Positions 1-46,097 of a stretch of 46,097 nt of DNA are shown piece after piece. The stretch comes from a virus: positions 1 through 46,097 of the IMG/VR virus record IMGVR_UViG_3300049793_000239; one strand, given 5' to 3'. The translations under genes and the position numbers were made by a program. Under the pieces are notes generated by a model that searched no databases, had not been told where the DNA came from, and was given only the letters and a program-made list of their open reading frames with translations. Position 1 is the first letter of the stretch. Each line of letters opens with the position of its first letter.

Positions 1-9
1 GGGTCTCCT

Positions 10-276
10 TTACTTGCTGGTCCGCGCCTTCGGCTGCGGTGCGCGGTCTTCTTCTTCGTCTTTCTTTTCCTTGGCGGCAGGGACAGCAGCGGTTGCTTTC
101 GTCGCGTCCACCAGTTCAGCGGTGCTGATTCCTTGCAGCCGCGCGAAGTGGTTCGTCAGGTAGTCCGAGGCTTCGCTTTTGTTTTTGAAGTCTCCCGCTG
201 TGCCGCAAACGCACTGCGCATGGAACGGCTTCCCGGTGATTCTGGTTTCCTGGGAAATTGTTCCGACATGATGCAT
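10..276 (-). CDS. Small CxCG protein with disordered tail
   Basis: Function unknown. The 88-residue product starts with Met-His-His, has a CVCG metal-ligand-like motif near residues 22-25, and ends in a long Ala/Lys/Glu/Pro-rich stretch that is probably disordered. I chose ATG at 276 because GGAGG lies five bases upstream; an in-frame GTG six bases earlier would overlap that ribosome binding site. Its first half has the same layout as the 60-residue product at 19436-19618 (Met-His start, CxCG about 20 residues on, then a Lys/Glu/Ala helix), so the two may be distant paralogues. It is the last gene of the late strand before the window edge. If the molecule is circular, the gene at 46090 follows directly. 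Confidence 0.7.
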   Translation of the reverse strand: MHHVGTISQETRITGKPFHAQCVCGTAGDFKNKSEASDYLTNHFARLQGISTAELVDATKATAAVPAAKEKKDEEEDRAPQPKARTSK

Positions 277-291
277 GGGCACCTCCGAAGT

Positions 292-798
292 CTACGGCAA
301 TATGGAAATGATCGTGTAGCGTAAAGTCACATTTACCAAGCCATCGCCAAGCGTGAGGGCCGCTGTCGTGCCAATGAGTTTTAGTTCGAGCCCCAGGTTG
401 ACGCAGTTGGTTGCCGCAATGTTCCCCGCTGCTGTCGGCCCAACGGAAACATACGTATCCACTACTTGGTCCACCAGTCCAGCAGCCGCAGGAGCCGCCA
501 GCGAAGTGGCTTTCCCGGTGTATTCCAGCCGGAAAGCGTTGTCAGCGTTTCCGAGGGTGTAAGCTGTGGTGACGAATTCGTACTCCAGTGTGAGCTTTTC
601 TGGAAGGAGAATCTGCCCCGCTCCCGGTGCGGGCACGATGTTTACCGCCGTGGTTTGCAAAGCAAGGAGCTGTGCGCTGGTCAGAGTGAAGATGACCGCG
701 CAATGCGGGACGCCCATCGATATGATGCCGTTGGGGAAACCCGTAAGCGTGTAATTCGGGAATTGCAGCGCCAGCGTATTTGGGTCAATGGCAGGCAT
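292..798 (-). CDS. Probable virion protein, unknown role
   Basis: I do not recognise a family. The 168-residue product is rich in Ala, Thr, Leu and Gly with alternating hydrophobic residues, the look of an all-beta virion protein. There is no signal peptide, membrane segment or Cys-based motif. GGAG lies six bases before the ATG. It sits downstream of the capsid gene in the late operon, 16 bases after a small gene at 290 on the other side and 9 bases before the one at 808, which fits a head-completion, decoration or tail component. The assignment to virion structure rests on composition and position only. Confidence 0.7.
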   Translation of the reverse strand: MPAIDPNTLALQFPNYTLTGFPNGIISMGVPHCAVIFTLTSAQLLALQTTAVNIVPAPGAGQILLPEKLTLEYEFVTTAYTLGNADNAFRLEYTGKATSLAAPAAAGLVDQVVDTYVSVGPTAAGNIAATNCVNLGLELKLIGTTAALTLGDGLVNVTLRYTIISILP

Positions 799-807
799 CT
801 GGCTCTC

Positions 808-1038
808 CTAGTTTCGCTTCAATTGCGGCAAAAATGTCGCCGGCGTAATTACTTGGTTTTGCGCACGCTGCGCCGCAAAAGAGCGAATCGCATCCTTCGC
901 CGCTTCAAGCATCCCGTAACACACCAAGTAATTCTCGATCGGCCCGGAAACGTTCACTTGCCCGGTCAACTGGTCGAACGTGATTGACAAGACCAGCGTG
1001 GTACTTGGCGCTGGCTGTTTTTGTCCGTTCTCACTCAA
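808..1038 (-). CDS. Small late protein, unknown role
   Basis: A 76-residue product with a beta-like first half and a helical Ala/Arg-rich second half. I chose the TTG at 1038. It overlaps the stop of the upstream HNH gene (TTGAGTGA) and has a GGAAAG ribosome-binding-like stretch a few bases before it. No domain is recognised. It is likely co-transcribed with the capsid gene and was probably contiguous with it before the HNH gene at 1031-1732 settled between them. Confidence 0.6.
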   Translation of the reverse strand: MSENGQKQPAPSTTLVLSITFDQLTGQVNVSGPIENYLVCYGMLEAAKDAIRSFAAQRAQNQVITPATFLPQLKRN

Positions 1039-1732
1039 TTTCTTTCCACCGCTTACCGCTCCAAATTAATCCAACCATCTGACGCCCGATTCCAAACTCT
1101 TTTGCTACTTGCCGCTGCAACTTTCCAGTGAATCTCAAACTCTTTATCTCTCTGACTTTTGCGTCACTCAACTCAGCGGCGTACTTGTTTCCCCGTATCT
1201 CAATAGACTTCCAAGGACGAGGTCCAGTCTCCTTTTTCCGATACTTCTGTCCTACAAGGCGTAGCTGTTCGCGCATTCGCAGAAGGACATCCTGCAAAGT
1301 CTCAACACTCTTGTGCGGGCATGTCCCATCTTTAGATCGATGCGACCTTGAGCAGTTGCAGTTGTAACACAAGAGTGCATACTTCTCCTTCGGATAACCT
1401 TCCCGACGAGCAAGTAAATAAATTTGCTGCGATTGCAGCCCGCTTTTCCGATGGACATTCCCATCCAAATTCCGATGGTCGAGAGTAAGGAAACGAATAT
1501 CTGGCTCCCCGCAACACTCACACTTCTCACCCATCGCTTCATAAAAATCCAAGCGAGACTTCGCCCAGAATCGTAGCGCGTAACATTGCTTGCAACGATT
1601 CTTGACTGTGCCCCTTGGATTCCTTTGGTCATATCCAGCTCTACTCTCTGGCTGCCTGCCGCTGAAGCACTTATGAAAAGCACTGAGCGATTTTTCAACA
1701 CTGCATTCGTGACAGCGTTTTTTGAGTTCCAT
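1031..1732 (-). CDS. HNH homing-type endonuclease with C-terminal HTH
   Basis: A free-standing DNA endonuclease of the HNH type. The 233-residue product has two N-terminal CxxC pairs (CHEC, then CKQC), a central CECC, the core 'LTLDHRN' and a 'CYNCN' knuckle. It ends in a helix-turn-helix module ('QRQVAKEFGIGRQMV', about residues 203-217) of the kind found in homing nucleases. It lies between the capsid gene and the next late gene. The central core is closely like that of the HNH gene at 44762-45280, and the C-terminal module is like that of the one at 40463-40939. No Shine-Dalgarno is seen. CATGAT lies six bases before the ATG with TTGCGT 17 bases further up, a possible own leaderless promoter. 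The region looks more AT-rich than its neighbours. Confidence 0.85.
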   Translation of the reverse strand: MELKKRCHECSVEKSLSAFHKCFSGRQPESRAGYDQRNPRGTVKNRCKQCYALRFWAKSRLDFYEAMGEKCECCGEPDIRFLTLDHRNLDGNVHRKSGLQSQQIYLLARREGYPKEKYALLCYNCNCSRSHRSKDGTCPHKSVETLQDVLLRMREQLRLVGQKYRKKETGPRPWKSIEIRGNKYAAELSDAKVREIKSLRFTGKLQRQVAKEFGIGRQMVGLIWSGKRWKEIE

Positions 1733-1771
1733 CCACTTATCATGCTACATCATGGAGTGGAACGCAATACT

Positions 1772-2731
1772 CTATGGCCCGTACGAAAAAAAAGTTCCTC
1801 TCCAGCTCGTGGCTCCCACAGAGAAGCGCTGTGTCGAGAGGAACAGCAGCACCTGTGTCTTGAAGTCATCGTCCGTTTGCGCCATCAGCGGTTCGCGATC
1901 GTAGAACTTCAAGAGGTGCCCATCCTTGTTGGCGAGCAGGCCCCACCCGGAAGGCGAGGTCAAGTAGTTAAGTTCCAGCCCTTGGAGGTTCTCTTCGATC
2001 AACGAGTTCAGTTCGTTGTTCGCGGTGTAAGGTTTCCCCGGTGAACCGAGTATCTCTCTGGTGATCCAGCGATTCTGCGGCGCATGAATCAGCCACTTCG
2101 GGCGCACATGCACGGGGATGCCGCGGTCGTCGGGCTGCAGCGTGAACATGTTAATGGCCTGGATAATCGCTGTGAAGCTTTCATCGCTATCCGGCGTCGG
2201 GCGGTTCGGATACGTCCCTGGCGAATTGATGATCGTCGAAATGTTTGGCGCTGTGGTTGTTGCGCTGGACCCGCCCATCAACGGCTGCGCAGTGTTGAAC
2301 AGCGTCACGCCGTTGGTGGTGGTGATGGAAGTCCCGCCCAGGTTGAAGAGTGAAGCCGCTGCCGCTTCGCGCCCGAATAGTCCGCCTCGGGCGTGCGCTG
2401 AAGGAACTTTCCTGACGATGCCGTACTTGTCGTCGGCAATCAGTTGCCGCGTCACTTCCGAGAGCAACCCATATTGCAAGTGAACGTATTTCTTCGTGCC
2501 ACCCTGCAGCATGCCATCCGACTGCGGCCGCGTGCCTTCCGGCATCAAGGGCATCGGCCCAGTGCCGGAGAGCTCGTAGTCGATCTCGTAAGCATCCTCG
2601 CTGGACATCTCGTTCATGTAGTGCGTGTACTGCGGCGCATGCTCTTTGAGGTCGAAGAATTGACAGAATATGTGACGTAACCCAGGAGCCAACAGTGGAG
2701 GAAACATATTTCTTGAGAGAAGGTTGTTCAT
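1772..2731 (-). CDS. Probable major capsid protein
   Basis: The 319-residue product resembles phage major head subunits. It has a short N-terminal segment with 'MFPPLLAPGLR', a 'YEIDYELSGTGPMP' stretch, a long alpha/beta middle and a beta-rich end. Order (putative scaffold, decoration protein, then this) and size support the call. I chose ATG at 2731, with GGAG 11 bases upstream. An ATG at 2758 in the same frame would add nine residues. The start codon overlaps, on the opposite strand, the ATG of the HNH gene at 2730: the four bases CATG serve both. HNH genes flank it on both sides, a usual target pattern for homing elements. HK97 fold is likely but not shown here. Confidence 0.75.
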   Translation of the reverse strand: MNNLLSRNMFPPLLAPGLRHIFCQFFDLKEHAPQYTHYMNEMSSEDAYEIDYELSGTGPMPLMPEGTRPQSDGMLQGGTKKYVHLQYGLLSEVTRQLIADDKYGIVRKVPSAHARGGLFGREAAAASLFNLGGTSITTTNGVTLFNTAQPLMGGSSATTTAPNISTIINSPGTYPNRPTPDSDESFTAIIQAINMFTLQPDDRGIPVHVRPKWLIHAPQNRWITREILGSPGKPYTANNELNSLIEENLQGLELNYLTSPSGWGLLANKDGHLLKFYDREPLMAQTDDDFKTQVLLFLSTQRFSVGATSWRGTFFSYGP

Positions 2732-3194
2732 GTTATACTGTGCTCCTATGCCCTTCAAGGACAGGGAAGTTCAAAAAGCCTACGACAGGGAGAAATACAA
2801 GAAAAACAGAGAGCGCATCATTGAACTTAGGATGCGAAGATACGCGCTCAATAAAGAAAAAGAAGCTGCATATCAAAAGCAGTACGCCGAGGAAAACAGG
2901 AAGAACCTCTCTGCTTACCACAAAAAGTGGAAGAGGGACCGCAGCGCTGAGCAGAAAAAGAAAGACCGCGAGTACGCTAGGCAGTACAGAAATTCTGATT
3001 ACCGAAAAAACCCGGATAAGATTCGCGCCAGATTGAAGGTGTACTACGCCATTAAAACTGGCAAGTTGAAACGCCCGGACCACTGCCTGCGATGCGGCCT
3101 CATATGCACTCCGCAAGGACACCATCCAGATTACTCCAAGCCTCTGAAGGTAGTCTGGCTTTGCGATTCCTGTCATAAAAAAGAGCACTCCTAG
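2730..3194 (+). CDS. HNH-like endonuclease inserted upstream of capsid gene
   Basis: A 154-residue protein with a very basic, coiled-coil-like first two thirds (repeated Lys/Arg/Tyr/Asn) and a C-terminal zinc-binding nuclease core: 'CLRCG', 'GHHPDY', then 'CDSCHKKEH'. This is the layout of small phage HNH enzymes. It lies on the plus strand inside a minus-strand late operon, between the decoration protein and the capsid gene. I chose ATG at 2730, which has AAGG six bases upstream; ATG at 2748 is an alternative. With the first choice its first codon overlaps the capsid start codon on the other strand, and each ribosome site lies inside the other gene. AT-rich like the other HNH genes here. Confidence 0.8.
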   Translation: MLYCAPMPFKDREVQKAYDREKYKKNRERIIELRMRRYALNKEKEAAYQKQYAEENRKNLSAYHKKWKRDRSAEQKKKDREYARQYRNSDYRKNPDKIRARLKVYYAIKTGKLKRPDHCLRCGLICTPQGHHPDYSKPLKVVWLCDSCHKKEHS

Positions 3195-3209
3195 CCTTTC
3201 CGCTTCCTG

Positions 3210-3851
3210 CTACGCGAAAATCTGCGCGACAGCTGGCAGAACAACGAAGAGCACATGCCCGCCAACGGTGCCGACCGGGTCGATTGGGGAAAGTCCGACA
3301 ATGCGCACCGCTGCGTTTCCGCCCGTTTTGTTGGTGTCCACGTACCAGAAAGAGTTTCCGGTATCCTTGGTCAGCCCAAACGCCAAGCCTGCTTGCGCGT
3401 TGGTGGTCGCAACTGGTGTCACTGTCGCTGACGTGCCAATTTTACCGATGAACACGGTTGTTGGCGCAGCGACAAAGAAATAGCTGAAGCCGTCCACCAT
3501 CGGAACCATTGGCGGAGTGATGACTGCAAGCGACTGATTCGCATTCGCTGCGTAGCTGCCGATGTTCGAGCCCGGCCCAAGAATGGGAGAGAAGCCTACA
3601 GGTGCCCCCGCTCCGGTCGTTGCGAGGTTGTTGGCAGGCTGCGAGGAGAAGCCAGCGAGTTGTGCGGTCAATCCGGTGCCATCCCAGATCGCTACGCCGC
3701 CGTCAGCGGTTCCAATGCCCGTAGAATTCACTTGCACGGGAACGCCATACACAAACGTTTGCCCCGCTTCTTCCACGGCATACGAAATCGGGAAGGATAC
3801 CGCTCCACCCAAGTCCTGATTCGGTTCGATTGCGTCAGCGAAATTGCTCAT
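3210..3851 (-). CDS. Putative capsid decoration or stabilisation protein
   Basis: A 213-residue product rich in Gly, Ala, Val and Thr, with predicted beta-strand alternation and no signal peptide. Phage capsid decoration proteins often look like this and are encoded just upstream of the capsid gene, as here (apart from the inserted HNH gene). GGAG lies five bases before the ATG. The segment around residues 35-50, with 'TADGGVAIWDG', is typical of head decoration proteins. The functional name is an inference from order and composition. Confidence 0.7.
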   Translation of the reverse strand: MSNFADAIEPNQDLGGAVSFPISYAVEEAGQTFVYGVPVQVNSTGIGTADGGVAIWDGTGLTAQLAGFSSQPANNLATTGAGAPVGFSPILGPGSNIGSYAANANQSLAVITPPMVPMVDGFSYFFVAAPTTVFIGKIGTSATVTPVATTNAQAGLAFGLTKDTGNSFWYVDTNKTGGNAAVRIVGLSPIDPVGTVGGHVLFVVLPAVAQIFA

Positions 3852-3863
3852 GGATTCTCCTCG

Positions 3864-4460
3864 CTACTTCTGAACTCGGGCTACGGAAGCGTTGCCTTCG
3901 ACTTTGGTCGCGTCACCCACTACCGCTCTCGCGCGAATCTGTTCCACGCTCTCTTCAGAAAGATACGTGCGCACTCCCGGGGTCATGTTGCCCACGCCCA
4001 TCGGGGTGCCGTCAGCACCGCGGCCTTGTGGGTAAGTTTGCTGGATGGCCTGAAGGTTTTGCGCCTTGCGCATTTCTCTCCAACGCATCATCGGGATCTT
4101 CATTAAGCGGCGGTCGCCGGAGCGAATCTCGTTCGAGAAGCCTTCCTTGTCGCGGCCGCGCACGGTATCTTCCGTGAACATGTTCACGTCTTTGGTTGTT
4201 GCGTAGTCCCAGCCATCGGCGCGCAACTGCTCGACACGCGAATGGTCAGGGTCCTGACCGTTTCTGTCGCGCGCCCAGAAGTATTCATACTCCCTGTTCA
4301 GGCGCTTCCTGATTTGCCCGGAAATCGGAGGACTCATCTGCCGCGCGGCAATGGAAGGATTCAGAAGGTCTTGCAACTCTTCGGAAGCATTGGGAGAGGT
4401 TTCGCTGTCGCGGAGATTCTTTAGAAAAGCTGATGGAACGTTGGGATCGAAGTCCGGCAT
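3864..4460 (-). CDS. Late head-module protein, unknown role
   Basis: A 198-residue polar product with many Arg, Asp, Glu and Asn, probably mostly helical, and no domain I recognise. The ATG overlaps the stop of the upstream gene (TAATG), so translation is coupled to the putative scaffold gene. Placed between scaffold-like and decoration-like genes, it could be a head assembly factor or minor capsid protein. A segment near residues 80-105 ('RADGWDYATTKD') is like stretches seen in proteins that neighbour phage capsids, but I cannot name a family. Confidence 0.65.
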   Translation of the reverse strand: MPDFDPNVPSAFLKNLRDSETSPNASEELQDLLNPSIAARQMSPPISGQIRKRLNREYEYFWARDRNGQDPDHSRVEQLRADGWDYATTKDVNMFTEDTVRGRDKEGFSNEIRSGDRRLMKIPMMRWREMRKAQNLQAIQQTYPQGRGADGTPMGVGNMTPGVRTYLSEESVEQIRARAVVGDATKVEGNASVARVQK

Positions 4461-5137
4461 TACACTATTCCTCGCTTCTGGCTCTCAACGAATTCTTCCG
4501 GCTTGATGCCAAGCTTGGCGAGCTGCTCCGAGGCGCTGATGCTCTTCCCGGTGTTGGGGTCGGTCCAGCCAAGGTCAAGATCGCTCAGCGGGCTATTCTC
4601 TCCGCCTGTTTTCGCGGAAGCATCTTCAAGGAAGAATCTTTGGTTCTTGCCGTCAAAGCGCAGGCCCGCTTTTTGCGCCGCCTTGCCGACTACCATGTCT
4701 TTGATGTTGCGGCAGAATTCCGCGTAGTCTGCTTGGGCCTTGCGCTGAATGGGAGTGCTCTGGAAATAACTGCGAATCTCAGGAATCAAGTGCGACCAGT
4801 TCGCGGAGATTTCAGAAATGATTTCGCTTTCGGTGATGCGCGCATTGGTCTGCACGGAAAGCGCAAGAAGTGCTGTGCGGTCTTTTGCGGCTTTCTGCTC
4901 TTCGGTGAGGTCGTCGCCACCGCCGCCGCCGTTGTTATTCGGTTCCGGTTCTTTTGCCGCTGCCGCTTTGATGCCGTCCCACTCGGTCTTCAGCGACTCG
5001 AATCCTTCGCGGAGAGGTTTGATACGCTCATCGAAAGACACCCCAAGCTTTTCAACGAGCTGGTCCACTTCAGACTTGCTTTGCTCGCCGTCTTTTTTTT
5101 CAGGCTCGTCGGTTTTCTTGAAAGGATTCCACGGCAT
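4460..5137 (-). CDS. Putative scaffold protein
   Basis: A 225-residue acidic and lysine-rich protein with a charged coiled-coil start (about residues 10-65), a Asn/Gly linker near residues 67-76 and a helical C-terminal half. Length, composition and position two genes before the capsid fit a head scaffold; no protease motif is visible. It is the first gene after a 60-base gap containing a minus-strand promoter (TTGACA at 5192-5187). GAGG lies 12 bases before the ATG. The 10-base dyad GTACCAGTAC at 5141-5150 lies between that site and the start codon, so regulation at this point is plausible. Confidence 0.65.
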   Translation of the reverse strand: MPWNPFKKTDEPEKKDGEQSKSEVDQLVEKLGVSFDERIKPLREGFESLKTEWDGIKAAAAKEPEPNNNGGGGGDDLTEEQKAAKDRTALLALSVQTNARITESEIISEISANWSHLIPEIRSYFQSTPIQRKAQADYAEFCRNIKDMVVGKAAQKAGLRFDGKNQRFFLEDASAKTGGENSPLSDLDLGWTDPNTGKSISASEQLAKLGIKPEEFVESQKRGIV

Positions 5138-5140
5138 TTA

Positions 5141-5150
5141 GTACCAGTAC
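5141..5150. promoter_or_regulatory. GTACCAGTAC dyad before the scaffold-capsid operon
   Basis: A 10-base near-palindrome that recurs exactly at 11836-11845 and 33410-33419, both between genes. Here it lies in the untranslated leader, three bases before the ATG of the putative scaffold gene and just downstream of the predicted transcription start. A regulator site is likely, but the binding protein is unknown. Confidence 0.35.
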
Positions 5151-5162
5151 CTCTAGCGTAGG

Positions 5163-5192
5163 AACGTACTAGGACTCTAGTAATGGTGTCAA
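5163..5192 (-). promoter_or_regulatory. Promoter for scaffold-capsid operon
   Basis: On the minus strand a perfect -35 TTGACA (5192-5187) is followed after 18 bases by a weak -10, TACGTT (5168-5163). It fills the only gap between the portal-linked genes and the putative scaffold gene at 5137, so it probably drives the scaffold, decoration and capsid genes. Confidence 0.5.
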
Positions 5193-5198
5193 GAGGGA

Positions 5199-5342
5199 TT
5201 ATTGCAACGATAGCTTGGATAGGAACTGTTCCCACCACTTGTAGGTCACCACGCGCACGCTGCCATCGGAGAGACGCAATTTGAAGCAGTGGAACTTCTC
5301 CCACAACTCTTTCGCTGTTCGCCGCGCATCAATCGGTTTCAC
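5199..5342 (-). CDS. Small basic late protein, coupled GTG start
   Basis: A 47-residue product, helical then beta-like ('GSVRVVTYKWWEQF'), with no recognised domain. I chose GTG at 5342. GGAGG lies five bases upstream, and the GTG overlaps the stop of the preceding gene (GTGA), a classic translational-coupling arrangement. A longer reading from a TTG at 5414 is possible but has a poor ribosome site and would overlap the upstream gene by 76 bases. Confidence 0.6.
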   Translation of the reverse strand: MKPIDARRTAKELWEKFHCFKLRLSDGSVRVVTYKWWEQFLSKLSLQ

Positions 5343-5629
5343 TTCTGCCTCCACTCCTTGAGTTCGTTTTCCAAGCCGATAATGTCTTCTAGCGTTGCGA
5401 TTTGTCCGCGCCAAAATGTTTGCTCGATGGTTGCTTCGCTCGTCGTGGGGACTTTGTGAACAATCTTATGCTGCAGGTCCTCCGCCTTGGCCTGGCAATC
5501 CTCCACCAGCTTCAACCATGCTAGCCCCTGGAACAGCAGGACCGCCACTTCCGGGTCTTGGAATAGCGCCGGCCATCTGAATGAGCCGGTCAGCGGGAGG
5601 TCGTGCACCGCCTTGAGCTGCTTGGACAT
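5339..5629 (-). CDS. Small protein overprinting the portal 3' end
   Basis: A 96-residue, largely helical product ('AWLKLVEDCQAKAEDLQ', then 'IATLEDIIGLENELKEW') of unknown function. The ATG at 5629 has a strong GGAGGAG only four bases away, and the product looks like a normal globular or coiled-coil protein. Its first 164 bases lie inside the portal gene in another frame, where the portal reads as a Gly/Pro/Ala-rich tail. It is followed by a GTGA-coupled 47-residue gene. I consider it real; a head-tail or portal accessory role is a guess from position. Confidence 0.7.
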   Translation of the reverse strand: MSKQLKAVHDLPLTGSFRWPALFQDPEVAVLLFQGLAWLKLVEDCQAKAEDLQHKIVHKVPTTSEATIEQTFWRGQIATLEDIIGLENELKEWRQK

Positions 5630-7475
5630 TTTGCTCCTCCGGGAAGTCCACGTTGGGGATGTACTCTTCCGGCTGGTCGGAAAGTTGGAAGTCGCGGATG
5701 ATCTGCTGCATAAGCCGCGTCTTGGCTTTCACAATCGATATCATCCACTTCTTGTAGTGCGGCGGAATCCCCTGATTCTCGATCGCCTGAATCATCTGCG
5801 AAGTTTCTTTGGTGTACATCATGATCGCTTGGTTTAGCAGTAGTTCGTTCTGTTTCGTCACTTCTTTGTTGGCGCTGCCGGTTGCCGCGCGAATCGGGAT
5901 GCGCACCTTGCGTTCCAAATAATCACTGAGCGCTTCCTCAAGCAGTTTGTCATCGAGGCCGAAGAGTGATCCTTTCCTGCCCAGCCCCATCGCGCCGTAC
6001 ATGTCGGTAACCAGTCCGATAAGTTTGACGTGCGAGTGCCGGAAGCCTGACAGCCGATGAGCGACGCGCGTATTCGAATCCTGCATCACTGCCAGCGTGC
6101 CCATGCTGCCGAATTTCCCTTTCTTGTCCGCGCTTCCCGCACCCATGCCCGCAACGGCCGGGCCAACGCCGAATCTTTCACGCGCTTGTGCGATCATGGC
6201 TTGTTCGTTTTGCAGCGATAGCCCGCTCATGGCCGCATCAGCAACGTTGTAGTGCTCGAATTCGTCTTCCCTGAATGGTACGGTGGCGCCGGGGAATAAC
6301 TGGAAATTCTTGTCGATGTTGCGGTTCTGCGGCGAGATGCGATTCACTCCCAAGATCCCCCAGGTAATCGCGTCATTCCGCTGGTTCTTCGCTGTGCTTA
6401 CTTCTTCTTGCGCGTCTTTGCCCATTTCCGCCATGCCCATGCCGTCCACGGACAGTTGCGTCTCGATGATGGGAATCTGGTTGTCAGGGATGAAGTTGAA
6501 GACCTGGTTGAGCATGGTCTTCGTTTCCCAGTGATACCAGCAAATCAGCCGGTACTTTTTCTTTGAGTGATACCAGTAGAAGTAGCACTCGTGAACATCC
6601 CACTCCGCGAGGATTCTTTCCTCTGTGGAGGTGATGCCTTTTTTCTGGTTCTCGCGCTTCTTAACTTCCGGAGGGCCGTAGCGGTCAGGCTTGCCAAGAA
6701 TCTTCTCGACATCCTCTTTGCGATAGAAGCCTTTGAACACGCGCTCTTGCAAGTCGCGCTTGCTCAGCGTGATAACCCGCGCGATCAGATCGGAGTCCTC
6801 GAATCTCGGACAGTTCGGGTCGTAGAGCACTTGCTCGTAGCGGAGGTTATCCACCTTCGGGCCTTCGTAGAGCGTTTCATCTTGGAAGTCTTTGGCCTTC
6901 TTCGCTTCGTCGTAGCCGATGTAGACCGCTTCAATTTTCTCTTCCGGGCGCACTACTACCCAGGCTTTGGCAAGCTTCGCGCTGTCCATGAACCATTTGT
7001 TCTCGATGGGGTAGAGGTCTAGCTCGCACGGCTCGTAACCCGCGTAGTCAATGAATTGCTCTAGAACGCGAGACTTCTCGCTGTTGTGATGCGCTTCTTG
7101 CTCGTTGGCTGCTTTGGTGAAATAGCGGAAATAAACAAGCGGAGAAGTAGCGTAAAGCAGGCCCATGACACGAGCGGCGAGATCGTCGCATGACTCACCA
7201 ACGAGTTGGTGGACGAGATTCGAACAGTTGGGGAAAGGCCAAGATTTCTTTTCTTCACGTGGTTTGCCCTCAGCGATGCGCCGCCATTCGGGAACTTTCT
7301 TGGTGTGCAGGATTTCAAGCTGCTTCTTTTTTGTTTCTACCTGGCTGTGGACCCATTTATTGATGGCTTCGTCTTCCTCTGGGGAGAACGAAGCCTCACG
7401 GAGCTCGAAGCGCCGAGCAGTTCGGTACGATAGTTTAGGAGTTTCTTCAGCGGGGAGCTGTGGAATCGCAGCCAT
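5466..7475 (-). CDS. Portal protein
   Basis: The portal ring at the capsid vertex through which DNA is packaged and ejected. The 669-residue product has the size and layout of the large portal proteins of short-tailed phages: a helical basic start, a central alpha/beta body ('YEQVLYDPNC', then 'AEWDVHECYFYWYHSKKKYR'), the long helical stem and crown region after about residue 350 ('EVSTAKNQRNDAITWG'), and a disordered Gly/Pro-rich tail. It follows the large terminase gene, the usual order. The ATG at 7475 has no clear Shine-Dalgarno. A TATGCT box lies 12 bases before it, after a terminator-like hairpin. The last 164 bases are shared with another gene in a second frame. Confidence 0.88.
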   Translation of the reverse strand: MAAIPQLPAEETPKLSYRTARRFELREASFSPEEDEAINKWVHSQVETKKKQLEILHTKKVPEWRRIAEGKPREEKKSWPFPNCSNLVHQLVGESCDDLAARVMGLLYATSPLVYFRYFTKAANEQEAHHNSEKSRVLEQFIDYAGYEPCELDLYPIENKWFMDSAKLAKAWVVVRPEEKIEAVYIGYDEAKKAKDFQDETLYEGPKVDNLRYEQVLYDPNCPRFEDSDLIARVITLSKRDLQERVFKGFYRKEDVEKILGKPDRYGPPEVKKRENQKKGITSTEERILAEWDVHECYFYWYHSKKKYRLICWYHWETKTMLNQVFNFIPDNQIPIIETQLSVDGMGMAEMGKDAQEEVSTAKNQRNDAITWGILGVNRISPQNRNIDKNFQLFPGATVPFREDEFEHYNVADAAMSGLSLQNEQAMIAQARERFGVGPAVAGMGAGSADKKGKFGSMGTLAVMQDSNTRVAHRLSGFRHSHVKLIGLVTDMYGAMGLGRKGSLFGLDDKLLEEALSDYLERKVRIPIRAATGSANKEVTKQNELLLNQAIMMYTKETSQMIQAIENQGIPPHYKKWMISIVKAKTRLMQQIIRDFQLSDQPEEYIPNVDFPEEQNVQAAQGGARPPADRLIQMAGAIPRPGSGGPAVPGASMVEAGGGLPGQGGGPAA

Positions 7476-7497
7476 AGAGCGAATGCTAGCATAAAAT

Positions 7498-7530
7498 GGC
7501 GGTTGCCACTCCGCAGAATTGGCAACCGCC
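7498..7530 (-). terminator. Hairpin between large terminase and portal
   Basis: A perfect 11-base inverted repeat (GGCGGTTGCCA and its complement) with an 11-base loop. On the minus strand it follows the large terminase stop by 40 bases and is itself followed by ATTTTAT. It could end or attenuate terminase transcripts ahead of the portal gene. Confidence 0.55.
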
Positions 7531-7569
7531 TTCCCCTAAGCGAACAGCCCGCGTGATTCTAGCACAACT

Positions 7570-10017
7570 TCAATAGCCGCCAGGCCCGACCACGCGCGAA
7601 GTGAAGTCCTGTTTCTGCCGCTCCATCGCTTCCATCACGCCGCGCCGGCGAATCATTTCCAGCGTCCCTGGCAAATAGCCGAGCACGTCAAGTACATCCA
7701 CCAGCCCAGCGGGATAGCTATTGTATTCCTCGGTGAATTTCTTTTGCCAGCGCTGACACCAGATTTGGCCGTTCTTGAAGGCTGGCTCCAATGCTTCGAT
7801 GCGGTTTATTTTGGCGTTCTCCGAGTTGTCGTAGGGGAGCTCGTTGACGTACAGCGGCTTTTCCTCGCGCTGATTGCGCTCTTCCAGATAAAACTTCAGG
7901 ATGTTCTGCGCGCCTACCGTCTCCAGCCAGAAGTCGCGCATGAACCAGTGATGGCCAATCTTGTAGATTTGCTCCACAAGTTCTGCGTAGCCGGTCGCTT
8001 CCGCCCAGATATCCATCAAATAGATGCGGTCGCTTTCGGGATCATAGCCCGCTACTAGAATGACGTGGTCGCAGCGTTTCCGTTTCTTGGCGTGCGCCAG
8101 GTCCACAATCATCCTGAGCGTTAGCGCTCCTGAAGCAACGTCATCAAGGACTTTCCCGTCGTAGACTTCATGCTCCAAGAGCAGCATATTGCGCAAGTCG
8201 CTCAATCCCAAGTCAGGGCGCGACTGCTTGCAGCTGAAATAGCGCAGCCACTCCGGCTTGAAAATGCACTCTTCAGGGAGCACGCTTTGGTTAAGGTAAA
8301 AATGAGAGTTCTTCGTCGCGTACCCATAAGATACAAAGTTCCCTGTTTCAGTAGTAATATTATGAACGGTCATCTCTGCTATTGGCTCGATCGAAACAAC
8401 ACGGTCAAGCCCGTCCTGTTCACACACTCTCCCTGGCCTAGACCACAACTTTTCTACAAATCGTTTACTTTTAGCCATCTTCGCATCTCGGAGAAGACGA
8501 ATCATTAAAGAGCGTCCGCCACGCAAGACTCTATATTCCGACATCTTGGACCCAGAGAATCCACCCTTGGCGATCTGCTTGTGATAGCTGATACCTAGAC
8601 GAGCGCACACTTCATCTATTTCTTTGCAGACATCTGGGTTTCTAATATTCGATTGCGCAAGGCTTATCGTGCTGGGATTTACGGAGCCTTCTCCGTCCAT
8701 CATCCCACCGAGCCAATCGAAGTCTCGCTGCTGGTCAGGGGTTGGTTGCGAAGTAGGAGTGTAAACAGAAACTAAATCCCTACCGATGTTTAGTGGAAGA
8801 TAGGGAGTCTGTGTGCGCCAGGAATTCGAGACGAACCACTTGTGATCTGAAGTGCATTCTACTGTTCTGCCAGAGGCAAGTCTCGCCTTCACCACCCATG
8901 CATTGCGCGTTCCGGTAGCCAAGACTTTGCTTTTTGTGAGATGGTAGCGTTGCTGACGTTTCTTCCCGTCGTTACCATGTCCTTTTTTGTAGCCGACAAC
9001 TTCATCGCCTACTTTTATTTCACTAATAGACTTCTCGCTCCAATCTGACATAAGCACTGGTGCTTGAGGAGGAAAACAATAGTCGTAGGCTCCGAGCGTC
9101 GCGCGCTCATGCTGCAAGCGTTCCATGGAGTACTCTTCGGGGAAAATTGGCTTGCCCATCGGATGCAGCTGGCAGCAGCCGCCTTCTGCACTGTGTGACT
9201 CGATCTTGAATTCTGGATGATTCTTGCGAATCAGGCTGTTCAAGTCCGCATGACCCCAGCGGTTCCCGATGATGAGTTGCTTCCCTATCCCTGTCTTCGT
9301 GAAACTCGCGGAGTCAAAGCGCGTGGTGCTCTGTTTCCACCAGCGGTACAAGTCCTCCATGATCGTGCCGTCGCCGCGCAGCATGTTCGATTGCGCCGCT
9401 TTGCCTACCGAGTCGTCGTTGATGATGCCGGTTACGTGGATCCCTTGCAGCGCTTGCCCCGCGCCGCGGTACTCATAGGTTCCTGTTGTCAGGTCGCCGC
9501 CCGTCAGCCGCATGCGCTTGTGAAACTTGGTGTGGTCGTTCCATGTGCAGGAGTTGTCAGGCAGAATATCGCTGAACACGAAGCGGAAGATGTCGTTGTT
9601 GACGTAATGCTCGTCCACCGCCTTACCCATGGAGATGGCGCGCGCTTCGATCTCGTGCGTGATGAGCGTGCGTGCGTTCTGGTCATGCGCTGCTTTCATC
9701 CAGCGTATCCATTCGTCGCTGTAGCCGATCTCGCGCATCATGAATTCGTCGCGCCCGGTGAAAGGAAGCGCCCACCACATCGAAAGCGCTTCCGTTCCCA
9801 CTGTGCTCTTGAAATGCCCCATGGAAATCTCCATCAGTAGATGGAGGTCTTCCGTCTCTAGCGACTGGCACATCTGCCAATGGAGTTTTGCGAGACGTTC
9901 TTTTTTTAAAACAAAATGGGCAAAGAAGAACAACGAGCCAAGAGAATTGAGGCGCACTGAATCGCGGTAAGCGTCACTGTCATTCGTGACGATCGGGAGA
10001 ACTTTCCAGCGCTGCAT
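7570..10017 (-). CDS. terL: Terminase large subunit precursor with intein
   Basis: Packaging motor: an ATPase plus nuclease that cuts concatemers and drives DNA into the prohead. The 815-residue precursor has an ATPase N-domain with an unusual Walker A ('SMGHFKST', residues 65-72) and Walker B ('GIINDD', about 197-202). The C-terminal RNase H-like nuclease has 'AGYDPESDRIYLMD' near 656-669, an acidic residue near 699 and 'GLVDVLD' near 771-777. Residues 314-570 are an intein; removing them joins 'GAYDY' to 'SHFYLNQ', a normal terminase sequence, giving a 558-residue enzyme. The first ATG after the upstream stop was taken; no good ribosome site is seen, so it may depend on coupling to the GroES-like gene 15 bases upstream. 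Confidence 0.9.
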   Translation of the reverse strand: MQRWKVLPIVTNDSDAYRDSVRLNSLGSLFFFAHFVLKKERLAKLHWQMCQSLETEDLHLLMEISMGHFKSTVGTEALSMWWALPFTGRDEFMMREIGYSDEWIRWMKAAHDQNARTLITHEIEARAISMGKAVDEHYVNNDIFRFVFSDILPDNSCTWNDHTKFHKRMRLTGGDLTTGTYEYRGAGQALQGIHVTGIINDDSVGKAAQSNMLRGDGTIMEDLYRWWKQSTTRFDSASFTKTGIGKQLIIGNRWGHADLNSLIRKNHPEFKIESHSAEGGCCQLHPMGKPIFPEEYSMERLQHERATLGAYDYCFPPQAPVLMSDWSEKSISEIKVGDEVVGYKKGHGNDGKKRQQRYHLTKSKVLATGTRNAWVVKARLASGRTVECTSDHKWFVSNSWRTQTPYLPLNIGRDLVSVYTPTSQPTPDQQRDFDWLGGMMDGEGSVNPSTISLAQSNIRNPDVCKEIDEVCARLGISYHKQIAKGGFSGSKMSEYRVLRGGRSLMIRLLRDAKMAKSKRFVEKLWSRPGRVCEQDGLDRVVSIEPIAEMTVHNITTETGNFVSYGYATKNSHFYLNQSVLPEECIFKPEWLRYFSCKQSRPDLGLSDLRNMLLLEHEVYDGKVLDDVASGALTLRMIVDLAHAKKRKRCDHVILVAGYDPESDRIYLMDIWAEATGYAELVEQIYKIGHHWFMRDFWLETVGAQNILKFYLEERNQREEKPLYVNELPYDNSENAKINRIEALEPAFKNGQIWCQRWQKKFTEEYNSYPAGLVDVLDVLGYLPGTLEMIRRRGVMEAMERQKQDFTSRVVGPGGY
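8308..9078 (-). mobile_element. Intein with LAGLIDADG-type motif in large terminase
   Basis: A 257-residue insertion that should splice out of the protein. It starts with Cys314 ('CFPPQAPVLMSD', block A) and has a 'TSDHKWF' block B with the typical Thr and His. One visible LAGLIDADG-like helix ('DWLGGMMDGEGS', about 434-445) points to a homing endonuclease or a remnant of one. The block F-like 'MTVHNITTETGNF' is followed by the end 'YATKN' with Ser571 as the first extein residue. The penultimate residue is Lys rather than the usual His. The insertion lies between the ATPase and nuclease domains, a conserved spot. The host gene stays in frame on both sides, so splicing is expected to be functional. 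Confidence 0.9.
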
Positions 10018-10032
10018 GGAGTCATTCTACGC

Positions 10033-10584
10033 TTAAGCTGCTGTTCCCATCGCTGCGCTGCGCTTCACTTGACGCAATTCCAAATGCCCGCGAATGTGGC
10101 ACAACGCATCCTCTTCGCGCATGATGACGATGGTCGCTGTCACTTCATTGCCGTGCACGTCGAGTGCGCTCATGTCGTAAGCGTGCCCGGAAAAACTTGG
10201 GTAGATGATGGAGTCGCCTCGCTTGTAGTTCTTCACGCTCTCGCCAGCGCTAACGATAGTTCCCGTTGTCGGCCGGCGCTCGGCGCTGCCTGGCACAATG
10301 AGCGTTCCGCCCTTTCCTTTGCAATCCGGGCAAGGAATGATGCCGTCACCTGAGCACTGCGAACATTTTCCGTCTTTCACGATGACGCTCTTGCCCGTGC
10401 CTTTGCAATTCACGCAGCGAATCACCGAGATTTCATTGCGCACGTCACGCCCCATGCAACGCGGGCATTCGTGCCCCGAGCGGAAATCATCCTGCAGCAC
10501 GATCATGCGGTCGTGATGCGCTTCGAATTCCATCGTTCCGAGTTTCAATACGTTCGACTGCTGGTCTATCTTGATTTCAGGCAT
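10033..10584 (-). CDS. GroES-like co-chaperonin with inserted DnaJ-type zinc finger
   Basis: The 183-residue product looks like a co-chaperonin (Cpn10) split by a zinc-finger insertion. Residues 24-33 ('HDRMIVLQDD') match the first GroES strand. Residues 92-101 ('GGTLIVPGSA') match the mobile loop that docks on GroEL, and 108-132 ('GTIVSAG' through 'KRGDSIIYPSFSG') match the rest of the barrel. Between strand and loop lie four CxxCxGxG-type repeats (C40/C43, C57/C60, C74/C77, C85/C88) like the cysteine-rich region of DnaJ. I chose ATG at 10584, with AAGGAG four bases upstream. The gene precedes the large terminase, so a role in folding capsid or terminase proteins with host GroEL is likely. 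Confidence 0.85.
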   Translation of the reverse strand: MPEIKIDQQSNVLKLGTMEFEAHHDRMIVLQDDFRSGHECPRCMGRDVRNEISVIRCVNCKGTGKSVIVKDGKCSQCSGDGIIPCPDCKGKGGTLIVPGSAERRPTTGTIVSAGESVKNYKRGDSIIYPSFSGHAYDMSALDVHGNEVTATIVIMREEDALCHIRGHLELRQVKRSAAMGTAA

Positions 10585-10801
10585 GCGTCTCCTTCGCTTG
10601 CTTCTCTTCAATCCGCATCCGGCGTTTGGCTTGCAGATTCGCTTTCCACCGTTCGAATGACTTCCGGCGAATAAAAACACGCCCGCTGCGTCTCTCGACG
10701 GTCAATAACTTGCCTGAGATGGCTTGGTATACCTGTTGGGTGAAAACTCCCGCCTCGATTGCGGCATGCTTGGGCTCTACGACATCAGTTGCCTGTTTCA
10801 T
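10577..10801 (-). CDS. Small helix-turn-helix DNA-binding protein
   Basis: A 74-residue basic protein with an excisionase/MerR-like winged helix-turn-helix: 'GVFTQQVYQAISGKLL' at about residues 18-33, followed by a wing ('RRSGRVFIRR') and a Trp-containing helix. This is the pattern of small DNA-binding adaptors (HTH_17 type). The ATG has GGAGG five bases upstream. The end overlaps the GroES-like gene by eight bases. With no integrase in the window, an excisionase role is unlikely; a transcription regulator of late genes or a packaging accessory is more plausible. Confidence 0.75.
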   Translation of the reverse strand: MKQATDVVEPKHAAIEAGVFTQQVYQAISGKLLTVERRSGRVFIRRKSFERWKANLQAKRRMRIEEKQAKETHA

Positions 10802-10940
10802 TCACCCCTCCACGGATCAACAAGTGGGCCTTTCGAGCTTTGTCTTGAACTAACCCATTGCAATGCCTAGTTTCATGCTGTACGCTCTCATTAGTCAATA
10901 AGAGGCCACAGCAACATCTCACTATCGTCTAGGGAGTCCG
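10802..10940 (-). other. Leader region with possible promoter
   Basis: A 139-base gap upstream of the HTH gene. On the minus strand TTGACT appears in its first half, but no convincing -10 follows at the right distance. I see no gene in it. It may carry a late promoter for the HTH, GroES-like and large terminase genes. Confidence 0.3.
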
Positions 10941-11240
10941 CTATCCGCATATCGTACACTCCGAAAGATTGTGTCGGCAGAGTTTGATTCCTTCGGCTTC
11001 GGCTTTTTTTGCTGCGCGCTCAGGAGTTCTAGAAGCTCTTGAAACGACACCAGTGCGCCGTTCAGCCACAGATAATTTTGCAACTCGTGGCACGCTTTCA
11101 ATTGGACGATCCTCAGCACCATTCAACCCTTTGTTGCACTGCGCGCGAATCCATTCCGATACATTCAAGCCAGAACCTTTCGCAGCATCAGCCCATTGTA
11201 TATACAACGCGCTATCCACCTTGAGCAGAAACGCTTTCAT
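10941..11240 (-). CDS. Ribbon-helix-helix protein with Cys/His tail
   Basis: A 99-residue protein whose first 40 residues fit an Arc/CopG ribbon-helix-helix: a beta strand ('MKAFLLKVD'), helix, then 'GLNVSEWIRAQCN'. The middle is basic and likely disordered. The end carries 'CRHNLSECTIC', a possible metal site. It should bind DNA as a dimer, probably regulating transcription or serving packaging, since it lies between the small and large terminase genes. There is no Shine-Dalgarno; TATATA lies ten bases before the ATG. Confidence 0.75.
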   Translation of the reverse strand: MKAFLLKVDSALYIQWADAAKGSGLNVSEWIRAQCNKGLNGAEDRPIESVPRVAKLSVAERRTGVVSRASRTPERAAKKAEAEGIKLCRHNLSECTICG

Positions 11241-11250
11241 GTTTCGAGAG

Positions 11251-11280
11251 TATATACAGTAAGGAGAGATAGATCGTCAA
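11251..11280 (-). promoter_or_regulatory. Near-leaderless promoter of RHH gene
   Basis: On the minus strand TTGACG (11280-11275), an 18-base spacer and TATATA (11256-11251) precede the ATG at 11240 by ten bases. The start of transcription would fall only a few bases before the start codon. It overlaps the last codons of the small terminase gene. Confidence 0.5.
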
Positions 11281-11786
11281 TCTTTTTCAGGCCGGCCCAC
11301 AACTTCTGCTAGCAGCGGATTCTCGCTGTCGCTCTGCAATGCGCGGATCTTCTGCAAGCTGCCCTTGGCCATTTCGCGTTCTAAGTTGGTGATTTCGTGG
11401 ATGATATTTCCTGTGTGCTCAATGTTTGTCGGCGCGTATGAACCTTTCAAGCGAAACGTCATGTCCAGCGCGTCTTTTCGAATGCCAAGCGCTTCAACGT
11501 CGTGCGTCTCAATCACTTCACCTTGGAACGCGAAGAACTTCGTCTCTTTCGCTCTGAGAAGAGGCTTTAGGTATTTTTCAATGAGCGCTTCATCGGTAAG
11601 CCCGTGTTTGTCAAGGAGATGGGGGAACTTCAGCCGGATTCCTTCTAACGCTTGATGTCCAGCTTGACCAGGGTGTTTTGTTGTGTAACCTGCTTTGCGC
11701 GCGGCGTCTGTAATACTCATCCCTTTTGAAAGGTTTTTGATTAACGCTCGGCGCCGCGGAGTGAGCTGTGGAGGTCCTTCAGGCAT
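11277..11786 (-). CDS. terS: Terminase small subunit
   Basis: DNA-recognition subunit of the packaging motor. The 169-residue product has an N-terminal helix-turn-helix ('RRRALIKNLSKGMSITDAA', then 'AGY'), a helical middle, and the 'LRLKGSYAP..IEHTG'-like signature around residues 112-125 ('FRLKGSYAPTNIEHTG') that is common in phage small terminases. It opens the leftward late strand, divergent from the early genes. The ATG has no ribosome site; a -10 box ends exactly six bases before it, so a leaderless message is likely. Confidence 0.82.
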   Translation of the reverse strand: MPEGPPQLTPRRRALIKNLSKGMSITDAARKAGYTTKHPGQAGHQALEGIRLKFPHLLDKHGLTDEALIEKYLKPLLRAKETKFFAFQGEVIETHDVEALGIRKDALDMTFRLKGSYAPTNIEHTGNIIHEITNLEREMAKGSLQKIRALQSDSENPLLAEVVGRPEKD

Positions 11787-11792
11787 TTTGCG

Positions 11793-11821
11793 AGGATACC
11801 CGCACAGTGCGTTCCGGTCAA
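11793..11821 (-). promoter_or_regulatory. Leaderless promoter of small terminase
   Basis: TTGACC (11821-11816), a 17-base spacer and TATCCT (11798-11793), followed by exactly six bases and then the ATG at 11786. With standard spacing transcription would begin at the A of the start codon. Confidence 0.55.
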
Positions 11822-11835
11822 CTGGCGCTGTGCTT

Positions 11836-11845
11836 GTACTGGTAC
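11836..11845. repeat. GTACTGGTAC dyad in control region
   Basis: Same 10-base near-palindrome as at 5141-5150 and 33410-33419. It lies 14 bases upstream of the small terminase -35 box and 36 bases upstream of the early-gene -35 box, a sensible place for an operator serving both. Confidence 0.35.
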
Positions 11846-11881
11846 TATAGGTTCATTTTGGCGTAGTACTCTCGATTCCTC

Positions 11882-11911
11882 TTGACAATACATGTGCGTA
11901 CATGGCAATCT
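11882..11911 (+). promoter_or_regulatory. Early promoter of RHH gene
   Basis: A perfect TTGACA at 11882-11887, an 18-base spacer containing the CATGT/ACATG dyad, and a weak -10 CAATCT at 11906-11911. Nine bases separate it from the ATG at 11921 and there is no Shine-Dalgarno, so the message is leaderless or nearly so. The dyad in the spacer suggests autorepression by the gene product. Confidence 0.5.
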
Positions 11912-11920
11912 ATGTGCATC

Positions 11921-12061
11921 ATGAAACGCACGGTAACACTTCTCCCGCCGGAACAGTTTAATGCTTTGCGCGCCTTGTCGCTTAAGACCGGGATGCCCGC
12001 TGGAGAAATAGTGCGCCGCGCTCTCGCCGAGTACTTCAAGAAACAAAGAGGCAACCAATGA
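11921..12061 (+). CDS. Ribbon-helix-helix regulator, first early gene
   Basis: A 46-residue CopG/Arc-type protein: beta strand 'KRTVTLLPP', helix 'EQFNALRALSLKTG', then 'PAGEIVRRALAEYFKKQ'. This is a near-textbook ribbon-helix-helix fold. It starts the rightward early operon right after the divergent control region and likely controls it through the dyad at 11891-11904. Its stop overlaps the next start (ATGA). Confidence 0.85.
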   Translation: MKRTVTLLPPEQFNALRALSLKTGMPAGEIVRRALAEYFKKQRGNQ

Positions 12062-12456
12062 ACATTCAAGCCCAAGTAGCGCTGGACAAGGAAAAACACC
12101 CGGAACGCTTCTGCAAGGTGCCCCGCTGCCTGTGGAAAGTAGTGCAGCTTGACCATGGCAAGCAAACCTATAGCCCGCGTCCAGATTGCCCGGAGGGCTT
12201 CTGCCCGCGTCACCGGGGTGCGCGGATGATGCTGTGCTCAGGATGCCGGTTACCAATAGAGTCGCACACGAAGTTTTTATGCGTCTATCTGACTCCCATT
12301 GGCTTCAACTTGGCGGTGGGCTGTACGCACTTCACCCCGCCACAAGGCTGGAATCTGATCTTTGGCGGTTCAGAATGCTTCCACGATTGGCTCACGGAGT
12401 TTGAGATTGGCCTTAGAGCCTGCAAACACAATGGAGACCGGCATGAGTCTAATTAG
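12058..12456 (+). CDS. Cys/His-rich early protein
   Basis: A 132-residue protein of unknown function with several possible zinc ligands: 'CKVPRCLW' near residue 19, 'CPEGFCPRH' near 44, and 'CSGCRLP' near 60. The second half ends in a Trp/Phe-rich stretch. The start is set by the ATGA overlap with the ribbon-helix-helix gene. A zinc-binding host-takeover or regulatory protein would fit an early position, but nothing confirms it. Confidence 0.7.
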   Translation: MNIQAQVALDKEKHPERFCKVPRCLWKVVQLDHGKQTYSPRPDCPEGFCPRHRGARMMLCSGCRLPIESHTKFLCVYLTPIGFNLAVGCTHFTPPQGWNLIFGGSECFHDWLTEFEIGLRACKHNGDRHESN

Positions 12457-12604
12457 GAAACTAGGTTTCGTTCCCGTGGTCCCGCGCAAACATCTTGTTA
12501 CGCTGTTCGACCGTCAGCGGCGTATCGCGCTTTTGTGGGAATTGTTCTTTGCGACTGGCTTTATTGCGCTGCTCGCTGCGCTGGTGCTCAGCGTATGGCG
12601 CTGA
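12443..12604 (+). CDS. Small single-pass membrane protein
   Basis: A 53-residue protein with a basic, amphipathic first half and one transmembrane helix (about residues 30-51, 'LWELFFATGFIALLAALVLS'). ATG at 12443 was chosen because GGAG lies six bases upstream; ATG at 12431 is also in frame. It overlaps both neighbours, as is usual in this operon. Role unknown; early membrane proteins often act in host control or superinfection exclusion. Confidence 0.65.
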   Translation: MSLIRKLGFVPVVPRKHLVTLFDRQRRIALLWELFFATGFIALLAALVLSVWR

Positions 12605-12918
12605 AACTCAGCGAGCCGCAAATATGGCTCGTCGATTATCTCTGCGCCCGCTACGACAAGGAAGACGTGCACACAGAATATCAGTTCTGCGAGCGTAAAT
12701 GGAGATTCGATGTGGCGCTTGTGGGGCTGGTCAAGCGCTATGCATTCGAAGTCGAGGGCGGAATCTATATCTATGGAGCGCATGTGCGCGGCAGACACTA
12801 TGAGAGCGACATGGAGAAATACAACGTAGCTGCAGCTTTAGGATGGCGCGTTTTTCGCTGGACACCTCGCCAAATTCTAAACGGCACTGCTAAGGCTTTT
12901 ATTGAGAAATACCTTTAG
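12595..12918 (+). CDS. Putative PD-(D/E)xK-type endonuclease
   Basis: A 107-residue protein matching the small phage nucleases related to Vsr/DUF559. It has a helical start, 'KWRFDVALV' with Asp39, 'FEVEGG' with Glu52 and Glu54, then 'GRHYESDMEKYNVAAALGWRVFRWT' with His68, Asp72 and Lys75. The Lys of the classical ExK position is replaced by Glu54, and Lys75 may take its part, as in many relatives. It should cut DNA with Mg2+; recombination or host-DNA breakdown are the likely uses. The start overlaps the end of the membrane protein gene. Confidence 0.75.
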   Translation: MALKLSEPQIWLVDYLCARYDKEDVHTEYQFCERKWRFDVALVGLVKRYAFEVEGGIYIYGAHVRGRHYESDMEKYNVAAALGWRVFRWTPRQILNGTAKAFIEKYL

Positions 12919-12929
12919 GAGAATCGTCA

Positions 12930-13817
12930 ATGGCCACTAAAAACAGCCTGATAAAGCAAGCGGAACTAGTGCCCCAGCTAGATCAACAATCGCTCGCAGT
13001 GGCGCTCTCGCAATTGCAGGATGAGCTCGCTTGCGCCCCTGAATGGAAAGCCAAAGCGGAAGCTTTGATAGTTTCCGACCGGGAATCGTTTGCCATTGCC
13101 GGAGACTTCCGCGGCCAAGTGCGCGCGGCACGCAAAGTGCCGCGGTTCAAGCTCGAAGCTTTCGAGGAGGTCGCCACGCGCGTCAGTCGGTTTCTCAAAG
13201 GCAAGCGCAGCGAGGCGGAAGCGCAATTCGATGCAATCGACACGATATTGACGCTCAAGATGGACGCGCAAGCCACCCGCGAACGCATTGCCGCTGAAGC
13301 CGAACAGCGCCGGGTCAACGACGAGAAGCGCATCCGCGAGGAGAAAGAAGCCGCTGAGCGCCGCAAAGCCATGGAAGCTCAAGCCGAAGCGGATCGTAAG
13401 CAGCGCGAGAAAGAGATAGCCGAAGCACGCAAAGCCGGTGAACTGAACAAGCGTGAAACCGAGAAGGCGCTCAAGGAAACCTTAGAGAGAGCCCAGCGCG
13501 ATCGCGAAGGCGCCGCCAGAGAAGAAGCGGAAGCCAATGCCAATTTCAAGCCTGTGGAAGTCAAGCCGAACCTGCCCGCGATTCAAGGCAGCAGGAGACA
13601 CCGCAACTTCAGGGCTACGTTCGTAAATTTCCCTGCAGTGCTTGAGGCATGGCGCCAAGCGAGGAATCAAGGCTCCATGGACCGTGCTAATTACCTCTCT
13701 GGCTTCATCACCGGAGACGATCATGCGCTTGGGCGTGAAGCGCGCGCTGTTCAGGACTCTCGCAAGCTCGAAACCATGATTCCCGGCATCGTAGGCTTTG
13801 ATGAGGATAAAACATAG
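12930..13817 (+). CDS. Coiled-coil early protein near recombinase
   Basis: A 295-residue protein with a globular start (1-95), a long charged coiled coil (about 105-205, Glu/Arg/Ala/Lys heptads) and a compact C-terminal domain ('FRATFVNFPAVLEAWRQA', then 'MIPGIVGF'). Proteins of this plan commonly lie beside phage single-strand annealing genes; the function is not known to me. GGAG lies nine bases before the ATG. It is followed with a one-base overlap by the KTSC gene. Confidence 0.75.
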   Translation: MATKNSLIKQAELVPQLDQQSLAVALSQLQDELACAPEWKAKAEALIVSDRESFAIAGDFRGQVRAARKVPRFKLEAFEEVATRVSRFLKGKRSEAEAQFDAIDTILTLKMDAQATRERIAAEAEQRRVNDEKRIREEKEAAERRKAMEAQAEADRKQREKEIAEARKAGELNKRETEKALKETLERAQRDREGAAREEAEANANFKPVEVKPNLPAIQGSRRHRNFRATFVNFPAVLEAWRQARNQGSMDRANYLSGFITGDDHALGREARAVQDSRKLETMIPGIVGFDEDKT

Positions 13818-14203
13818 TGGAGCATGTCCAAGTAAAATCCGGCCAAGTGAAATCAATCGGCTGGGAGTCCTACGCTTCGGATATAGACATGGGCACCCTG
13901 CAGGTGGAATTTACCTCAGGAGCTACCTATGCCTACAAAAACGTGCCCCACAACGAATACCGGGGGTTTTTGAACGCCGATTCCAAAGGGAGCCATTTCG
14001 CCATACACATCAGGCCAGTCTACGAATTCGAGCGCGTGCATGCCGATGGCTGCGGGAAGTATCTTCAGTGTACGGTAGTCAACTGTTTTTGCTTCTGCCA
14101 CGGACAACGAAAGGAAGTCAGCAATGCCAAACAGCAAAACGAGAATCTCGAAAAGGATCTCCGCCGTTCCATCAAAGCCGCGAAGGAAAAAAAGCGCGTC
14201 TAG
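13817..14203 (+). CDS. KTSC-domain protein
   Basis: A 128-residue protein whose first 75 residues form a KTSC domain: 'SIGWESYASDIDMGTLQVEF' through 'AYKNVPHNEYRGFLNADSKG' to 'FAIHIRPVYEF'. Such domains are common in phages, often near recombination genes, with suspected nucleic-acid or lysyl-tRNA synthetase-related roles; the activity is unproven. A Cys-rich patch (residues 79-94) and a charged helix follow. GTG at 13817 overlaps the previous stop by one base. The last 80 bases overlap the annealing-protein gene. Confidence 0.8.
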   Translation: MEHVQVKSGQVKSIGWESYASDIDMGTLQVEFTSGATYAYKNVPHNEYRGFLNADSKGSHFAIHIRPVYEFERVHADGCGKYLQCTVVNCFCFCHGQRKEVSNAKQQNENLEKDLRRSIKAAKEKKRV

Positions 14204-15263
14204 CACAGCGATTGTCCACGCGCCACAGCATCAGGTTCTCTCGGTTCCCGAAGCCATTGAGAAAGTGCTAATTCTTGGAGACTTGAGTTCGCTCACGCCA
14301 AGCGACCGCATCGATTATTACAATCGGGTATGCCGCTCATTGGCGCTGAATCCGCTGACCATGCCGTTCTCCTACATTCTGTTCCGCGAAGGCGATGGCG
14401 GCCCAGCGAAACTCTCTCTCTATGCGAACAAGTCTTGCACCGAGCAATTAAGGAAGATTCACGGGGTGTCGATCATTCCGCCATTCCGCAAGAGCATTCG
14501 CGACGGCATCGTGACCGTCGAGGTGGATGCGCGAGACAAGACCGGGAGAACAGACACAGCCAGCGGCAGTGTCCCACTCTTCAAGTACAAGGACGGCAAG
14601 CGTATCGAGTTCGAGGGCCGGGACCTATGCAATGCGGACATGAAGTCTGAAACAAAAGCAAAAAGACGCGTAACGCTGTCGATTTGTGGGCTCGCTTTCC
14701 TTGATGAGAGCGAACTGGACACCATGGAGATCGTCGGTGGAGTGACGCGCGAAGGCCGCATCTACTACCACCAGGGCCAAGAGTCTGCCAAAGAGCCCCA
14801 AGATAGCGAGTCTATCAATACATTGAAAGCAAATGGTTTATGGTGCGATGAGCACCAGTCGACAAAGAGTGCCAACCACCTTAAAACATGCACATCCGCA
14901 AAGAGCTTGGTAGCGGCCGAAGCCAGTGGAGGAGAGAAAACCGACACTGAAGGGCGAATCTCAAGTCGTCCGGCCGCTGCCAGGACTTCTCCGCAGCCAA
15001 GCCAGGCACAGCCAGCTCTGTTCTTCACCATGCCGGAGAGCTTTAACGGGCACTACGCCGAATGGGTGAATATCAAAGAATTTGTCGCGGCGCGCCCGGA
15101 CTTCGTTGATCCGCTCCGACTGCTGTTCACGGGACATAAGGGGAAGAAAACAAAAGCAGGTACCACGCTAGTGCCAGCCGAAGAACTGCCCGCGTTGCTT
15201 GAGGCGCTCGCCGGAGATCTCTCCATCACTGTGAAAAAGTTGAAACCGCCAAAAGGTGCATGA
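14124..15263 (+). CDS. RecT-like single-strand annealing protein
   Basis: A 379-residue protein resembling phage annealing recombinases. A start linker (1-35) is followed by a core of about residues 45-205 with 'YYNRVCRSLALNPLTMPFSY', 'KLSLYANKSCTEQLRKIHG', and the characteristic 'ETKAKRRVTLSICGLAFLDESELDTM'. The remainder is a low-complexity linker and a small C-terminal domain (about 300-379). It should bind single strands and promote annealing during replication and concatemer formation, which matters because no polymerase genes are visible. The ATG has AAGGAAG upstream and starts 80 bases inside the KTSC gene. The exact superfamily (RecT, Erf or Sak) is not settled by eye. Confidence 0.72.
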   Translation: MPNSKTRISKRISAVPSKPRRKKSASSTAIVHAPQHQVLSVPEAIEKVLILGDLSSLTPSDRIDYYNRVCRSLALNPLTMPFSYILFREGDGGPAKLSLYANKSCTEQLRKIHGVSIIPPFRKSIRDGIVTVEVDARDKTGRTDTASGSVPLFKYKDGKRIEFEGRDLCNADMKSETKAKRRVTLSICGLAFLDESELDTMEIVGGVTREGRIYYHQGQESAKEPQDSESINTLKANGLWCDEHQSTKSANHLKTCTSAKSLVAAEASGGEKTDTEGRISSRPAAARTSPQPSQAQPALFFTMPESFNGHYAEWVNIKEFVAARPDFVDPLRLLFTGHKGKKTKAGTTLVPAEELPALLEALAGDLSITVKKLKPPKGA

Positions 15264-15266
15264 GGC

Positions 15267-15440
15267 ATGATGACTCCAAAGCAATTCACCGAGACGATGC
15301 AAAAGCTGAAAGAACAGTATGGCGGCGACACGGAAACTTTCCACGTCACGGCTGACGGGTTGCTCTGTGAACTTTTGAGAGAGCTTGGCTATCACGAAGG
15401 CATCGCTATTTACGAAGCGGAGGACCGCTGGTATGCCTGA
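15267..15440 (+). CDS. Small early protein
   Basis: A 57-residue acidic, mostly helical protein ('PKQFTETMQKLKEQYGGD', ending 'IYEAEDRWYA'), with no recognised domain. Two adjacent ATGs (15267, 15270) could start it. The gap to the annealing gene is three bases and its stop overlaps the next gene's start (ATGCCTGA), so it belongs to the recombination operon. Confidence 0.65.
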   Translation: MMTPKQFTETMQKLKEQYGGDTETFHVTADGLLCELLRELGYHEGIAIYEAEDRWYA

Positions 15441-15735
15441 CGTTCTAGCTTGTCTCGAACACTGCAAATTTTTGATCAGCAAGGGTCGCGGCGGGGAAGC
15501 GGCAAAACTTGTGCTGCCTAGAATTGAGGCGCAGCGCCGCCGCGTCAACAAGGAAGGCCGCACCCGGCTGGTCAAGGATTTACACTCTGGACAAGCGTAC
15601 AGCGAATGGAATGCGGAGTTCTCTCGTTACATCGAAGCGGCTGGTGACCCGAACGTAGCTTATTCGATTATGCTGCGGCTGCTCCAGCAGCTGCCGACAG
15701 ACAGCATTAAGCGATTATCCGAGGAAGGCCAGTGA
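15433..15735 (+). CDS. Early helical protein
   Basis: A 100-residue, mainly helical basic protein with no domain I recognise ('KGRGGEAAKLVLPRIEAQRRR' region spans about residues 17-37). I chose ATG at 15433, where GGAGG lies nine bases upstream and the start overlaps the preceding stop. A longer in-frame reading would begin at 15385 but lies wholly inside the previous gene. Confidence 0.65.
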   Translation: MPDVLACLEHCKFLISKGRGGEAAKLVLPRIEAQRRRVNKEGRTRLVKDLHSGQAYSEWNAEFSRYIEAAGDPNVAYSIMLRLLQQLPTDSIKRLSEEGQ

Positions 15736-15755
15736 AATGGTATGAAGGAATGAGG

Positions 15756-15860
15756 ATGAGAACTATGGGCTTAGCTGCTGCTGCGCGCTGGCGCTCCGCG
15801 CAAGCGGACAAACTCATCGAACTGCTCGAAGCGGCCACGGGCCGGGAGCGTGGCGCATGA
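15756..15860 (+). CDS. Very small early peptide
   Basis: A 34-residue peptide with one amphipathic helix ('SAQADKLIELLEAATG'). ATG at 15756 has AAGGA six bases upstream and the stop overlaps the next start (ATGA). Coding is supported only by this spacing and by filling the gap between genes. Confidence 0.5.
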   Translation: MRTMGLAAAARWRSAQADKLIELLEAATGRERGA

Positions 15861-16273
15861 GATGGCATCGCGACTGGCGGATAGACTCCGGCTATATCGG
15901 CTGCTGCTACAAAGAAGCAGAGTTCAAGCTCTTCGCCGCGCTTTTACGTCATCACGGCATCCCCGTGGAGCGGCGTGGATGCTACTCAACGATGGGCATC
16001 ACCATCTCGCTCTACACATCATCGCGGTTCGTACGGCGCGCACGTGAGATCAGGCGCGGCTTCAAGGCTGGCCTGCTGATTCGCGGCGATGCAATGGACT
16101 TCTTGCTTGGTCTGCGAAGCGCCTTGTCAGTGAGCATCCAAGAGCATCGCCTCCTGGCTGAAACCAATGCCGAGCAGCCTCGAAGCGCGACGGGTGAAAT
16201 ACCTGGCGGAAAGAGAAATAGCCAATGCCTGACCCCACCAAAGAAAAAGTACTCTGGCACCAATCCGGCGTGA
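15857..16273 (+). CDS. Early protein, unknown role
   Basis: A 138-residue basic protein with many aromatic and Cys residues in its first third ('GYIGCCYKEAEFKLFAALL'), a helical middle and a polar tail. It begins at an ATGA overlap. No family is recognised. The small overlapping reading at 16225 shares its last 49 bases. Confidence 0.65.
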   Translation: MRWHRDWRIDSGYIGCCYKEAEFKLFAALLRHHGIPVERRGCYSTMGITISLYTSSRFVRRAREIRRGFKAGLLIRGDAMDFLLGLRSALSVSIQEHRLLAETNAEQPRSATGEIPGGKRNSQCLTPPKKKYSGTNPA

Positions 16274-16311
16274 ACAAGCGCGGCGTTGAGCCAAAGGAGC
16301 CCAAGCTATGA
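16225..16311 (+). CDS. Possible tiny gene linking two genes
   Basis: A 28-residue reading frame (start 'MPDPTKEKVLW', end 'KEPKL') that begins inside the previous gene and ends with an ATGA overlap to the gene at 16308. A GGAAAGAG stretch lies upstream. The coupling pattern matches the rest of the operon, but a peptide this short could be only a translational bridge. Confidence 0.35.
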   Translation: MPDPTKEKVLWHQSGVNKRGVEPKEPKL

Positions 16312-16529
16312 AAGCATTAGAGTTGATCCCCACAGACGGGCTAAGAGACCAGTTGCGCGGCAGTTTATTCCACTGCTTTCTGCGCGAAGGCTACAGCCGT
16401 GAAGAAAGCGGTAAGCTCGTGGATATCGCCGTATCGTCTGCGCTGGACTTGGCACATGCGGTCTATAAAGCATACGTTGAAGCAGCGATTTGGCCTGATG
16501 GATCAGTCACGGAAGAAAAGGCTGAATGA
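16308..16529 (+). CDS. Small early protein, unknown role
   Basis: A 73-residue acidic, helical protein with no recognised domain. It starts at an ATGA overlap, with GGAG about 9 bases upstream, and ends with another ATGA overlap to the HNH gene. It is likely translated as part of a chain of coupled genes. Confidence 0.6.
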   Translation: MKALELIPTDGLRDQLRGSLFHCFLREGYSREESGKLVDIAVSSALDLAHAVYKAYVEAAIWPDGSVTEEKAE

Positions 16530-16918
16530 GTTGGGAATATCATGCCGACGAATCGCGCACTGCTGCCGCTTATCAAGCTGGCACGCTCAGGGACCAGAAG
16601 CAGCGCTCGTATTTCAGCAACTTAGGGCACGTGTTCCTGCGCGGGCTGGACCGCGGCGACCGCTGGATGCTGCTGTACCACGAGCAAAAAGGGCGCTGCG
16701 CGGAGTGTGGCAAGTGGTGCCAGGAGGACAAACTTGACCTCGACCACACGAATGGCCACACAACAAAAACGCGCTGCGACTGCTATCAACAAGTGCTCGT
16801 TGACGGGACCGAGTGCACTGGCGTGCGGCTGGTCTGCACCATGAGCCCGGAAAAAGGCGGGAGTCCAGAGTCCTGCCACGGGCGGAAGCACGTCCAGGTA
16901 CGCTGGAGCAAGAATTGA
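16526..16918 (+). CDS. HNH nuclease-like protein of early operon
   Basis: A 130-residue protein with an HNH-type zinc core: 'GRCAECGKWCQ' (about residues 57-67), 'LDLDHTNGH' with the catalytic-type His, and a later 'CHGRKH'. Unlike the HNH genes of the late region it is fully integrated in the operon with ATGA coupling, on the coding strand, and is not AT-rich. I therefore read it as a resident phage nuclease rather than a homing element. A role in recombination or packaging is possible. Confidence 0.7.
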   Translation: MSWEYHADESRTAAAYQAGTLRDQKQRSYFSNLGHVFLRGLDRGDRWMLLYHEQKGRCAECGKWCQEDKLDLDHTNGHTTKTRCDCYQQVLVDGTECTGVRLVCTMSPEKGGSPESCHGRKHVQVRWSKN

Positions 16919-16939
16919 AATCTCAGGAGGCAAGCGAAA

Positions 16940-17272
16940 ATGAGTAAATCTCTGGTAAGGATGAATCCGATCGCGGACAATAAAGCTCCCGAACTACGCT
17001 CTTGGGGCTTAGTGGAACTTTTCGGCCATCAACGCATTGTCGGTATGGTCACTGTGGACCCGATAGACTTCCCCGGCATGGTCCGCGTGGACGTTCCCGA
17101 CTTGCTCAAGGAAAGCAAAATAGAGCGACCCGGCTTTACTCGCTACTTCGGCAAGTCTGCGCTTTACAGCGTTACGCCGATCACAGAGGATGCCGTCCTG
17201 GAACTGCTGCCGCACATCGACGGGAAGCCAGCTAGACCGCTATCAATTGGCCGAGGAGAATGGGATGGCTAG
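16940..17272 (+). CDS. Conserved-type phage protein
   Basis: A 110-residue protein with the pattern 'SWGLVELFGHQRIVGMV', then 'VRVDVPD' and 'RYFGKSALYSVTPITEDAV'. This matches a family often seen in tailed phages without known function. An AGGAGG lies ten bases before the ATG. It overlaps the next gene by eight bases. Confidence 0.75.
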   Translation: MSKSLVRMNPIADNKAPELRSWGLVELFGHQRIVGMVTVDPIDFPGMVRVDVPDLLKESKIERPGFTRYFGKSALYSVTPITEDAVLELLPHIDGKPARPLSIGRGEWDG

Positions 17273-17549
17273 TCCACCGCTAAAACTGAATGAGCGTGTC
17301 GCCGAGATTCGCTGGTCGAAAGGTTCTTGCGGGGTAAGTGGGTGTGCGGACCCTGAATGTGTTTGCGCCCTTTGCGCTCAGGCCATTGGCATCAAGGAAT
17401 ACGACCCCCGATGGCAGAACCACGACGAAGACTGTTTCGGGTGCGAACTCTGCGAGGATGACGTGCCGATGATACTATTCCGCGGCGAAGGCAAAAACAT
17501 GAAACAAGCCGCCTTCCACACCAAGTGCTTTGAGAAACTACTGTGCTGA
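17265..17549 (+). CDS. Cys-rich putative zinc protein
   Basis: A 94-residue protein with about eleven Cys residues in clusters: 'CGVSGCADPECVCALCA' (about 23-39), 'CFGCELC' (near 58-64), 'HTKC' near the end. The arrangement suggests two zinc sites. ATG at 17265 has AGGAG six bases upstream. It lies directly before the methyltransferase gene and overlaps it by seven bases. Function unknown. Confidence 0.7.
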   Translation: MASPPLKLNERVAEIRWSKGSCGVSGCADPECVCALCAQAIGIKEYDPRWQNHDEDCFGCELCEDDVPMILFRGEGKNMKQAAFHTKCFEKLLC

Positions 17550-18547
17550 TCCGCGCTGATGCCCGAAGCATTCCGCTAGCAGATCAATCGGTCAACTGTG
17601 TGGTGACTTCCCCGCCGTACTGGCGGCAGCGCGATTATAAAATCTCTGGCCAAATTGGACTCGAGCAAACGCCGGAGGAATACTGCGAAAATCTAGTCAA
17701 GGTCTTCTGTGGAATATGGCGCGTACTGCGCGACGATGGCACGGTTTTTCTGAATCTCGGCGATAAATGGGCTTCTGGTGGCAATGGAGGGGGCGGATCC
17801 TTCATGGAGGGGCGTCAAGAGGCCTGGGCGCACGCCAAAGATGCCAAAGGTTGGAGGAGCCCGCCAGATGGTTACAAGGACAAGGATCTCGTAGGAATCC
17901 CTTGGATGGTTGCCTTCGCGCTCCGCTCGAGTGGGTGGTATCTGCGGCAATGCAACATCTGGGCAAAACCAAATTGCATGCCGGAATCCGTAACCGACCG
18001 CTCCACCATTTCGCACGAGTATATCTTCCAGTTCAGCAAGAGCGCGCATTATTTTTACAATTCCGATCTGGCGCGTACTCCACAGATGCCAAGCACGGAA
18101 ACTCGCCTTGCCCATGATGTAGAGAATCAAACCGGGAGCGACCGAGCCAGTGGGCAACGAAAGACCAATGGCCCGATGAAGGCTGTTAGACGTTCCGATA
18201 AACAGCGTGGGCACTCACGAAGACACAACGGTTTTAATGACCGATGGGATGCCATGAGCGTCCAAGAACAGATGGCCAATGGAGCAAATCTCCGGTCAGT
18301 CTGGTGGGTTAGTCCAGCGCAAACGACAGACGAGCATTACGCGGTGATGCCTGAAAAGATTGCACGAATTTGCATCCTAGCGGGCTGCCCTGCTGGCGGG
18401 ATTGTCTTTGACCCGTTTGCAGGATCAGGAACAACAGTGCTGGTAGCAAGGAACCTGCAATGCCACGGCATCGGCCTGGAACTAAACCCCGAGTACCTCG
18501 AAATCGCAAAAAGGCGTCTGGCGCAATCGGTGATGACTTTTCGATGA
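17543..18547 (+). CDS. DNA methyltransferase (beta class, probable N4-cytosine)
   Basis: Transfers a methyl group from S-adenosylmethionine to DNA, most likely to protect phage DNA or alter host recognition. The 334-residue product has the catalytic motif 'TSPPYW' at residues 22-27 and the cofactor-binding 'DPFAGSGTT' at about 290-298, with 'GIGLELNPEYLEIAKRRL' after it. Catalytic motif before cofactor motif marks the beta class, and TSPPYW is usual for N4-cytosine enzymes, though N6-adenine cannot be excluded. GTG at 17543 overlaps the previous stop. No partner restriction enzyme is seen. Confidence 0.88.
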   Translation: MLIRADARSIPLADQSVNCVVTSPPYWRQRDYKISGQIGLEQTPEEYCENLVKVFCGIWRVLRDDGTVFLNLGDKWASGGNGGGGSFMEGRQEAWAHAKDAKGWRSPPDGYKDKDLVGIPWMVAFALRSSGWYLRQCNIWAKPNCMPESVTDRSTISHEYIFQFSKSAHYFYNSDLARTPQMPSTETRLAHDVENQTGSDRASGQRKTNGPMKAVRRSDKQRGHSRRHNGFNDRWDAMSVQEQMANGANLRSVWWVSPAQTTDEHYAVMPEKIARICILAGCPAGGIVFDPFAGSGTTVLVARNLQCHGIGLELNPEYLEIAKRRLAQSVMTFR

Positions 18548-18873
18548 AGCAGATACGGATAAATGAGAAACGCCAAAAACCTACAATCAGTGCACCGCTG
18601 GAAGCATGGGAAATGATTCTGACGTTTGAGCGTATCTTTTCGGACCAAGAATTTGAAGTGTGGAAAATCGGCTTGTGGGAATTTACGAGGACCAGCGATG
18701 GCGAAGCGTTCTGGGAATGGACCGGGCCGGTCAAGAGCGAGCAGTACCAAGAATCGAATTGCACCAGCCACCGAGCGCGCGGCCCAGCTAAAGAAAGAGT
18801 TGCCGAAGCCAAAAGTGTGCCAGAAGCACCCGCGCCCCATACATTTCGACGGACTAAAGTGTCCTTGCTGTGA
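18544..18873 (+). CDS. Early protein, unknown role
   Basis: A 109-residue protein with a structured first part ('EAWEMILTFERIFSDQEFEVWK', spread over about residues 19-42, then 'EAFWEWTGPVK') and a basic tail that looks less constrained. It starts at an ATGA overlap with the methyltransferase gene. Its last 176 bases are shared with the gene at 18698 in another frame. Confidence 0.55.
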   Translation: MKQIRINEKRQKPTISAPLEAWEMILTFERIFSDQEFEVWKIGLWEFTRTSDGEAFWEWTGPVKSEQYQESNCTSHRARGPAKERVAEAKSVPEAPAPHTFRRTKVSLL

Positions 18874-18916
18874 AATTCAGCGCGAATGGCTTGCGCTTAC
18901 CGGCGATATGCGGTAG
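18698..18916 (+). CDS. Small basic protein with CxxC motif
   Basis: A 72-residue basic protein with a C-terminal 'CQKHPR' and 'CPCCEIQREW', a possible zinc knuckle. ATG at 18698 has GAGG seven bases upstream. The reading starts within the preceding gene; the C-terminal motif looks more protein-like than the tail of that other frame, so both may be used. Confidence 0.5.
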   Translation: MAKRSGNGPGRSRASSTKNRIAPATERAAQLKKELPKPKVCQKHPRPIHFDGLKCPCCEIQREWLALTGDMR

Positions 18917-19435
18917 AAAGGAGGATAGGAAAGCTTTCTGCCGGGTTGCTGGCGTCCACTTTGATCGGTAGCCCGTCAGTGGCCCGGCACTTAGTTTTCC
19001 AAGAGCTATCGATCAAATGAGAACTTCCAACGATAACTCCGGGTCTGAAGCCGTCACTCCTGGCGCAACGATGCAGCCTCGCGCGAATGAAGGGCTAATC
19101 TATTGGCTGGTAGCTTTGCCCCACCTCATGGGTACTCTTGTTGGATGTACAAGTGGAAACCCAAAGAGCATCCTTGAGGAAGGGCGAAGCTCGCGGCTTA
19201 TTCCTCGTTTCGCAGGAAGAAAAGACACACTGAATCTGGTGAGCGGCGTCCTAACGGCTGGCGTCCCGAATGTGCAGGTGTGTCGCGCGAAATCGCTGCG
19301 CCGAAATTTCTTACTCTTTCTGGAACCTTGCTTGAAGTGATCTCAAAACACGACTTTGAGACGCTAAGGGGCTTTGCCCCTCGCACCCCGAAGTCAAAAA
19401 CACAAGCAAAGGCTTAGGTGAGGGAAGTTAGCCGT
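18917..19435. other. Gene-poor stretch in early region
   Basis: About 520 bases with no gene I can support. It holds a strong hairpin at 18940-18988. One plus-strand frame reads plausible protein on both sides of an in-frame TGA at 19175-19177: before it 'MYKWKPKEHP', after it a stretch ending 'FETLRGFAPRTPKSK' at 19417. A different frame is open from 19017 to 19340 but has an unconvincing composition. The stretch may contain a decayed gene, an RNA, or both. Confidence 0.4.
18940..18988 (+). other. 15-base-pair hairpin after methyltransferase genes
   Basis: Bases 18940-18954 pair fully with 18974-18988 (15 pairs, including several G-U in RNA) around a 19-base loop. AAAGGAGG lies just upstream at 18918-18925 with no good start codon after it. 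There is no immediate T-run, so it is not a clear terminator; an RNA element or processing site is possible. Confidence 0.45.
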
Positions 19436-19618
19436 ATGCACCAATGCAAGATCGAGCACGATGAAAGATTCCTAGTGCGGCCCTGGGGCGTGAAATGTGC
19501 TTGCGGATTCAGCGGCGCCGCGCTGGATAAAAAAGAGGCCGAGCGGATCGCTAAAGCACATGAAGAAATTACCACACAAGAATGCCGGCAAAAGTTTGAG
19601 CGTTATGTCCCGGCGTGA
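19436..19618 (+). CDS. Small CxCG zinc-like protein
   Basis: A 60-residue protein: 'MHQCKIEHDERF', then 'VKCACGFSG' and a charged helix with 'KKEAERIAKAHEEI'. His3 or Cys4 and the CxC could bind metal. I chose ATG at 19436 (GAGGGAAG eight bases upstream); GTG at 19418 is an in-frame alternative. The plan resembles the late-strand product at 10-276. Confidence 0.65.
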   Translation: MHQCKIEHDERFLVRPWGVKCACGFSGAALDKKEAERIAKAHEEITTQECRQKFERYVPA

Positions 19619-19638
19619 TCCGTCTAAAGCCGAGGGCC

Positions 19639-19666
19639 TTGACATTGTGCGACGCGGTGATACAAT
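19639..19666 (+). promoter_or_regulatory. Strong second early promoter
   Basis: TTGACA at 19639-19644, a 16-base spacer and TACAAT at 19661-19666, the best sigma70-type match in the window. Only nine bases separate it from the ATG at 19676 and there is no Shine-Dalgarno, so the message is nearly leaderless. Confidence 0.65.
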
Positions 19667-19675
19667 CGGCACATC

Positions 19676-19828
19676 ATGGCACAGCAACCTAAGGGCGTGT
19701 ATCTCTCGGTCCGTACCGACAAGTCAACGAAGCACGCGCTGGGGAAGCTTGCGCGCAAGAGATACTTGACGCTTTCTCAGGTCATTCTCGAAGCGCTCAG
19801 GGAAAAAATCGAAAAGGAGAAAAAATGA
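19676..19828 (+). CDS. Ribbon-helix-helix-like regulator
   Basis: A 50-residue protein: strand 'KGVYLSVRTD', helix 'STKHALGKLARKRY', then 'TLSQVILEALREKIEKEKK'. This fits the CopG/Arc ribbon-helix-helix plan and gives a DNA-binding dimer. It starts a second early transcription unit from a strong promoter and ends with an ATGA overlap to the next gene. It parallels the gene at 11921, which also follows a near-leaderless promoter. Confidence 0.78.
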   Translation: MAQQPKGVYLSVRTDKSTKHALGKLARKRYLTLSQVILEALREKIEKEKK

Positions 19829-20130
19829 GAATCTGGCGGCAGGGAGATATCCTTATCACAGAAGTAAAAGCAATTCCGAAAGGCACGAAGGTCCGCAAGT
19901 CGGGCCACATTCTCGAAGGAGAAGCAACTGGCCACGTCCACCGCATCGCCGAACTGGACCAAGCCGAAGTGCTGGAAGTCGGCGAGAACGGTCTGTTTCT
20001 GTCCGTGAGCGAGGCCGGCGTCTCGATCATACATCCGGATCATGGCCCTATCACTTTGCCTGCTGGCAATTTCCAGATCATCCGCCAGGTTGAGTACGCT
20101 CCTGAAGCAATTCGTAATGTGCAGGACTGA
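19825..20130 (+). CDS. Conserved-type small phage protein
   Basis: A 101-residue beta-rich protein with 'RIWRQGDILITEVKAIPKGT', 'GEATGHVHRI', 'HPDHGPITLPAGNFQIIRQVEY' and 'PEAIRNVQD'. Proteins with this plan occur in many phages and bacteria without known function, and often next to DUF6745 proteins, as here. The start is fixed by the ATGA overlap and GGAG nine bases upstream. Confidence 0.78.
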   Translation: MRIWRQGDILITEVKAIPKGTKVRKSGHILEGEATGHVHRIAELDQAEVLEVGENGLFLSVSEAGVSIIHPDHGPITLPAGNFQIIRQVEYAPEAIRNVQD

Positions 20131-20152
20131 GGCAGAAAGCGAGAAAAGCTCA

Positions 20153-21307
20153 ATGCGTAAGTACAGCCTAACAGAAGAGCACCGCGCGCAACTCAAGCCT
20201 TGGGCCGAACGCTGGATTCGCAACGCTATGAGCACGGCAGCGATGACTGAAGAAGACCGCAATATTTGCATTGGGGCGGTGAAGCGGCTTTATCGCGCTG
20301 CTAACTTAGAGCCTCCTCCAGATCGGCGCATCATCTTTGTGTCATCGCCTTTCGTGATGCGTTTCGCGGCTGGCTTTGCGGCTTGGATTTGGTATTGTCA
20401 TAGGAATAAAACGCGCGACGCCACGCGCGCCGCCACGTACGCCGCCACGCGCGCCGCCACGCGCGCCGCCACGTACGCCGCCACGCGCGCCGCCACGGAC
20501 GCCGCCACGCGCGACGCCACGTACGACGAAAATCAATGGTTCATTCTGAACGGAGATCTTGTTCGCTTAGCGCACGAATTAGGAGTTGGCAAGGCTGGCT
20601 TGCAGTGCGCTTACAACGCTTACAACTTCTGGCAAGGTGGGAATCAGTGGTCTGGGTGGGATGCTTTCCTGTCCTTCTTCCGCCACATCGTAAAACTTGA
20701 CATCAATTACGCTGCTTACGAATCATGGGAAACGCTCTCACTCCATTCCGGGCCCCGCTGTGTGCATACTGAATTTTGTATTATCAGTGATAGGCCGGAA
20801 GTGCTTCTGGTGGACGATCAGAACAGGCCGCACAACGCGACTGGCCCATTCTGCCGCTGGCGCGATGGCAGCGAACTCTACTCATTTCACGGAACGCGAA
20901 TGCCAGCGCGCATCATCAGGCATCCCGAGAGTATTACTGCGAAAGAGATTCTTGCCGAGCAGAATGCCGAAGTGCGCCGCGTGATGATCGAGTGCATGGG
21001 CATGGAGCGCTTTATCGCCGAAGCGGGAGCCAAAAGCATTCACGAAGATGAATTCGGAGAATTGTTCTCGGTCGATCTGCCGGGCGACCCGGAAGGGAAG
21101 TTGGTTACCGTGCGTGTATATAACTCCACGCCAGAGCCAGACGGCAGCCGGAAACCTTATTTCCTGCGCGTTGATCCCGAATGCCGCCCGCTGTTTGTCG
21201 GCGGGAAGAAAGGCAAGCCGCAAAAGCAGACAGCCACTAATGCTGTAGCGGCAAGCTTTGGCAAGACTGGGAAAGAGTACGCTGCATATCTAATAGCGCA
21301 GACCTAA
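20153..21307 (+). CDS. DUF6745-like protein with Ala-Thr repeat
   Basis: A 384-residue protein. The first 75 residues are helical and include 'AVKRLYRAANLEPPPDRRIIFVSSP'-like sequence (about 42-66). Residues 89-124 are nine four-residue repeats (AAT plus Arg, Tyr or Asp). The rest carries 'HNATGPFCRWRDGSELYSFHG', 'PARIIRHPESITAKEI' and 'NAEVRRVMIECMG', then 'YFLRVDPEC'. This is the plan of DUF6745 proteins, whose function is unknown. ATG at 20153 was chosen as the first after the previous stop; GAG lies nine bases upstream. It is the longest gene of this transcription unit. Confidence 0.8.
   Translation: MRKYSLTEEHRAQLKPWAERWIRNAMSTAAMTEEDRNICIGAVKRLYRAANLEPPPDRRIIFVSSPFVMRFAAGFAAWIWYCHRNKTRDATRAATYAATRAATRAATYAATRAATDAATRDATYDENQWFILNGDLVRLAHELGVGKAGLQCAYNAYNFWQGGNQWSGWDAFLSFFRHIVKLDINYAAYESWETLSLHSGPRCVHTEFCIISDRPEVLLVDDQNRPHNATGPFCRWRDGSELYSFHGTRMPARIIRHPESITAKEILAEQNAEVRRVMIECMGMERFIAEAGAKSIHEDEFGELFSVDLPGDPEGKLVTVRVYNSTPEPDGSRKPYFLRVDPECRPLFVGGKKGKPQKQTATNAVAASFGKTGKEYAAYLIAQT
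20417..20524 (+). repeat. Nine tandem 12-base repeats in coding sequence
   Basis: Units of the form G(A/C)C GCC ACG followed by CGC, TAC or GAC, encoding Ala-Ala-Thr plus a variable residue (Arg, Tyr, Arg, Arg, Tyr, Arg, Asp, Arg, Tyr). The DNA is nearly identical between units except at the fourth codon. Length variation by slippage is likely. Confidence 0.9.
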
Positions 21308-21322
21308 TGCTATCTTTGCGTG

Positions 21323-21541
21323 ATGGCCTGGGTGATACAGTATTGCGGCGGGTGCCCTTGCTGGATCGCTGCGCCGAGCGCCAAGAGTCCTGGCACGGAC
21401 ACGCTGATGTCGGCGCTGGGCATAACTTACCAAGCGTCGCAGGCGAAGCGTTTCGCTACCGAAAAAGAAGCGATCTTAGAAATGCTGACGCTTAAGTTGC
21501 CGAATAATTGGCATGTCGTGAGGGCGCTTGGCGTGGTATAA
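21323..21541 (+). CDS. Small early protein
   Basis: A 72-residue protein with 'YCGGCPCWIA' near the start and an otherwise helical body. The three Cys could bind metal. ATG at 21323 was chosen; GTG at 21320 is in frame next to it. No family recognised. It overlaps the possible TTG start of the next gene. Confidence 0.6.
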   Translation: MAWVIQYCGGCPCWIAAPSAKSPGTDTLMSALGITYQASQAKRFATEKEAILEMLTLKLPNNWHVVRALGVV

Positions 21542-21551
21542 AGCAACTGAC

Positions 21552-21860
21552 ATGTCACTCTTAGAATTTCCCAATCCGGTAGGCTGGTACGAGAGCGGAA
21601 AGAATGCCGGGATGGAGCGCGACGAAGTCAATGCATTTGTCAGCATGCTCTACTCCGCACAAATTTCGTTCCTCTGGCGCTCTGGCGCTGCCAAATGGGC
21701 ACAGTATATCGGCGAGGGGAAAGCTCTCCAAGATGCAGCGACGGCGATGTATCTGTCATTGCGCTTACTGGAGAAGAAAAATTTCTTGATCTTGACCATA
21801 CCATCCGACATGCTTGCGGCGGATAATCTGTCAAAATTCCAAAGCGAAAGGATGACCTGA
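21552..21860 (+). CDS. Early helical protein
   Basis: A 102-residue protein with a short N-terminal 'SLLEFPNPVGWYESGK' and two helical stretches. No domain is recognised. Start is uncertain: ATG at 21552 lacks a ribosome site, while an in-frame TTG at 21528 has GAGGG four bases upstream and overlaps the previous stop. Confidence 0.6.
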   Translation: MSLLEFPNPVGWYESGKNAGMERDEVNAFVSMLYSAQISFLWRSGAAKWAQYIGEGKALQDAATAMYLSLRLLEKKNFLILTIPSDMLAADNLSKFQSERMT

Positions 21861-21861
21861 C

Positions 21862-22227
21862 ATGGGAACATCCGCTCCAACCATCCCGCCGATTCCTGAA
21901 TCCTTCTGGCGGCGCGTAACGAGTTTCTTTCATGCCGCTGGGCACTTGGTATCCGAGGCATTCATAAAACTCTTTGGCAATGATGCAGCCACGCAGTTTG
22001 CTTCAGCGAGTCTGAGTTTGCTAAAAACGACCGTGGGCCAGATCGCTATGGGGGCCGTTACGGAAGCCGCGAAGGTCGCTAGCGGTGCGGAAGCGCAAAA
22101 GGCAGCGTTTTCTACCGTCATCAGCGAGATCACCAAACTAGGGTTGTCAGCTAAAAACAGCGAAATCAACATGTTAATCGAGTTGGCGGTGCAGGCGGTC
22201 AAAGGCTCTTTCGGAAGTCTCCCCTAG
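21862..22227 (+). CDS. Last plus-strand early gene, helical protein
   Basis: A 121-residue Ala-rich helical protein with moderate hydrophobicity but no clear transmembrane segment ('ASASLSLLKTTVGQIAMGAV' at about 47-66). Function unknown. The ATG follows the previous stop by one base. It ends the rightward operon and faces the lysis genes of the opposite strand. Confidence 0.65.
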   Translation: MGTSAPTIPPIPESFWRRVTSFFHAAGHLVSEAFIKLFGNDAATQFASASLSLLKTTVGQIAMGAVTEAAKVASGAEAQKAAFSTVISEITKLGLSAKNSEINMLIELAVQAVKGSFGSLP

Positions 22228-22389
22228 GAAACGCTCCAAAGCTCATGACTCTAACCACAGAAATCTGGAGATCGTCGCTCCTAGCACCTCCAGGCTTGCA
22301 GCAAATGGCAATCAGAGAGGCTTTCCCGCCGGACTTCGGCCCAACCGAGGAGAACGGTGGGAGAATGGGGGCGCGGATACTGCGGAAAG
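22228..22389. other. Gap between convergent operons
   Basis: About 160 bases between the last early gene and the holin-like gene. A frame open from 22245 to 22517 exists on the plus strand but runs antisense through the holin-like gene and has no good ribosome site. I see only the terminator-like hairpin at its right end. Confidence 0.4.
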
Positions 22390-22420
22390 GTCCGTGCCCC
22401 TCATGCTTTAGGGGCGGGAC
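22390..22420 (-). terminator. Putative terminator of the lysis operon
   Basis: GTCC-GT-GCCCCT pairs with AGGGGC-G-GGAC around an 8-base loop, ten pairs with one small bulge. It contains the stop codon of the holin-like gene. On the minus strand only CTTT follows, so intrinsic termination would be weak. Confidence 0.4.
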
Positions 22421-22742
22421 TCACCGCGGGGGTAGCCACACTTCCGAAAGTTCCCTTGTGGACAAGGAATTGAATCGCATATTGCTTGGCCCATACCCAC
22501 AATCCCGCAGCTACTGAGACCAGCGATAGACCGGTGATTGTCAGCGAATGTTCTGCGGAATTCCATGCGGCATTGACGCCAATAGCGCCGGCTGCCGAAG
22601 TAGCGGCAAGAACAACGTGATTCAATACCGTGGAGTTCTGATTGAGGAAAGGCAGCCAGGTGCGGGACTTGAGAAACTGCAGGAAGCCAGCGCCGATCAT
22701 GCCCAGCGTCACTTGAGTCGCAAATACGTTTTCAGCAGCGAT
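22401..22742 (-). CDS. Holin-like membrane protein, possible ATC start
   Basis: Likely forms or controls the membrane lesion that starts lysis. It has three hydrophobic segments (starting about 'TLGMIGAGFLQFL', 'VVLAATSAAGAIGV' and 'ITGLSLVSVAAGLWVWA') and lies in the lysis region beside the endolysin. The start is unusual. The frame stays open and protein-like upstream of the first usual start (GTG at 22712), and GGAGG lies six bases before an ATC at 22742, giving a 113-residue product beginning with the residues after ATC 'AAENVFATQ'. I give the ATC coordinates; the GTG form would have 103 residues and no ribosome site. Confidence 0.7.
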   Translation of the reverse strand: MAAENVFATQVTLGMIGAGFLQFLKSRTWLPFLNQNSTVLNHVVLAATSAAGAIGVNAAWNSAEHSLTITGLSLVSVAAGLWVWAKQYAIQFLVHKGTFGSVATPAVSPAPKA

Positions 22743-22893
22743 AAGGCACCTCCAGCGAAACTTTTAGAGCAGGCGCCAAGCGTGGTTGGAAGGAACGCAC
22801 ATGTTCGGAATGGGGTGCCCAGCGCGCCGCTCGTGCTCAAAGGCTAAGTGCTGCACCAGTACGCGTCAATAAGTCCTTGGTACCAGTGTTCCA
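22743..22893 (-). other. Gap between endolysin and holin-like gene
   Basis: About 150 bases. On the minus strand a 17-codon frame with a coupled ATG starts at the endolysin stop (22897-22844, rich in Trp and Tyr), and a TTGACG with TAGCCT 17 bases on could be a weak promoter for the holin-like gene. Neither is convincing on its own. Confidence 0.3.
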
Positions 22894-23298
22894 TCATGTA
22901 AATGGGCTGTCGGCCAGCGGGTGGATATATTCGCAGTGCCCTGGGTCTGGATGCGGGAAATGTACGCCGCTCTTCAAGCCCAGCGCCTCCACAATCTCAA
23001 TCAGCCGGCCCCAGTGCGGATGGCTGGTTTCTACTTTGCCGGTCCAGCCCCAGAACTTTTCAGCCATGCAGGCTCGCGGTACGATGTCGATCGCTTCGCT
23101 TTTCATTTCCGGCGGTTGCGGCAGATGCTTCGACTTGGTAGTCCAGGAGACGCCTAGATTGAGTTTTCGCTCTTGCTCTGCGAAGTTGCGGCCGGTGTCC
23201 TCGATAACAGGTTCTAGGCCGGCCTCGGTGAGGCGTTCAAGAAGCTCCACAACCTGCGGCAGGAAGTAGGTTGCCAGTTCCGATAAATCCTTTCCCAT
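22894..23298 (-). CDS. Endolysin, M15-family peptidase
   Basis: Cell-wall peptidase that lyses the host. The 134-residue product has a helical start, 'GRNFAEQERKLNLGVS', and the M15 (VanY/L-Ala-D-Glu) zinc site: His58 in 'SKHLPQ', Asp71 in 'SEAIDIVP', and His121 with Asp118 in 'HPDPGHCEYI'. It has no signal peptide and no wall-binding domain, so release through a holin is expected. ATG at 23298 has GGAGG five bases upstream. An in-frame extension to 23436 is discarded because it lies over the small membrane gene. Confidence 0.85.
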   Translation of the reverse strand: MGKDLSELATYFLPQVVELLERLTEAGLEPVIEDTGRNFAEQERKLNLGVSWTTKSKHLPQPPEMKSEAIDIVPRACMAEKFWGWTGKVETSHPHWGRLIEIVEALGLKSGVHFPHPDPGHCEYIHPLADSPFT

Positions 23299-23300
23299 TT

Positions 23301-23417
23301 CTACCTCCGGCGCGCCTTGAGCCATTTCATCGCAGCATCTATCCAAGGATAGACTACAGGCGCAAGAATCAGCCCGATGGCGATCCATAGCAAAGACCAG
23401 AGTATGCCCCCGATCAT
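23301..23417 (-). CDS. Small single-pass membrane protein of lysis region
   Basis: A 38-residue protein with one transmembrane helix ('LLWIAIGLILAPVVYPWI') and a basic end ('KWLKARRR'). Its ATG overlaps the previous stop (ATGA). It directly precedes the endolysin, so an accessory holin, antiholin or spanin-related role is likely. Confidence 0.65.
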   Translation of the reverse strand: MIGGILWSLLWIAIGLILAPVVYPWIDAAMKWLKARRR

Positions 23418-23719
23418 AGTTGCTCTGGCGGTGCAATGTTGAACTGCTGGATTAGTTGCTCCTCATGCTCATCGAGTTTGCGCTTCAGTTCGCGGATACG
23501 AGCTCCTACCGGCTCTGACGTGGAGGCCACGGAGGTTGCCAGTTCTTCCAGCGCCCTGCTGTCCAGTTCTTTGTCCAGGGCCGTCGCGATGTAATCGGCA
23601 ATGAAGGTGTAATCAGGCGCAAAGCCAAGGTATCGGTGAGTAGGGTGGAGATGGTAGTACCTCTCAAGGCAAGCCCTGAAGGCCACGGCCATGCGTGCCT
23701 TGGGAGAATCAGCTGCCAC
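23414..23719 (-). CDS. Lysis-region protein with C-terminal coiled coil
   Basis: A 101-residue soluble protein: a globular start ('CLERYYHLHPTHRYLGF') followed by a charged coiled coil ('RIRELKRKLDEHEEQLIQQF'). Start uncertain. GTG at 23719 has no ribosome site, while GGGGAGG lies four bases before an in-frame ATT at 23734 that would add five residues ('NGAYV' region). No family recognised; it could be a structural or lysis-timing protein. Confidence 0.6.
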   Translation of the reverse strand: MAADSPKARMAVAFRACLERYYHLHPTHRYLGFAPDYTFIADYIATALDKELDSRALEELATSVASTSEPVGARIRELKRKLDEHEEQLIQQFNIAPPEQL

Positions 23720-23755
23720 ATACGCGCCATTAATAGGGCCTCCCCGAACTGGGTG

Positions 23756-23968
23756 TCAAAGCTCGCTGCTTCGCGCTATAACCCGCATAAGATCTTGATC
23801 CGCCAGCATGCGTTTGGCCGCTTCAATCCATTCCATTCGTTCTTTTTCCGGGCAATGCGTCCACGTTCCAGGTTTCAGCGAAGTTTTGCTGTAGGTCACA
23901 CGCATGAATTCCAGATTCTTTTTCTCGTTGTAAAACTTCATCGCTATCTGTTCCGCAAGGCCTGTCAT
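23756..23968 (-). CDS. Small late protein
   Basis: A 70-residue basic, helical protein with no recognised domain. ATG at 23968 follows the previous stop by one base, so it is probably translated by coupling. It lies between two genes of membrane-linked or coiled-coil proteins in the lysis region. Confidence 0.6.
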   Translation of the reverse strand: MTGLAEQIAMKFYNEKKNLEFMRVTYSKTSLKPGTWTHCPEKERMEWIEAAKRMLADQDLMRVIARSSEL

Positions 23969-23969
23969 G

Positions 23970-24143
23970 TCAGTCTACAACCCGGTCAGTCTTGCGCTTG
24001 GGCACGTTGCGGAGCTGCTGCCCGAAGCTCTGTACTCTGCCCTCTAGCCGCGCGATCTTCACCCACTGGCTCACGGTAATGGTCAAGAGCACGCCGACCA
24101 GGAGTGACGCAACTACAACTGCTGCAATTAGCCATATCCCCAT
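23970..24143 (-). CDS. Membrane-anchored coiled-coil protein (spanin-like?)
   Basis: A 57-residue protein with an N-terminal transmembrane helix ('IAAVVVASLLVGVLLTIT') and a short coiled-coil tail ('ARLEGRVQSFGQQL'). The plan is that of an inner-membrane spanin subunit or of a small holin-associated protein. I see no outer-membrane lipoprotein partner nearby. Weak ribosome site (GAGA) about nine bases upstream. Confidence 0.6.
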   Translation of the reverse strand: MGIWLIAAVVVASLLVGVLLTITVSQWVKIARLEGRVQSFGQQLRNVPKRKTDRVVD

Positions 24144-24180
24144 AGCGTCTCTATGCTAAGGTCATGTAAGTTATCTTTCT

Positions 24181-27100
24181 TTACTTGGCGGTCCAAGAAC
24201 CCGTCGCCCCATCGCAGACATAAAACGTTGTGGTGGTTGTGCCGTCCGTGCGCAGATAAATAGAACCGCCCTTAGATGTCGTACACAGCCCACCAGCGGG
24301 GACCCCGGCTCCGCTGGTAATCGACGAGACTGAACCAGATGAGGAGGATACAAGATACGTTGGTGCAACCATGCCTTGATTACCGGGTAATAATGAAGTA
24401 GGCCCCCCCAAAGACGTACTATTTTCGACTGGAGAACCAACGCTGCCACTGCTCCAAATCGTAGATGTAACATTAGGAGCAAATGGATTCCCACCAAAGG
24501 AAGCATGTCCCCCGCCATTGCCTGCAAATACATAATAGCCCTTAGGATTTCCCCCGACTGGCGTCCAATTTACTGTGATCGTTTGGTTACCGCCGGTGGT
24601 CGTACAACCAGTAGATTGAGGCGACGGCGTACCTTCTAGGTTATTCCACCAGAGAGGCTGCACCACGAAATTCCACGTGCCAATTGGAACCGAGCCGCCT
24701 GCACTTACCGAGCAAGTTGGTGCTGCGGGAGGCGGACCATTCACAAAGATGGAATCGCTATTGTAGCCTACCGAGATTCCGCCCGGCCCAGTGACATTAA
24801 AAATTAGTGAGCGAATGTTTGCCTGCGAACTTATTGCAGTCTGAGTTTGACTGGATAGCGAATTGTTATACCCTGCCGGAAAAGCGGAAAAACCACTTGT
24901 TGCAAATTGTACTGTCCCAGTAACGGACGGAGAGTCAAACGAGTAACCACTGGGAACACATCCGCTATTAAAAACCTGAACGGAACCGTAAAAGGCCGAA
25001 ACGCAGGAGTGCCCAACCGTGTCTATAATAATAGGAAATCCAGCTTCGGCAAGCGAGATCCCTACGCTCGCGCCCCCTACACTAATAAAGGGCGTGTAAC
25101 CGCCGTTGTAGTGATCTTGGACAATTTTAAGGTTTGCCCCTGAGCTATTTCCTCGGAAAATATATCCAGAAGTTACATTAAATGCACTTCTTATTATAGC
25201 GTCGCCACAACCGTTGCAAAAGAACGCCGTATTATGTGTGGCACCGTCAATTTGAGTGCCAGTACCGAAGCTGACCTTATCCATTATGATACCAGACGAA
25301 GATTGGCCACCCCCATTTGATTCCCGAAGTATCAAACCAAAGCCCATCTTGTCGGTACTGGCAGTATATGTCGTCCAGTTGACATCCTTGAAATTGATGT
25401 TGAAACCCTGCTCCGCAAGCATCAAGAGGACGCCATTTCCTACAACACCTTGAAAATTGATGCCTTCCATGGTGCAACTGTTTGAACTGTCTAAATATAT
25501 CCCTGGGACAGCTTCCTCCACATATATTTTTGGATAGAAACCCCAGGTATTTGCACCTCCGCCTCCCAGTTGTCCCGCCGCTGTTGAACGGTCACCTATG
25601 TATCGAAGACCTGAACATTTCAATGCTATCGTTTCATGTAGCCACAATCCGCCACTTTGTAGAACTGAAAATCTATAGGGAGTTAGGTCAGTATAGCTGT
25701 TAATAACGAATCTATTACCAGATGGATCATCGGGAATAAAAAGCATTCCTGCATTATTCGTTGCTGCGGCAGCAACTAATCCTGGTCCAGCATCCAGACG
25801 AACGCCCGCTCCTGAAACATTGGCACCAGCGTTTGCACTTAATGTAAGAGTAGTCGTGCCCGCGCCGGACAAAATCGTAGTTGAAAGATTGTTGTTTGCT
25901 GCTACCGCTGGAGGCATTGTTGGAATCCAGGAAGGAAAACTCATATTACTCATCAGGTCCGAACCAAAATCATCGAAGGTCGTATCTGTTGCAGGTATGG
26001 CCCCATTTTGAGGCCGACTTACACCAATCAGAGTTTCGGCCCCGCTAGCTCCCCCATAGATGTAATAAAGCCAAGCGTTGGTAACGGCATTCCAAGAAAG
26101 ATGATTGGCTGCGTAAAAGGTTACGGTTCCGCCGGTAGAGCTAGTTGTAGCTCCATTTCCTGTGTTAATCGCCGTATCCGTGAATGTAAAATGTGTGGCA
26201 TCAGTTGCGGCGACTGTCCTCCAGCCGCGAAAACTTGAATCGGATGGAGTGCCTCCAATATAAGCCTCGGCACCCACGCCAGCAATCAGCAGAGGTGTGG
26301 AGGCCGAGGTTGTGCACGTTACAAGAGTAACGGCGCGCGTGCATGATGAAACATTAACAGTTACCGCGCCACGCGCTACCAGACCTGTTGTAGTGCAAAC
26401 CTCAGAAGTGGCTGCTGTGTAACCTCCACCAGTAGTGCGGGCAATGATCTTATAACAGGTAGTTGTGGAGCCGGATGCGCTAGGAACAGTGAGGCCGGTG
26501 CCTGTGCCCATTTGGGCTAGAACGTTGGTAATAGCCAGTCCTGTTGGGACAGTCAACCCTGAAGCCGTTCCTGCGCCATAGACAACAACCCCGTCACCGT
26601 TAATGAAGGTGCTCGCTGAAGAAATTGTAGCAACAGCCGAACCTGAAGACATAGTTGCTGTAAGGCCACCTGCACAGGGTGTGGTGTGCACGTCGCACGT
26701 GCGAGCACCAAATCTTGTTATGTCAACATAAGGATTTGGCCCCTTGAATCCGACGTTCACATCCAAATTTAGCGGATTCGGCGTAATCACTGGACTCACC
26801 AGCACGCCAGGATTCCCGCCAGGGCCGACTTTGATCCAGGCCCCACCAACGCAGGAATAGAAATCTCCGGTTAGCGTGTTCACCGCTTGTTGTCCATCAC
26901 TACAAGGACCGGTTGGCGCACCAGAAAAAAGAGCCGTGCTAGTTCCTCCCACATTCGCCCACACCGTGCAGCTTTGCACTACCACCGTTTGACACACACG
27001 TACCAGTTGAGTGGTCAGGTTGTAATATTGCGCTGCGACCACCGCGCTGACGATCTCTGCGTCGGAGTAAGCTTTTGTGAATGGCCCGGGACTGGAGAGA

Positions 27101-27498
27101 GCGATGGCGATGGCTGGCGGTGTGGCACTGATCGTCTGCGTCCCACCCGTCACTCTGGTATTGGCGGTCGTGGAACAAGAAGAAGTTGCCAACGGGCAAA
27201 AGGTCACAATCCACGTCGAGCCTGGCGGTAAGATAGCGCTATTCGAAGGGATGCTCCGCGAGTAGTGCCCCGAACCGTCAAGAGCACCGGAGATGACTTG
27301 CGACAACGCTCCGCCCGTCCATGTGTATTGCCCAATATTCGGAAAGTTTTGGTTGGGCACAAGCTGGAAACTGTAGGTACCTCCAAACCAAACTTGAGCG
27401 CCCGCATCCGTCACCGTGCCTGAGACTGTGGTGCTCTGCGCTTGCGCACCGACCGCGTACCCCAGGAAGAGGAAAGTCAACAGCAGTATTCTTTTCAT
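24181..27498 (-). CDS. Exported beta-helix tail-spike-like protein
   Basis: A 1105-residue protein starting with a Sec signal peptide ('RILLLTFLFLGYAVGAQA', cleavage likely before Gln21). Residues about 22-175 form a domain shared with the next two upstream genes ('TTVSGTVTDAG', 'GGTYSFQLVP', 'YSDAEIVSAVVAAQYYN'). 'PYVDITRFGARTC' (near 257-269) looks like the entry to a pectate-lyase-type beta-helix, which suggests a glycan-binding or depolymerising spike. The end is Gly/Ser-rich. The middle, roughly 25,000-26,000, is clearly AT-richer than the flanks, which suggests acquisition. A signal peptide is not expected on a tail spike. The first 25 codons closely match those at 29243. Confidence 0.8.
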   Translation of the reverse strand: MKRILLLTFLFLGYAVGAQAQSTTVSGTVTDAGAQVWFGGTYSFQLVPNQNFPNIGQYTWTGGALSQVISGALDGSGHYSRSIPSNSAILPPGSTWIVTFCPLATSSCSTTANTRVTGGTQTISATPPAIAIALSSPGPFTKAYSDAEIVSAVVAAQYYNLTTQLVRVCQTVVVQSCTVWANVGGTSTALFSGAPTGPCSDGQQAVNTLTGDFYSCVGGAWIKVGPGGNPGVLVSPVITPNPLNLDVNVGFKGPNPYVDITRFGARTCDVHTTPCAGGLTATMSSGSAVATISSASTFINGDGVVVYGAGTASGLTVPTGLAITNVLAQMGTGTGLTVPSASGSTTTCYKIIARTTGGGYTAATSEVCTTTGLVARGAVTVNVSSCTRAVTLVTCTTSASTPLLIAGVGAEAYIGGTPSDSSFRGWRTVAATDATHFTFTDTAINTGNGATTSSTGGTVTFYAANHLSWNAVTNAWLYYIYGGASGAETLIGVSRPQNGAIPATDTTFDDFGSDLMSNMSFPSWIPTMPPAVAANNNLSTTILSGAGTTTLTLSANAGANVSGAGVRLDAGPGLVAAAATNNAGMLFIPDDPSGNRFVINSYTDLTPYRFSVLQSGGLWLHETIALKCSGLRYIGDRSTAAGQLGGGGANTWGFYPKIYVEEAVPGIYLDSSNSCTMEGINFQGVVGNGVLLMLAEQGFNINFKDVNWTTYTASTDKMGFGLILRESNGGGQSSSGIIMDKVSFGTGTQIDGATHNTAFFCNGCGDAIIRSAFNVTSGYIFRGNSSGANLKIVQDHYNGGYTPFISVGGASVGISLAEAGFPIIIDTVGHSCVSAFYGSVQVFNSGCVPSGYSFDSPSVTGTVQFATSGFSAFPAGYNNSLSSQTQTAISSQANIRSLIFNVTGPGGISVGYNSDSIFVNGPPPAAPTCSVSAGGSVPIGTWNFVVQPLWWNNLEGTPSPQSTGCTTTGGNQTITVNWTPVGGNPKGYYVFAGNGGGHASFGGNPFAPNVTSTIWSSGSVGSPVENSTSLGGPTSLLPGNQGMVAPTYLVSSSSGSVSSITSGAGVPAGGLCTTSKGGSIYLRTDGTTTTTFYVCDGATGSWTAK

Positions 27499-27503
27499 CG
27501 TAA

Positions 27504-29243
27504 TCAGTTCACTGTCTCAATAATCAACTGGCGTTGCGTCGCGGAATTGCTGGCGCTTGCGTTAGAAAAAGCGAACGTAGTTTGTAGAAATAGCTGCGCC
27601 GTCGAGTCAATCGTGCCCACCGTCGCGGTGTTGGTGTCGCCAAACTCGCTATCCGCAGCGGTCGCGAGTGTCGAAAGATCGATGAGAAACTCTCCGCTGG
27701 CTTCATAGGCCGAGGATGCCCCTGCGGTTTGCGTTGTTACTTCGCTGCGCAGGCTGAAATTGTCGTTGGTGATCTGTACGGTGCCGAGTGCCGTGGATTG
27801 AATACTGATCGGAGTGATGACTGTGCCGCTGCCGCAACCAGAAACGGTGCAGAGTTCGATCTTGACGGTCATTTGCGAGGTGGAAGCGGCGGGAGTCGAA
27901 TAAATCCCTTTCGCTTTGATGCGCAACGAGCGACCGACACGGTTCAGTGTTCCGGCAGGAATCGTGCAGGCCATTAGATTTTGATCAGTGGCAACGTTGG
28001 CGTTCACCGTGACCGGCGCGACGTTGGTACAGCTCCATGATCCACTATAGGATTGATCTCCTGCACCATTGTTTACGTTGAAATGGCTGGTTTTCGTCGT
28101 CGTGTCATACGCGACGACGAGTTGATTCGTAACCGCACCAAAACCCCCAGATCCTATCAGGTAAGCAGAACCGGCTTGAGGTCGCCCGGAACCGTCGATC
28201 GTGAAAAAGGTACTGCCAGAGCCGCCGACCGCAAAATAACTATTCAAAGACCCTACGCTGTTTAAGTTCAAAGTTGCCGCTGTACCTGCTTGAGCAACTA
28301 TAGAAAGTGTTCCGTTGGTCCCATTCACAACCGACCCTGGTATCCCGCCGAACGCACCGCCATTGTTAAATTGGAGTTGCATAGTTGAGCCGCCGGGCGT
28401 AGATGCGGCTGTAGTCCATGAGGTTTGCTGTGGATTCCCGCCATCCGTTTTGAGTACTTGCCCATTGGTCCCCGTTGCGGTGGGCAGGTTGATCTGATTG
28501 GGAGTCCCGGCAATTGCGGCCGCTCCAACGGTCGCGCTCCCGCTTGTCGCTCCCGGAGCCGTCAACAGCGTTGCTATATTGGTACCAGTACCAGTGGCGT
28601 CGAGCGTTGCTCCAGTTCCTACGTGCATCGCTGCCGTAGTATTCGTTCCGCTGGTGATGGCGCTGAAGGCTACACCTCCTCCAGCTCCAGATCCCACATT
28701 CGCCCAGACCGTGCAACTCTGCACTACCACCGTATTGCAAATACGCTCCAATTGAGTTGTTAGGTTGTAGTATTGCGCTGCAACAACCGCGCTCACAATC
28801 TCAGTGTCGGAATAAGCGCGCGTGAATGGCCCGGGACTCGTCAAGTTGATGGCGATGACCGGCGGCGTCACATTCAGCGTCTGAGTGCCTCCGCTAATCG
28901 TCGTGTTCGTAGCGTCGAAGCAAGAGGAAGTAGCGAGCGGACATACCGTCAACTTCCATTTCGAGCCTTGCGGGGAGATGGCGGTGTTCGAAGGAACGGA
29001 CTGGCTGTATGCTCCGGAGCCATTAAGCGTCCCTGCGATGGTCTGCTGAAGAGCGCCGCCTGTCCACGTGTATTGCGCGATGTTAGGAAAGTTTGGGTTG
29101 GGCACTAACTGAAAACTGTAGGTCCCTCCAAACCATGCCTGCGAGCCCGCATCGGTGACAGTGCCAGATACCGTCGTTGACTGACCTTGCGCGCTGACCG
29201 CGCACCCCAGGAAGAGGAAAATCAACAGTTGTATTCTTTTCAT
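27504..29243 (-). CDS. Exported protein with shared N-terminal domain
   Basis: A 579-residue protein with a Sec signal peptide ('LLIFLFLGCAVSAQG', cleavage near residue 21), the same 150-residue N-domain as its neighbours, a Gly/Thr-rich fibre-like middle and a beta-sandwich-like C-terminal third ('GNVATDQNLMACTIPAG'-like region through 'TFAFSNASASNSATQ'). ATG at 29243 has GAGG six bases upstream and lies just after the preceding stop; ATG at 29255 is in frame. DNA of the signal-peptide region is highly similar to that at 27498, evidence of a recent duplication. Receptor binding or cell-surface function is inferred. Confidence 0.78.
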   Translation of the reverse strand: MKRIQLLIFLFLGCAVSAQGQSTTVSGTVTDAGSQAWFGGTYSFQLVPNPNFPNIAQYTWTGGALQQTIAGTLNGSGAYSQSVPSNTAISPQGSKWKLTVCPLATSSCFDATNTTISGGTQTLNVTPPVIAINLTSPGPFTRAYSDTEIVSAVVAAQYYNLTTQLERICNTVVVQSCTVWANVGSGAGGGVAFSAITSGTNTTAAMHVGTGATLDATGTGTNIATLLTAPGATSGSATVGAAAIAGTPNQINLPTATGTNGQVLKTDGGNPQQTSWTTAASTPGGSTMQLQFNNGGAFGGIPGSVVNGTNGTLSIVAQAGTAATLNLNSVGSLNSYFAVGGSGSTFFTIDGSGRPQAGSAYLIGSGGFGAVTNQLVVAYDTTTKTSHFNVNNGAGDQSYSGSWSCTNVAPVTVNANVATDQNLMACTIPAGTLNRVGRSLRIKAKGIYSTPAASTSQMTVKIELCTVSGCGSGTVITPISIQSTALGTVQITNDNFSLRSEVTTQTAGASSAYEASGEFLIDLSTLATAADSEFGDTNTATVGTIDSTAQLFLQTTFAFSNASASNSATQRQLIIETVN

Positions 29244-29251
29244 CGTATACC

Positions 29252-31354
29252 TCAATTCGAAGTGCTCACTGCAACCTGGAAACTGGAATTTGGCGCGCTG
29301 CCTGCAACTTGTGAGGCGGCCCTGACCGTATATGTATGATCCCCTTCAGTGCGCAGCGTAAAAGTCACCGCCGTGTTGTTTGTGTAAGTCACCGTGGTAA
29401 GGCCGCTGTAGGACAGGCTGGCAAGCGCTCCGCTCGAACCATTAGACTGGCCAGCATTAGTCCCCCCCATGTCAACCGACCCATCGTTGACCCATGCAGA
29501 GTAGCCGACACCGCTGCTGGCTGTGGTGATGTAGAGCGAGTACGACATAAGCACGCGACAAGGACATCCGCTCGAAGGCATAGTGACGGTGCGCGTCATG
29601 ACATCCGTTTGCGTAGTTGCAGAAACGGATACATCGCCACCAAGCGTCGTTGCGGAAAATACCTGTACCGCCTGCTGGTTGGTCACCGCAGCGCAGATAG
29701 GCGTAAGCCCGGCGTTCAGTCCTTGCGCGAAGTTGCTCCCAGTGCAGTTGGAAGTTGTCGCTGGAACCTGCCCTGCTGCAATCGTGCCGCTCAGGTTCGT
29801 AAAAGATGGCTGTGCTTGGCCGATCGTGCCATCTGTATTCACGGCAGTTAGGAATTTATTCGCTACGGCAGCTTTGGAGAGAATCGCGCCTATACTCACA
29901 GACGTTGGAAAAGGTAGATCTTTTCCTACTATCTGTCGAACAGTCATTGGCCCGAAATTAGGTGTGATCGGAGCCAAGTTAGTGACTTCAAATATAGAAG
30001 CTTGCCCATTGGCAAGAGAGCAAGTAAGAGGGAAAGGAGCTATTTGCGATGCCATCGTGTTGCTAAATGTGGTAGCCCCGCCGACGATGTTGGTTGCTGC
30101 CAAGACAGTGAGCTGAGTCCCTTGCCCTGCATTGTTGACTACGTAGGTGAGCGGGACGAAGATATCGCCGACGGAATCTGTGAAAGTAGCGACGCCGACA
30201 GGGCCAGGACATGCATTAAAGATGGTTTGCCCGCCCGTGATTACCGCTACTAAAGTTCTGCCTGCGGTAGGGGTGAAACTGATGGCTTGATTGGTGAAAC
30301 TGGCCCATGCACCAGACTCGATAATGGCGTCATGCGTCACTACTGGAGCAGAACCATTGGAGGTTAATAGCGCCAAGGCTGCCGACCAATTCGGATCGGT
30401 CGCGCCGATTGCTCCTGAAGCTGTGGCCGGAGTTAGGCCGGAAACGTTTTTGTAGAAGTACTCTTGAGTAGCGTTGTTGCTGACCGAAGCCGTCCAAGAA
30501 ACGTCTGGTGTGAAATTTGGGGCGTTGCCACCACCATCTCTGACAGTGAATAAGAGAGCCAGATCACCTGACTGCTTAGGGGTAGCACTGATCGAGATCG
30601 GAGAAGCCGTTCCAGTGGCAGTAGAGATAGCGAAGTCCACCAAGTCGGTAGCCGTACCCGAAGGCCCCGCATAGAAGTTGTTGGCGTTCTGGCTAATCGC
30701 GGTATTGGTAATCGCCGGGGTGGTGGTGGGCGTAGCCACGTTGGTGGTGAAAAGCGGAGCAAACCCGCCAGCGCTGACGCTGGTAACCGTTCCTATCGAG
30801 CCAGTGGAGAGCACCAACCAAGTACATGGCGGGAAGGGCGTGCTCTGGCAGACGTGCAGCGCGTTGTCGGTGATGTTGTAGTAGAACTGCCCGGGCTTCG
30901 CGCCAACCACTTCCGAATCTGTGTAAGCGGTAGCGCCAGGCGGTGGGTTGCTCAGGTTCAGCACAATCGCTGGCGGGATGAAGCCAGACACGCTCTGCGA
31001 GGCCCCGGTAATCGTCAAGGTCACTTCGTTGCAGGCCGTGGTAGAGCCAGGGCAGAATTGCAGCCTCCACTTGCTGCCAGAAGGGGTGATGCTGGTGTTG
31101 CTTGGCACCGCCACGCCCGTAAACGACCCAGCAGCGTCCAAAGACCCGGAAATCACCTGATTGACGTTAAAAGCGGCTCCATTCCACCTGTAGGGGCCTT
31201 GTGGGTTGATTGGCGCGGGGACGAAGAAAAACGAGTAGCTCCCGTACTTCCAGACTTGCCCTCCAGCATCGGTTATGGTCCCGCTCACACTCGTCGTCTG
31301 CGCCTGGAGCGCGGGAGCCAGCAAGAGCAGGAGTGGGAGAAATTTCGTGACCAC
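29252..31354 (-). CDS. Exported fibre-like protein, third paralogue
   Basis: A 700-residue protein with a Sec signal peptide ('FLPLLLLLAPALQAQ', from GTG at 31354), a more diverged copy of the shared N-domain ('TTSVSGTITDAGGQVW', 'YSFFFVPAP', 'YTDSEVVGAKPGQFYYN'), then long Thr/Ala/Val-rich beta segments as in phage fibres. I chose the GTG because AGGAGG lies directly upstream and the signal peptide then starts the protein. The frame is open back to 31609 but that part is unlike protein. The ribosome site lies in a hairpin (31356-31376). Its stop overlaps the ribosome site of the next gene. Confidence 0.78.
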   Translation of the reverse strand: MVTKFLPLLLLLAPALQAQTTSVSGTITDAGGQVWKYGSYSFFFVPAPINPQGPYRWNGAAFNVNQVISGSLDAAGSFTGVAVPSNTSITPSGSKWRLQFCPGSTTACNEVTLTITGASQSVSGFIPPAIVLNLSNPPPGATAYTDSEVVGAKPGQFYYNITDNALHVCQSTPFPPCTWLVLSTGSIGTVTSVSAGGFAPLFTTNVATPTTTPAITNTAISQNANNFYAGPSGTATDLVDFAISTATGTASPISISATPKQSGDLALLFTVRDGGGNAPNFTPDVSWTASVSNNATQEYFYKNVSGLTPATASGAIGATDPNWSAALALLTSNGSAPVVTHDAIIESGAWASFTNQAISFTPTAGRTLVAVITGGQTIFNACPGPVGVATFTDSVGDIFVPLTYVVNNAGQGTQLTVLAATNIVGGATTFSNTMASQIAPFPLTCSLANGQASIFEVTNLAPITPNFGPMTVRQIVGKDLPFPTSVSIGAILSKAAVANKFLTAVNTDGTIGQAQPSFTNLSGTIAAGQVPATTSNCTGSNFAQGLNAGLTPICAAVTNQQAVQVFSATTLGGDVSVSATTQTDVMTRTVTMPSSGCPCRVLMSYSLYITTASSGVGYSAWVNDGSVDMGGTNAGQSNGSSGALASLSYSGLTTVTYTNNTAVTFTLRTEGDHTYTVRAASQVAGSAPNSSFQVAVSTSN

Positions 31355-31355
31355 T

Positions 31356-31376
31356 CCCCTCCTAAAAAGGGAGGGG
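31356..31376 (-). promoter_or_regulatory. Hairpin covering a ribosome binding site
   Basis: CCCCTCC and GGAGGGG form a perfect 7-pair stem with a 7-base loop. On the minus-strand RNA the 3' arm is the Shine-Dalgarno of the 700-residue exported protein, one base before its GTG. It could hold translation low until melted. Confidence 0.5.
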
Positions 31377-31545
31377 CTTCTCAGGCTACGTATGAGTTTC
31401 GAACCTCTGCGTTGGCGCCTGAAGGCTCGATCCAAGCCCACTTGGTACGGAAAGGAAACTACACCAATGCAACGGCAAAAGCAACAGACTATAAACCGTT
31501 CGCTTGCCCCCAGCCCTGAAGGGCAGGGATTGCGCTCACTCTTTT
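31377..31545 (-). other. Leader region without a gene
   Basis: About 170 bases between two exported-protein genes. The frame of the downstream gene is open through it, but the translated sequence (Cys, Arg and Pro-rich) does not look like protein. I see no convincing promoter. It is unusually long for this operon and, with the hairpin that follows, may be a regulatory leader. Confidence 0.4.
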
Positions 31546-32241
31546 TCATGGCGCAGTAAACCCCTGAATGCTCGCTGTGCAGGTCTGGGTAGCCACACAA
31601 ATGATGCATACTGCGTTCGCTGCTGTGATTTTGATCGGCGTCCCAAAGGAATGCCAGACAGGAAGATTGGCGGTGTTAGCGGGATAAGGAATCTTGCCAG
31701 TAGTGATGCTGGCGACGGCCGGGAAGAAGGTAGCCACTCCAGTTGCGCAATTGGTGCCAGTCCCGAATCGCAATGTGTACGAGCCAGCGATCGATGTATC
31801 GCTGACGACGGTAATGTCGGTGACGTAGAGTGACGTACTGGCGGCTGGGGCTGCTTGACATTGCGTAAGTGTCGCCCCAATTGCGGTTACGCCGCACGAC
31901 CAAAGAAGCGGGCTGCCATTCCTTGTATACAGAACGCCATCGAGTCCCACTACTCCACGGCGAACATTTCCAGCCGTAGCGGACGCTGATAAAGCTGAAC
32001 TTTGCGACTCGAAGCCGTCAGCGATCACGTTCGCAGGAGCCGCAGCATTATTTGCGGCATCGAAAATTGCTCCTGCATTTCCGACAACTCCAACCTTTTG
32101 CACGCCAGCGGCAGCCGTTGCAACAGCGCTCCCGCCGATGTTCTGCACGTTCACGGGCTCAGGAGCGGAAACGTTCAACTGCCCCGATGCAACCCAAGCG
32201 CAGGCAAGAATCAAAGCGATAGCGAGGGCGATGCTTCTCAA
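31546..32241 (-). CDS. Exported beta-rich protein
   Basis: A 231-residue protein with a Sec signal peptide ('SIALAIALILACAWVASGQ', cleavage before Gln near residue 21). The mature part is Ala/Thr/Gly-rich with 'LYVTDITVVSDTSIAGSYTL', a plan like phage fibre head or tip domains, and a Cys-rich end ('CIICVATQTC'). TTG at 32241 was chosen: it follows the upstream stop by one base and gives a compact signal peptide. A TTG at 32259 is in frame. It seems related in plan to the 230-residue neighbour. Confidence 0.7.
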   Translation of the reverse strand: MRSIALAIALILACAWVASGQLNVSAPEPVNVQNIGGSAVATAAAGVQKVGVVGNAGAIFDAANNAAAPANVIADGFESQSSALSASATAGNVRRGVVGLDGVLYTRNGSPLLWSCGVTAIGATLTQCQAAPAASTSLYVTDITVVSDTSIAGSYTLRFGTGTNCATGVATFFPAVASITTGKIPYPANTANLPVWHSFGTPIKITAANAVCIICVATQTCTASIQGFTAP

Positions 32242-32242
32242 A

Positions 32243-32935
32243 TTATTGCACCCCCGCAACCATAAGGTTGAGTGCAGAGGCTGTGCCTGCGATGGCAGTG
32301 ATTCCAGAAACGAAGGTCACACCGCCAAGTGGAAACGTAACGTTCGAGTTTGCGGGCAATGCGTAGTCCGCGTTCCCTCCAATCCAGATGATGGGCGTTC
32401 CCGTTTTGTCCTGGAACCGAAAAGTCACCGCAGAGTTGGTGATGTTGTTGACGTACACCAGCGTCACGCAGGTAGTGGTTGATGTCACCGAAGTTCCCGC
32501 ACCAGTCGCAACTCCAACGGTGCTGCTCGTGAAGTTCGTAGACTGCGTGCAAGCGCTTGGCAATGTGCGCGCGTAGCCGATGTTGTTGGTGCCGTTCGCC
32601 AGCGCTGGCAGCGCCGTCACAGCGGTGGTTGACCCTGAGTCGGCAACCACATGCCCAATAACCGCAGCGCTGGCATCGTTGATGACGTGGCCAACAACGG
32701 CGACACCAGCTCCTAAAGCTACTGTGCCGTTGGTGCCGATGGAAACAAGGTTTGTCGTGCCCGGCGTGGTCTGGTCGATGCCCACCTTGCCGATAACGTT
32801 TGAGCCCGTGGGGAGCGAACCGGTGATGGTAACGCTGCTGCCTCCGCCGCCCGATTGCTGCTGCTGCCCAGACAAGACAGCAGCAAAGCCGATGAGCACC
32901 AGAGAAGTCCAAAGGATTCGCTCGAATTTCCGCAT
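32243..32935 (-). CDS. Exported beta-rich protein
   Basis: A 230-residue protein with a Sec signal peptide ('ILWTSLVLIGFAAVLSGQ', cleavage before the Gln run) followed by Gln/Gly/Ser linker and Thr/Val/Gly-rich beta segments. The last third ('LVYVNNITNSAVTFRFQD', then 'PLGGVTFVSG') resembles phage fibre tip domains and the corresponding part of the next gene. AGGAGG lies 11 bases before the ATG. It opens the run of five exported products. Confidence 0.75.
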   Translation of the reverse strand: MRKFERILWTSLVLIGFAAVLSGQQQQSGGGGSSVTITGSLPTGSNVIGKVGIDQTTPGTTNLVSIGTNGTVALGAGVAVVGHVINDASAAVIGHVVADSGSTTAVTALPALANGTNNIGYARTLPSACTQSTNFTSSTVGVATGAGTSVTSTTTCVTLVYVNNITNSAVTFRFQDKTGTPIIWIGGNADYALPANSNVTFPLGGVTFVSGITAIAGTASALNLMVAGVQ

Positions 32936-32940
32936 GAACT

Positions 32941-33081
32941 TTATTCCCTCCTCAAGAGTGTCTGCCCCTGCCCTTCTTTCTTTTTGCCTCTGGCGATAAT
33001 TTTAGATAAGGCTCTCCAAATCCCGCGCGATACAAATGCAGCGAGCAGAGCCCAAAACATCCCCCAGTTGAATGCCAGCAT
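32941..33081 (-). CDS. Small membrane protein ahead of exported proteins
   Basis: A 46-residue protein with one hydrophobic helix ('WGMFWALLAAFVS') and a strongly basic tail ('KIIARGKKKEGQG'), so it probably sits in the inner membrane with the tail in the cytoplasm. GAGGG lies three bases before the ATG, and it follows the previous stop by six bases. Its place before five Sec-exported proteins is notable, but no function can be read from it. Confidence 0.6.
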   Translation of the reverse strand: MLAFNWGMFWALLAAFVSRGIWRALSKIIARGKKKEGQGQTLLRRE

Positions 33082-33087
33082 CAGCCC

Positions 33088-33396
33088 TCACTGCACGAAC
33101 GTAACCACCAATGGCCCGGTTCCCGTGTCGGCTTGAGCATACAAAATCACTCCGCCTGCAGGGAATCGCCATGCGGATTCCGATGGACCCTTCGCCACGT
33201 GAACTTGCGTGCAGCTTTCCTGGTATCCCGTTTCCAGATGGTCTTCGGTCATCACATCAAGTGGGTCCGTGCGAAGGTAAGTCACCGTTCCCGCTCCGAT
33301 GTTTTTCATCCAGAACATGTCGCAGTCCACTGGCGCGATGATGGGCGTCCACGAAGTAGAGTCAATCGCAAAGCGTTTCTTCACATAACAACCCAT
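33088..33396 (-). CDS. Small late protein, beta-rich
   Basis: A 102-residue protein with beta-strand alternation ('APVDCDMFWMKNIGAGTVTY', 'AGGVILYAQADTGTGPLVVTF'), probably a virion component of the fibre or tail region. No signal peptide. No Shine-Dalgarno is clear before the ATG at 33396; the GTACCAGTAC dyad ends 14 bases upstream and TTATAG lies further up. Function unknown. Confidence 0.65.
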   Translation of the reverse strand: MGCYVKKRFAIDSTSWTPIIAPVDCDMFWMKNIGAGTVTYLRTDPLDVMTEDHLETGYQESCTQVHVAKGPSESAWRFPAGGVILYAQADTGTGPLVVTFVQ

Positions 33397-33409
33397 TGCG
33401 TGGATTTTA

Positions 33410-33419
33410 GTACTGGTAC
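33410..33419. promoter_or_regulatory. GTACTGGTAC dyad upstream of the fibre region
   Basis: Third exact intergenic copy of the 10-base near-palindrome (others at 5141 and 11836). It lies 14 bases before the start codon at 33396, next to a TATA-like stretch on the minus strand (33419-33428). It probably marks a regulated transcription unit for the exported proteins. Confidence 0.35.
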
Positions 33420-33440
33420 CCTATAAATGGTAGGTGTATT

Positions 33441-33548
33441 TCAGTCGTCGTCCTCTTCGGCCATCTCTTCTACATCGTCAGGTTCGGAAGCTTCTGATTC
33501 CTGAAGGATTTCTTCGTCGCCGTCTGCGATAATTTCTTCGGGCATCAT
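33441..33548 (-). CDS. Very acidic small peptide beside ATP-grasp gene
   Basis: A 35-residue peptide in which 18 residues are Asp or Glu, with a run of acidic residues at the C-terminus ('MAEEDDD'). It begins 10 bases after the ATP-grasp gene's stop. The ribosome site is weak. Such a peptide could be a substrate of the ligase upstream, a DNA mimic, or a scaffold-like tail peptide; nothing decides this. Confidence 0.5.
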   Translation of the reverse strand: MMPEEIIADGDEEILQESEASEPDDVEEMAEEDDD

Positions 33549-33558
33549 GGTATGAGGC

Positions 33559-34842
33559 TCAACTTCCGTAGGTAGTTCTTAGCCAACCGCCCTGTTCGAG
33601 TGCCAGGTATCGCCTAGCGGCAACGGATTCGATATCATTGCGATACATCATGTCGGGAATTTTAAGAGAATCAATCATCTCTTTCGTTGAACAAAACGCA
33701 TCGTGGATCGTTGGACCGACAGCGAGAACAGAACCGATCCAACCATCTACACCGGCCGTTTCTAGTTTGTCCTCGTTAGTTTCTTCGCAGCGCACGTCGC
33801 GCGCGTAGAACTTATCGAGCACTTTTGGAGTAAGCCCAGAAATGGGGACTCCTTCTCGGTAGAGTTTGTCAGGCCCGTCACTGAGCGGGTAAGGCGGAAT
33901 CGCCAAGCGAACAGAGGCACAGAAGGAATGCTTGGGGGTGAGATCTGGCATGGTCTCGTTCGCGGCCACGCGATACATAAAATCACCAAACTCAATCGGC
34001 AAAAGGCGCGTCAAATTACAACTGCCTTCGTAGCCAAAGCGCGGAGTCCACTCAAGGCCGAGAATTCCTTCATCCGTGACAATCGTATTGAGGTCAATCA
34101 TCCCGACGAAACCATCATCCCTGAGCGGCCCATAGGCTTTCTTTAGACCGCGTTGGAATAGAGTCGTTTCACGATTAGGCATCCACACAAGATTGCCCGC
34201 GCATCCCGTGTTCGGGCCGATATCACCAGCCATAAATTGCTTGGCCTCAATCGTGAAATTGATTGCGTGATAGCCACTCTCGTTGACCCACATTTCCGTA
34301 GAGACTTCCGTGCCATGGGCGAATTCTTGCAGGATGAATTCTTTCTGTGGGTTGCGCTTGTAGAGCACATCGATATATTCGAGCAGGTCCTCAGCGCTCT
34401 TTGAGACATAGGTGCAGGAAACATCAGCGCCGTCTCCACAAGGCTTAAAAACAAACCTGCCGCGTTTGGATTTTTTGATGTAGCGGATGCCGTCTGAAAT
34501 GTCGTGGAAATGTTCCCACACTGGCACACGAATGCCGCAGCGTTCCATGTACTGAATCCCGAAAACGCGGTCGTGTTCTAACTTGTCTGCGAGTTGTGAT
34601 CCACCAATGGTGGGGGCAATCAGCCTGGATGCATCCGCATCTTTGCCCATGCCGCTGCTGTCGTAGACGATGAGATCGTAGTCAGCTGCGTTTCCTGCGG
34701 TATCTACTGCGTCAATCAGGCCGCGAAGGGCTTTCCGGTAGTGCTCGTCCTCGACAACGAGCATAACCTCATGGCCAGCCTGCTTACACAAATAGGCAAA
34801 CCATCCGCCCTCATTCCAGCGCGAGATGACGCAGATGCGCAC
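33559..34842 (-). CDS. PurD-like ATP-grasp ligase
   Basis: An ATP-dependent carboxylate-amine ligase related to phosphoribosylamine-glycine ligase (PurD). The 427-residue product has an N-domain (1-80), the ATP-grasp start 'GGSQLADKLEHDRVFGIQYM', the nucleotide-binding 'RFVFKPCGDGADVS', 'ILQEFAHGTEVSTEMWV', and a metal site 'GLEWTPRFGYEG'. A PurD-type C-domain follows ('SVLAVGPTIHDAFCSTKEMI', 'YRNDIES'). The Asn usual in the metal motif is Thr here, so activity or metal use may differ. It lies in the late strand among virion and exported-protein genes, with no other purine genes, which argues for a substrate other than phosphoribosylamine: a peptide, wall precursor or DNA base are options. 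Confidence 0.82.
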   Translation of the reverse strand: MRICVISRWNEGGWFAYLCKQAGHEVMLVVEDEHYRKALRGLIDAVDTAGNAADYDLIVYDSSGMGKDADASRLIAPTIGGSQLADKLEHDRVFGIQYMERCGIRVPVWEHFHDISDGIRYIKKSKRGRFVFKPCGDGADVSCTYVSKSAEDLLEYIDVLYKRNPQKEFILQEFAHGTEVSTEMWVNESGYHAINFTIEAKQFMAGDIGPNTGCAGNLVWMPNRETTLFQRGLKKAYGPLRDDGFVGMIDLNTIVTDEGILGLEWTPRFGYEGSCNLTRLLPIEFGDFMYRVAANETMPDLTPKHSFCASVRLAIPPYPLSDGPDKLYREGVPISGLTPKVLDKFYARDVRCEETNEDKLETAGVDGWIGSVLAVGPTIHDAFCSTKEMIDSLKIPDMMYRNDIESVAARRYLALEQGGWLRTTYGS

Positions 34843-34848
34843 AAGGGC

Positions 34849-35079
34849 TTACTTTTTTGTGACGCCTTCGGTTGGAAATTCGCGCCGCATACCGCCCTGA
34901 TTGCCCTTCCAGCCGTGTCTGGTGCGCTCGGTCGTGAATTCGTGAGGACCCGTCATGGGTGCCCCGCCAGCCTCGCTGGAACCATCCCTGACCGGTGAAG
35001 TGGTATTCAGGTCGTCAATCTGCATGTCGGCCGCTTTTGCATCGCTTTTGTTCTGTTCGCGTGTCCCAAAATATGACAT
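34849..35079 (-). CDS. Small polar, probably disordered protein
   Basis: A 76-residue protein rich in Gly, Thr, Glu, Arg and Ser with no hydrophobic core ('RTRHGWKGNQGGMRREF' near the end). AGGAGG lies six bases before the ATG. It lies seven bases upstream of the ATP-grasp gene and so is probably co-translated with it; it might be a partner or substrate. A hairpin lies just upstream of its ribosome site. Confidence 0.65.
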   Translation of the reverse strand: MSYFGTREQNKSDAKAADMQIDDLNTTSPVRDGSSEAGGAPMTGPHEFTTERTRHGWKGNQGGMRREFPTEGVTKK

Positions 35080-35088
35080 ACCATTCCT

Positions 35089-35112
35089 CCTGGTAGTACT
35101 ACTACTTCCAGG
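35089..35112 (-). other. Hairpin at ribosome site of the 76-residue gene
   Basis: Nine of ten bases pair around a 4-base loop (CCTGG... with ...CCAGG). On the minus strand the 3' arm runs into the AGGAGG of the gene at 35079, so it could modulate translation. It also separates the divergent plus-strand unit. Confidence 0.4.
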
Positions 35113-35124
35113 ACGAGCGTACCA

Positions 35125-35153
35125 GTGACACGCTAGAGGCGCAAGCCCATACT
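35125..35153 (+). promoter_or_regulatory. Leaderless promoter of plus-strand membrane unit
   Basis: GTGACA (35125-35130), a 17-base spacer and CATACT (35148-35153), followed by exactly six bases and ATG at 35160. This is the same geometry as at the small terminase gene. Confidence 0.45.
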
Positions 35154-35159
35154 TTCGGC

Positions 35160-35237
35160 ATGATCTCCTGTGTGATTCTCTTGCTCTCGGTCGCTGCTGG
35201 TGCGAACATGCTGCGGGTCATTCTGAAAGGAAGGTGA
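35160..35237 (+). CDS. Tiny membrane peptide
   Basis: A 25-residue peptide that is mostly hydrophobic ('ISCVILLLSVAAGANML') with a basic end. No ribosome site, but a leaderless promoter fits exactly. Its stop lies in the ribosome site of the next gene. It is one of only two late-region units on the plus strand. Confidence 0.45.
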   Translation: MISCVILLLSVAAGANMLRVILKGR

Positions 35238-35240
35238 ATC

Positions 35241-35423
35241 GTGAGTCTCGAACACGCTCTTCGTAATGCACCGCTTGGACTTCTCAAATTCCTTGCGTAT
35301 GGTTTGTGGATTTTGATTGCCTGTTACGTCGCCTTTTCGTTTTTCGCCGATCCGCATGGATTGTTTTTTGGTGTGTGCTTCGTAGGACTCATTTACTGCG
35401 TCCGCGCTATTTGGCGGAGTTAG
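35241..35423 (+). CDS. Two-pass small membrane protein on the opposite strand
   Basis: A 60-residue protein with two transmembrane helices ('LAYGLWILIACYVAFSFF' and 'FFGVCFVGLIYCVRAIW') joined by a short 'ADPHGL' turn. GTG at 35241 has GGAAGG six bases upstream. It is transcribed against the late operon and its last four bases overlap the stop of the gene at 35420. A holin, antiholin or superinfection-exclusion protein would fit; expression separate from the late strand favours the last two. Confidence 0.65.
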   Translation: MSLEHALRNAPLGLLKFLAYGLWILIACYVAFSFFADPHGLFFGVCFVGLIYCVRAIWRS

Positions 35424-37441
35424 TGCCCGCCCGGAACTGCTCCGCCACCACTGCCACCAGCTAACAATTTGTACAAAAGTTCGCCGGTTAAAACTCCCCC
35501 GCCAATTCCACCAATTTGCTTGATGCGGTCAATTAGAGCTTGTCTAGCCGCCGCTTCGCGGTCAAATGGCTCAATAACTGGACGTTCAGGGGCCTTTGGG
35601 AGTTCCTTCGGTTTTGGTTCTTTCGGAGGATATCCGCGCTCGGGAGTCTTCGGTGCGACTCCGCGCTCGGGAGTCTTCGGAAATTCAGGGCGCTTTGGTG
35701 CTCTAGGGATTTCACCGGCACTTGCTGGCATCTCTTGAATTCTAGCGATGAACCCCTTGAGCCTGCCAGCGAGAGCCTTGTCCGCTCCGTACTTTGAGTA
35801 TTTCCCGATGTCTTCAAGCAAACGCTCTCCTGCTTTGCCCTTCAACTGGTCAACCACGAAACTCGGGTCTTCCGCATCAAGGATGCGCCGGATAGGAGAA
35901 CCACCCTTGGCAATCGAAGACTTATCGGCCCATGTGGATTTGTATTCGGACCAATCTCGCATGGCCTTGCTGAGTTTTCCGCCGAGTCCGACACTATTAG
36001 CTGATGCCTGAATTTGTTTTCCAATTGCATCCCTCACGCCCTTCACGGCTCCGTAGACATCAGAAGGGAGGTCACTGCCAGCGTAGAGATACTCGTTCAG
36101 TTTGGAATAGAGCTGACGCCCTGTAGCGTAGTCCAATCCAGAAGTCTCCGCTTCAGGACCAAGCATGGTGTCAAGAATTTTATTACTCTCAGGCATTACC
36201 AGCTTGCGACGCCCTTCCTTCACTGCGTCTGCGACTGGTTTATATTCGAAGTAGGGCTTCTTGGCTTCTACTGCTGCCTGCACGGTTTCAAATTCTTTCC
36301 CAAGTTCTTTGGAAATTTGCTTGTTAGTTAGTTCTAAATTCTCTTTGACAAGGCCAGCCAAATCATTCTGGTGCTGTACCGCCAGACCCTTCTTTGCTTC
36401 TGCCACGCTTGCTTTCGCAGAGGCCTCAGCGGCAGCACCTTTTGTTTCTCCCACGACTCCTTGATGTGCCTGCAAATCCTTAGCGTACTGCTCTTTTATT
36501 TGCGTCACGCGCTCGTTATGTTCGGCAACTTTATTTTGAAAGTCGAGGTCCATCTCTTTGACGGTGGACTGGTGTTCCGCCATGCGCTGCTGGTGACGTT
36601 CCTCGATTCTCCGAAGTTTTTCATGGTGGTCGGCTATCCGCTCTTTGTTGATCTGCTCTGTTTTTACGACATTTTCTTGATGAGCAGCTACTTCCTTTTC
36701 ATAATCCGCCGTCAACTTTACGGCTTTCGCCGTGGCCGCTTCCTCCATCTTCGTGACTTTACTTTTTGTCAATTCCTTCAAGAATTTTCCGGTAGGAGTT
36801 TTTTCGATGTATCTGCCAACAGGTTTGAATACTTTGGGAAGAGCGTAACCAACTACGGCCATCGTCGCAGGCACAGCCGCTTCCCCGATGATCGCCCCGC
36901 CCTCGCCGCGCGCAGCGTGTTCCGCCATGCGCTTGCCACTACCCAAGCCAAATAGAGAGGCCAGACCGGAAGTAGTACCCTCACCAAGTTTCGCGCGCGC
37001 ATCGCCACCGCGTTCAAATCCTGCCTTTGTCTCTCCAACGGCTTCAGCAATCCCGCCGTGCAGTGGATCAAACTTAGCCTTTTCTGGGTCAAACCACGCT
37101 TTCGGGTCAAGCAAGGAACGTCCGCCAGTGGGGTCTGGGGGAACCATCCCCTTCAGCATGTCCCACGCTGCACCGCCAGAGCCTTCAAGAGAAATACCCT
37201 TTCCGGGCCGGTCCTTTTCAAATTGCGTCTTTGGCGTTGTCTGGTAACCCGCTTTTGTTTTCTCCGTGAGTTGCGCGTTAGGCACCATTCCGCGCTGGCC
37301 TTCTGGCGAGTACATCACTGTGTGCGAGACGGGCTTATAACCTTGCTCCATCGCCTTCGCCCAATGCTCGGTAGGCACAGCTTTCACTACGCCCGTGGTG
37401 GGACTCTTGAACTCGACTTGTTCGCCGTCAGAAGTAGGCAT
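35420..37441 (-). CDS. Large coiled-coil virion protein (ejection protein?)
   Basis: A 673-residue protein: polar start, Gly/Lys segment with a hydrophobic patch (about 180-205, 'GAIIGEAAVPATMAVVGYAL'), a long Lys/Glu/Gln/His coiled coil (about 230-345), a helical region, then a Pro-rich stretch of repeated 'PKTPERG'-type motifs (about 580-630) and a Gly-rich hydrophobic end. Large helical proteins with a membrane-active patch are typical internal ejection proteins of short-tailed phages. It starts at a TAATG overlap with the next ejection-like gene. No lytic transglycosylase motif is seen. Confidence 0.7.
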   Translation of the reverse strand: MPTSDGEQVEFKSPTTGVVKAVPTEHWAKAMEQGYKPVSHTVMYSPEGQRGMVPNAQLTEKTKAGYQTTPKTQFEKDRPGKGISLEGSGGAAWDMLKGMVPPDPTGGRSLLDPKAWFDPEKAKFDPLHGGIAEAVGETKAGFERGGDARAKLGEGTTSGLASLFGLGSGKRMAEHAARGEGGAIIGEAAVPATMAVVGYALPKVFKPVGRYIEKTPTGKFLKELTKSKVTKMEEAATAKAVKLTADYEKEVAAHQENVVKTEQINKERIADHHEKLRRIEERHQQRMAEHQSTVKEMDLDFQNKVAEHNERVTQIKEQYAKDLQAHQGVVGETKGAAAEASAKASVAEAKKGLAVQHQNDLAGLVKENLELTNKQISKELGKEFETVQAAVEAKKPYFEYKPVADAVKEGRRKLVMPESNKILDTMLGPEAETSGLDYATGRQLYSKLNEYLYAGSDLPSDVYGAVKGVRDAIGKQIQASANSVGLGGKLSKAMRDWSEYKSTWADKSSIAKGGSPIRRILDAEDPSFVVDQLKGKAGERLLEDIGKYSKYGADKALAGRLKGFIARIQEMPASAGEIPRAPKRPEFPKTPERGVAPKTPERGYPPKEPKPKELPKAPERPVIEPFDREAAARQALIDRIKQIGGIGGGVLTGELLYKLLAGGSGGGAVPGGH

Positions 37442-39150
37442 TAGAATGGCTTGAAATCAGATTTCGCAGCGTCTTTCTCTTGCGGTTTTGCTTTTCCGGG
37501 ATGCGCGATGCCGCCTTTTAGAATCTTCACCTGATTGTCGAAGGCGTCGAGCTGCTTGTTCATCATTTGCTTGCTTCCGCTACGCACGCCGGGGATCATG
37601 TCTCGAATCGCAGTGCGGAGGTCTTGCGCTCCAGTGCCCATGCCGGCCACGTTGCGCAGCGACATCGCCCGCTCGTTGAGCTGCTTCACCCAGATAATGA
37701 AGTCTTGCTGTTTGTCTGTGAGGTCCTGAGTTGCCAGCGTCGTCATTACCGCTTGCGCTACCGTGTCATCCGGCGTGGTGACGGCCATGTGCAGCTTGGC
37801 GATTTGGTCCGGAGTAAAAGACCTGTCCAGCGCGTTGATAGCCTCGCGTGCTTTCGTGGAAGCAACCTGAATATCGTTGATTTGCGCGAGACGCGGTTTC
37901 AATTTTACGCCCTCGCTTGCTCCCGCCAAGCCTTGCTCGATGGCGTTTTTCGCGGTCGTGTAGTAAACGTCTCCGTCTGCGTCCATAGCTTGAACCGGAC
38001 GGTACTCGTTGAAGGCTTTGGCGCGCGCGGAACCGCTGCTAGCTGCCATGCGATTCTTTATGGCCTCCGCTTCCTCGCCGTATTTCTTCAGCGCTGTGTA
38101 GTAGGCAGGGTCTCTTTCGCCTTTCGCATAATTCTTCGGTAATGGCGGAGCGCCGAGCTGGTCTCCGATGATGGGGTCGATGCGGAGCTGCTGCTTTTGT
38201 TTCCCAGTATCAATCGCGGCATCGAACAGCGTTTGATCTTCCTTTGACCAATCGGAACTTTCTGGTGTGAGGGCCTTCCCTCCGCGCACCACGGCATAAG
38301 GAATACCCGCATTCGATACAACTTTCGGCGCGGCACTTGCCTTCGTCTGTCTCTCTAGGTCGAGAATCCCCTTCGCAGCCTCGACTTGTTCTTTCATCGT
38401 CGCGCCGCCCGTTGTAGTAGGCGCTTTCGCCTGAATCTCCTGGCCCATCGCTTTCTGCTGCTCGGGAGAAAGTTCCGGCTTTTGCTGGCGCTGCATGAGA
38501 TGGCGAAACAAACCTTTGATTCCCGTTGCGGCCTGCTGTTTCTGCGTGTCCGTCTGCTGCGTCTTCGCGTTCACTTTCTTCAGCGCTTCGCCGTACACCG
38601 TGGTCTTTTCGGGATTCAGCCAATCCTGATTGAGCGCCTTCGCCATGTTCTTCATCTTCTTCGGGTCGCTCATCACCACATCGACTTTGGCTTGTGCCTG
38701 CTGAGTCGCTTGCGGATCTTTGCTGGCCTGCGCGGCGTAGAGTTCGTTCAGCGAGGATTGCAGATACGTCCAGTCGCCTTCCGCCTTCAGGAGCTCCGAC
38801 TCTTTCTTCTTGGCGACCGCGTTCTGAATCGAAGTTTGCAGACTAGCCATGAAGCGCTGCGCACCCCAAGCATGTGGATTGGAGGTATTCATTCCGATGT
38901 TGCGCGCCGCGTTGGGATCTTGCTGGCCGGGAACAGCAGCGGGAACGGGCTGGCCTGCGAACTGCTTCCGCTGCGACGCTTGCGCGAGCGCCTGCATGAT
39001 GCGCTGCGTCATAGATTGCACTTGCGCGGCCGGGTCAGGCGTGCTGCCTCCTCCAGGCGATGGCTGGAATGGCGGAGTAGTTCCCGGAGTCTCGCCCGGA
39101 ACTACCGGAGCACCGGAAGCGCCCATTATAGGATTAGGCTGCGTGGACAT
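37441..39150 (-). CDS. Putative internal virion/ejection protein
   Basis: A 569-residue protein with a Pro/Gly-rich first 45 residues and a mainly helical, Gln/Lys/Ala-rich body without recognised domain. I chose ATG at 39150, which has GGGAG six bases upstream; TTG at 39165 is in frame. It lies in a run of low-complexity genes between the tail-completion genes and the ATP-grasp region, the usual site of ejection proteins. Confidence 0.68.
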   Translation of the reverse strand: MSTQPNPIMGASGAPVVPGETPGTTPPFQPSPGGGSTPDPAAQVQSMTQRIMQALAQASQRKQFAGQPVPAAVPGQQDPNAARNIGMNTSNPHAWGAQRFMASLQTSIQNAVAKKKESELLKAEGDWTYLQSSLNELYAAQASKDPQATQQAQAKVDVVMSDPKKMKNMAKALNQDWLNPEKTTVYGEALKKVNAKTQQTDTQKQQAATGIKGLFRHLMQRQQKPELSPEQQKAMGQEIQAKAPTTTGGATMKEQVEAAKGILDLERQTKASAAPKVVSNAGIPYAVVRGGKALTPESSDWSKEDQTLFDAAIDTGKQKQQLRIDPIIGDQLGAPPLPKNYAKGERDPAYYTALKKYGEEAEAIKNRMAASSGSARAKAFNEYRPVQAMDADGDVYYTTAKNAIEQGLAGASEGVKLKPRLAQINDIQVASTKAREAINALDRSFTPDQIAKLHMAVTTPDDTVAQAVMTTLATQDLTDKQQDFIIWVKQLNERAMSLRNVAGMGTGAQDLRTAIRDMIPGVRSGSKQMMNKQLDAFDNQVKILKGGIAHPGKAKPQEKDAAKSDFKPF

Positions 39151-39619
39151 TGGCTGCTCCCACAAGGCGCTCGATCAAAACGTTTTGAATCCGCTCCAGC
39201 ATCACACTAGCGCCTGGGAATTGCTGCTCGAAACATTTCTTCTGCAAGAACACCGCACGCAGGTTGCGTGCATCCACGGCAGCGGACTTGATTTCATGGC
39301 CTCGCGCATCACGCGCAACGACCAGCGCAGGGATTCCTTTTGCGGCATCCTCTTTCGTCTGCACGAAGCCCAACAGGTAGTGAAGCGTTCCAGTCTTCAC
39401 CGCTTCGTGAATCTCCGCTTCGGTAATGTAGCGCGGATTGTAGAAGTACGCTCCAGCTCCGATCGAGTCTCCTTCTACGAATATGGCATTCGCATGCGAA
39501 GGACAGTCAGGAATTTTCTCTGTGCCAATCGGGAAATACACCACTGGATTCGTGCCGCGCGCGAGAGCATCCACTTGCGCCTGTAAAGCCGTGAACGATT
39601 CATGGATGAGAGGTTCCAT
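39134..39619 (-). CDS. Late protein, unknown role
   Basis: A 161-residue alpha/beta protein ('VVYFPIGTEKIPDCPSHANA', 'YITEAEIHEAVKTGTLHYLL'). No known domain. It begins at a TGATG overlap with the preceding gene and overlaps the next by 17 bases. Its position among ejection-like genes suggests an accessory virion or assembly protein. Confidence 0.65.
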   Translation of the reverse strand: MEPLIHESFTALQAQVDALARGTNPVVYFPIGTEKIPDCPSHANAIFVEGDSIGAGAYFYNPRYITEAEIHEAVKTGTLHYLLGFVQTKEDAAKGIPALVVARDARGHEIKSAAVDARNLRAVFLQKKCFEQQFPGASVMLERIQNVLIERLVGAANVHAA

Positions 39620-40461
39620 CAGATTGCCGCCAGTCCAGCAAGAATGCTTGCTCCCGCCCCTGCCCCGCCTGCTGATGCAGCAAGGCCAGCACCAGCACCA
39701 CTGGCTCCAGCTCCAACGAGTCCCGTAATATTTCCAATGGTGTCCCACATGCTCGGAGAGCCAGCGATTCTGCTGGCATCTGTTCCCGCCGTGCCCATCA
39801 TCACGTCCATGAACTTGTTCAGCGAATCCTCATACATCTGCGTTACGAGTTGCCCTTCGTTCAGGTTCACTTGCGAGAGATAATCTCCCAGCCCGATCTG
39901 CGCGCCGCTTCCGAATCTGTTTCCGCTGGCGCTGAACTGTTCCATGAGGTTCTCTTGCCCGCGCTCGATGCCTGGCTGGAGCGAGGCCAGCATGTTGCTG
40001 ATGGCTTGCTGGTTGTAGCCTGCGCCGCTGGAGAGGAAATCCATCAGCATGTGCGCCATGCCGTCGCCGTAAGTCTTTTTCAGGCTGTCGAACATGCGGC
40101 CCTTGTCTTTGTTGGTCATCTGGCCGAATCCGAATGGGTCGGAGGCATTGGCCCCCGTCGCGTTCGTTCCACCGCCTGGCAAGGGCGAACCGCCAGAAGT
40201 CCCATAGGGTCCAGCATTGATGCCCGGAGTTGCGGGCGTGGTCATCGCTGCTGGCGCTGGAGCTCCTGGCACGGATCCGCCAGCAAATAGATTTGGATTC
40301 ACTGGCGCTGTTGGTGATGTGCTCGTGCCTGCTTGCGGGAGAAAAGCATTCACGCCAGTGGGAGCGCCGGGCACAGCGCCGCCGATATTGATTTGGTTGC
40401 CGGTGGGATTCATCCCAGGAACTAGACTGGCGTAGAGCGGATTGGCGACGGTTCCACCCAT
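39619..40461 (-). CDS. Putative internal virion protein
   Basis: A 280-residue protein with a long Pro/Gly/Ala-rich disordered start (about 1-105), a helical core ('KGRMFDSLKKTYGDGMAHML' to 'NEGQLVTQMYEDSLNKFMD', about 117-217), and a Gly/Ala-rich hydrophobic tail that could enter membranes. This plan is common in ejected proteins of short-tailed phages. GAGG four bases before the ATG lies in the end of the upstream HNH gene. Confidence 0.68.
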   Translation of the reverse strand: MGGTVANPLYASLVPGMNPTGNQINIGGAVPGAPTGVNAFLPQAGTSTSPTAPVNPNLFAGGSVPGAPAPAAMTTPATPGINAGPYGTSGGSPLPGGGTNATGANASDPFGFGQMTNKDKGRMFDSLKKTYGDGMAHMLMDFLSSGAGYNQQAISNMLASLQPGIERGQENLMEQFSASGNRFGSGAQIGLGDYLSQVNLNEGQLVTQMYEDSLNKFMDVMMGTAGTDASRIAGSPSMWDTIGNITGLVGAGASGAGAGLAASAGGAGAGASILAGLAAI

Positions 40462-40462
40462 G

Positions 40463-40939
40463 CTACCTCACGTGAGTCCATGACTTCCGATTCACGGCAT
40501 GATGAATCGCAGCAGCAGACACGTTGAATCTAGCAGCAATCTTCCAGTAAGACCAATCATTTAAGCGATATAATCTCGCAGCCCTGACTTTCACATCACT
40601 CAATTTGCTGTTGAGGCGCGTGACACCACGGTGAGTTCTTTTCTTTTCTGCCATGTCTCGCATGTTCTGTGCTTGAGTACCACTGAAAAGGTGTGCTGGA
40701 TTCACGCACTTTGGATTATCACACTTGTGAAGACACTTCAATTCCATTAGTGGCCCGTATTGTAATTCGTAAGAGAAACGGTGTGCTCGTACAATCCGCC
40801 GATCTATTCCTCGCCGTCCTATGAGAAACATCCCATACCCATTCGGATATAGCGCAGCATTCCAATTCCAGCACTCATCCGGTCCGCGCCTGATTACGTG
40901 CGACCAAAATCTTTGTTCCGTAGTTTGTTTTTCATCCAT
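40463..40939 (-). CDS. HNH homing-type endonuclease
   Basis: A 158-residue nuclease. Its start 'RFWSHVIRRGPDECWNWNAA' and 'RRIVRAHRFSYELQYG' lead to the catalytic core 'CLHKCDNPKCVNPAHLFSGT' (His, Asn, His pattern), followed by a C-terminal helix-turn-helix ('WKIAARFNVSAAAIHHAV'). The C-terminal module parallels that of the HNH gene at 1031, although the nuclease cores differ. ATG at 40939 was chosen; the frame is open to a TTG at 40963 inside the upstream gene. It probably inserted at the 3' end of the tail-adaptor gene. Looks AT-richer than neighbours. Confidence 0.88.
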   Translation of the reverse strand: MDEKQTTEQRFWSHVIRRGPDECWNWNAALYPNGYGMFLIGRRGIDRRIVRAHRFSYELQYGPLMELKCLHKCDNPKCVNPAHLFSGTQAQNMRDMAEKKRTHRGVTRLNSKLSDVKVRAARLYRLNDWSYWKIAARFNVSAAAIHHAVNRKSWTHVR

Positions 40940-40941
40940 CT

Positions 40942-41745
40942 TCAGTACCGCTGGGAAAAGCAAGTCAATTGTACTGTACTGAGCCTCCTATCGCGCTCAA
41001 TTTGTAGCACCCTAGCAGCAATCAAACCGGGGCGTCCCAAAGTTCCATCACGCATCTGGCTGTTCGGATCGCCATAAAGAATGCTATGGATGAAGCTGAC
41101 CTGCTCATTCCACCTGTTTGCGATTGCCCCTCGCTCTGCGGCTGCATACGAAATCACATCGAACCAATCAGGGGGAAGAAATACGGGAGAACTTTTCAAA
41201 TCGGTGTCCACAAAAGGATGACGTATTTGATACGGAAGATAAACATTATAATTCTGTCCCGGACTTGACCCAAACCAGAACTGCGTGCCATTCCGCGTGT
41301 ACTTGAATGGTACGCCTCCTTGAATGAAGAGCAGTGGTTGAATTGCTTTGATAGTAAGAAAATCCATCGCGTAGGCCACGGTATTGCTGGTGACGTTTAC
41401 TACAGCGGTGCCAGTCTGTGCTAGTTGTTGAGGATTCAAAAAAATAACAGGGTCTTCAGTAAGCGTGACATCATCTCCGGGATTCACAAACATGCTGACC
41501 GGATACGCGTAGTTAGAGCCGTTGACTCCAAGGCCAGGGCCAATCGTAACTAGCGGCCCAACTGTTTTCAATTCCTCGAACGGATAGTTCGCGGTGATCT
41601 CGCGCAGCGAATCGCGTAGCCACGCGCTCGGGCGCATCTCTGGATTCAGTTGCTTCTCGTTGGCGTTGGGATTGCTCTGCAGCGCGGCCTGCACCTTGGG
41701 GATGAGGTCGGCAATCGTAACCGTAGGTGAGCCGGGATTGTTCAT
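40942..41745 (-). CDS. Putative tail-adaptor protein (gp4-like)
   Basis: A 267-residue protein with a helical start ('RPSAWLRDSLREITANYPFEE'-type segment near 42-62), a beta middle and 'FLPPDWFDVISYAAAERGAI' near 193-212, a feature of tail tubular or head-completion proteins of short-tailed phages. It sits between the putative gp10-like gene and the ejection-like genes, which suits a ring below the portal. Its last residues ('LTCFSQRY') may be replaced sequence, since the HNH gene starts right there. Confidence 0.6.
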   Translation of the reverse strand: MNNPGSPTVTIADLIPKVQAALQSNPNANEKQLNPEMRPSAWLRDSLREITANYPFEELKTVGPLVTIGPGLGVNGSNYAYPVSMFVNPGDDVTLTEDPVIFLNPQQLAQTGTAVVNVTSNTVAYAMDFLTIKAIQPLLFIQGGVPFKYTRNGTQFWFGSSPGQNYNVYLPYQIRHPFVDTDLKSSPVFLPPDWFDVISYAAAERGAIANRWNEQVSFIHSILYGDPNSQMRDGTLGRPGLIAARVLQIERDRRLSTVQLTCFSQRY

Positions 41746-41746
41746 G

Positions 41747-42175
41747 TCAGTAGACGATCATGTACTCCATCACCACGGGAGCACCGGCGAATACCGCCAC
41801 TTCAACATCCTGATACGAAGAAAACGGCGAAGCAGTCGTCAGCGAGGAATTGGCAAACAAAAATATTCCGCCAGGCAGAAGATTCTGCGTGATGTTGGTT
41901 GCTCCGCCTTGCTGCTGCGTCTGGATTACCAGCGCGTTTTGACCGCCGTCGTTGGCGTTGCGGATGTAGACAAATGGAGAAAACTGGCCTGCCGGCAAGA
42001 GCAGCAAGAATGCCGCTGAAGTCACGTTCATGTATCCAGAATAGATGAGTGTGTTCGGAACTGGGAGCGTGACCGTAGCAACCAGTCTTTGCACCAGGTC
42101 TGTCTGAGCCGCGTTCAGCAAGTCCTGATCGAGAATCGTTACTTGCGCAATCGCATTGCTGGTGGGGGCTGCCAT
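41747..42175 (-). CDS. Beta-rich virion protein
   Basis: A 142-residue protein rich in Ala, Val, Leu and Thr with strand-like alternation ('SPFVYIRNANDGGQNALVIQ', 'SSYQDVEVAVFAGAPVVMEY'). No domain is recognised. Its end overlaps the downstream gene's leader. The similar gene just upstream (42177) may share its fold, as both carry a 'YIRN/YVRN' strand followed by a turn. Confidence 0.68.
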   Translation of the reverse strand: MAAPTSNAIAQVTILDQDLLNAAQTDLVQRLVATVTLPVPNTLIYSGYMNVTSAAFLLLLPAGQFSPFVYIRNANDGGQNALVIQTQQQGGATNITQNLLPGGIFLFANSSLTTASPFSSYQDVEVAVFAGAPVVMEYMIVY

Positions 42176-42176
42176 G

Positions 42177-42587
42177 TCACGCCGCCGCCAGTACGCAGGC
42201 CGGAAGAATCGCAGCAGCCGTTAGGGTCAAAACAGTGATTCCACCAGAAGATTCTGCGGGCTGGTGATAAATAAAGATTCCACCGTTGCCGGGTGTTGCG
42301 CCTTGAACCAAGATAATGCTGGTTGCCGCGCCTCCGCCTACAGGAGTGAAGTTCACCGTAATCGGTCCAGTGTTGCTAAGGTTCCTGACGTATACCGTCC
42401 AGACAGTTGCTGCTGGCAGGTTGACAGTCTTCGTGCCGTTGATGGTCTGGAAGAATGGGTCGTAGAAAGAAGCGGTAGCCGCCAGCGTGGGGTTGTTCAG
42501 CGAGCGCTGCACGATCTGCGGAGAAGGAGAGAGCGTGGTGTCCGTAATCACCCACTGAGCCTGTAAGATTACTGAAATATTCGGCAT
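42177..42587 (-). CDS. Beta-rich virion protein
   Basis: A 136-residue protein with features like the neighbour at 41747: 'TVYVRNLSNTGPITVNFTP' and a Gly-rich turn followed by hydrophobic strands. Probably part of the tail or of a fibre base. No Shine-Dalgarno better than AAAGAGA before the ATG. No known family. Confidence 0.68.
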   Translation of the reverse strand: MPNISVILQAQWVITDTTLSPSPQIVQRSLNNPTLAATASFYDPFFQTINGTKTVNLPAATVWTVYVRNLSNTGPITVNFTPVGGGAATSIILVQGATPGNGGIFIYHQPAESSGGITVLTLTAAAILPACVLAAA

Positions 42588-42596
42588 CTCTTTACC

Positions 42597-42896
42597 TCAC
42601 GCTAGAATGACATTGTACGCCGAAGCCGCCTTCGTGCACTTCAAAGTTACGGTTGTCGTCGTCCACGCGACACTTCCCCTGTAGAGCAATCCGCCGTTGC
42701 TGGTGTCTTGACCAACAATCGTAATGGGCACGCGCCCTAAACTGTGCGCGACCGTGAAGTCCGTATCGGCCACGCCTGGAGAAACTCCGCTAGCTTTCCA
42801 TACATTTAGATTCAAATCCTCATCCGTATTCGCCATGGAGTCGCCAAAGGAAAGATTCCCTCCGACCGCTTGCGAGAGGATCTCCACCCAGCGCAT
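42597..42896 (-). CDS. Small beta-rich virion protein
   Basis: A 99-residue protein with 'DTDFTVAHSLGRVPITIVGQ' and a Thr-rich end, a plan common for small phage tail or fibre proteins ('H-x-LGR-x-P' segment). ATG at 42896 has no strong ribosome site; ATG at 42836 is an alternative start nearer the conserved part. Confidence 0.62.
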   Translation of the reverse strand: MRWVEILSQAVGGNLSFGDSMANTDEDLNLNVWKASGVSPGVADTDFTVAHSLGRVPITIVGQDTSNGGLLYRGSVAWTTTTVTLKCTKAASAYNVILA

Positions 42897-42943
42897 AACG
42901 TTCTGGAACGTGGGCGTTTGTCCGGGAATCGTGCGCGGAACTT

Positions 42944-43429
42944 TTATGCGTACTCCTGCTTTTCGATTCGCCCGCAGAGTGTGACCTTCACGATGGATAG
43001 TGCGCCGGCATTCGCTTCGCGCCGAATCGTCAACTGGATGTTTTGCGCTGTCAGAGGAAGCGTGCTCACCGAGTTCGTGTTATCGAAAAACGTTGTGTAA
43101 AGTTTGTTTGTCTGCTGAACGTTGCCAAGCTGCGCAACGATGGTCGCAGGAGTTGCCGCAGTTCCATTGTCCTGCGTTCCTGTGAGAATGAAGGAAACTG
43201 TTACGCGCCCTAAATCTCTGTACGTCAGAATGATTCTTGAAATCGTAGGCGTTCGCCCATGCATCACTTCCTCAATTTTATAGGAGTGCACGGAAGGATT
43301 AACAGGGTCGTTGAAGCCGAATAGAGGATCGAAGGCATAGAGCCCGCAAGCGCCGGTCGTGGCATCCTGCATGGGCATCAAGGCGACGCTGGCAAGCTGC
43401 GAGATGCCGCCATTGGATGGAGTGCTCAT
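42944..43429 (-). CDS. Virion protein beside putative gp10-like gene
   Basis: A 161-residue beta-rich protein, no recognised domain ('ISRIILTYRDLGRVTVSFIL', then 'TAQNIQLTIRREANAGA'). It starts at an ATGA overlap with the 448-residue gene, so the two are made together and may bind each other. A tail-completion role is likely. Confidence 0.68.
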   Translation of the reverse strand: MSTPSNGGISQLASVALMPMQDATTGACGLYAFDPLFGFNDPVNPSVHSYKIEEVMHGRTPTISRIILTYRDLGRVTVSFILTGTQDNGTAATPATIVAQLGNVQQTNKLYTTFFDNTNSVSTLPLTAQNIQLTIRREANAGALSIVKVTLCGRIEKQEYA

Positions 43430-44772
43430 AGCGTGTTAAATCTCCCACGCCCGCCAGATCCACCACCACCACTACCGCCCGTACCTCCGCTACCGCCTGA
43501 TGTTCCACTGCCACCGGTTGAAACCGATGGCGGAAAAACTCCTGGAATGCCAAACGATGGAAGCTGCCCGGTCCACACGGTTTCCGGTCGCCCCATGATG
43601 AGCAGCCCTTGGGTGTCCCATGGCGCCCAGTTCTGGTCTTCGTCGGAATACTGGTAGTGACGTGTAAACGTGTTGAGCGGAATCGAGATGGTATAGAGCG
43701 GGTAGTTATAGCCGAGGCCCAAGCTTGGGATGTAGCCCGCTACGGGAGTGTCGCTGGCTGACGCGATGTCCGCGTAGATGGCGTCTCTCGCCATGCCTCC
43801 TACGGGCTGAAATGACGATACACTCATCTTGTAGATTTGCTCTGTCGAAGCGAAGAATCCCGATGGCCCGTACTGCGCAATGCTCCACGGCAAAACATTT
43901 CCAATGCCATGCGTCGAGGCCCACAGGTGGTCGAACTGGAACGGTGTCAGCGTGCGGCCTGTAACCGTAAACTGCGTGATGCCATTTGAGCGAAACAGAA
44001 ACCCTTGGACGCCGATGGTCATCAACCCGGTGATGACATCGGGCACATCGAGAAAATCGTTGAATCCCGCGCTGCTGTTGGCCAGCGGGTCCCATTGTGT
44101 GGGGATGCCGTTAGCGCTCCACCATAGCCGCTGTGGAAATGGGAAGGTAGCATTCGTCGCGTTGTCCAGCACCACGACGTTGGCGAGTAGAATCTGGTTG
44201 TTCAGTTCGCCAAGATACAGCGCGCCAATCGATAGCGGTCCTGTCGAACCAGGCACCACGGTGGGAGCATCCGCAACGGCAATGGCCGCAACGGAAGTTG
44301 CTCCAGGAGCACCTGCATTCGCTGCTGTGGGGATCTGCGTCAGCCCGTCCCAGGAAGCTAGCACAGGTCCGCCATTCGTGTAGTACAGCACGTTGGCGAA
44401 TGCCTGATACGCCATTGGATTTCCAGCCACAAGATTAGGACCGCCGAGATACACCCACGGATTTCCTACGGCAACTTGGTTGTTTCCCGCAAGCTGCCAC
44501 AATGCGCTGGCGGTGAAGAGAACAGTGTGCCAAACGGAGTTCACATCGAGGAAGCTGTACGTTCCGAGCCCTGGATTCTTGTTGTCGGGATTCCTGAATT
44601 CGAGTTGAAACTTCGGGCGAGAGCGTAATTCGCCGTTGCGGAACATGAAATTATTTGTGGCGGGTGAAGCGCTGTCGGGGATCAGGGTTTCCGGCAACTG
44701 CACGTGGAGTCCAGTCAGAGGAGCATTGTACGAAATTTCAAAGTAGCCGTCGCTCGCAAGGTTAACTGCCAT
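43426..44772 (-). CDS. Putative tail-completion protein (gp10-like)
   Basis: A 448-residue protein with repeated beta-sheet units ('NFMFRNGELRSRPKFQLEF', 'DFLDVPDVITGLMTIGVQGF', 'PFQFDHLWASTHGIGNVLPW') resembling the packaged-DNA stabilisation or plug proteins of short-tailed phages, and a Gly-rich tail (last 35 residues) that may be flexible. Position before the adaptor-like gene fits. The start ATG overlaps the stop of an HNH gene. No enzymatic motif. Confidence 0.65.
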   Translation of the reverse strand: MAVNLASDGYFEISYNAPLTGLHVQLPETLIPDSASPATNNFMFRNGELRSRPKFQLEFRNPDNKNPGLGTYSFLDVNSVWHTVLFTASALWQLAGNNQVAVGNPWVYLGGPNLVAGNPMAYQAFANVLYYTNGGPVLASWDGLTQIPTAANAGAPGATSVAAIAVADAPTVVPGSTGPLSIGALYLGELNNQILLANVVVLDNATNATFPFPQRLWWSANGIPTQWDPLANSSAGFNDFLDVPDVITGLMTIGVQGFLFRSNGITQFTVTGRTLTPFQFDHLWASTHGIGNVLPWSIAQYGPSGFFASTEQIYKMSVSSFQPVGGMARDAIYADIASASDTPVAGYIPSLGLGYNYPLYTISIPLNTFTRHYQYSDEDQNWAPWDTQGLLIMGRPETVWTGQLPSFGIPGVFPPSVSTGGSGTSGGSGGTGGSGGGGSGGRGRFNTL

Positions 44773-45280
44773 GAGGACACTTCCCGTACACCGACTTAGC
44801 CCAGTTACAATTCATGCAAAGAATCTGATACTTGTCCCTTGGGAATCCTTCCTTGATGATGTCTCTATAAATTCCAACCGTCCCGCGCTTACGAAGATGC
44901 TCAGAACCTCCACCATTGATATGGTCTGTAGTCAGAAATTCATTCTGTTTTTCTCCGCAACACGCGCAAACAGAGCCGTAAGCATCCAAGACTTTTTTCC
45001 ATAGAGACTTTCTATGATGCTTCATATAGGAACGCTGGCGAGCATTCCATTTATCCAGAAGTTCTGGATGATTCTTCCTATAGTTTGCGGAATTTATTCT
45101 GGAACGAGCCCTTAGAGTGGGGTCTTTTAGATTCTTGGCCTTTTGAAGGGCTAGTCGCCGCTCTCTATTCTTTTGGTAGTATTCTCTGAAGTATTGCTTA
45201 TTTTCTTCGTGCCATTGGGGGTCTTTTTTGCGACGTTCTCTTATATGCGTGCGTCGTTCTTCGGAGTTTGAGTAAGGCAT
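44762..45280 (-). CDS. HNH homing-type endonuclease
   Basis: A 172-residue nuclease: basic coiled-coil-like first 100 residues, then 'SVCACCGEKQNEFLTTDHINGGG' (about 110-131) and 'YQILCMNCNWAKS'. The core closely resembles the HNH gene at 1031-1732 (same CxCCGE, DH and CxNC spacing) but lacks its C-terminal helix-turn-helix. Its stop TAA lies within the first codons of the 448-residue gene (11-base overlap). I chose ATG at 45280, although there is no ribosome site; AT-rich TAAAATATAC just upstream could be a -10. AT-rich throughout. Confidence 0.87.
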   Translation of the reverse strand: MPYSNSEERRTHIRERRKKDPQWHEENKQYFREYYQKNRERRLALQKAKNLKDPTLRARSRINSANYRKNHPELLDKWNARQRSYMKHHRKSLWKKVLDAYGSVCACCGEKQNEFLTTDHINGGGSEHLRKRGTVGIYRDIIKEGFPRDKYQILCMNCNWAKSVYGKCPHGS

Positions 45281-45323
45281 CGTGCGGTATATTTTATCAC
45301 GCTGGACGGCCACATGCCTTCCT

Positions 45324-45827
45324 CTAGTTTATCGTGATCTGCACATTACTGTTCGCAGGCAGTGCGTTGATGACCAGCCCGCGAATGAAGAACACTTTCC
45401 CGTAAGTGTACGGTGCATCGGCAATCGTCGCGTGCGGATTCCACACCGTGCCGCCGTCTACATCGGTGAGCAGGAGTTCGGTTCCCGCTGTAGTCTTGTC
45501 CCACAAGATCTGTTCTGCGCGGATGATGTCCAGATACGCTGCCGTCAGGACGTTGCCGTTTGCGCCGTTGTTGGCGAGCGTGTGCTTGTAGCCTGGGATC
45601 GCAATCAAGAAGGTGGTGGCGGAAGGCACGGCCAGCACTCGGTATCCACCTGTCCAGCCTTTGATGGTTGTCCCTTGAATGCTGATTTGCTCGTTGCCAG
45701 TGAAACCATGCGCCGCGGAAGTTACGAGCGCTGAAGCTTCGCCGTTGCGTACGATGCTGGTAATCGCAAAGCTCGACGCTTGATCGGCGTTCGTGAACGA
45801 CCATGGATTTTCCTGGATTTGGCTCAT
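45324..45827 (-). CDS. Virion protein, ubiquitin-activating-like fold unlikely; beta-rich
   Basis: A 167-residue protein with 'AHGFTGNEQISIQGTTIKGW' (a pattern frequent in phage tail proteins: HGF.TGD-type turn) and a second half with mixed strands. It probably is a tail or head-tail component. The start overlaps the stop of the upstream gene by one base (TAATG type). Function not otherwise known. Confidence 0.68.
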   Translation of the reverse strand: MSQIQENPWSFTNADQASSFAITSIVRNGEASALVTSAAHGFTGNEQISIQGTTIKGWTGGYRVLAVPSATTFLIAIPGYKHTLANNGANGNVLTAAYLDIIRAEQILWDKTTAGTELLLTDVDGGTVWNPHATIADAPYTYGKVFFIRGLVINALPANSNVQITIN

Positions 45828-46090
45828 TATTCGTAATACCCCGCGCTGGCAGGCAAGTTTTCAAGTTGCGAACTCACGTCCACCGGATGTATTAATTTTT
45901 CGTCGGGCGTCAACTCTTGACGGTCCCTGCTGGCTTCGCGCGCTTCCCGCAATTCAAATGATCCGTTGATGGCCTGGTCCTTGCACCCATAGAGTTCCGA
46001 GTTGCAGACCAGCAAGCCAGCATCCCAGGAGCACGATTCAATGGGCACCTTGCGCTGGCAGCGCGCGCACGTCGTATAGGTGTAATCCAT
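45827..46090 (-). CDS. Zinc-ribbon-like small protein
   Basis: An 87-residue protein with two possible metal pairs: 'TCARCQRKVP' (Cys8 and Cys11) and 'LVCNSELYGC' (Cys29 and Cys36), followed by an acidic helical part. Small zinc-ribbon proteins of this plan occur in phage tail regions. ATG at 46090 is seven bases from the window end; if the molecule is circular, AAGGAG from bases 4-9 region of the start lies 11 bases upstream. Confidence 0.68.
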   Translation of the reverse strand: MDYTYTTCARCQRKVPIESCSWDAGLLVCNSELYGCKDQAINGSFELREAREASRDRQELTPDEKLIHPVDVSSQLENLPASAGYYE

Positions 46091-46097
46091 GAAGCCG

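Follow-up and report, generated by a model that had tools for sequence, protein, structure and literature searches.

A predicted phage GroES-type co-chaperonin with a putative DnaJ/BSD2-type zinc finger inserted ahead of its mobile loop

The window (the whole stretch of viral DNA that was analysed, 46,097 nucleotides) carries a head-gene module with the order TerS, small genes, co-chaperonin, large terminase (TerL), portal, three genes and capsid (Table 1). The co-chaperonin gene lies exactly where an earlier note on this DNA had placed it, at 10033-10584, and its strand, which that note had left unstated, is minus: the plus-strand frame over the same interval contains an internal stop, while the ATG at 10584-10582 is preceded by an AAGGAG-like ribosome site, as read from the sequence. 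The translation also bore out the proposed order of a GroES strand (D25-R26-M-I-V), a finger, GGTLIVP and barrel. Between barrel strand 23-33 and the mobile loop at 93-107 lies a 53-residue insert with eight cysteines; the barrel then continues through residues 108-165. The description of the insert as four CxxCxGxG-like repeats held for the four CxxC pairs and for the GxG of motifs 2-4, but the first motif (CPRCMGRD) has no GxG. The mobile loop (residues ~92-107) reads GGTLIVPGSAERRPTT.

Table 1. Features of the co-chaperonin locus, with positions in the window unless a related contig is named.
Feature	Position	Strand	Basis or remark
Major capsid protein	1772..2758	minus	phrog_371 E=4.1e-6; relatives at 25-29% identity annotated as capsid in named phages
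Portal protein	5466..7475	minus	phrog_1216 E=7.4e-10
Large terminase, 815 aa	7570..10017	minus	phrog_38 E=2.6e-28; start 15 bases past the co-chaperonin stop
Complete co-chaperonin gene, 183 aa, including the putative zinc-finger insert	10033..10584	minus	Pfam, PHROG, family conservation, dN/dS
N-terminal extension, residues 1-22	10519..10584	minus	predicted beta hairpin 12-21; ordinary GroES lacks it
First Cpn10 barrel strand, residues 23-33 (DRMIV)	10486..10518	minus	AlphaFold2 predicted strand 26-31
Hinge ahead of the finger, residues 32-39 (DDFRSGHE)	10468..10491	minus	family consensus DEFRSGYE
Predicted DnaJ/BSD2-type zinc finger, residues 40-92	10309..10467	minus	CxxC pairs 40/43, 57/60, 74/77, 85/88
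Mobile loop, residues 93-107, bearing the predicted hydrophobic motif for GroEL binding (GTLIVP...RRPTT)	10264..10308	minus	alignment to Cpn10/Cpn20
Remainder of the Cpn10 barrel, residues 108-165, without roof hairpin	10090..10263	minus	AlphaFold2 model, Foldseek, alignment
C-terminal tail, residues 166-183 (GHLELRQVKRSAAMGTAA)	10036..10089	minus	conserved; no counterpart in GroES
Small terminase-like gene, upstream of the co-chaperonin	11277..11786	minus	phrog_51 E=9.3e-6
Co-chaperonins with an extra CxxCxGxG pair at the roof	L008:3121-3768; L037:5049-5732; L051:3710-4480

The Cpn10 identity of the protein is supported by profile searches. Pfam Cpn10 (PF00166) matched over profile positions 21-76 with 23.1 bits, above its gathering cut-off of 21.1, and the PHROGs search returned phrog_3188 (co-chaperonin GroES) at E=1.5e-6. 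The Cpn10 profile matched 20 of 21 family members (E<=0.1), and the best PDB sequence match was the enlarged Cpn10 relative Cpn20/chaperonin 23 (PDB 7ekq), which is a tandem duplication of Cpn10 whereas the phage lid carries an inserted zinc domain. An AlphaFold2 model built on 55 family sequences reached a mean pLDDT of 84 and a pTM of 0.69, compared with a pLDDT of 75 for a weaker, earlier model with 21 sequences. Counted in ten-residue blocks, pLDDT was 83-94 in the finger and mostly >90 in the barrel, with a mean of 97 for residues 21-30 and low values at the end of the C-terminal tail. Foldseek against the PDB ranked first the GroES of two GroEL-GroES complexes, human Hsp10, crystal GroES, T4 gp31 and Thermus Cpn10; the top eight were all Cpn10, GroES or gp31 (probability 1.00), with TM-scores by target length of 0.56-0.72 for the top six and 0.51-0.72 for Cpn10 matches overall. 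The targets have 75-108 residues while the alignments are ~155 columns long, so the insert appears as a gap, and the RMSD of these gapped alignments was 5-9 Å, which makes the overall superposition a rough one.

The earlier note had named a model without a single Cpn10 barrel, or a finger of an unrelated fold, as grounds for giving up its reading. Residues 23-33 and 93-165 were predicted as one Cpn10 barrel by AlphaFold2 and Foldseek, and the finger profile was DnaJ/BSD2-like. The note's view of one phage protein in which a DnaJ-type finger interrupts a Cpn10 domain at the mobile loop is supported. Sequence and predicted fold both speak strongly for a function as a co-chaperonin lid. The barrel and the GG-plus-hydrophobic mobile loop are common to GroES/Cpn10 and the phage lid, but the latter has 183 aa against ~95 aa and differs in the eight-cysteine finger before the mobile loop, the missing roof hairpin and the N- and C-terminal extensions. 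Within the loop, residue 95 is I, L or V in 55/55 family members, P98 is present in 44/55 and P105 is invariant; one member (L002) has a weakened motif, GGLLASSD. The hydrophobic motif, predicted to bind GroEL, is kept. The hinge is strongly conserved, with 86% mean identity across the family and invariant D32 and G37.

For the insert, the DnaJ_CXXCXGXG profile (PF00684) matched the window protein over its full length (1-65) with E=3.6e-4 and 21.2 bits, below the cut-off of 32.7, and matched 21/21 family members at E<=0.1 (best 6.1e-8). A finger-only profile gave ten matches in the PDB at E<=0.01: nine were DnaJ, BSD2 or DnaJ-like chains, including DnaJ type I proteins and mitochondrial Hsp40, and the tenth and last was anti-TRAP. 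The insert is therefore best described as a putative DnaJ/BSD2-type double zinc finger in the N-terminal limb of the mobile loop, with predicted zinc sites. Its four CxxC pairs, three of them with GxG, follow the order of DnaJ (type I Hsp40; PDB 1exk), but the Pfam scan of the window protein gave no match to a J domain, there is no DnaJ substrate-binding domain, and the finger is housed in a Cpn10. Across the family the finger positions other than cysteine and glycine have a mean identity of 34%, and the spacing from the first to the second CxxC pair varies widely (11-29 residues). Elsewhere in the window, at 14584-14721 (minus strand), DnaJ gives another weak match, which looks like a chance antisense one.

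Relatives were collected by iterated searches of viral contigs, which yielded one, next five and then about thirty, and a search with TerL found 443 related terminases, of which the best 80 loci were examined. The fused gene was present as a full or partial copy in 61 of these 80. In thirteen of the other 19 loci the sequence upstream of TerL is shorter than 0.72 kb, and six (L055, L064, L065, L087, L107 and L113) have room at this place yet show no Cpn10; a plain Cpn10 upstream of TerL was found in none of the best 80 of 443 loci. Altogether 58 distinct full-length environmental phage proteins with the fused architecture were obtained, and all eight finger cysteines are invariant in 58/58. 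Over seven close pairs dN/dS was 0.06-0.17, and the gene is therefore under purifying selection and not a chance frame. The C-terminal tail has 60% mean identity in the family, with G166 invariant. The fused lid is encoded by a family of uncultivated phages and is not a one-off.

The roof of the barrel (residues ~114-122) spans 9 residues in 45/55 members, which is ~9 residues shorter than in Xanthomonas GroES (3nx6), and hence the GroES roof hairpin is missing. Absence of the roof is not decisive against GroES membership, because T4 gp31, which partners GroEL and is essential for capsid-protein folding, also has no roof loops (PMC6318259). Like T4 gp31 (PDB 1g31), the window protein is a predicted phage co-chaperonin associated with head genes and lacks roof loops, and it would be expected to use host GroEL; gp31, however, has no zinc finger and is not a close relative by sequence (10% identity in the Foldseek alignment). 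Three relatives (L008, L037 and L051) carry a second CxxCxGxG pair of ~30 residues exactly at the roof position. They are scattered on the family tree, where well-supported branches require three changes. These could be separate gains, losses or the outcome of recombination; the roof inserts of L008 and L051 are alike, which makes recombination one possibility.

The same gene order, with the co-chaperonin directly upstream of TerL, was found in ~60 related contigs (in L025, TerL was not detected). Relatives of the capsid gene in named phages are only 25-29% identical, and in seven of seven distant capsid relatives inspected (L114-L120, from QDWS535, Pag-Yong1, CRP-902, RW, HTVC023P and two metagenomic phages) a plain GroES is encoded near the capsid gene. 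These plain GroES proteins have 107-146 aa without any CxxC, and three genes, or ~2-2.6 kb, separate each of their genes from the capsid gene downstream. In HTVC023P-type pelagiphages GroES reportedly belongs to the core genes (PMC9599517). A co-chaperonin of their own therefore appears to be needed by phages with this capsid type, and the presence of a plain GroES upstream of the capsid gene in seven phages of unrelated hosts may reflect a general rule for this capsid type. As in the window lineage, the named phages have a phage co-chaperonin beside a related capsid gene, but their plain GroES sits between portal or early head genes and capsid while the fused lid precedes TerL; I infer that in the window lineage the finger-bearing form takes over the role of the plain GroES at a new position.

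Given the plain GroES that phages with a distantly related capsid protein encode among their head genes, a head-protein client of the phage lid is moderately likely on the evidence of gene neighbourhood. A head or packaging client had been suggested earlier from the position of the gene, and this fits both its place before TerL in the ~60 contigs and the plain GroES beside distant capsid genes. The major capsid protein would be the most likely folding client, with the portal as the next candidate; at ~36 kDa the capsid protein would not need an enlarged cage. A phage-encoded GroEL was found neither in the window nor in seven related contigs, several of which are fragments, and host GroEL is therefore the expected partner. 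A heptameric lid on host GroEL is likely.

The explanation that I favour, with an even chance of being right as a whole, is that of a GroES-type phage lid on host GroEL whose fingers hold or steer a head-protein client. Late in infection, seven copies would form a ring capping host GroEL, this ring would carry seven fingers at the rim of the GroEL lid, and the chamber would fold a phage head protein, most probably the major capsid protein. T4 gp31 is the precedent for such a lid. Counting against this explanation are the modest size of the capsid protein, which can do without an enlarged cage, and the six loci that have room upstream of TerL but show no Cpn10. The fingers may then hold or steer the client at the rim on entry or release, as BSD2 does with Rubisco large subunits. 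BSD2, the nearest stand-alone relative (chloroplast; PDB 6ekb), has the same type of finger and no J domain and works with the chaperonin-dependent client Rubisco; it acts after the chaperonin, not before (PMC5859369), and it is a separate small protein, whereas the phage finger is part of the lid. A more specific version, in which seven DnaJ-type fingers capture the client and feed the chamber or receive from it, with a second zinc knuckle closing the roof in three relatives, is possible but less likely than not. If true, it would merge an Hsp40/BSD2-like holding step and an Hsp10 lid in one protein.

The fingers would presumably act at the lid rim, be it in client holding, GroEL contact or spacing. 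By analogy, client holding is favoured by what DnaJ-type fingers do elsewhere and by BSD2, which works on a chaperonin client; against it, the finger surface is variable, unlike a fixed client-binding surface. In DnaJ itself, the zinc domain 'participates, although is not essential' in substrate binding, and is largely dispensable under reducing conditions (PMC4428491). A GroEL-contact or spacer role of the finger is compatible with these data to the same degree as capture of unfolded protein. The finger may thus be structural or contact GroEL and leave clients untouched: it could lengthen or stiffen the mobile loop, raise the lid, or outcompete host GroES through contacts with the apical domain. 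I consider this a real possibility that falls short of probable. The insertion site, within the N-terminal limb of the GroEL-docking loop itself, speaks for it, and the fixed cysteines and glycines, otherwise variable sequence and differing loop lengths of the finger are as in a scaffold. In T4 gp31 the mobile loop is longer than that of GroES (22 vs 16 residues), the chamber is larger, and gp31 competes with GroES for GroEL (PMC6318259). However, a longer loop would not require a two-zinc fold that is invariant in all 58 proteins, and the other known DnaJ-type fingers belong to protein-binding chaperones.

The tight linkage to TerL, with 15 bases between the two genes in the window, would also suit a former co-chaperonin whose Cpn10 fold was recruited for head assembly or packaging, with a finger that binds DNA, terminase or a portal subunit. 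A weak secondary match of relatives to phrog_931 ('head morphogenesis') and the conserved N- and C-terminal extensions, which are unknown in GroES, point the same way. Such a protein would nevertheless be free to lose its hydrophobic loop motif, which has been kept (in weakened form in L002), and in distant relatives a plain GroES is encoded among the head genes; I therefore judge this improbable.

Since there are four CxxC pairs and the zinc domain of DnaJ has a weak thiol-reductase activity (PMC4428491), the finger could serve in thiol-disulfide or zinc/redox chemistry, keeping client cysteines reduced or sensing stress. This is very improbable, because the candidate clients are almost without cysteine (one each in the capsid and scaffold-position proteins, none in two neighbours and six in the portal); moreover, all eight finger cysteines are invariant together, as at metal-only sites. 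Zinc alcohol dehydrogenases, too, have a structural zinc lobe in their GroES-like domain, but the idea that the protein is a fragment or relative of these enzymes can practically be dismissed: the ADH_N match (PF08240; E=0.039, 14.7 bits) falls below its cut-off of 23.5 while Cpn10 exceeds its own, dehydrogenases rank under GroES in Foldseek (TM by target 0.10-0.17 vs 0.51-0.72 for Cpn10), and the 183 aa contain no further dehydrogenase domain. The zinc lobe of alcohol dehydrogenases has four cysteines, not eight, and lies elsewhere in the fold.

Both halves of the protein are of known kinds. New, as far as tested, are that they are joined, that the insert lies at this site and that a phage lineage has fixed the arrangement. 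A tblastn search of 50,697 named-phage records with three family members as queries found no phage with the same fusion, and returned plain GroES-like or weak partial matches only. Scans of GTDB contigs contained no prophage or host copy of the fusion, only separate GroES or DnaJ, and no host copy was found at E<=1e-12 in 396 genomes of one phylum, taken from an Acidobacteria MAG; other hosts are possible. No single family in Pfam, NCBIfam or PHROG holds the fusion of Cpn10 and finger, and searches of the open full-text literature (subscription papers and preprints lie outside it) found no account of a Cpn10 with a zinc-finger insert. GroES, among the best-studied chaperone components, was considered a minimal barrel plus loop, and here a second module of chaperone type has become fixed in a widespread phage lineage, placed within the GroEL-docking loop. 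The fused lid offers a compact, testable system for asking whether a lid can join in client selection or hand-over, and bears on why some phages must supply their own co-chaperonin for capsid folding. It also attaches a likely function to a head-module gene carried by hundreds of uncultivated phages.

Several other genes of the window deserve mention. TerL has 815 aa against the usual ~560, with an intein-like insert whose Hint module (residues 307-399, E=1.5e-4) begins CFPPQAPVLMSD and ends near ATKNSH; the match to the L022 terminase spans this insert too (query 2-808), so that terminase may likewise carry an intein. An HNH/endonuclease VII-like gene lies directly downstream of the capsid gene (1031-1732, minus strand), and a similar gene follows the L040 capsid gene. 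A plus-strand block contains a DNA methyltransferase (17543-18547; N6_N4_Mtase, E=1.8e-43) and a DUF6745 protein (20042-21307; E=5.3e-36). A 427-aa ATP-grasp protein resembling phosphoribosylglycinamide synthetase (PurD; E=3.4e-11) is encoded at 33559-34842 on the minus strand among unassigned large genes. Five large proteins (574-1105 aa) encoded on the minus strand at 24181-31609 and 35420-39165 had no Pfam or PHROG match at E<=0.001 and are presumably tail or virion proteins.
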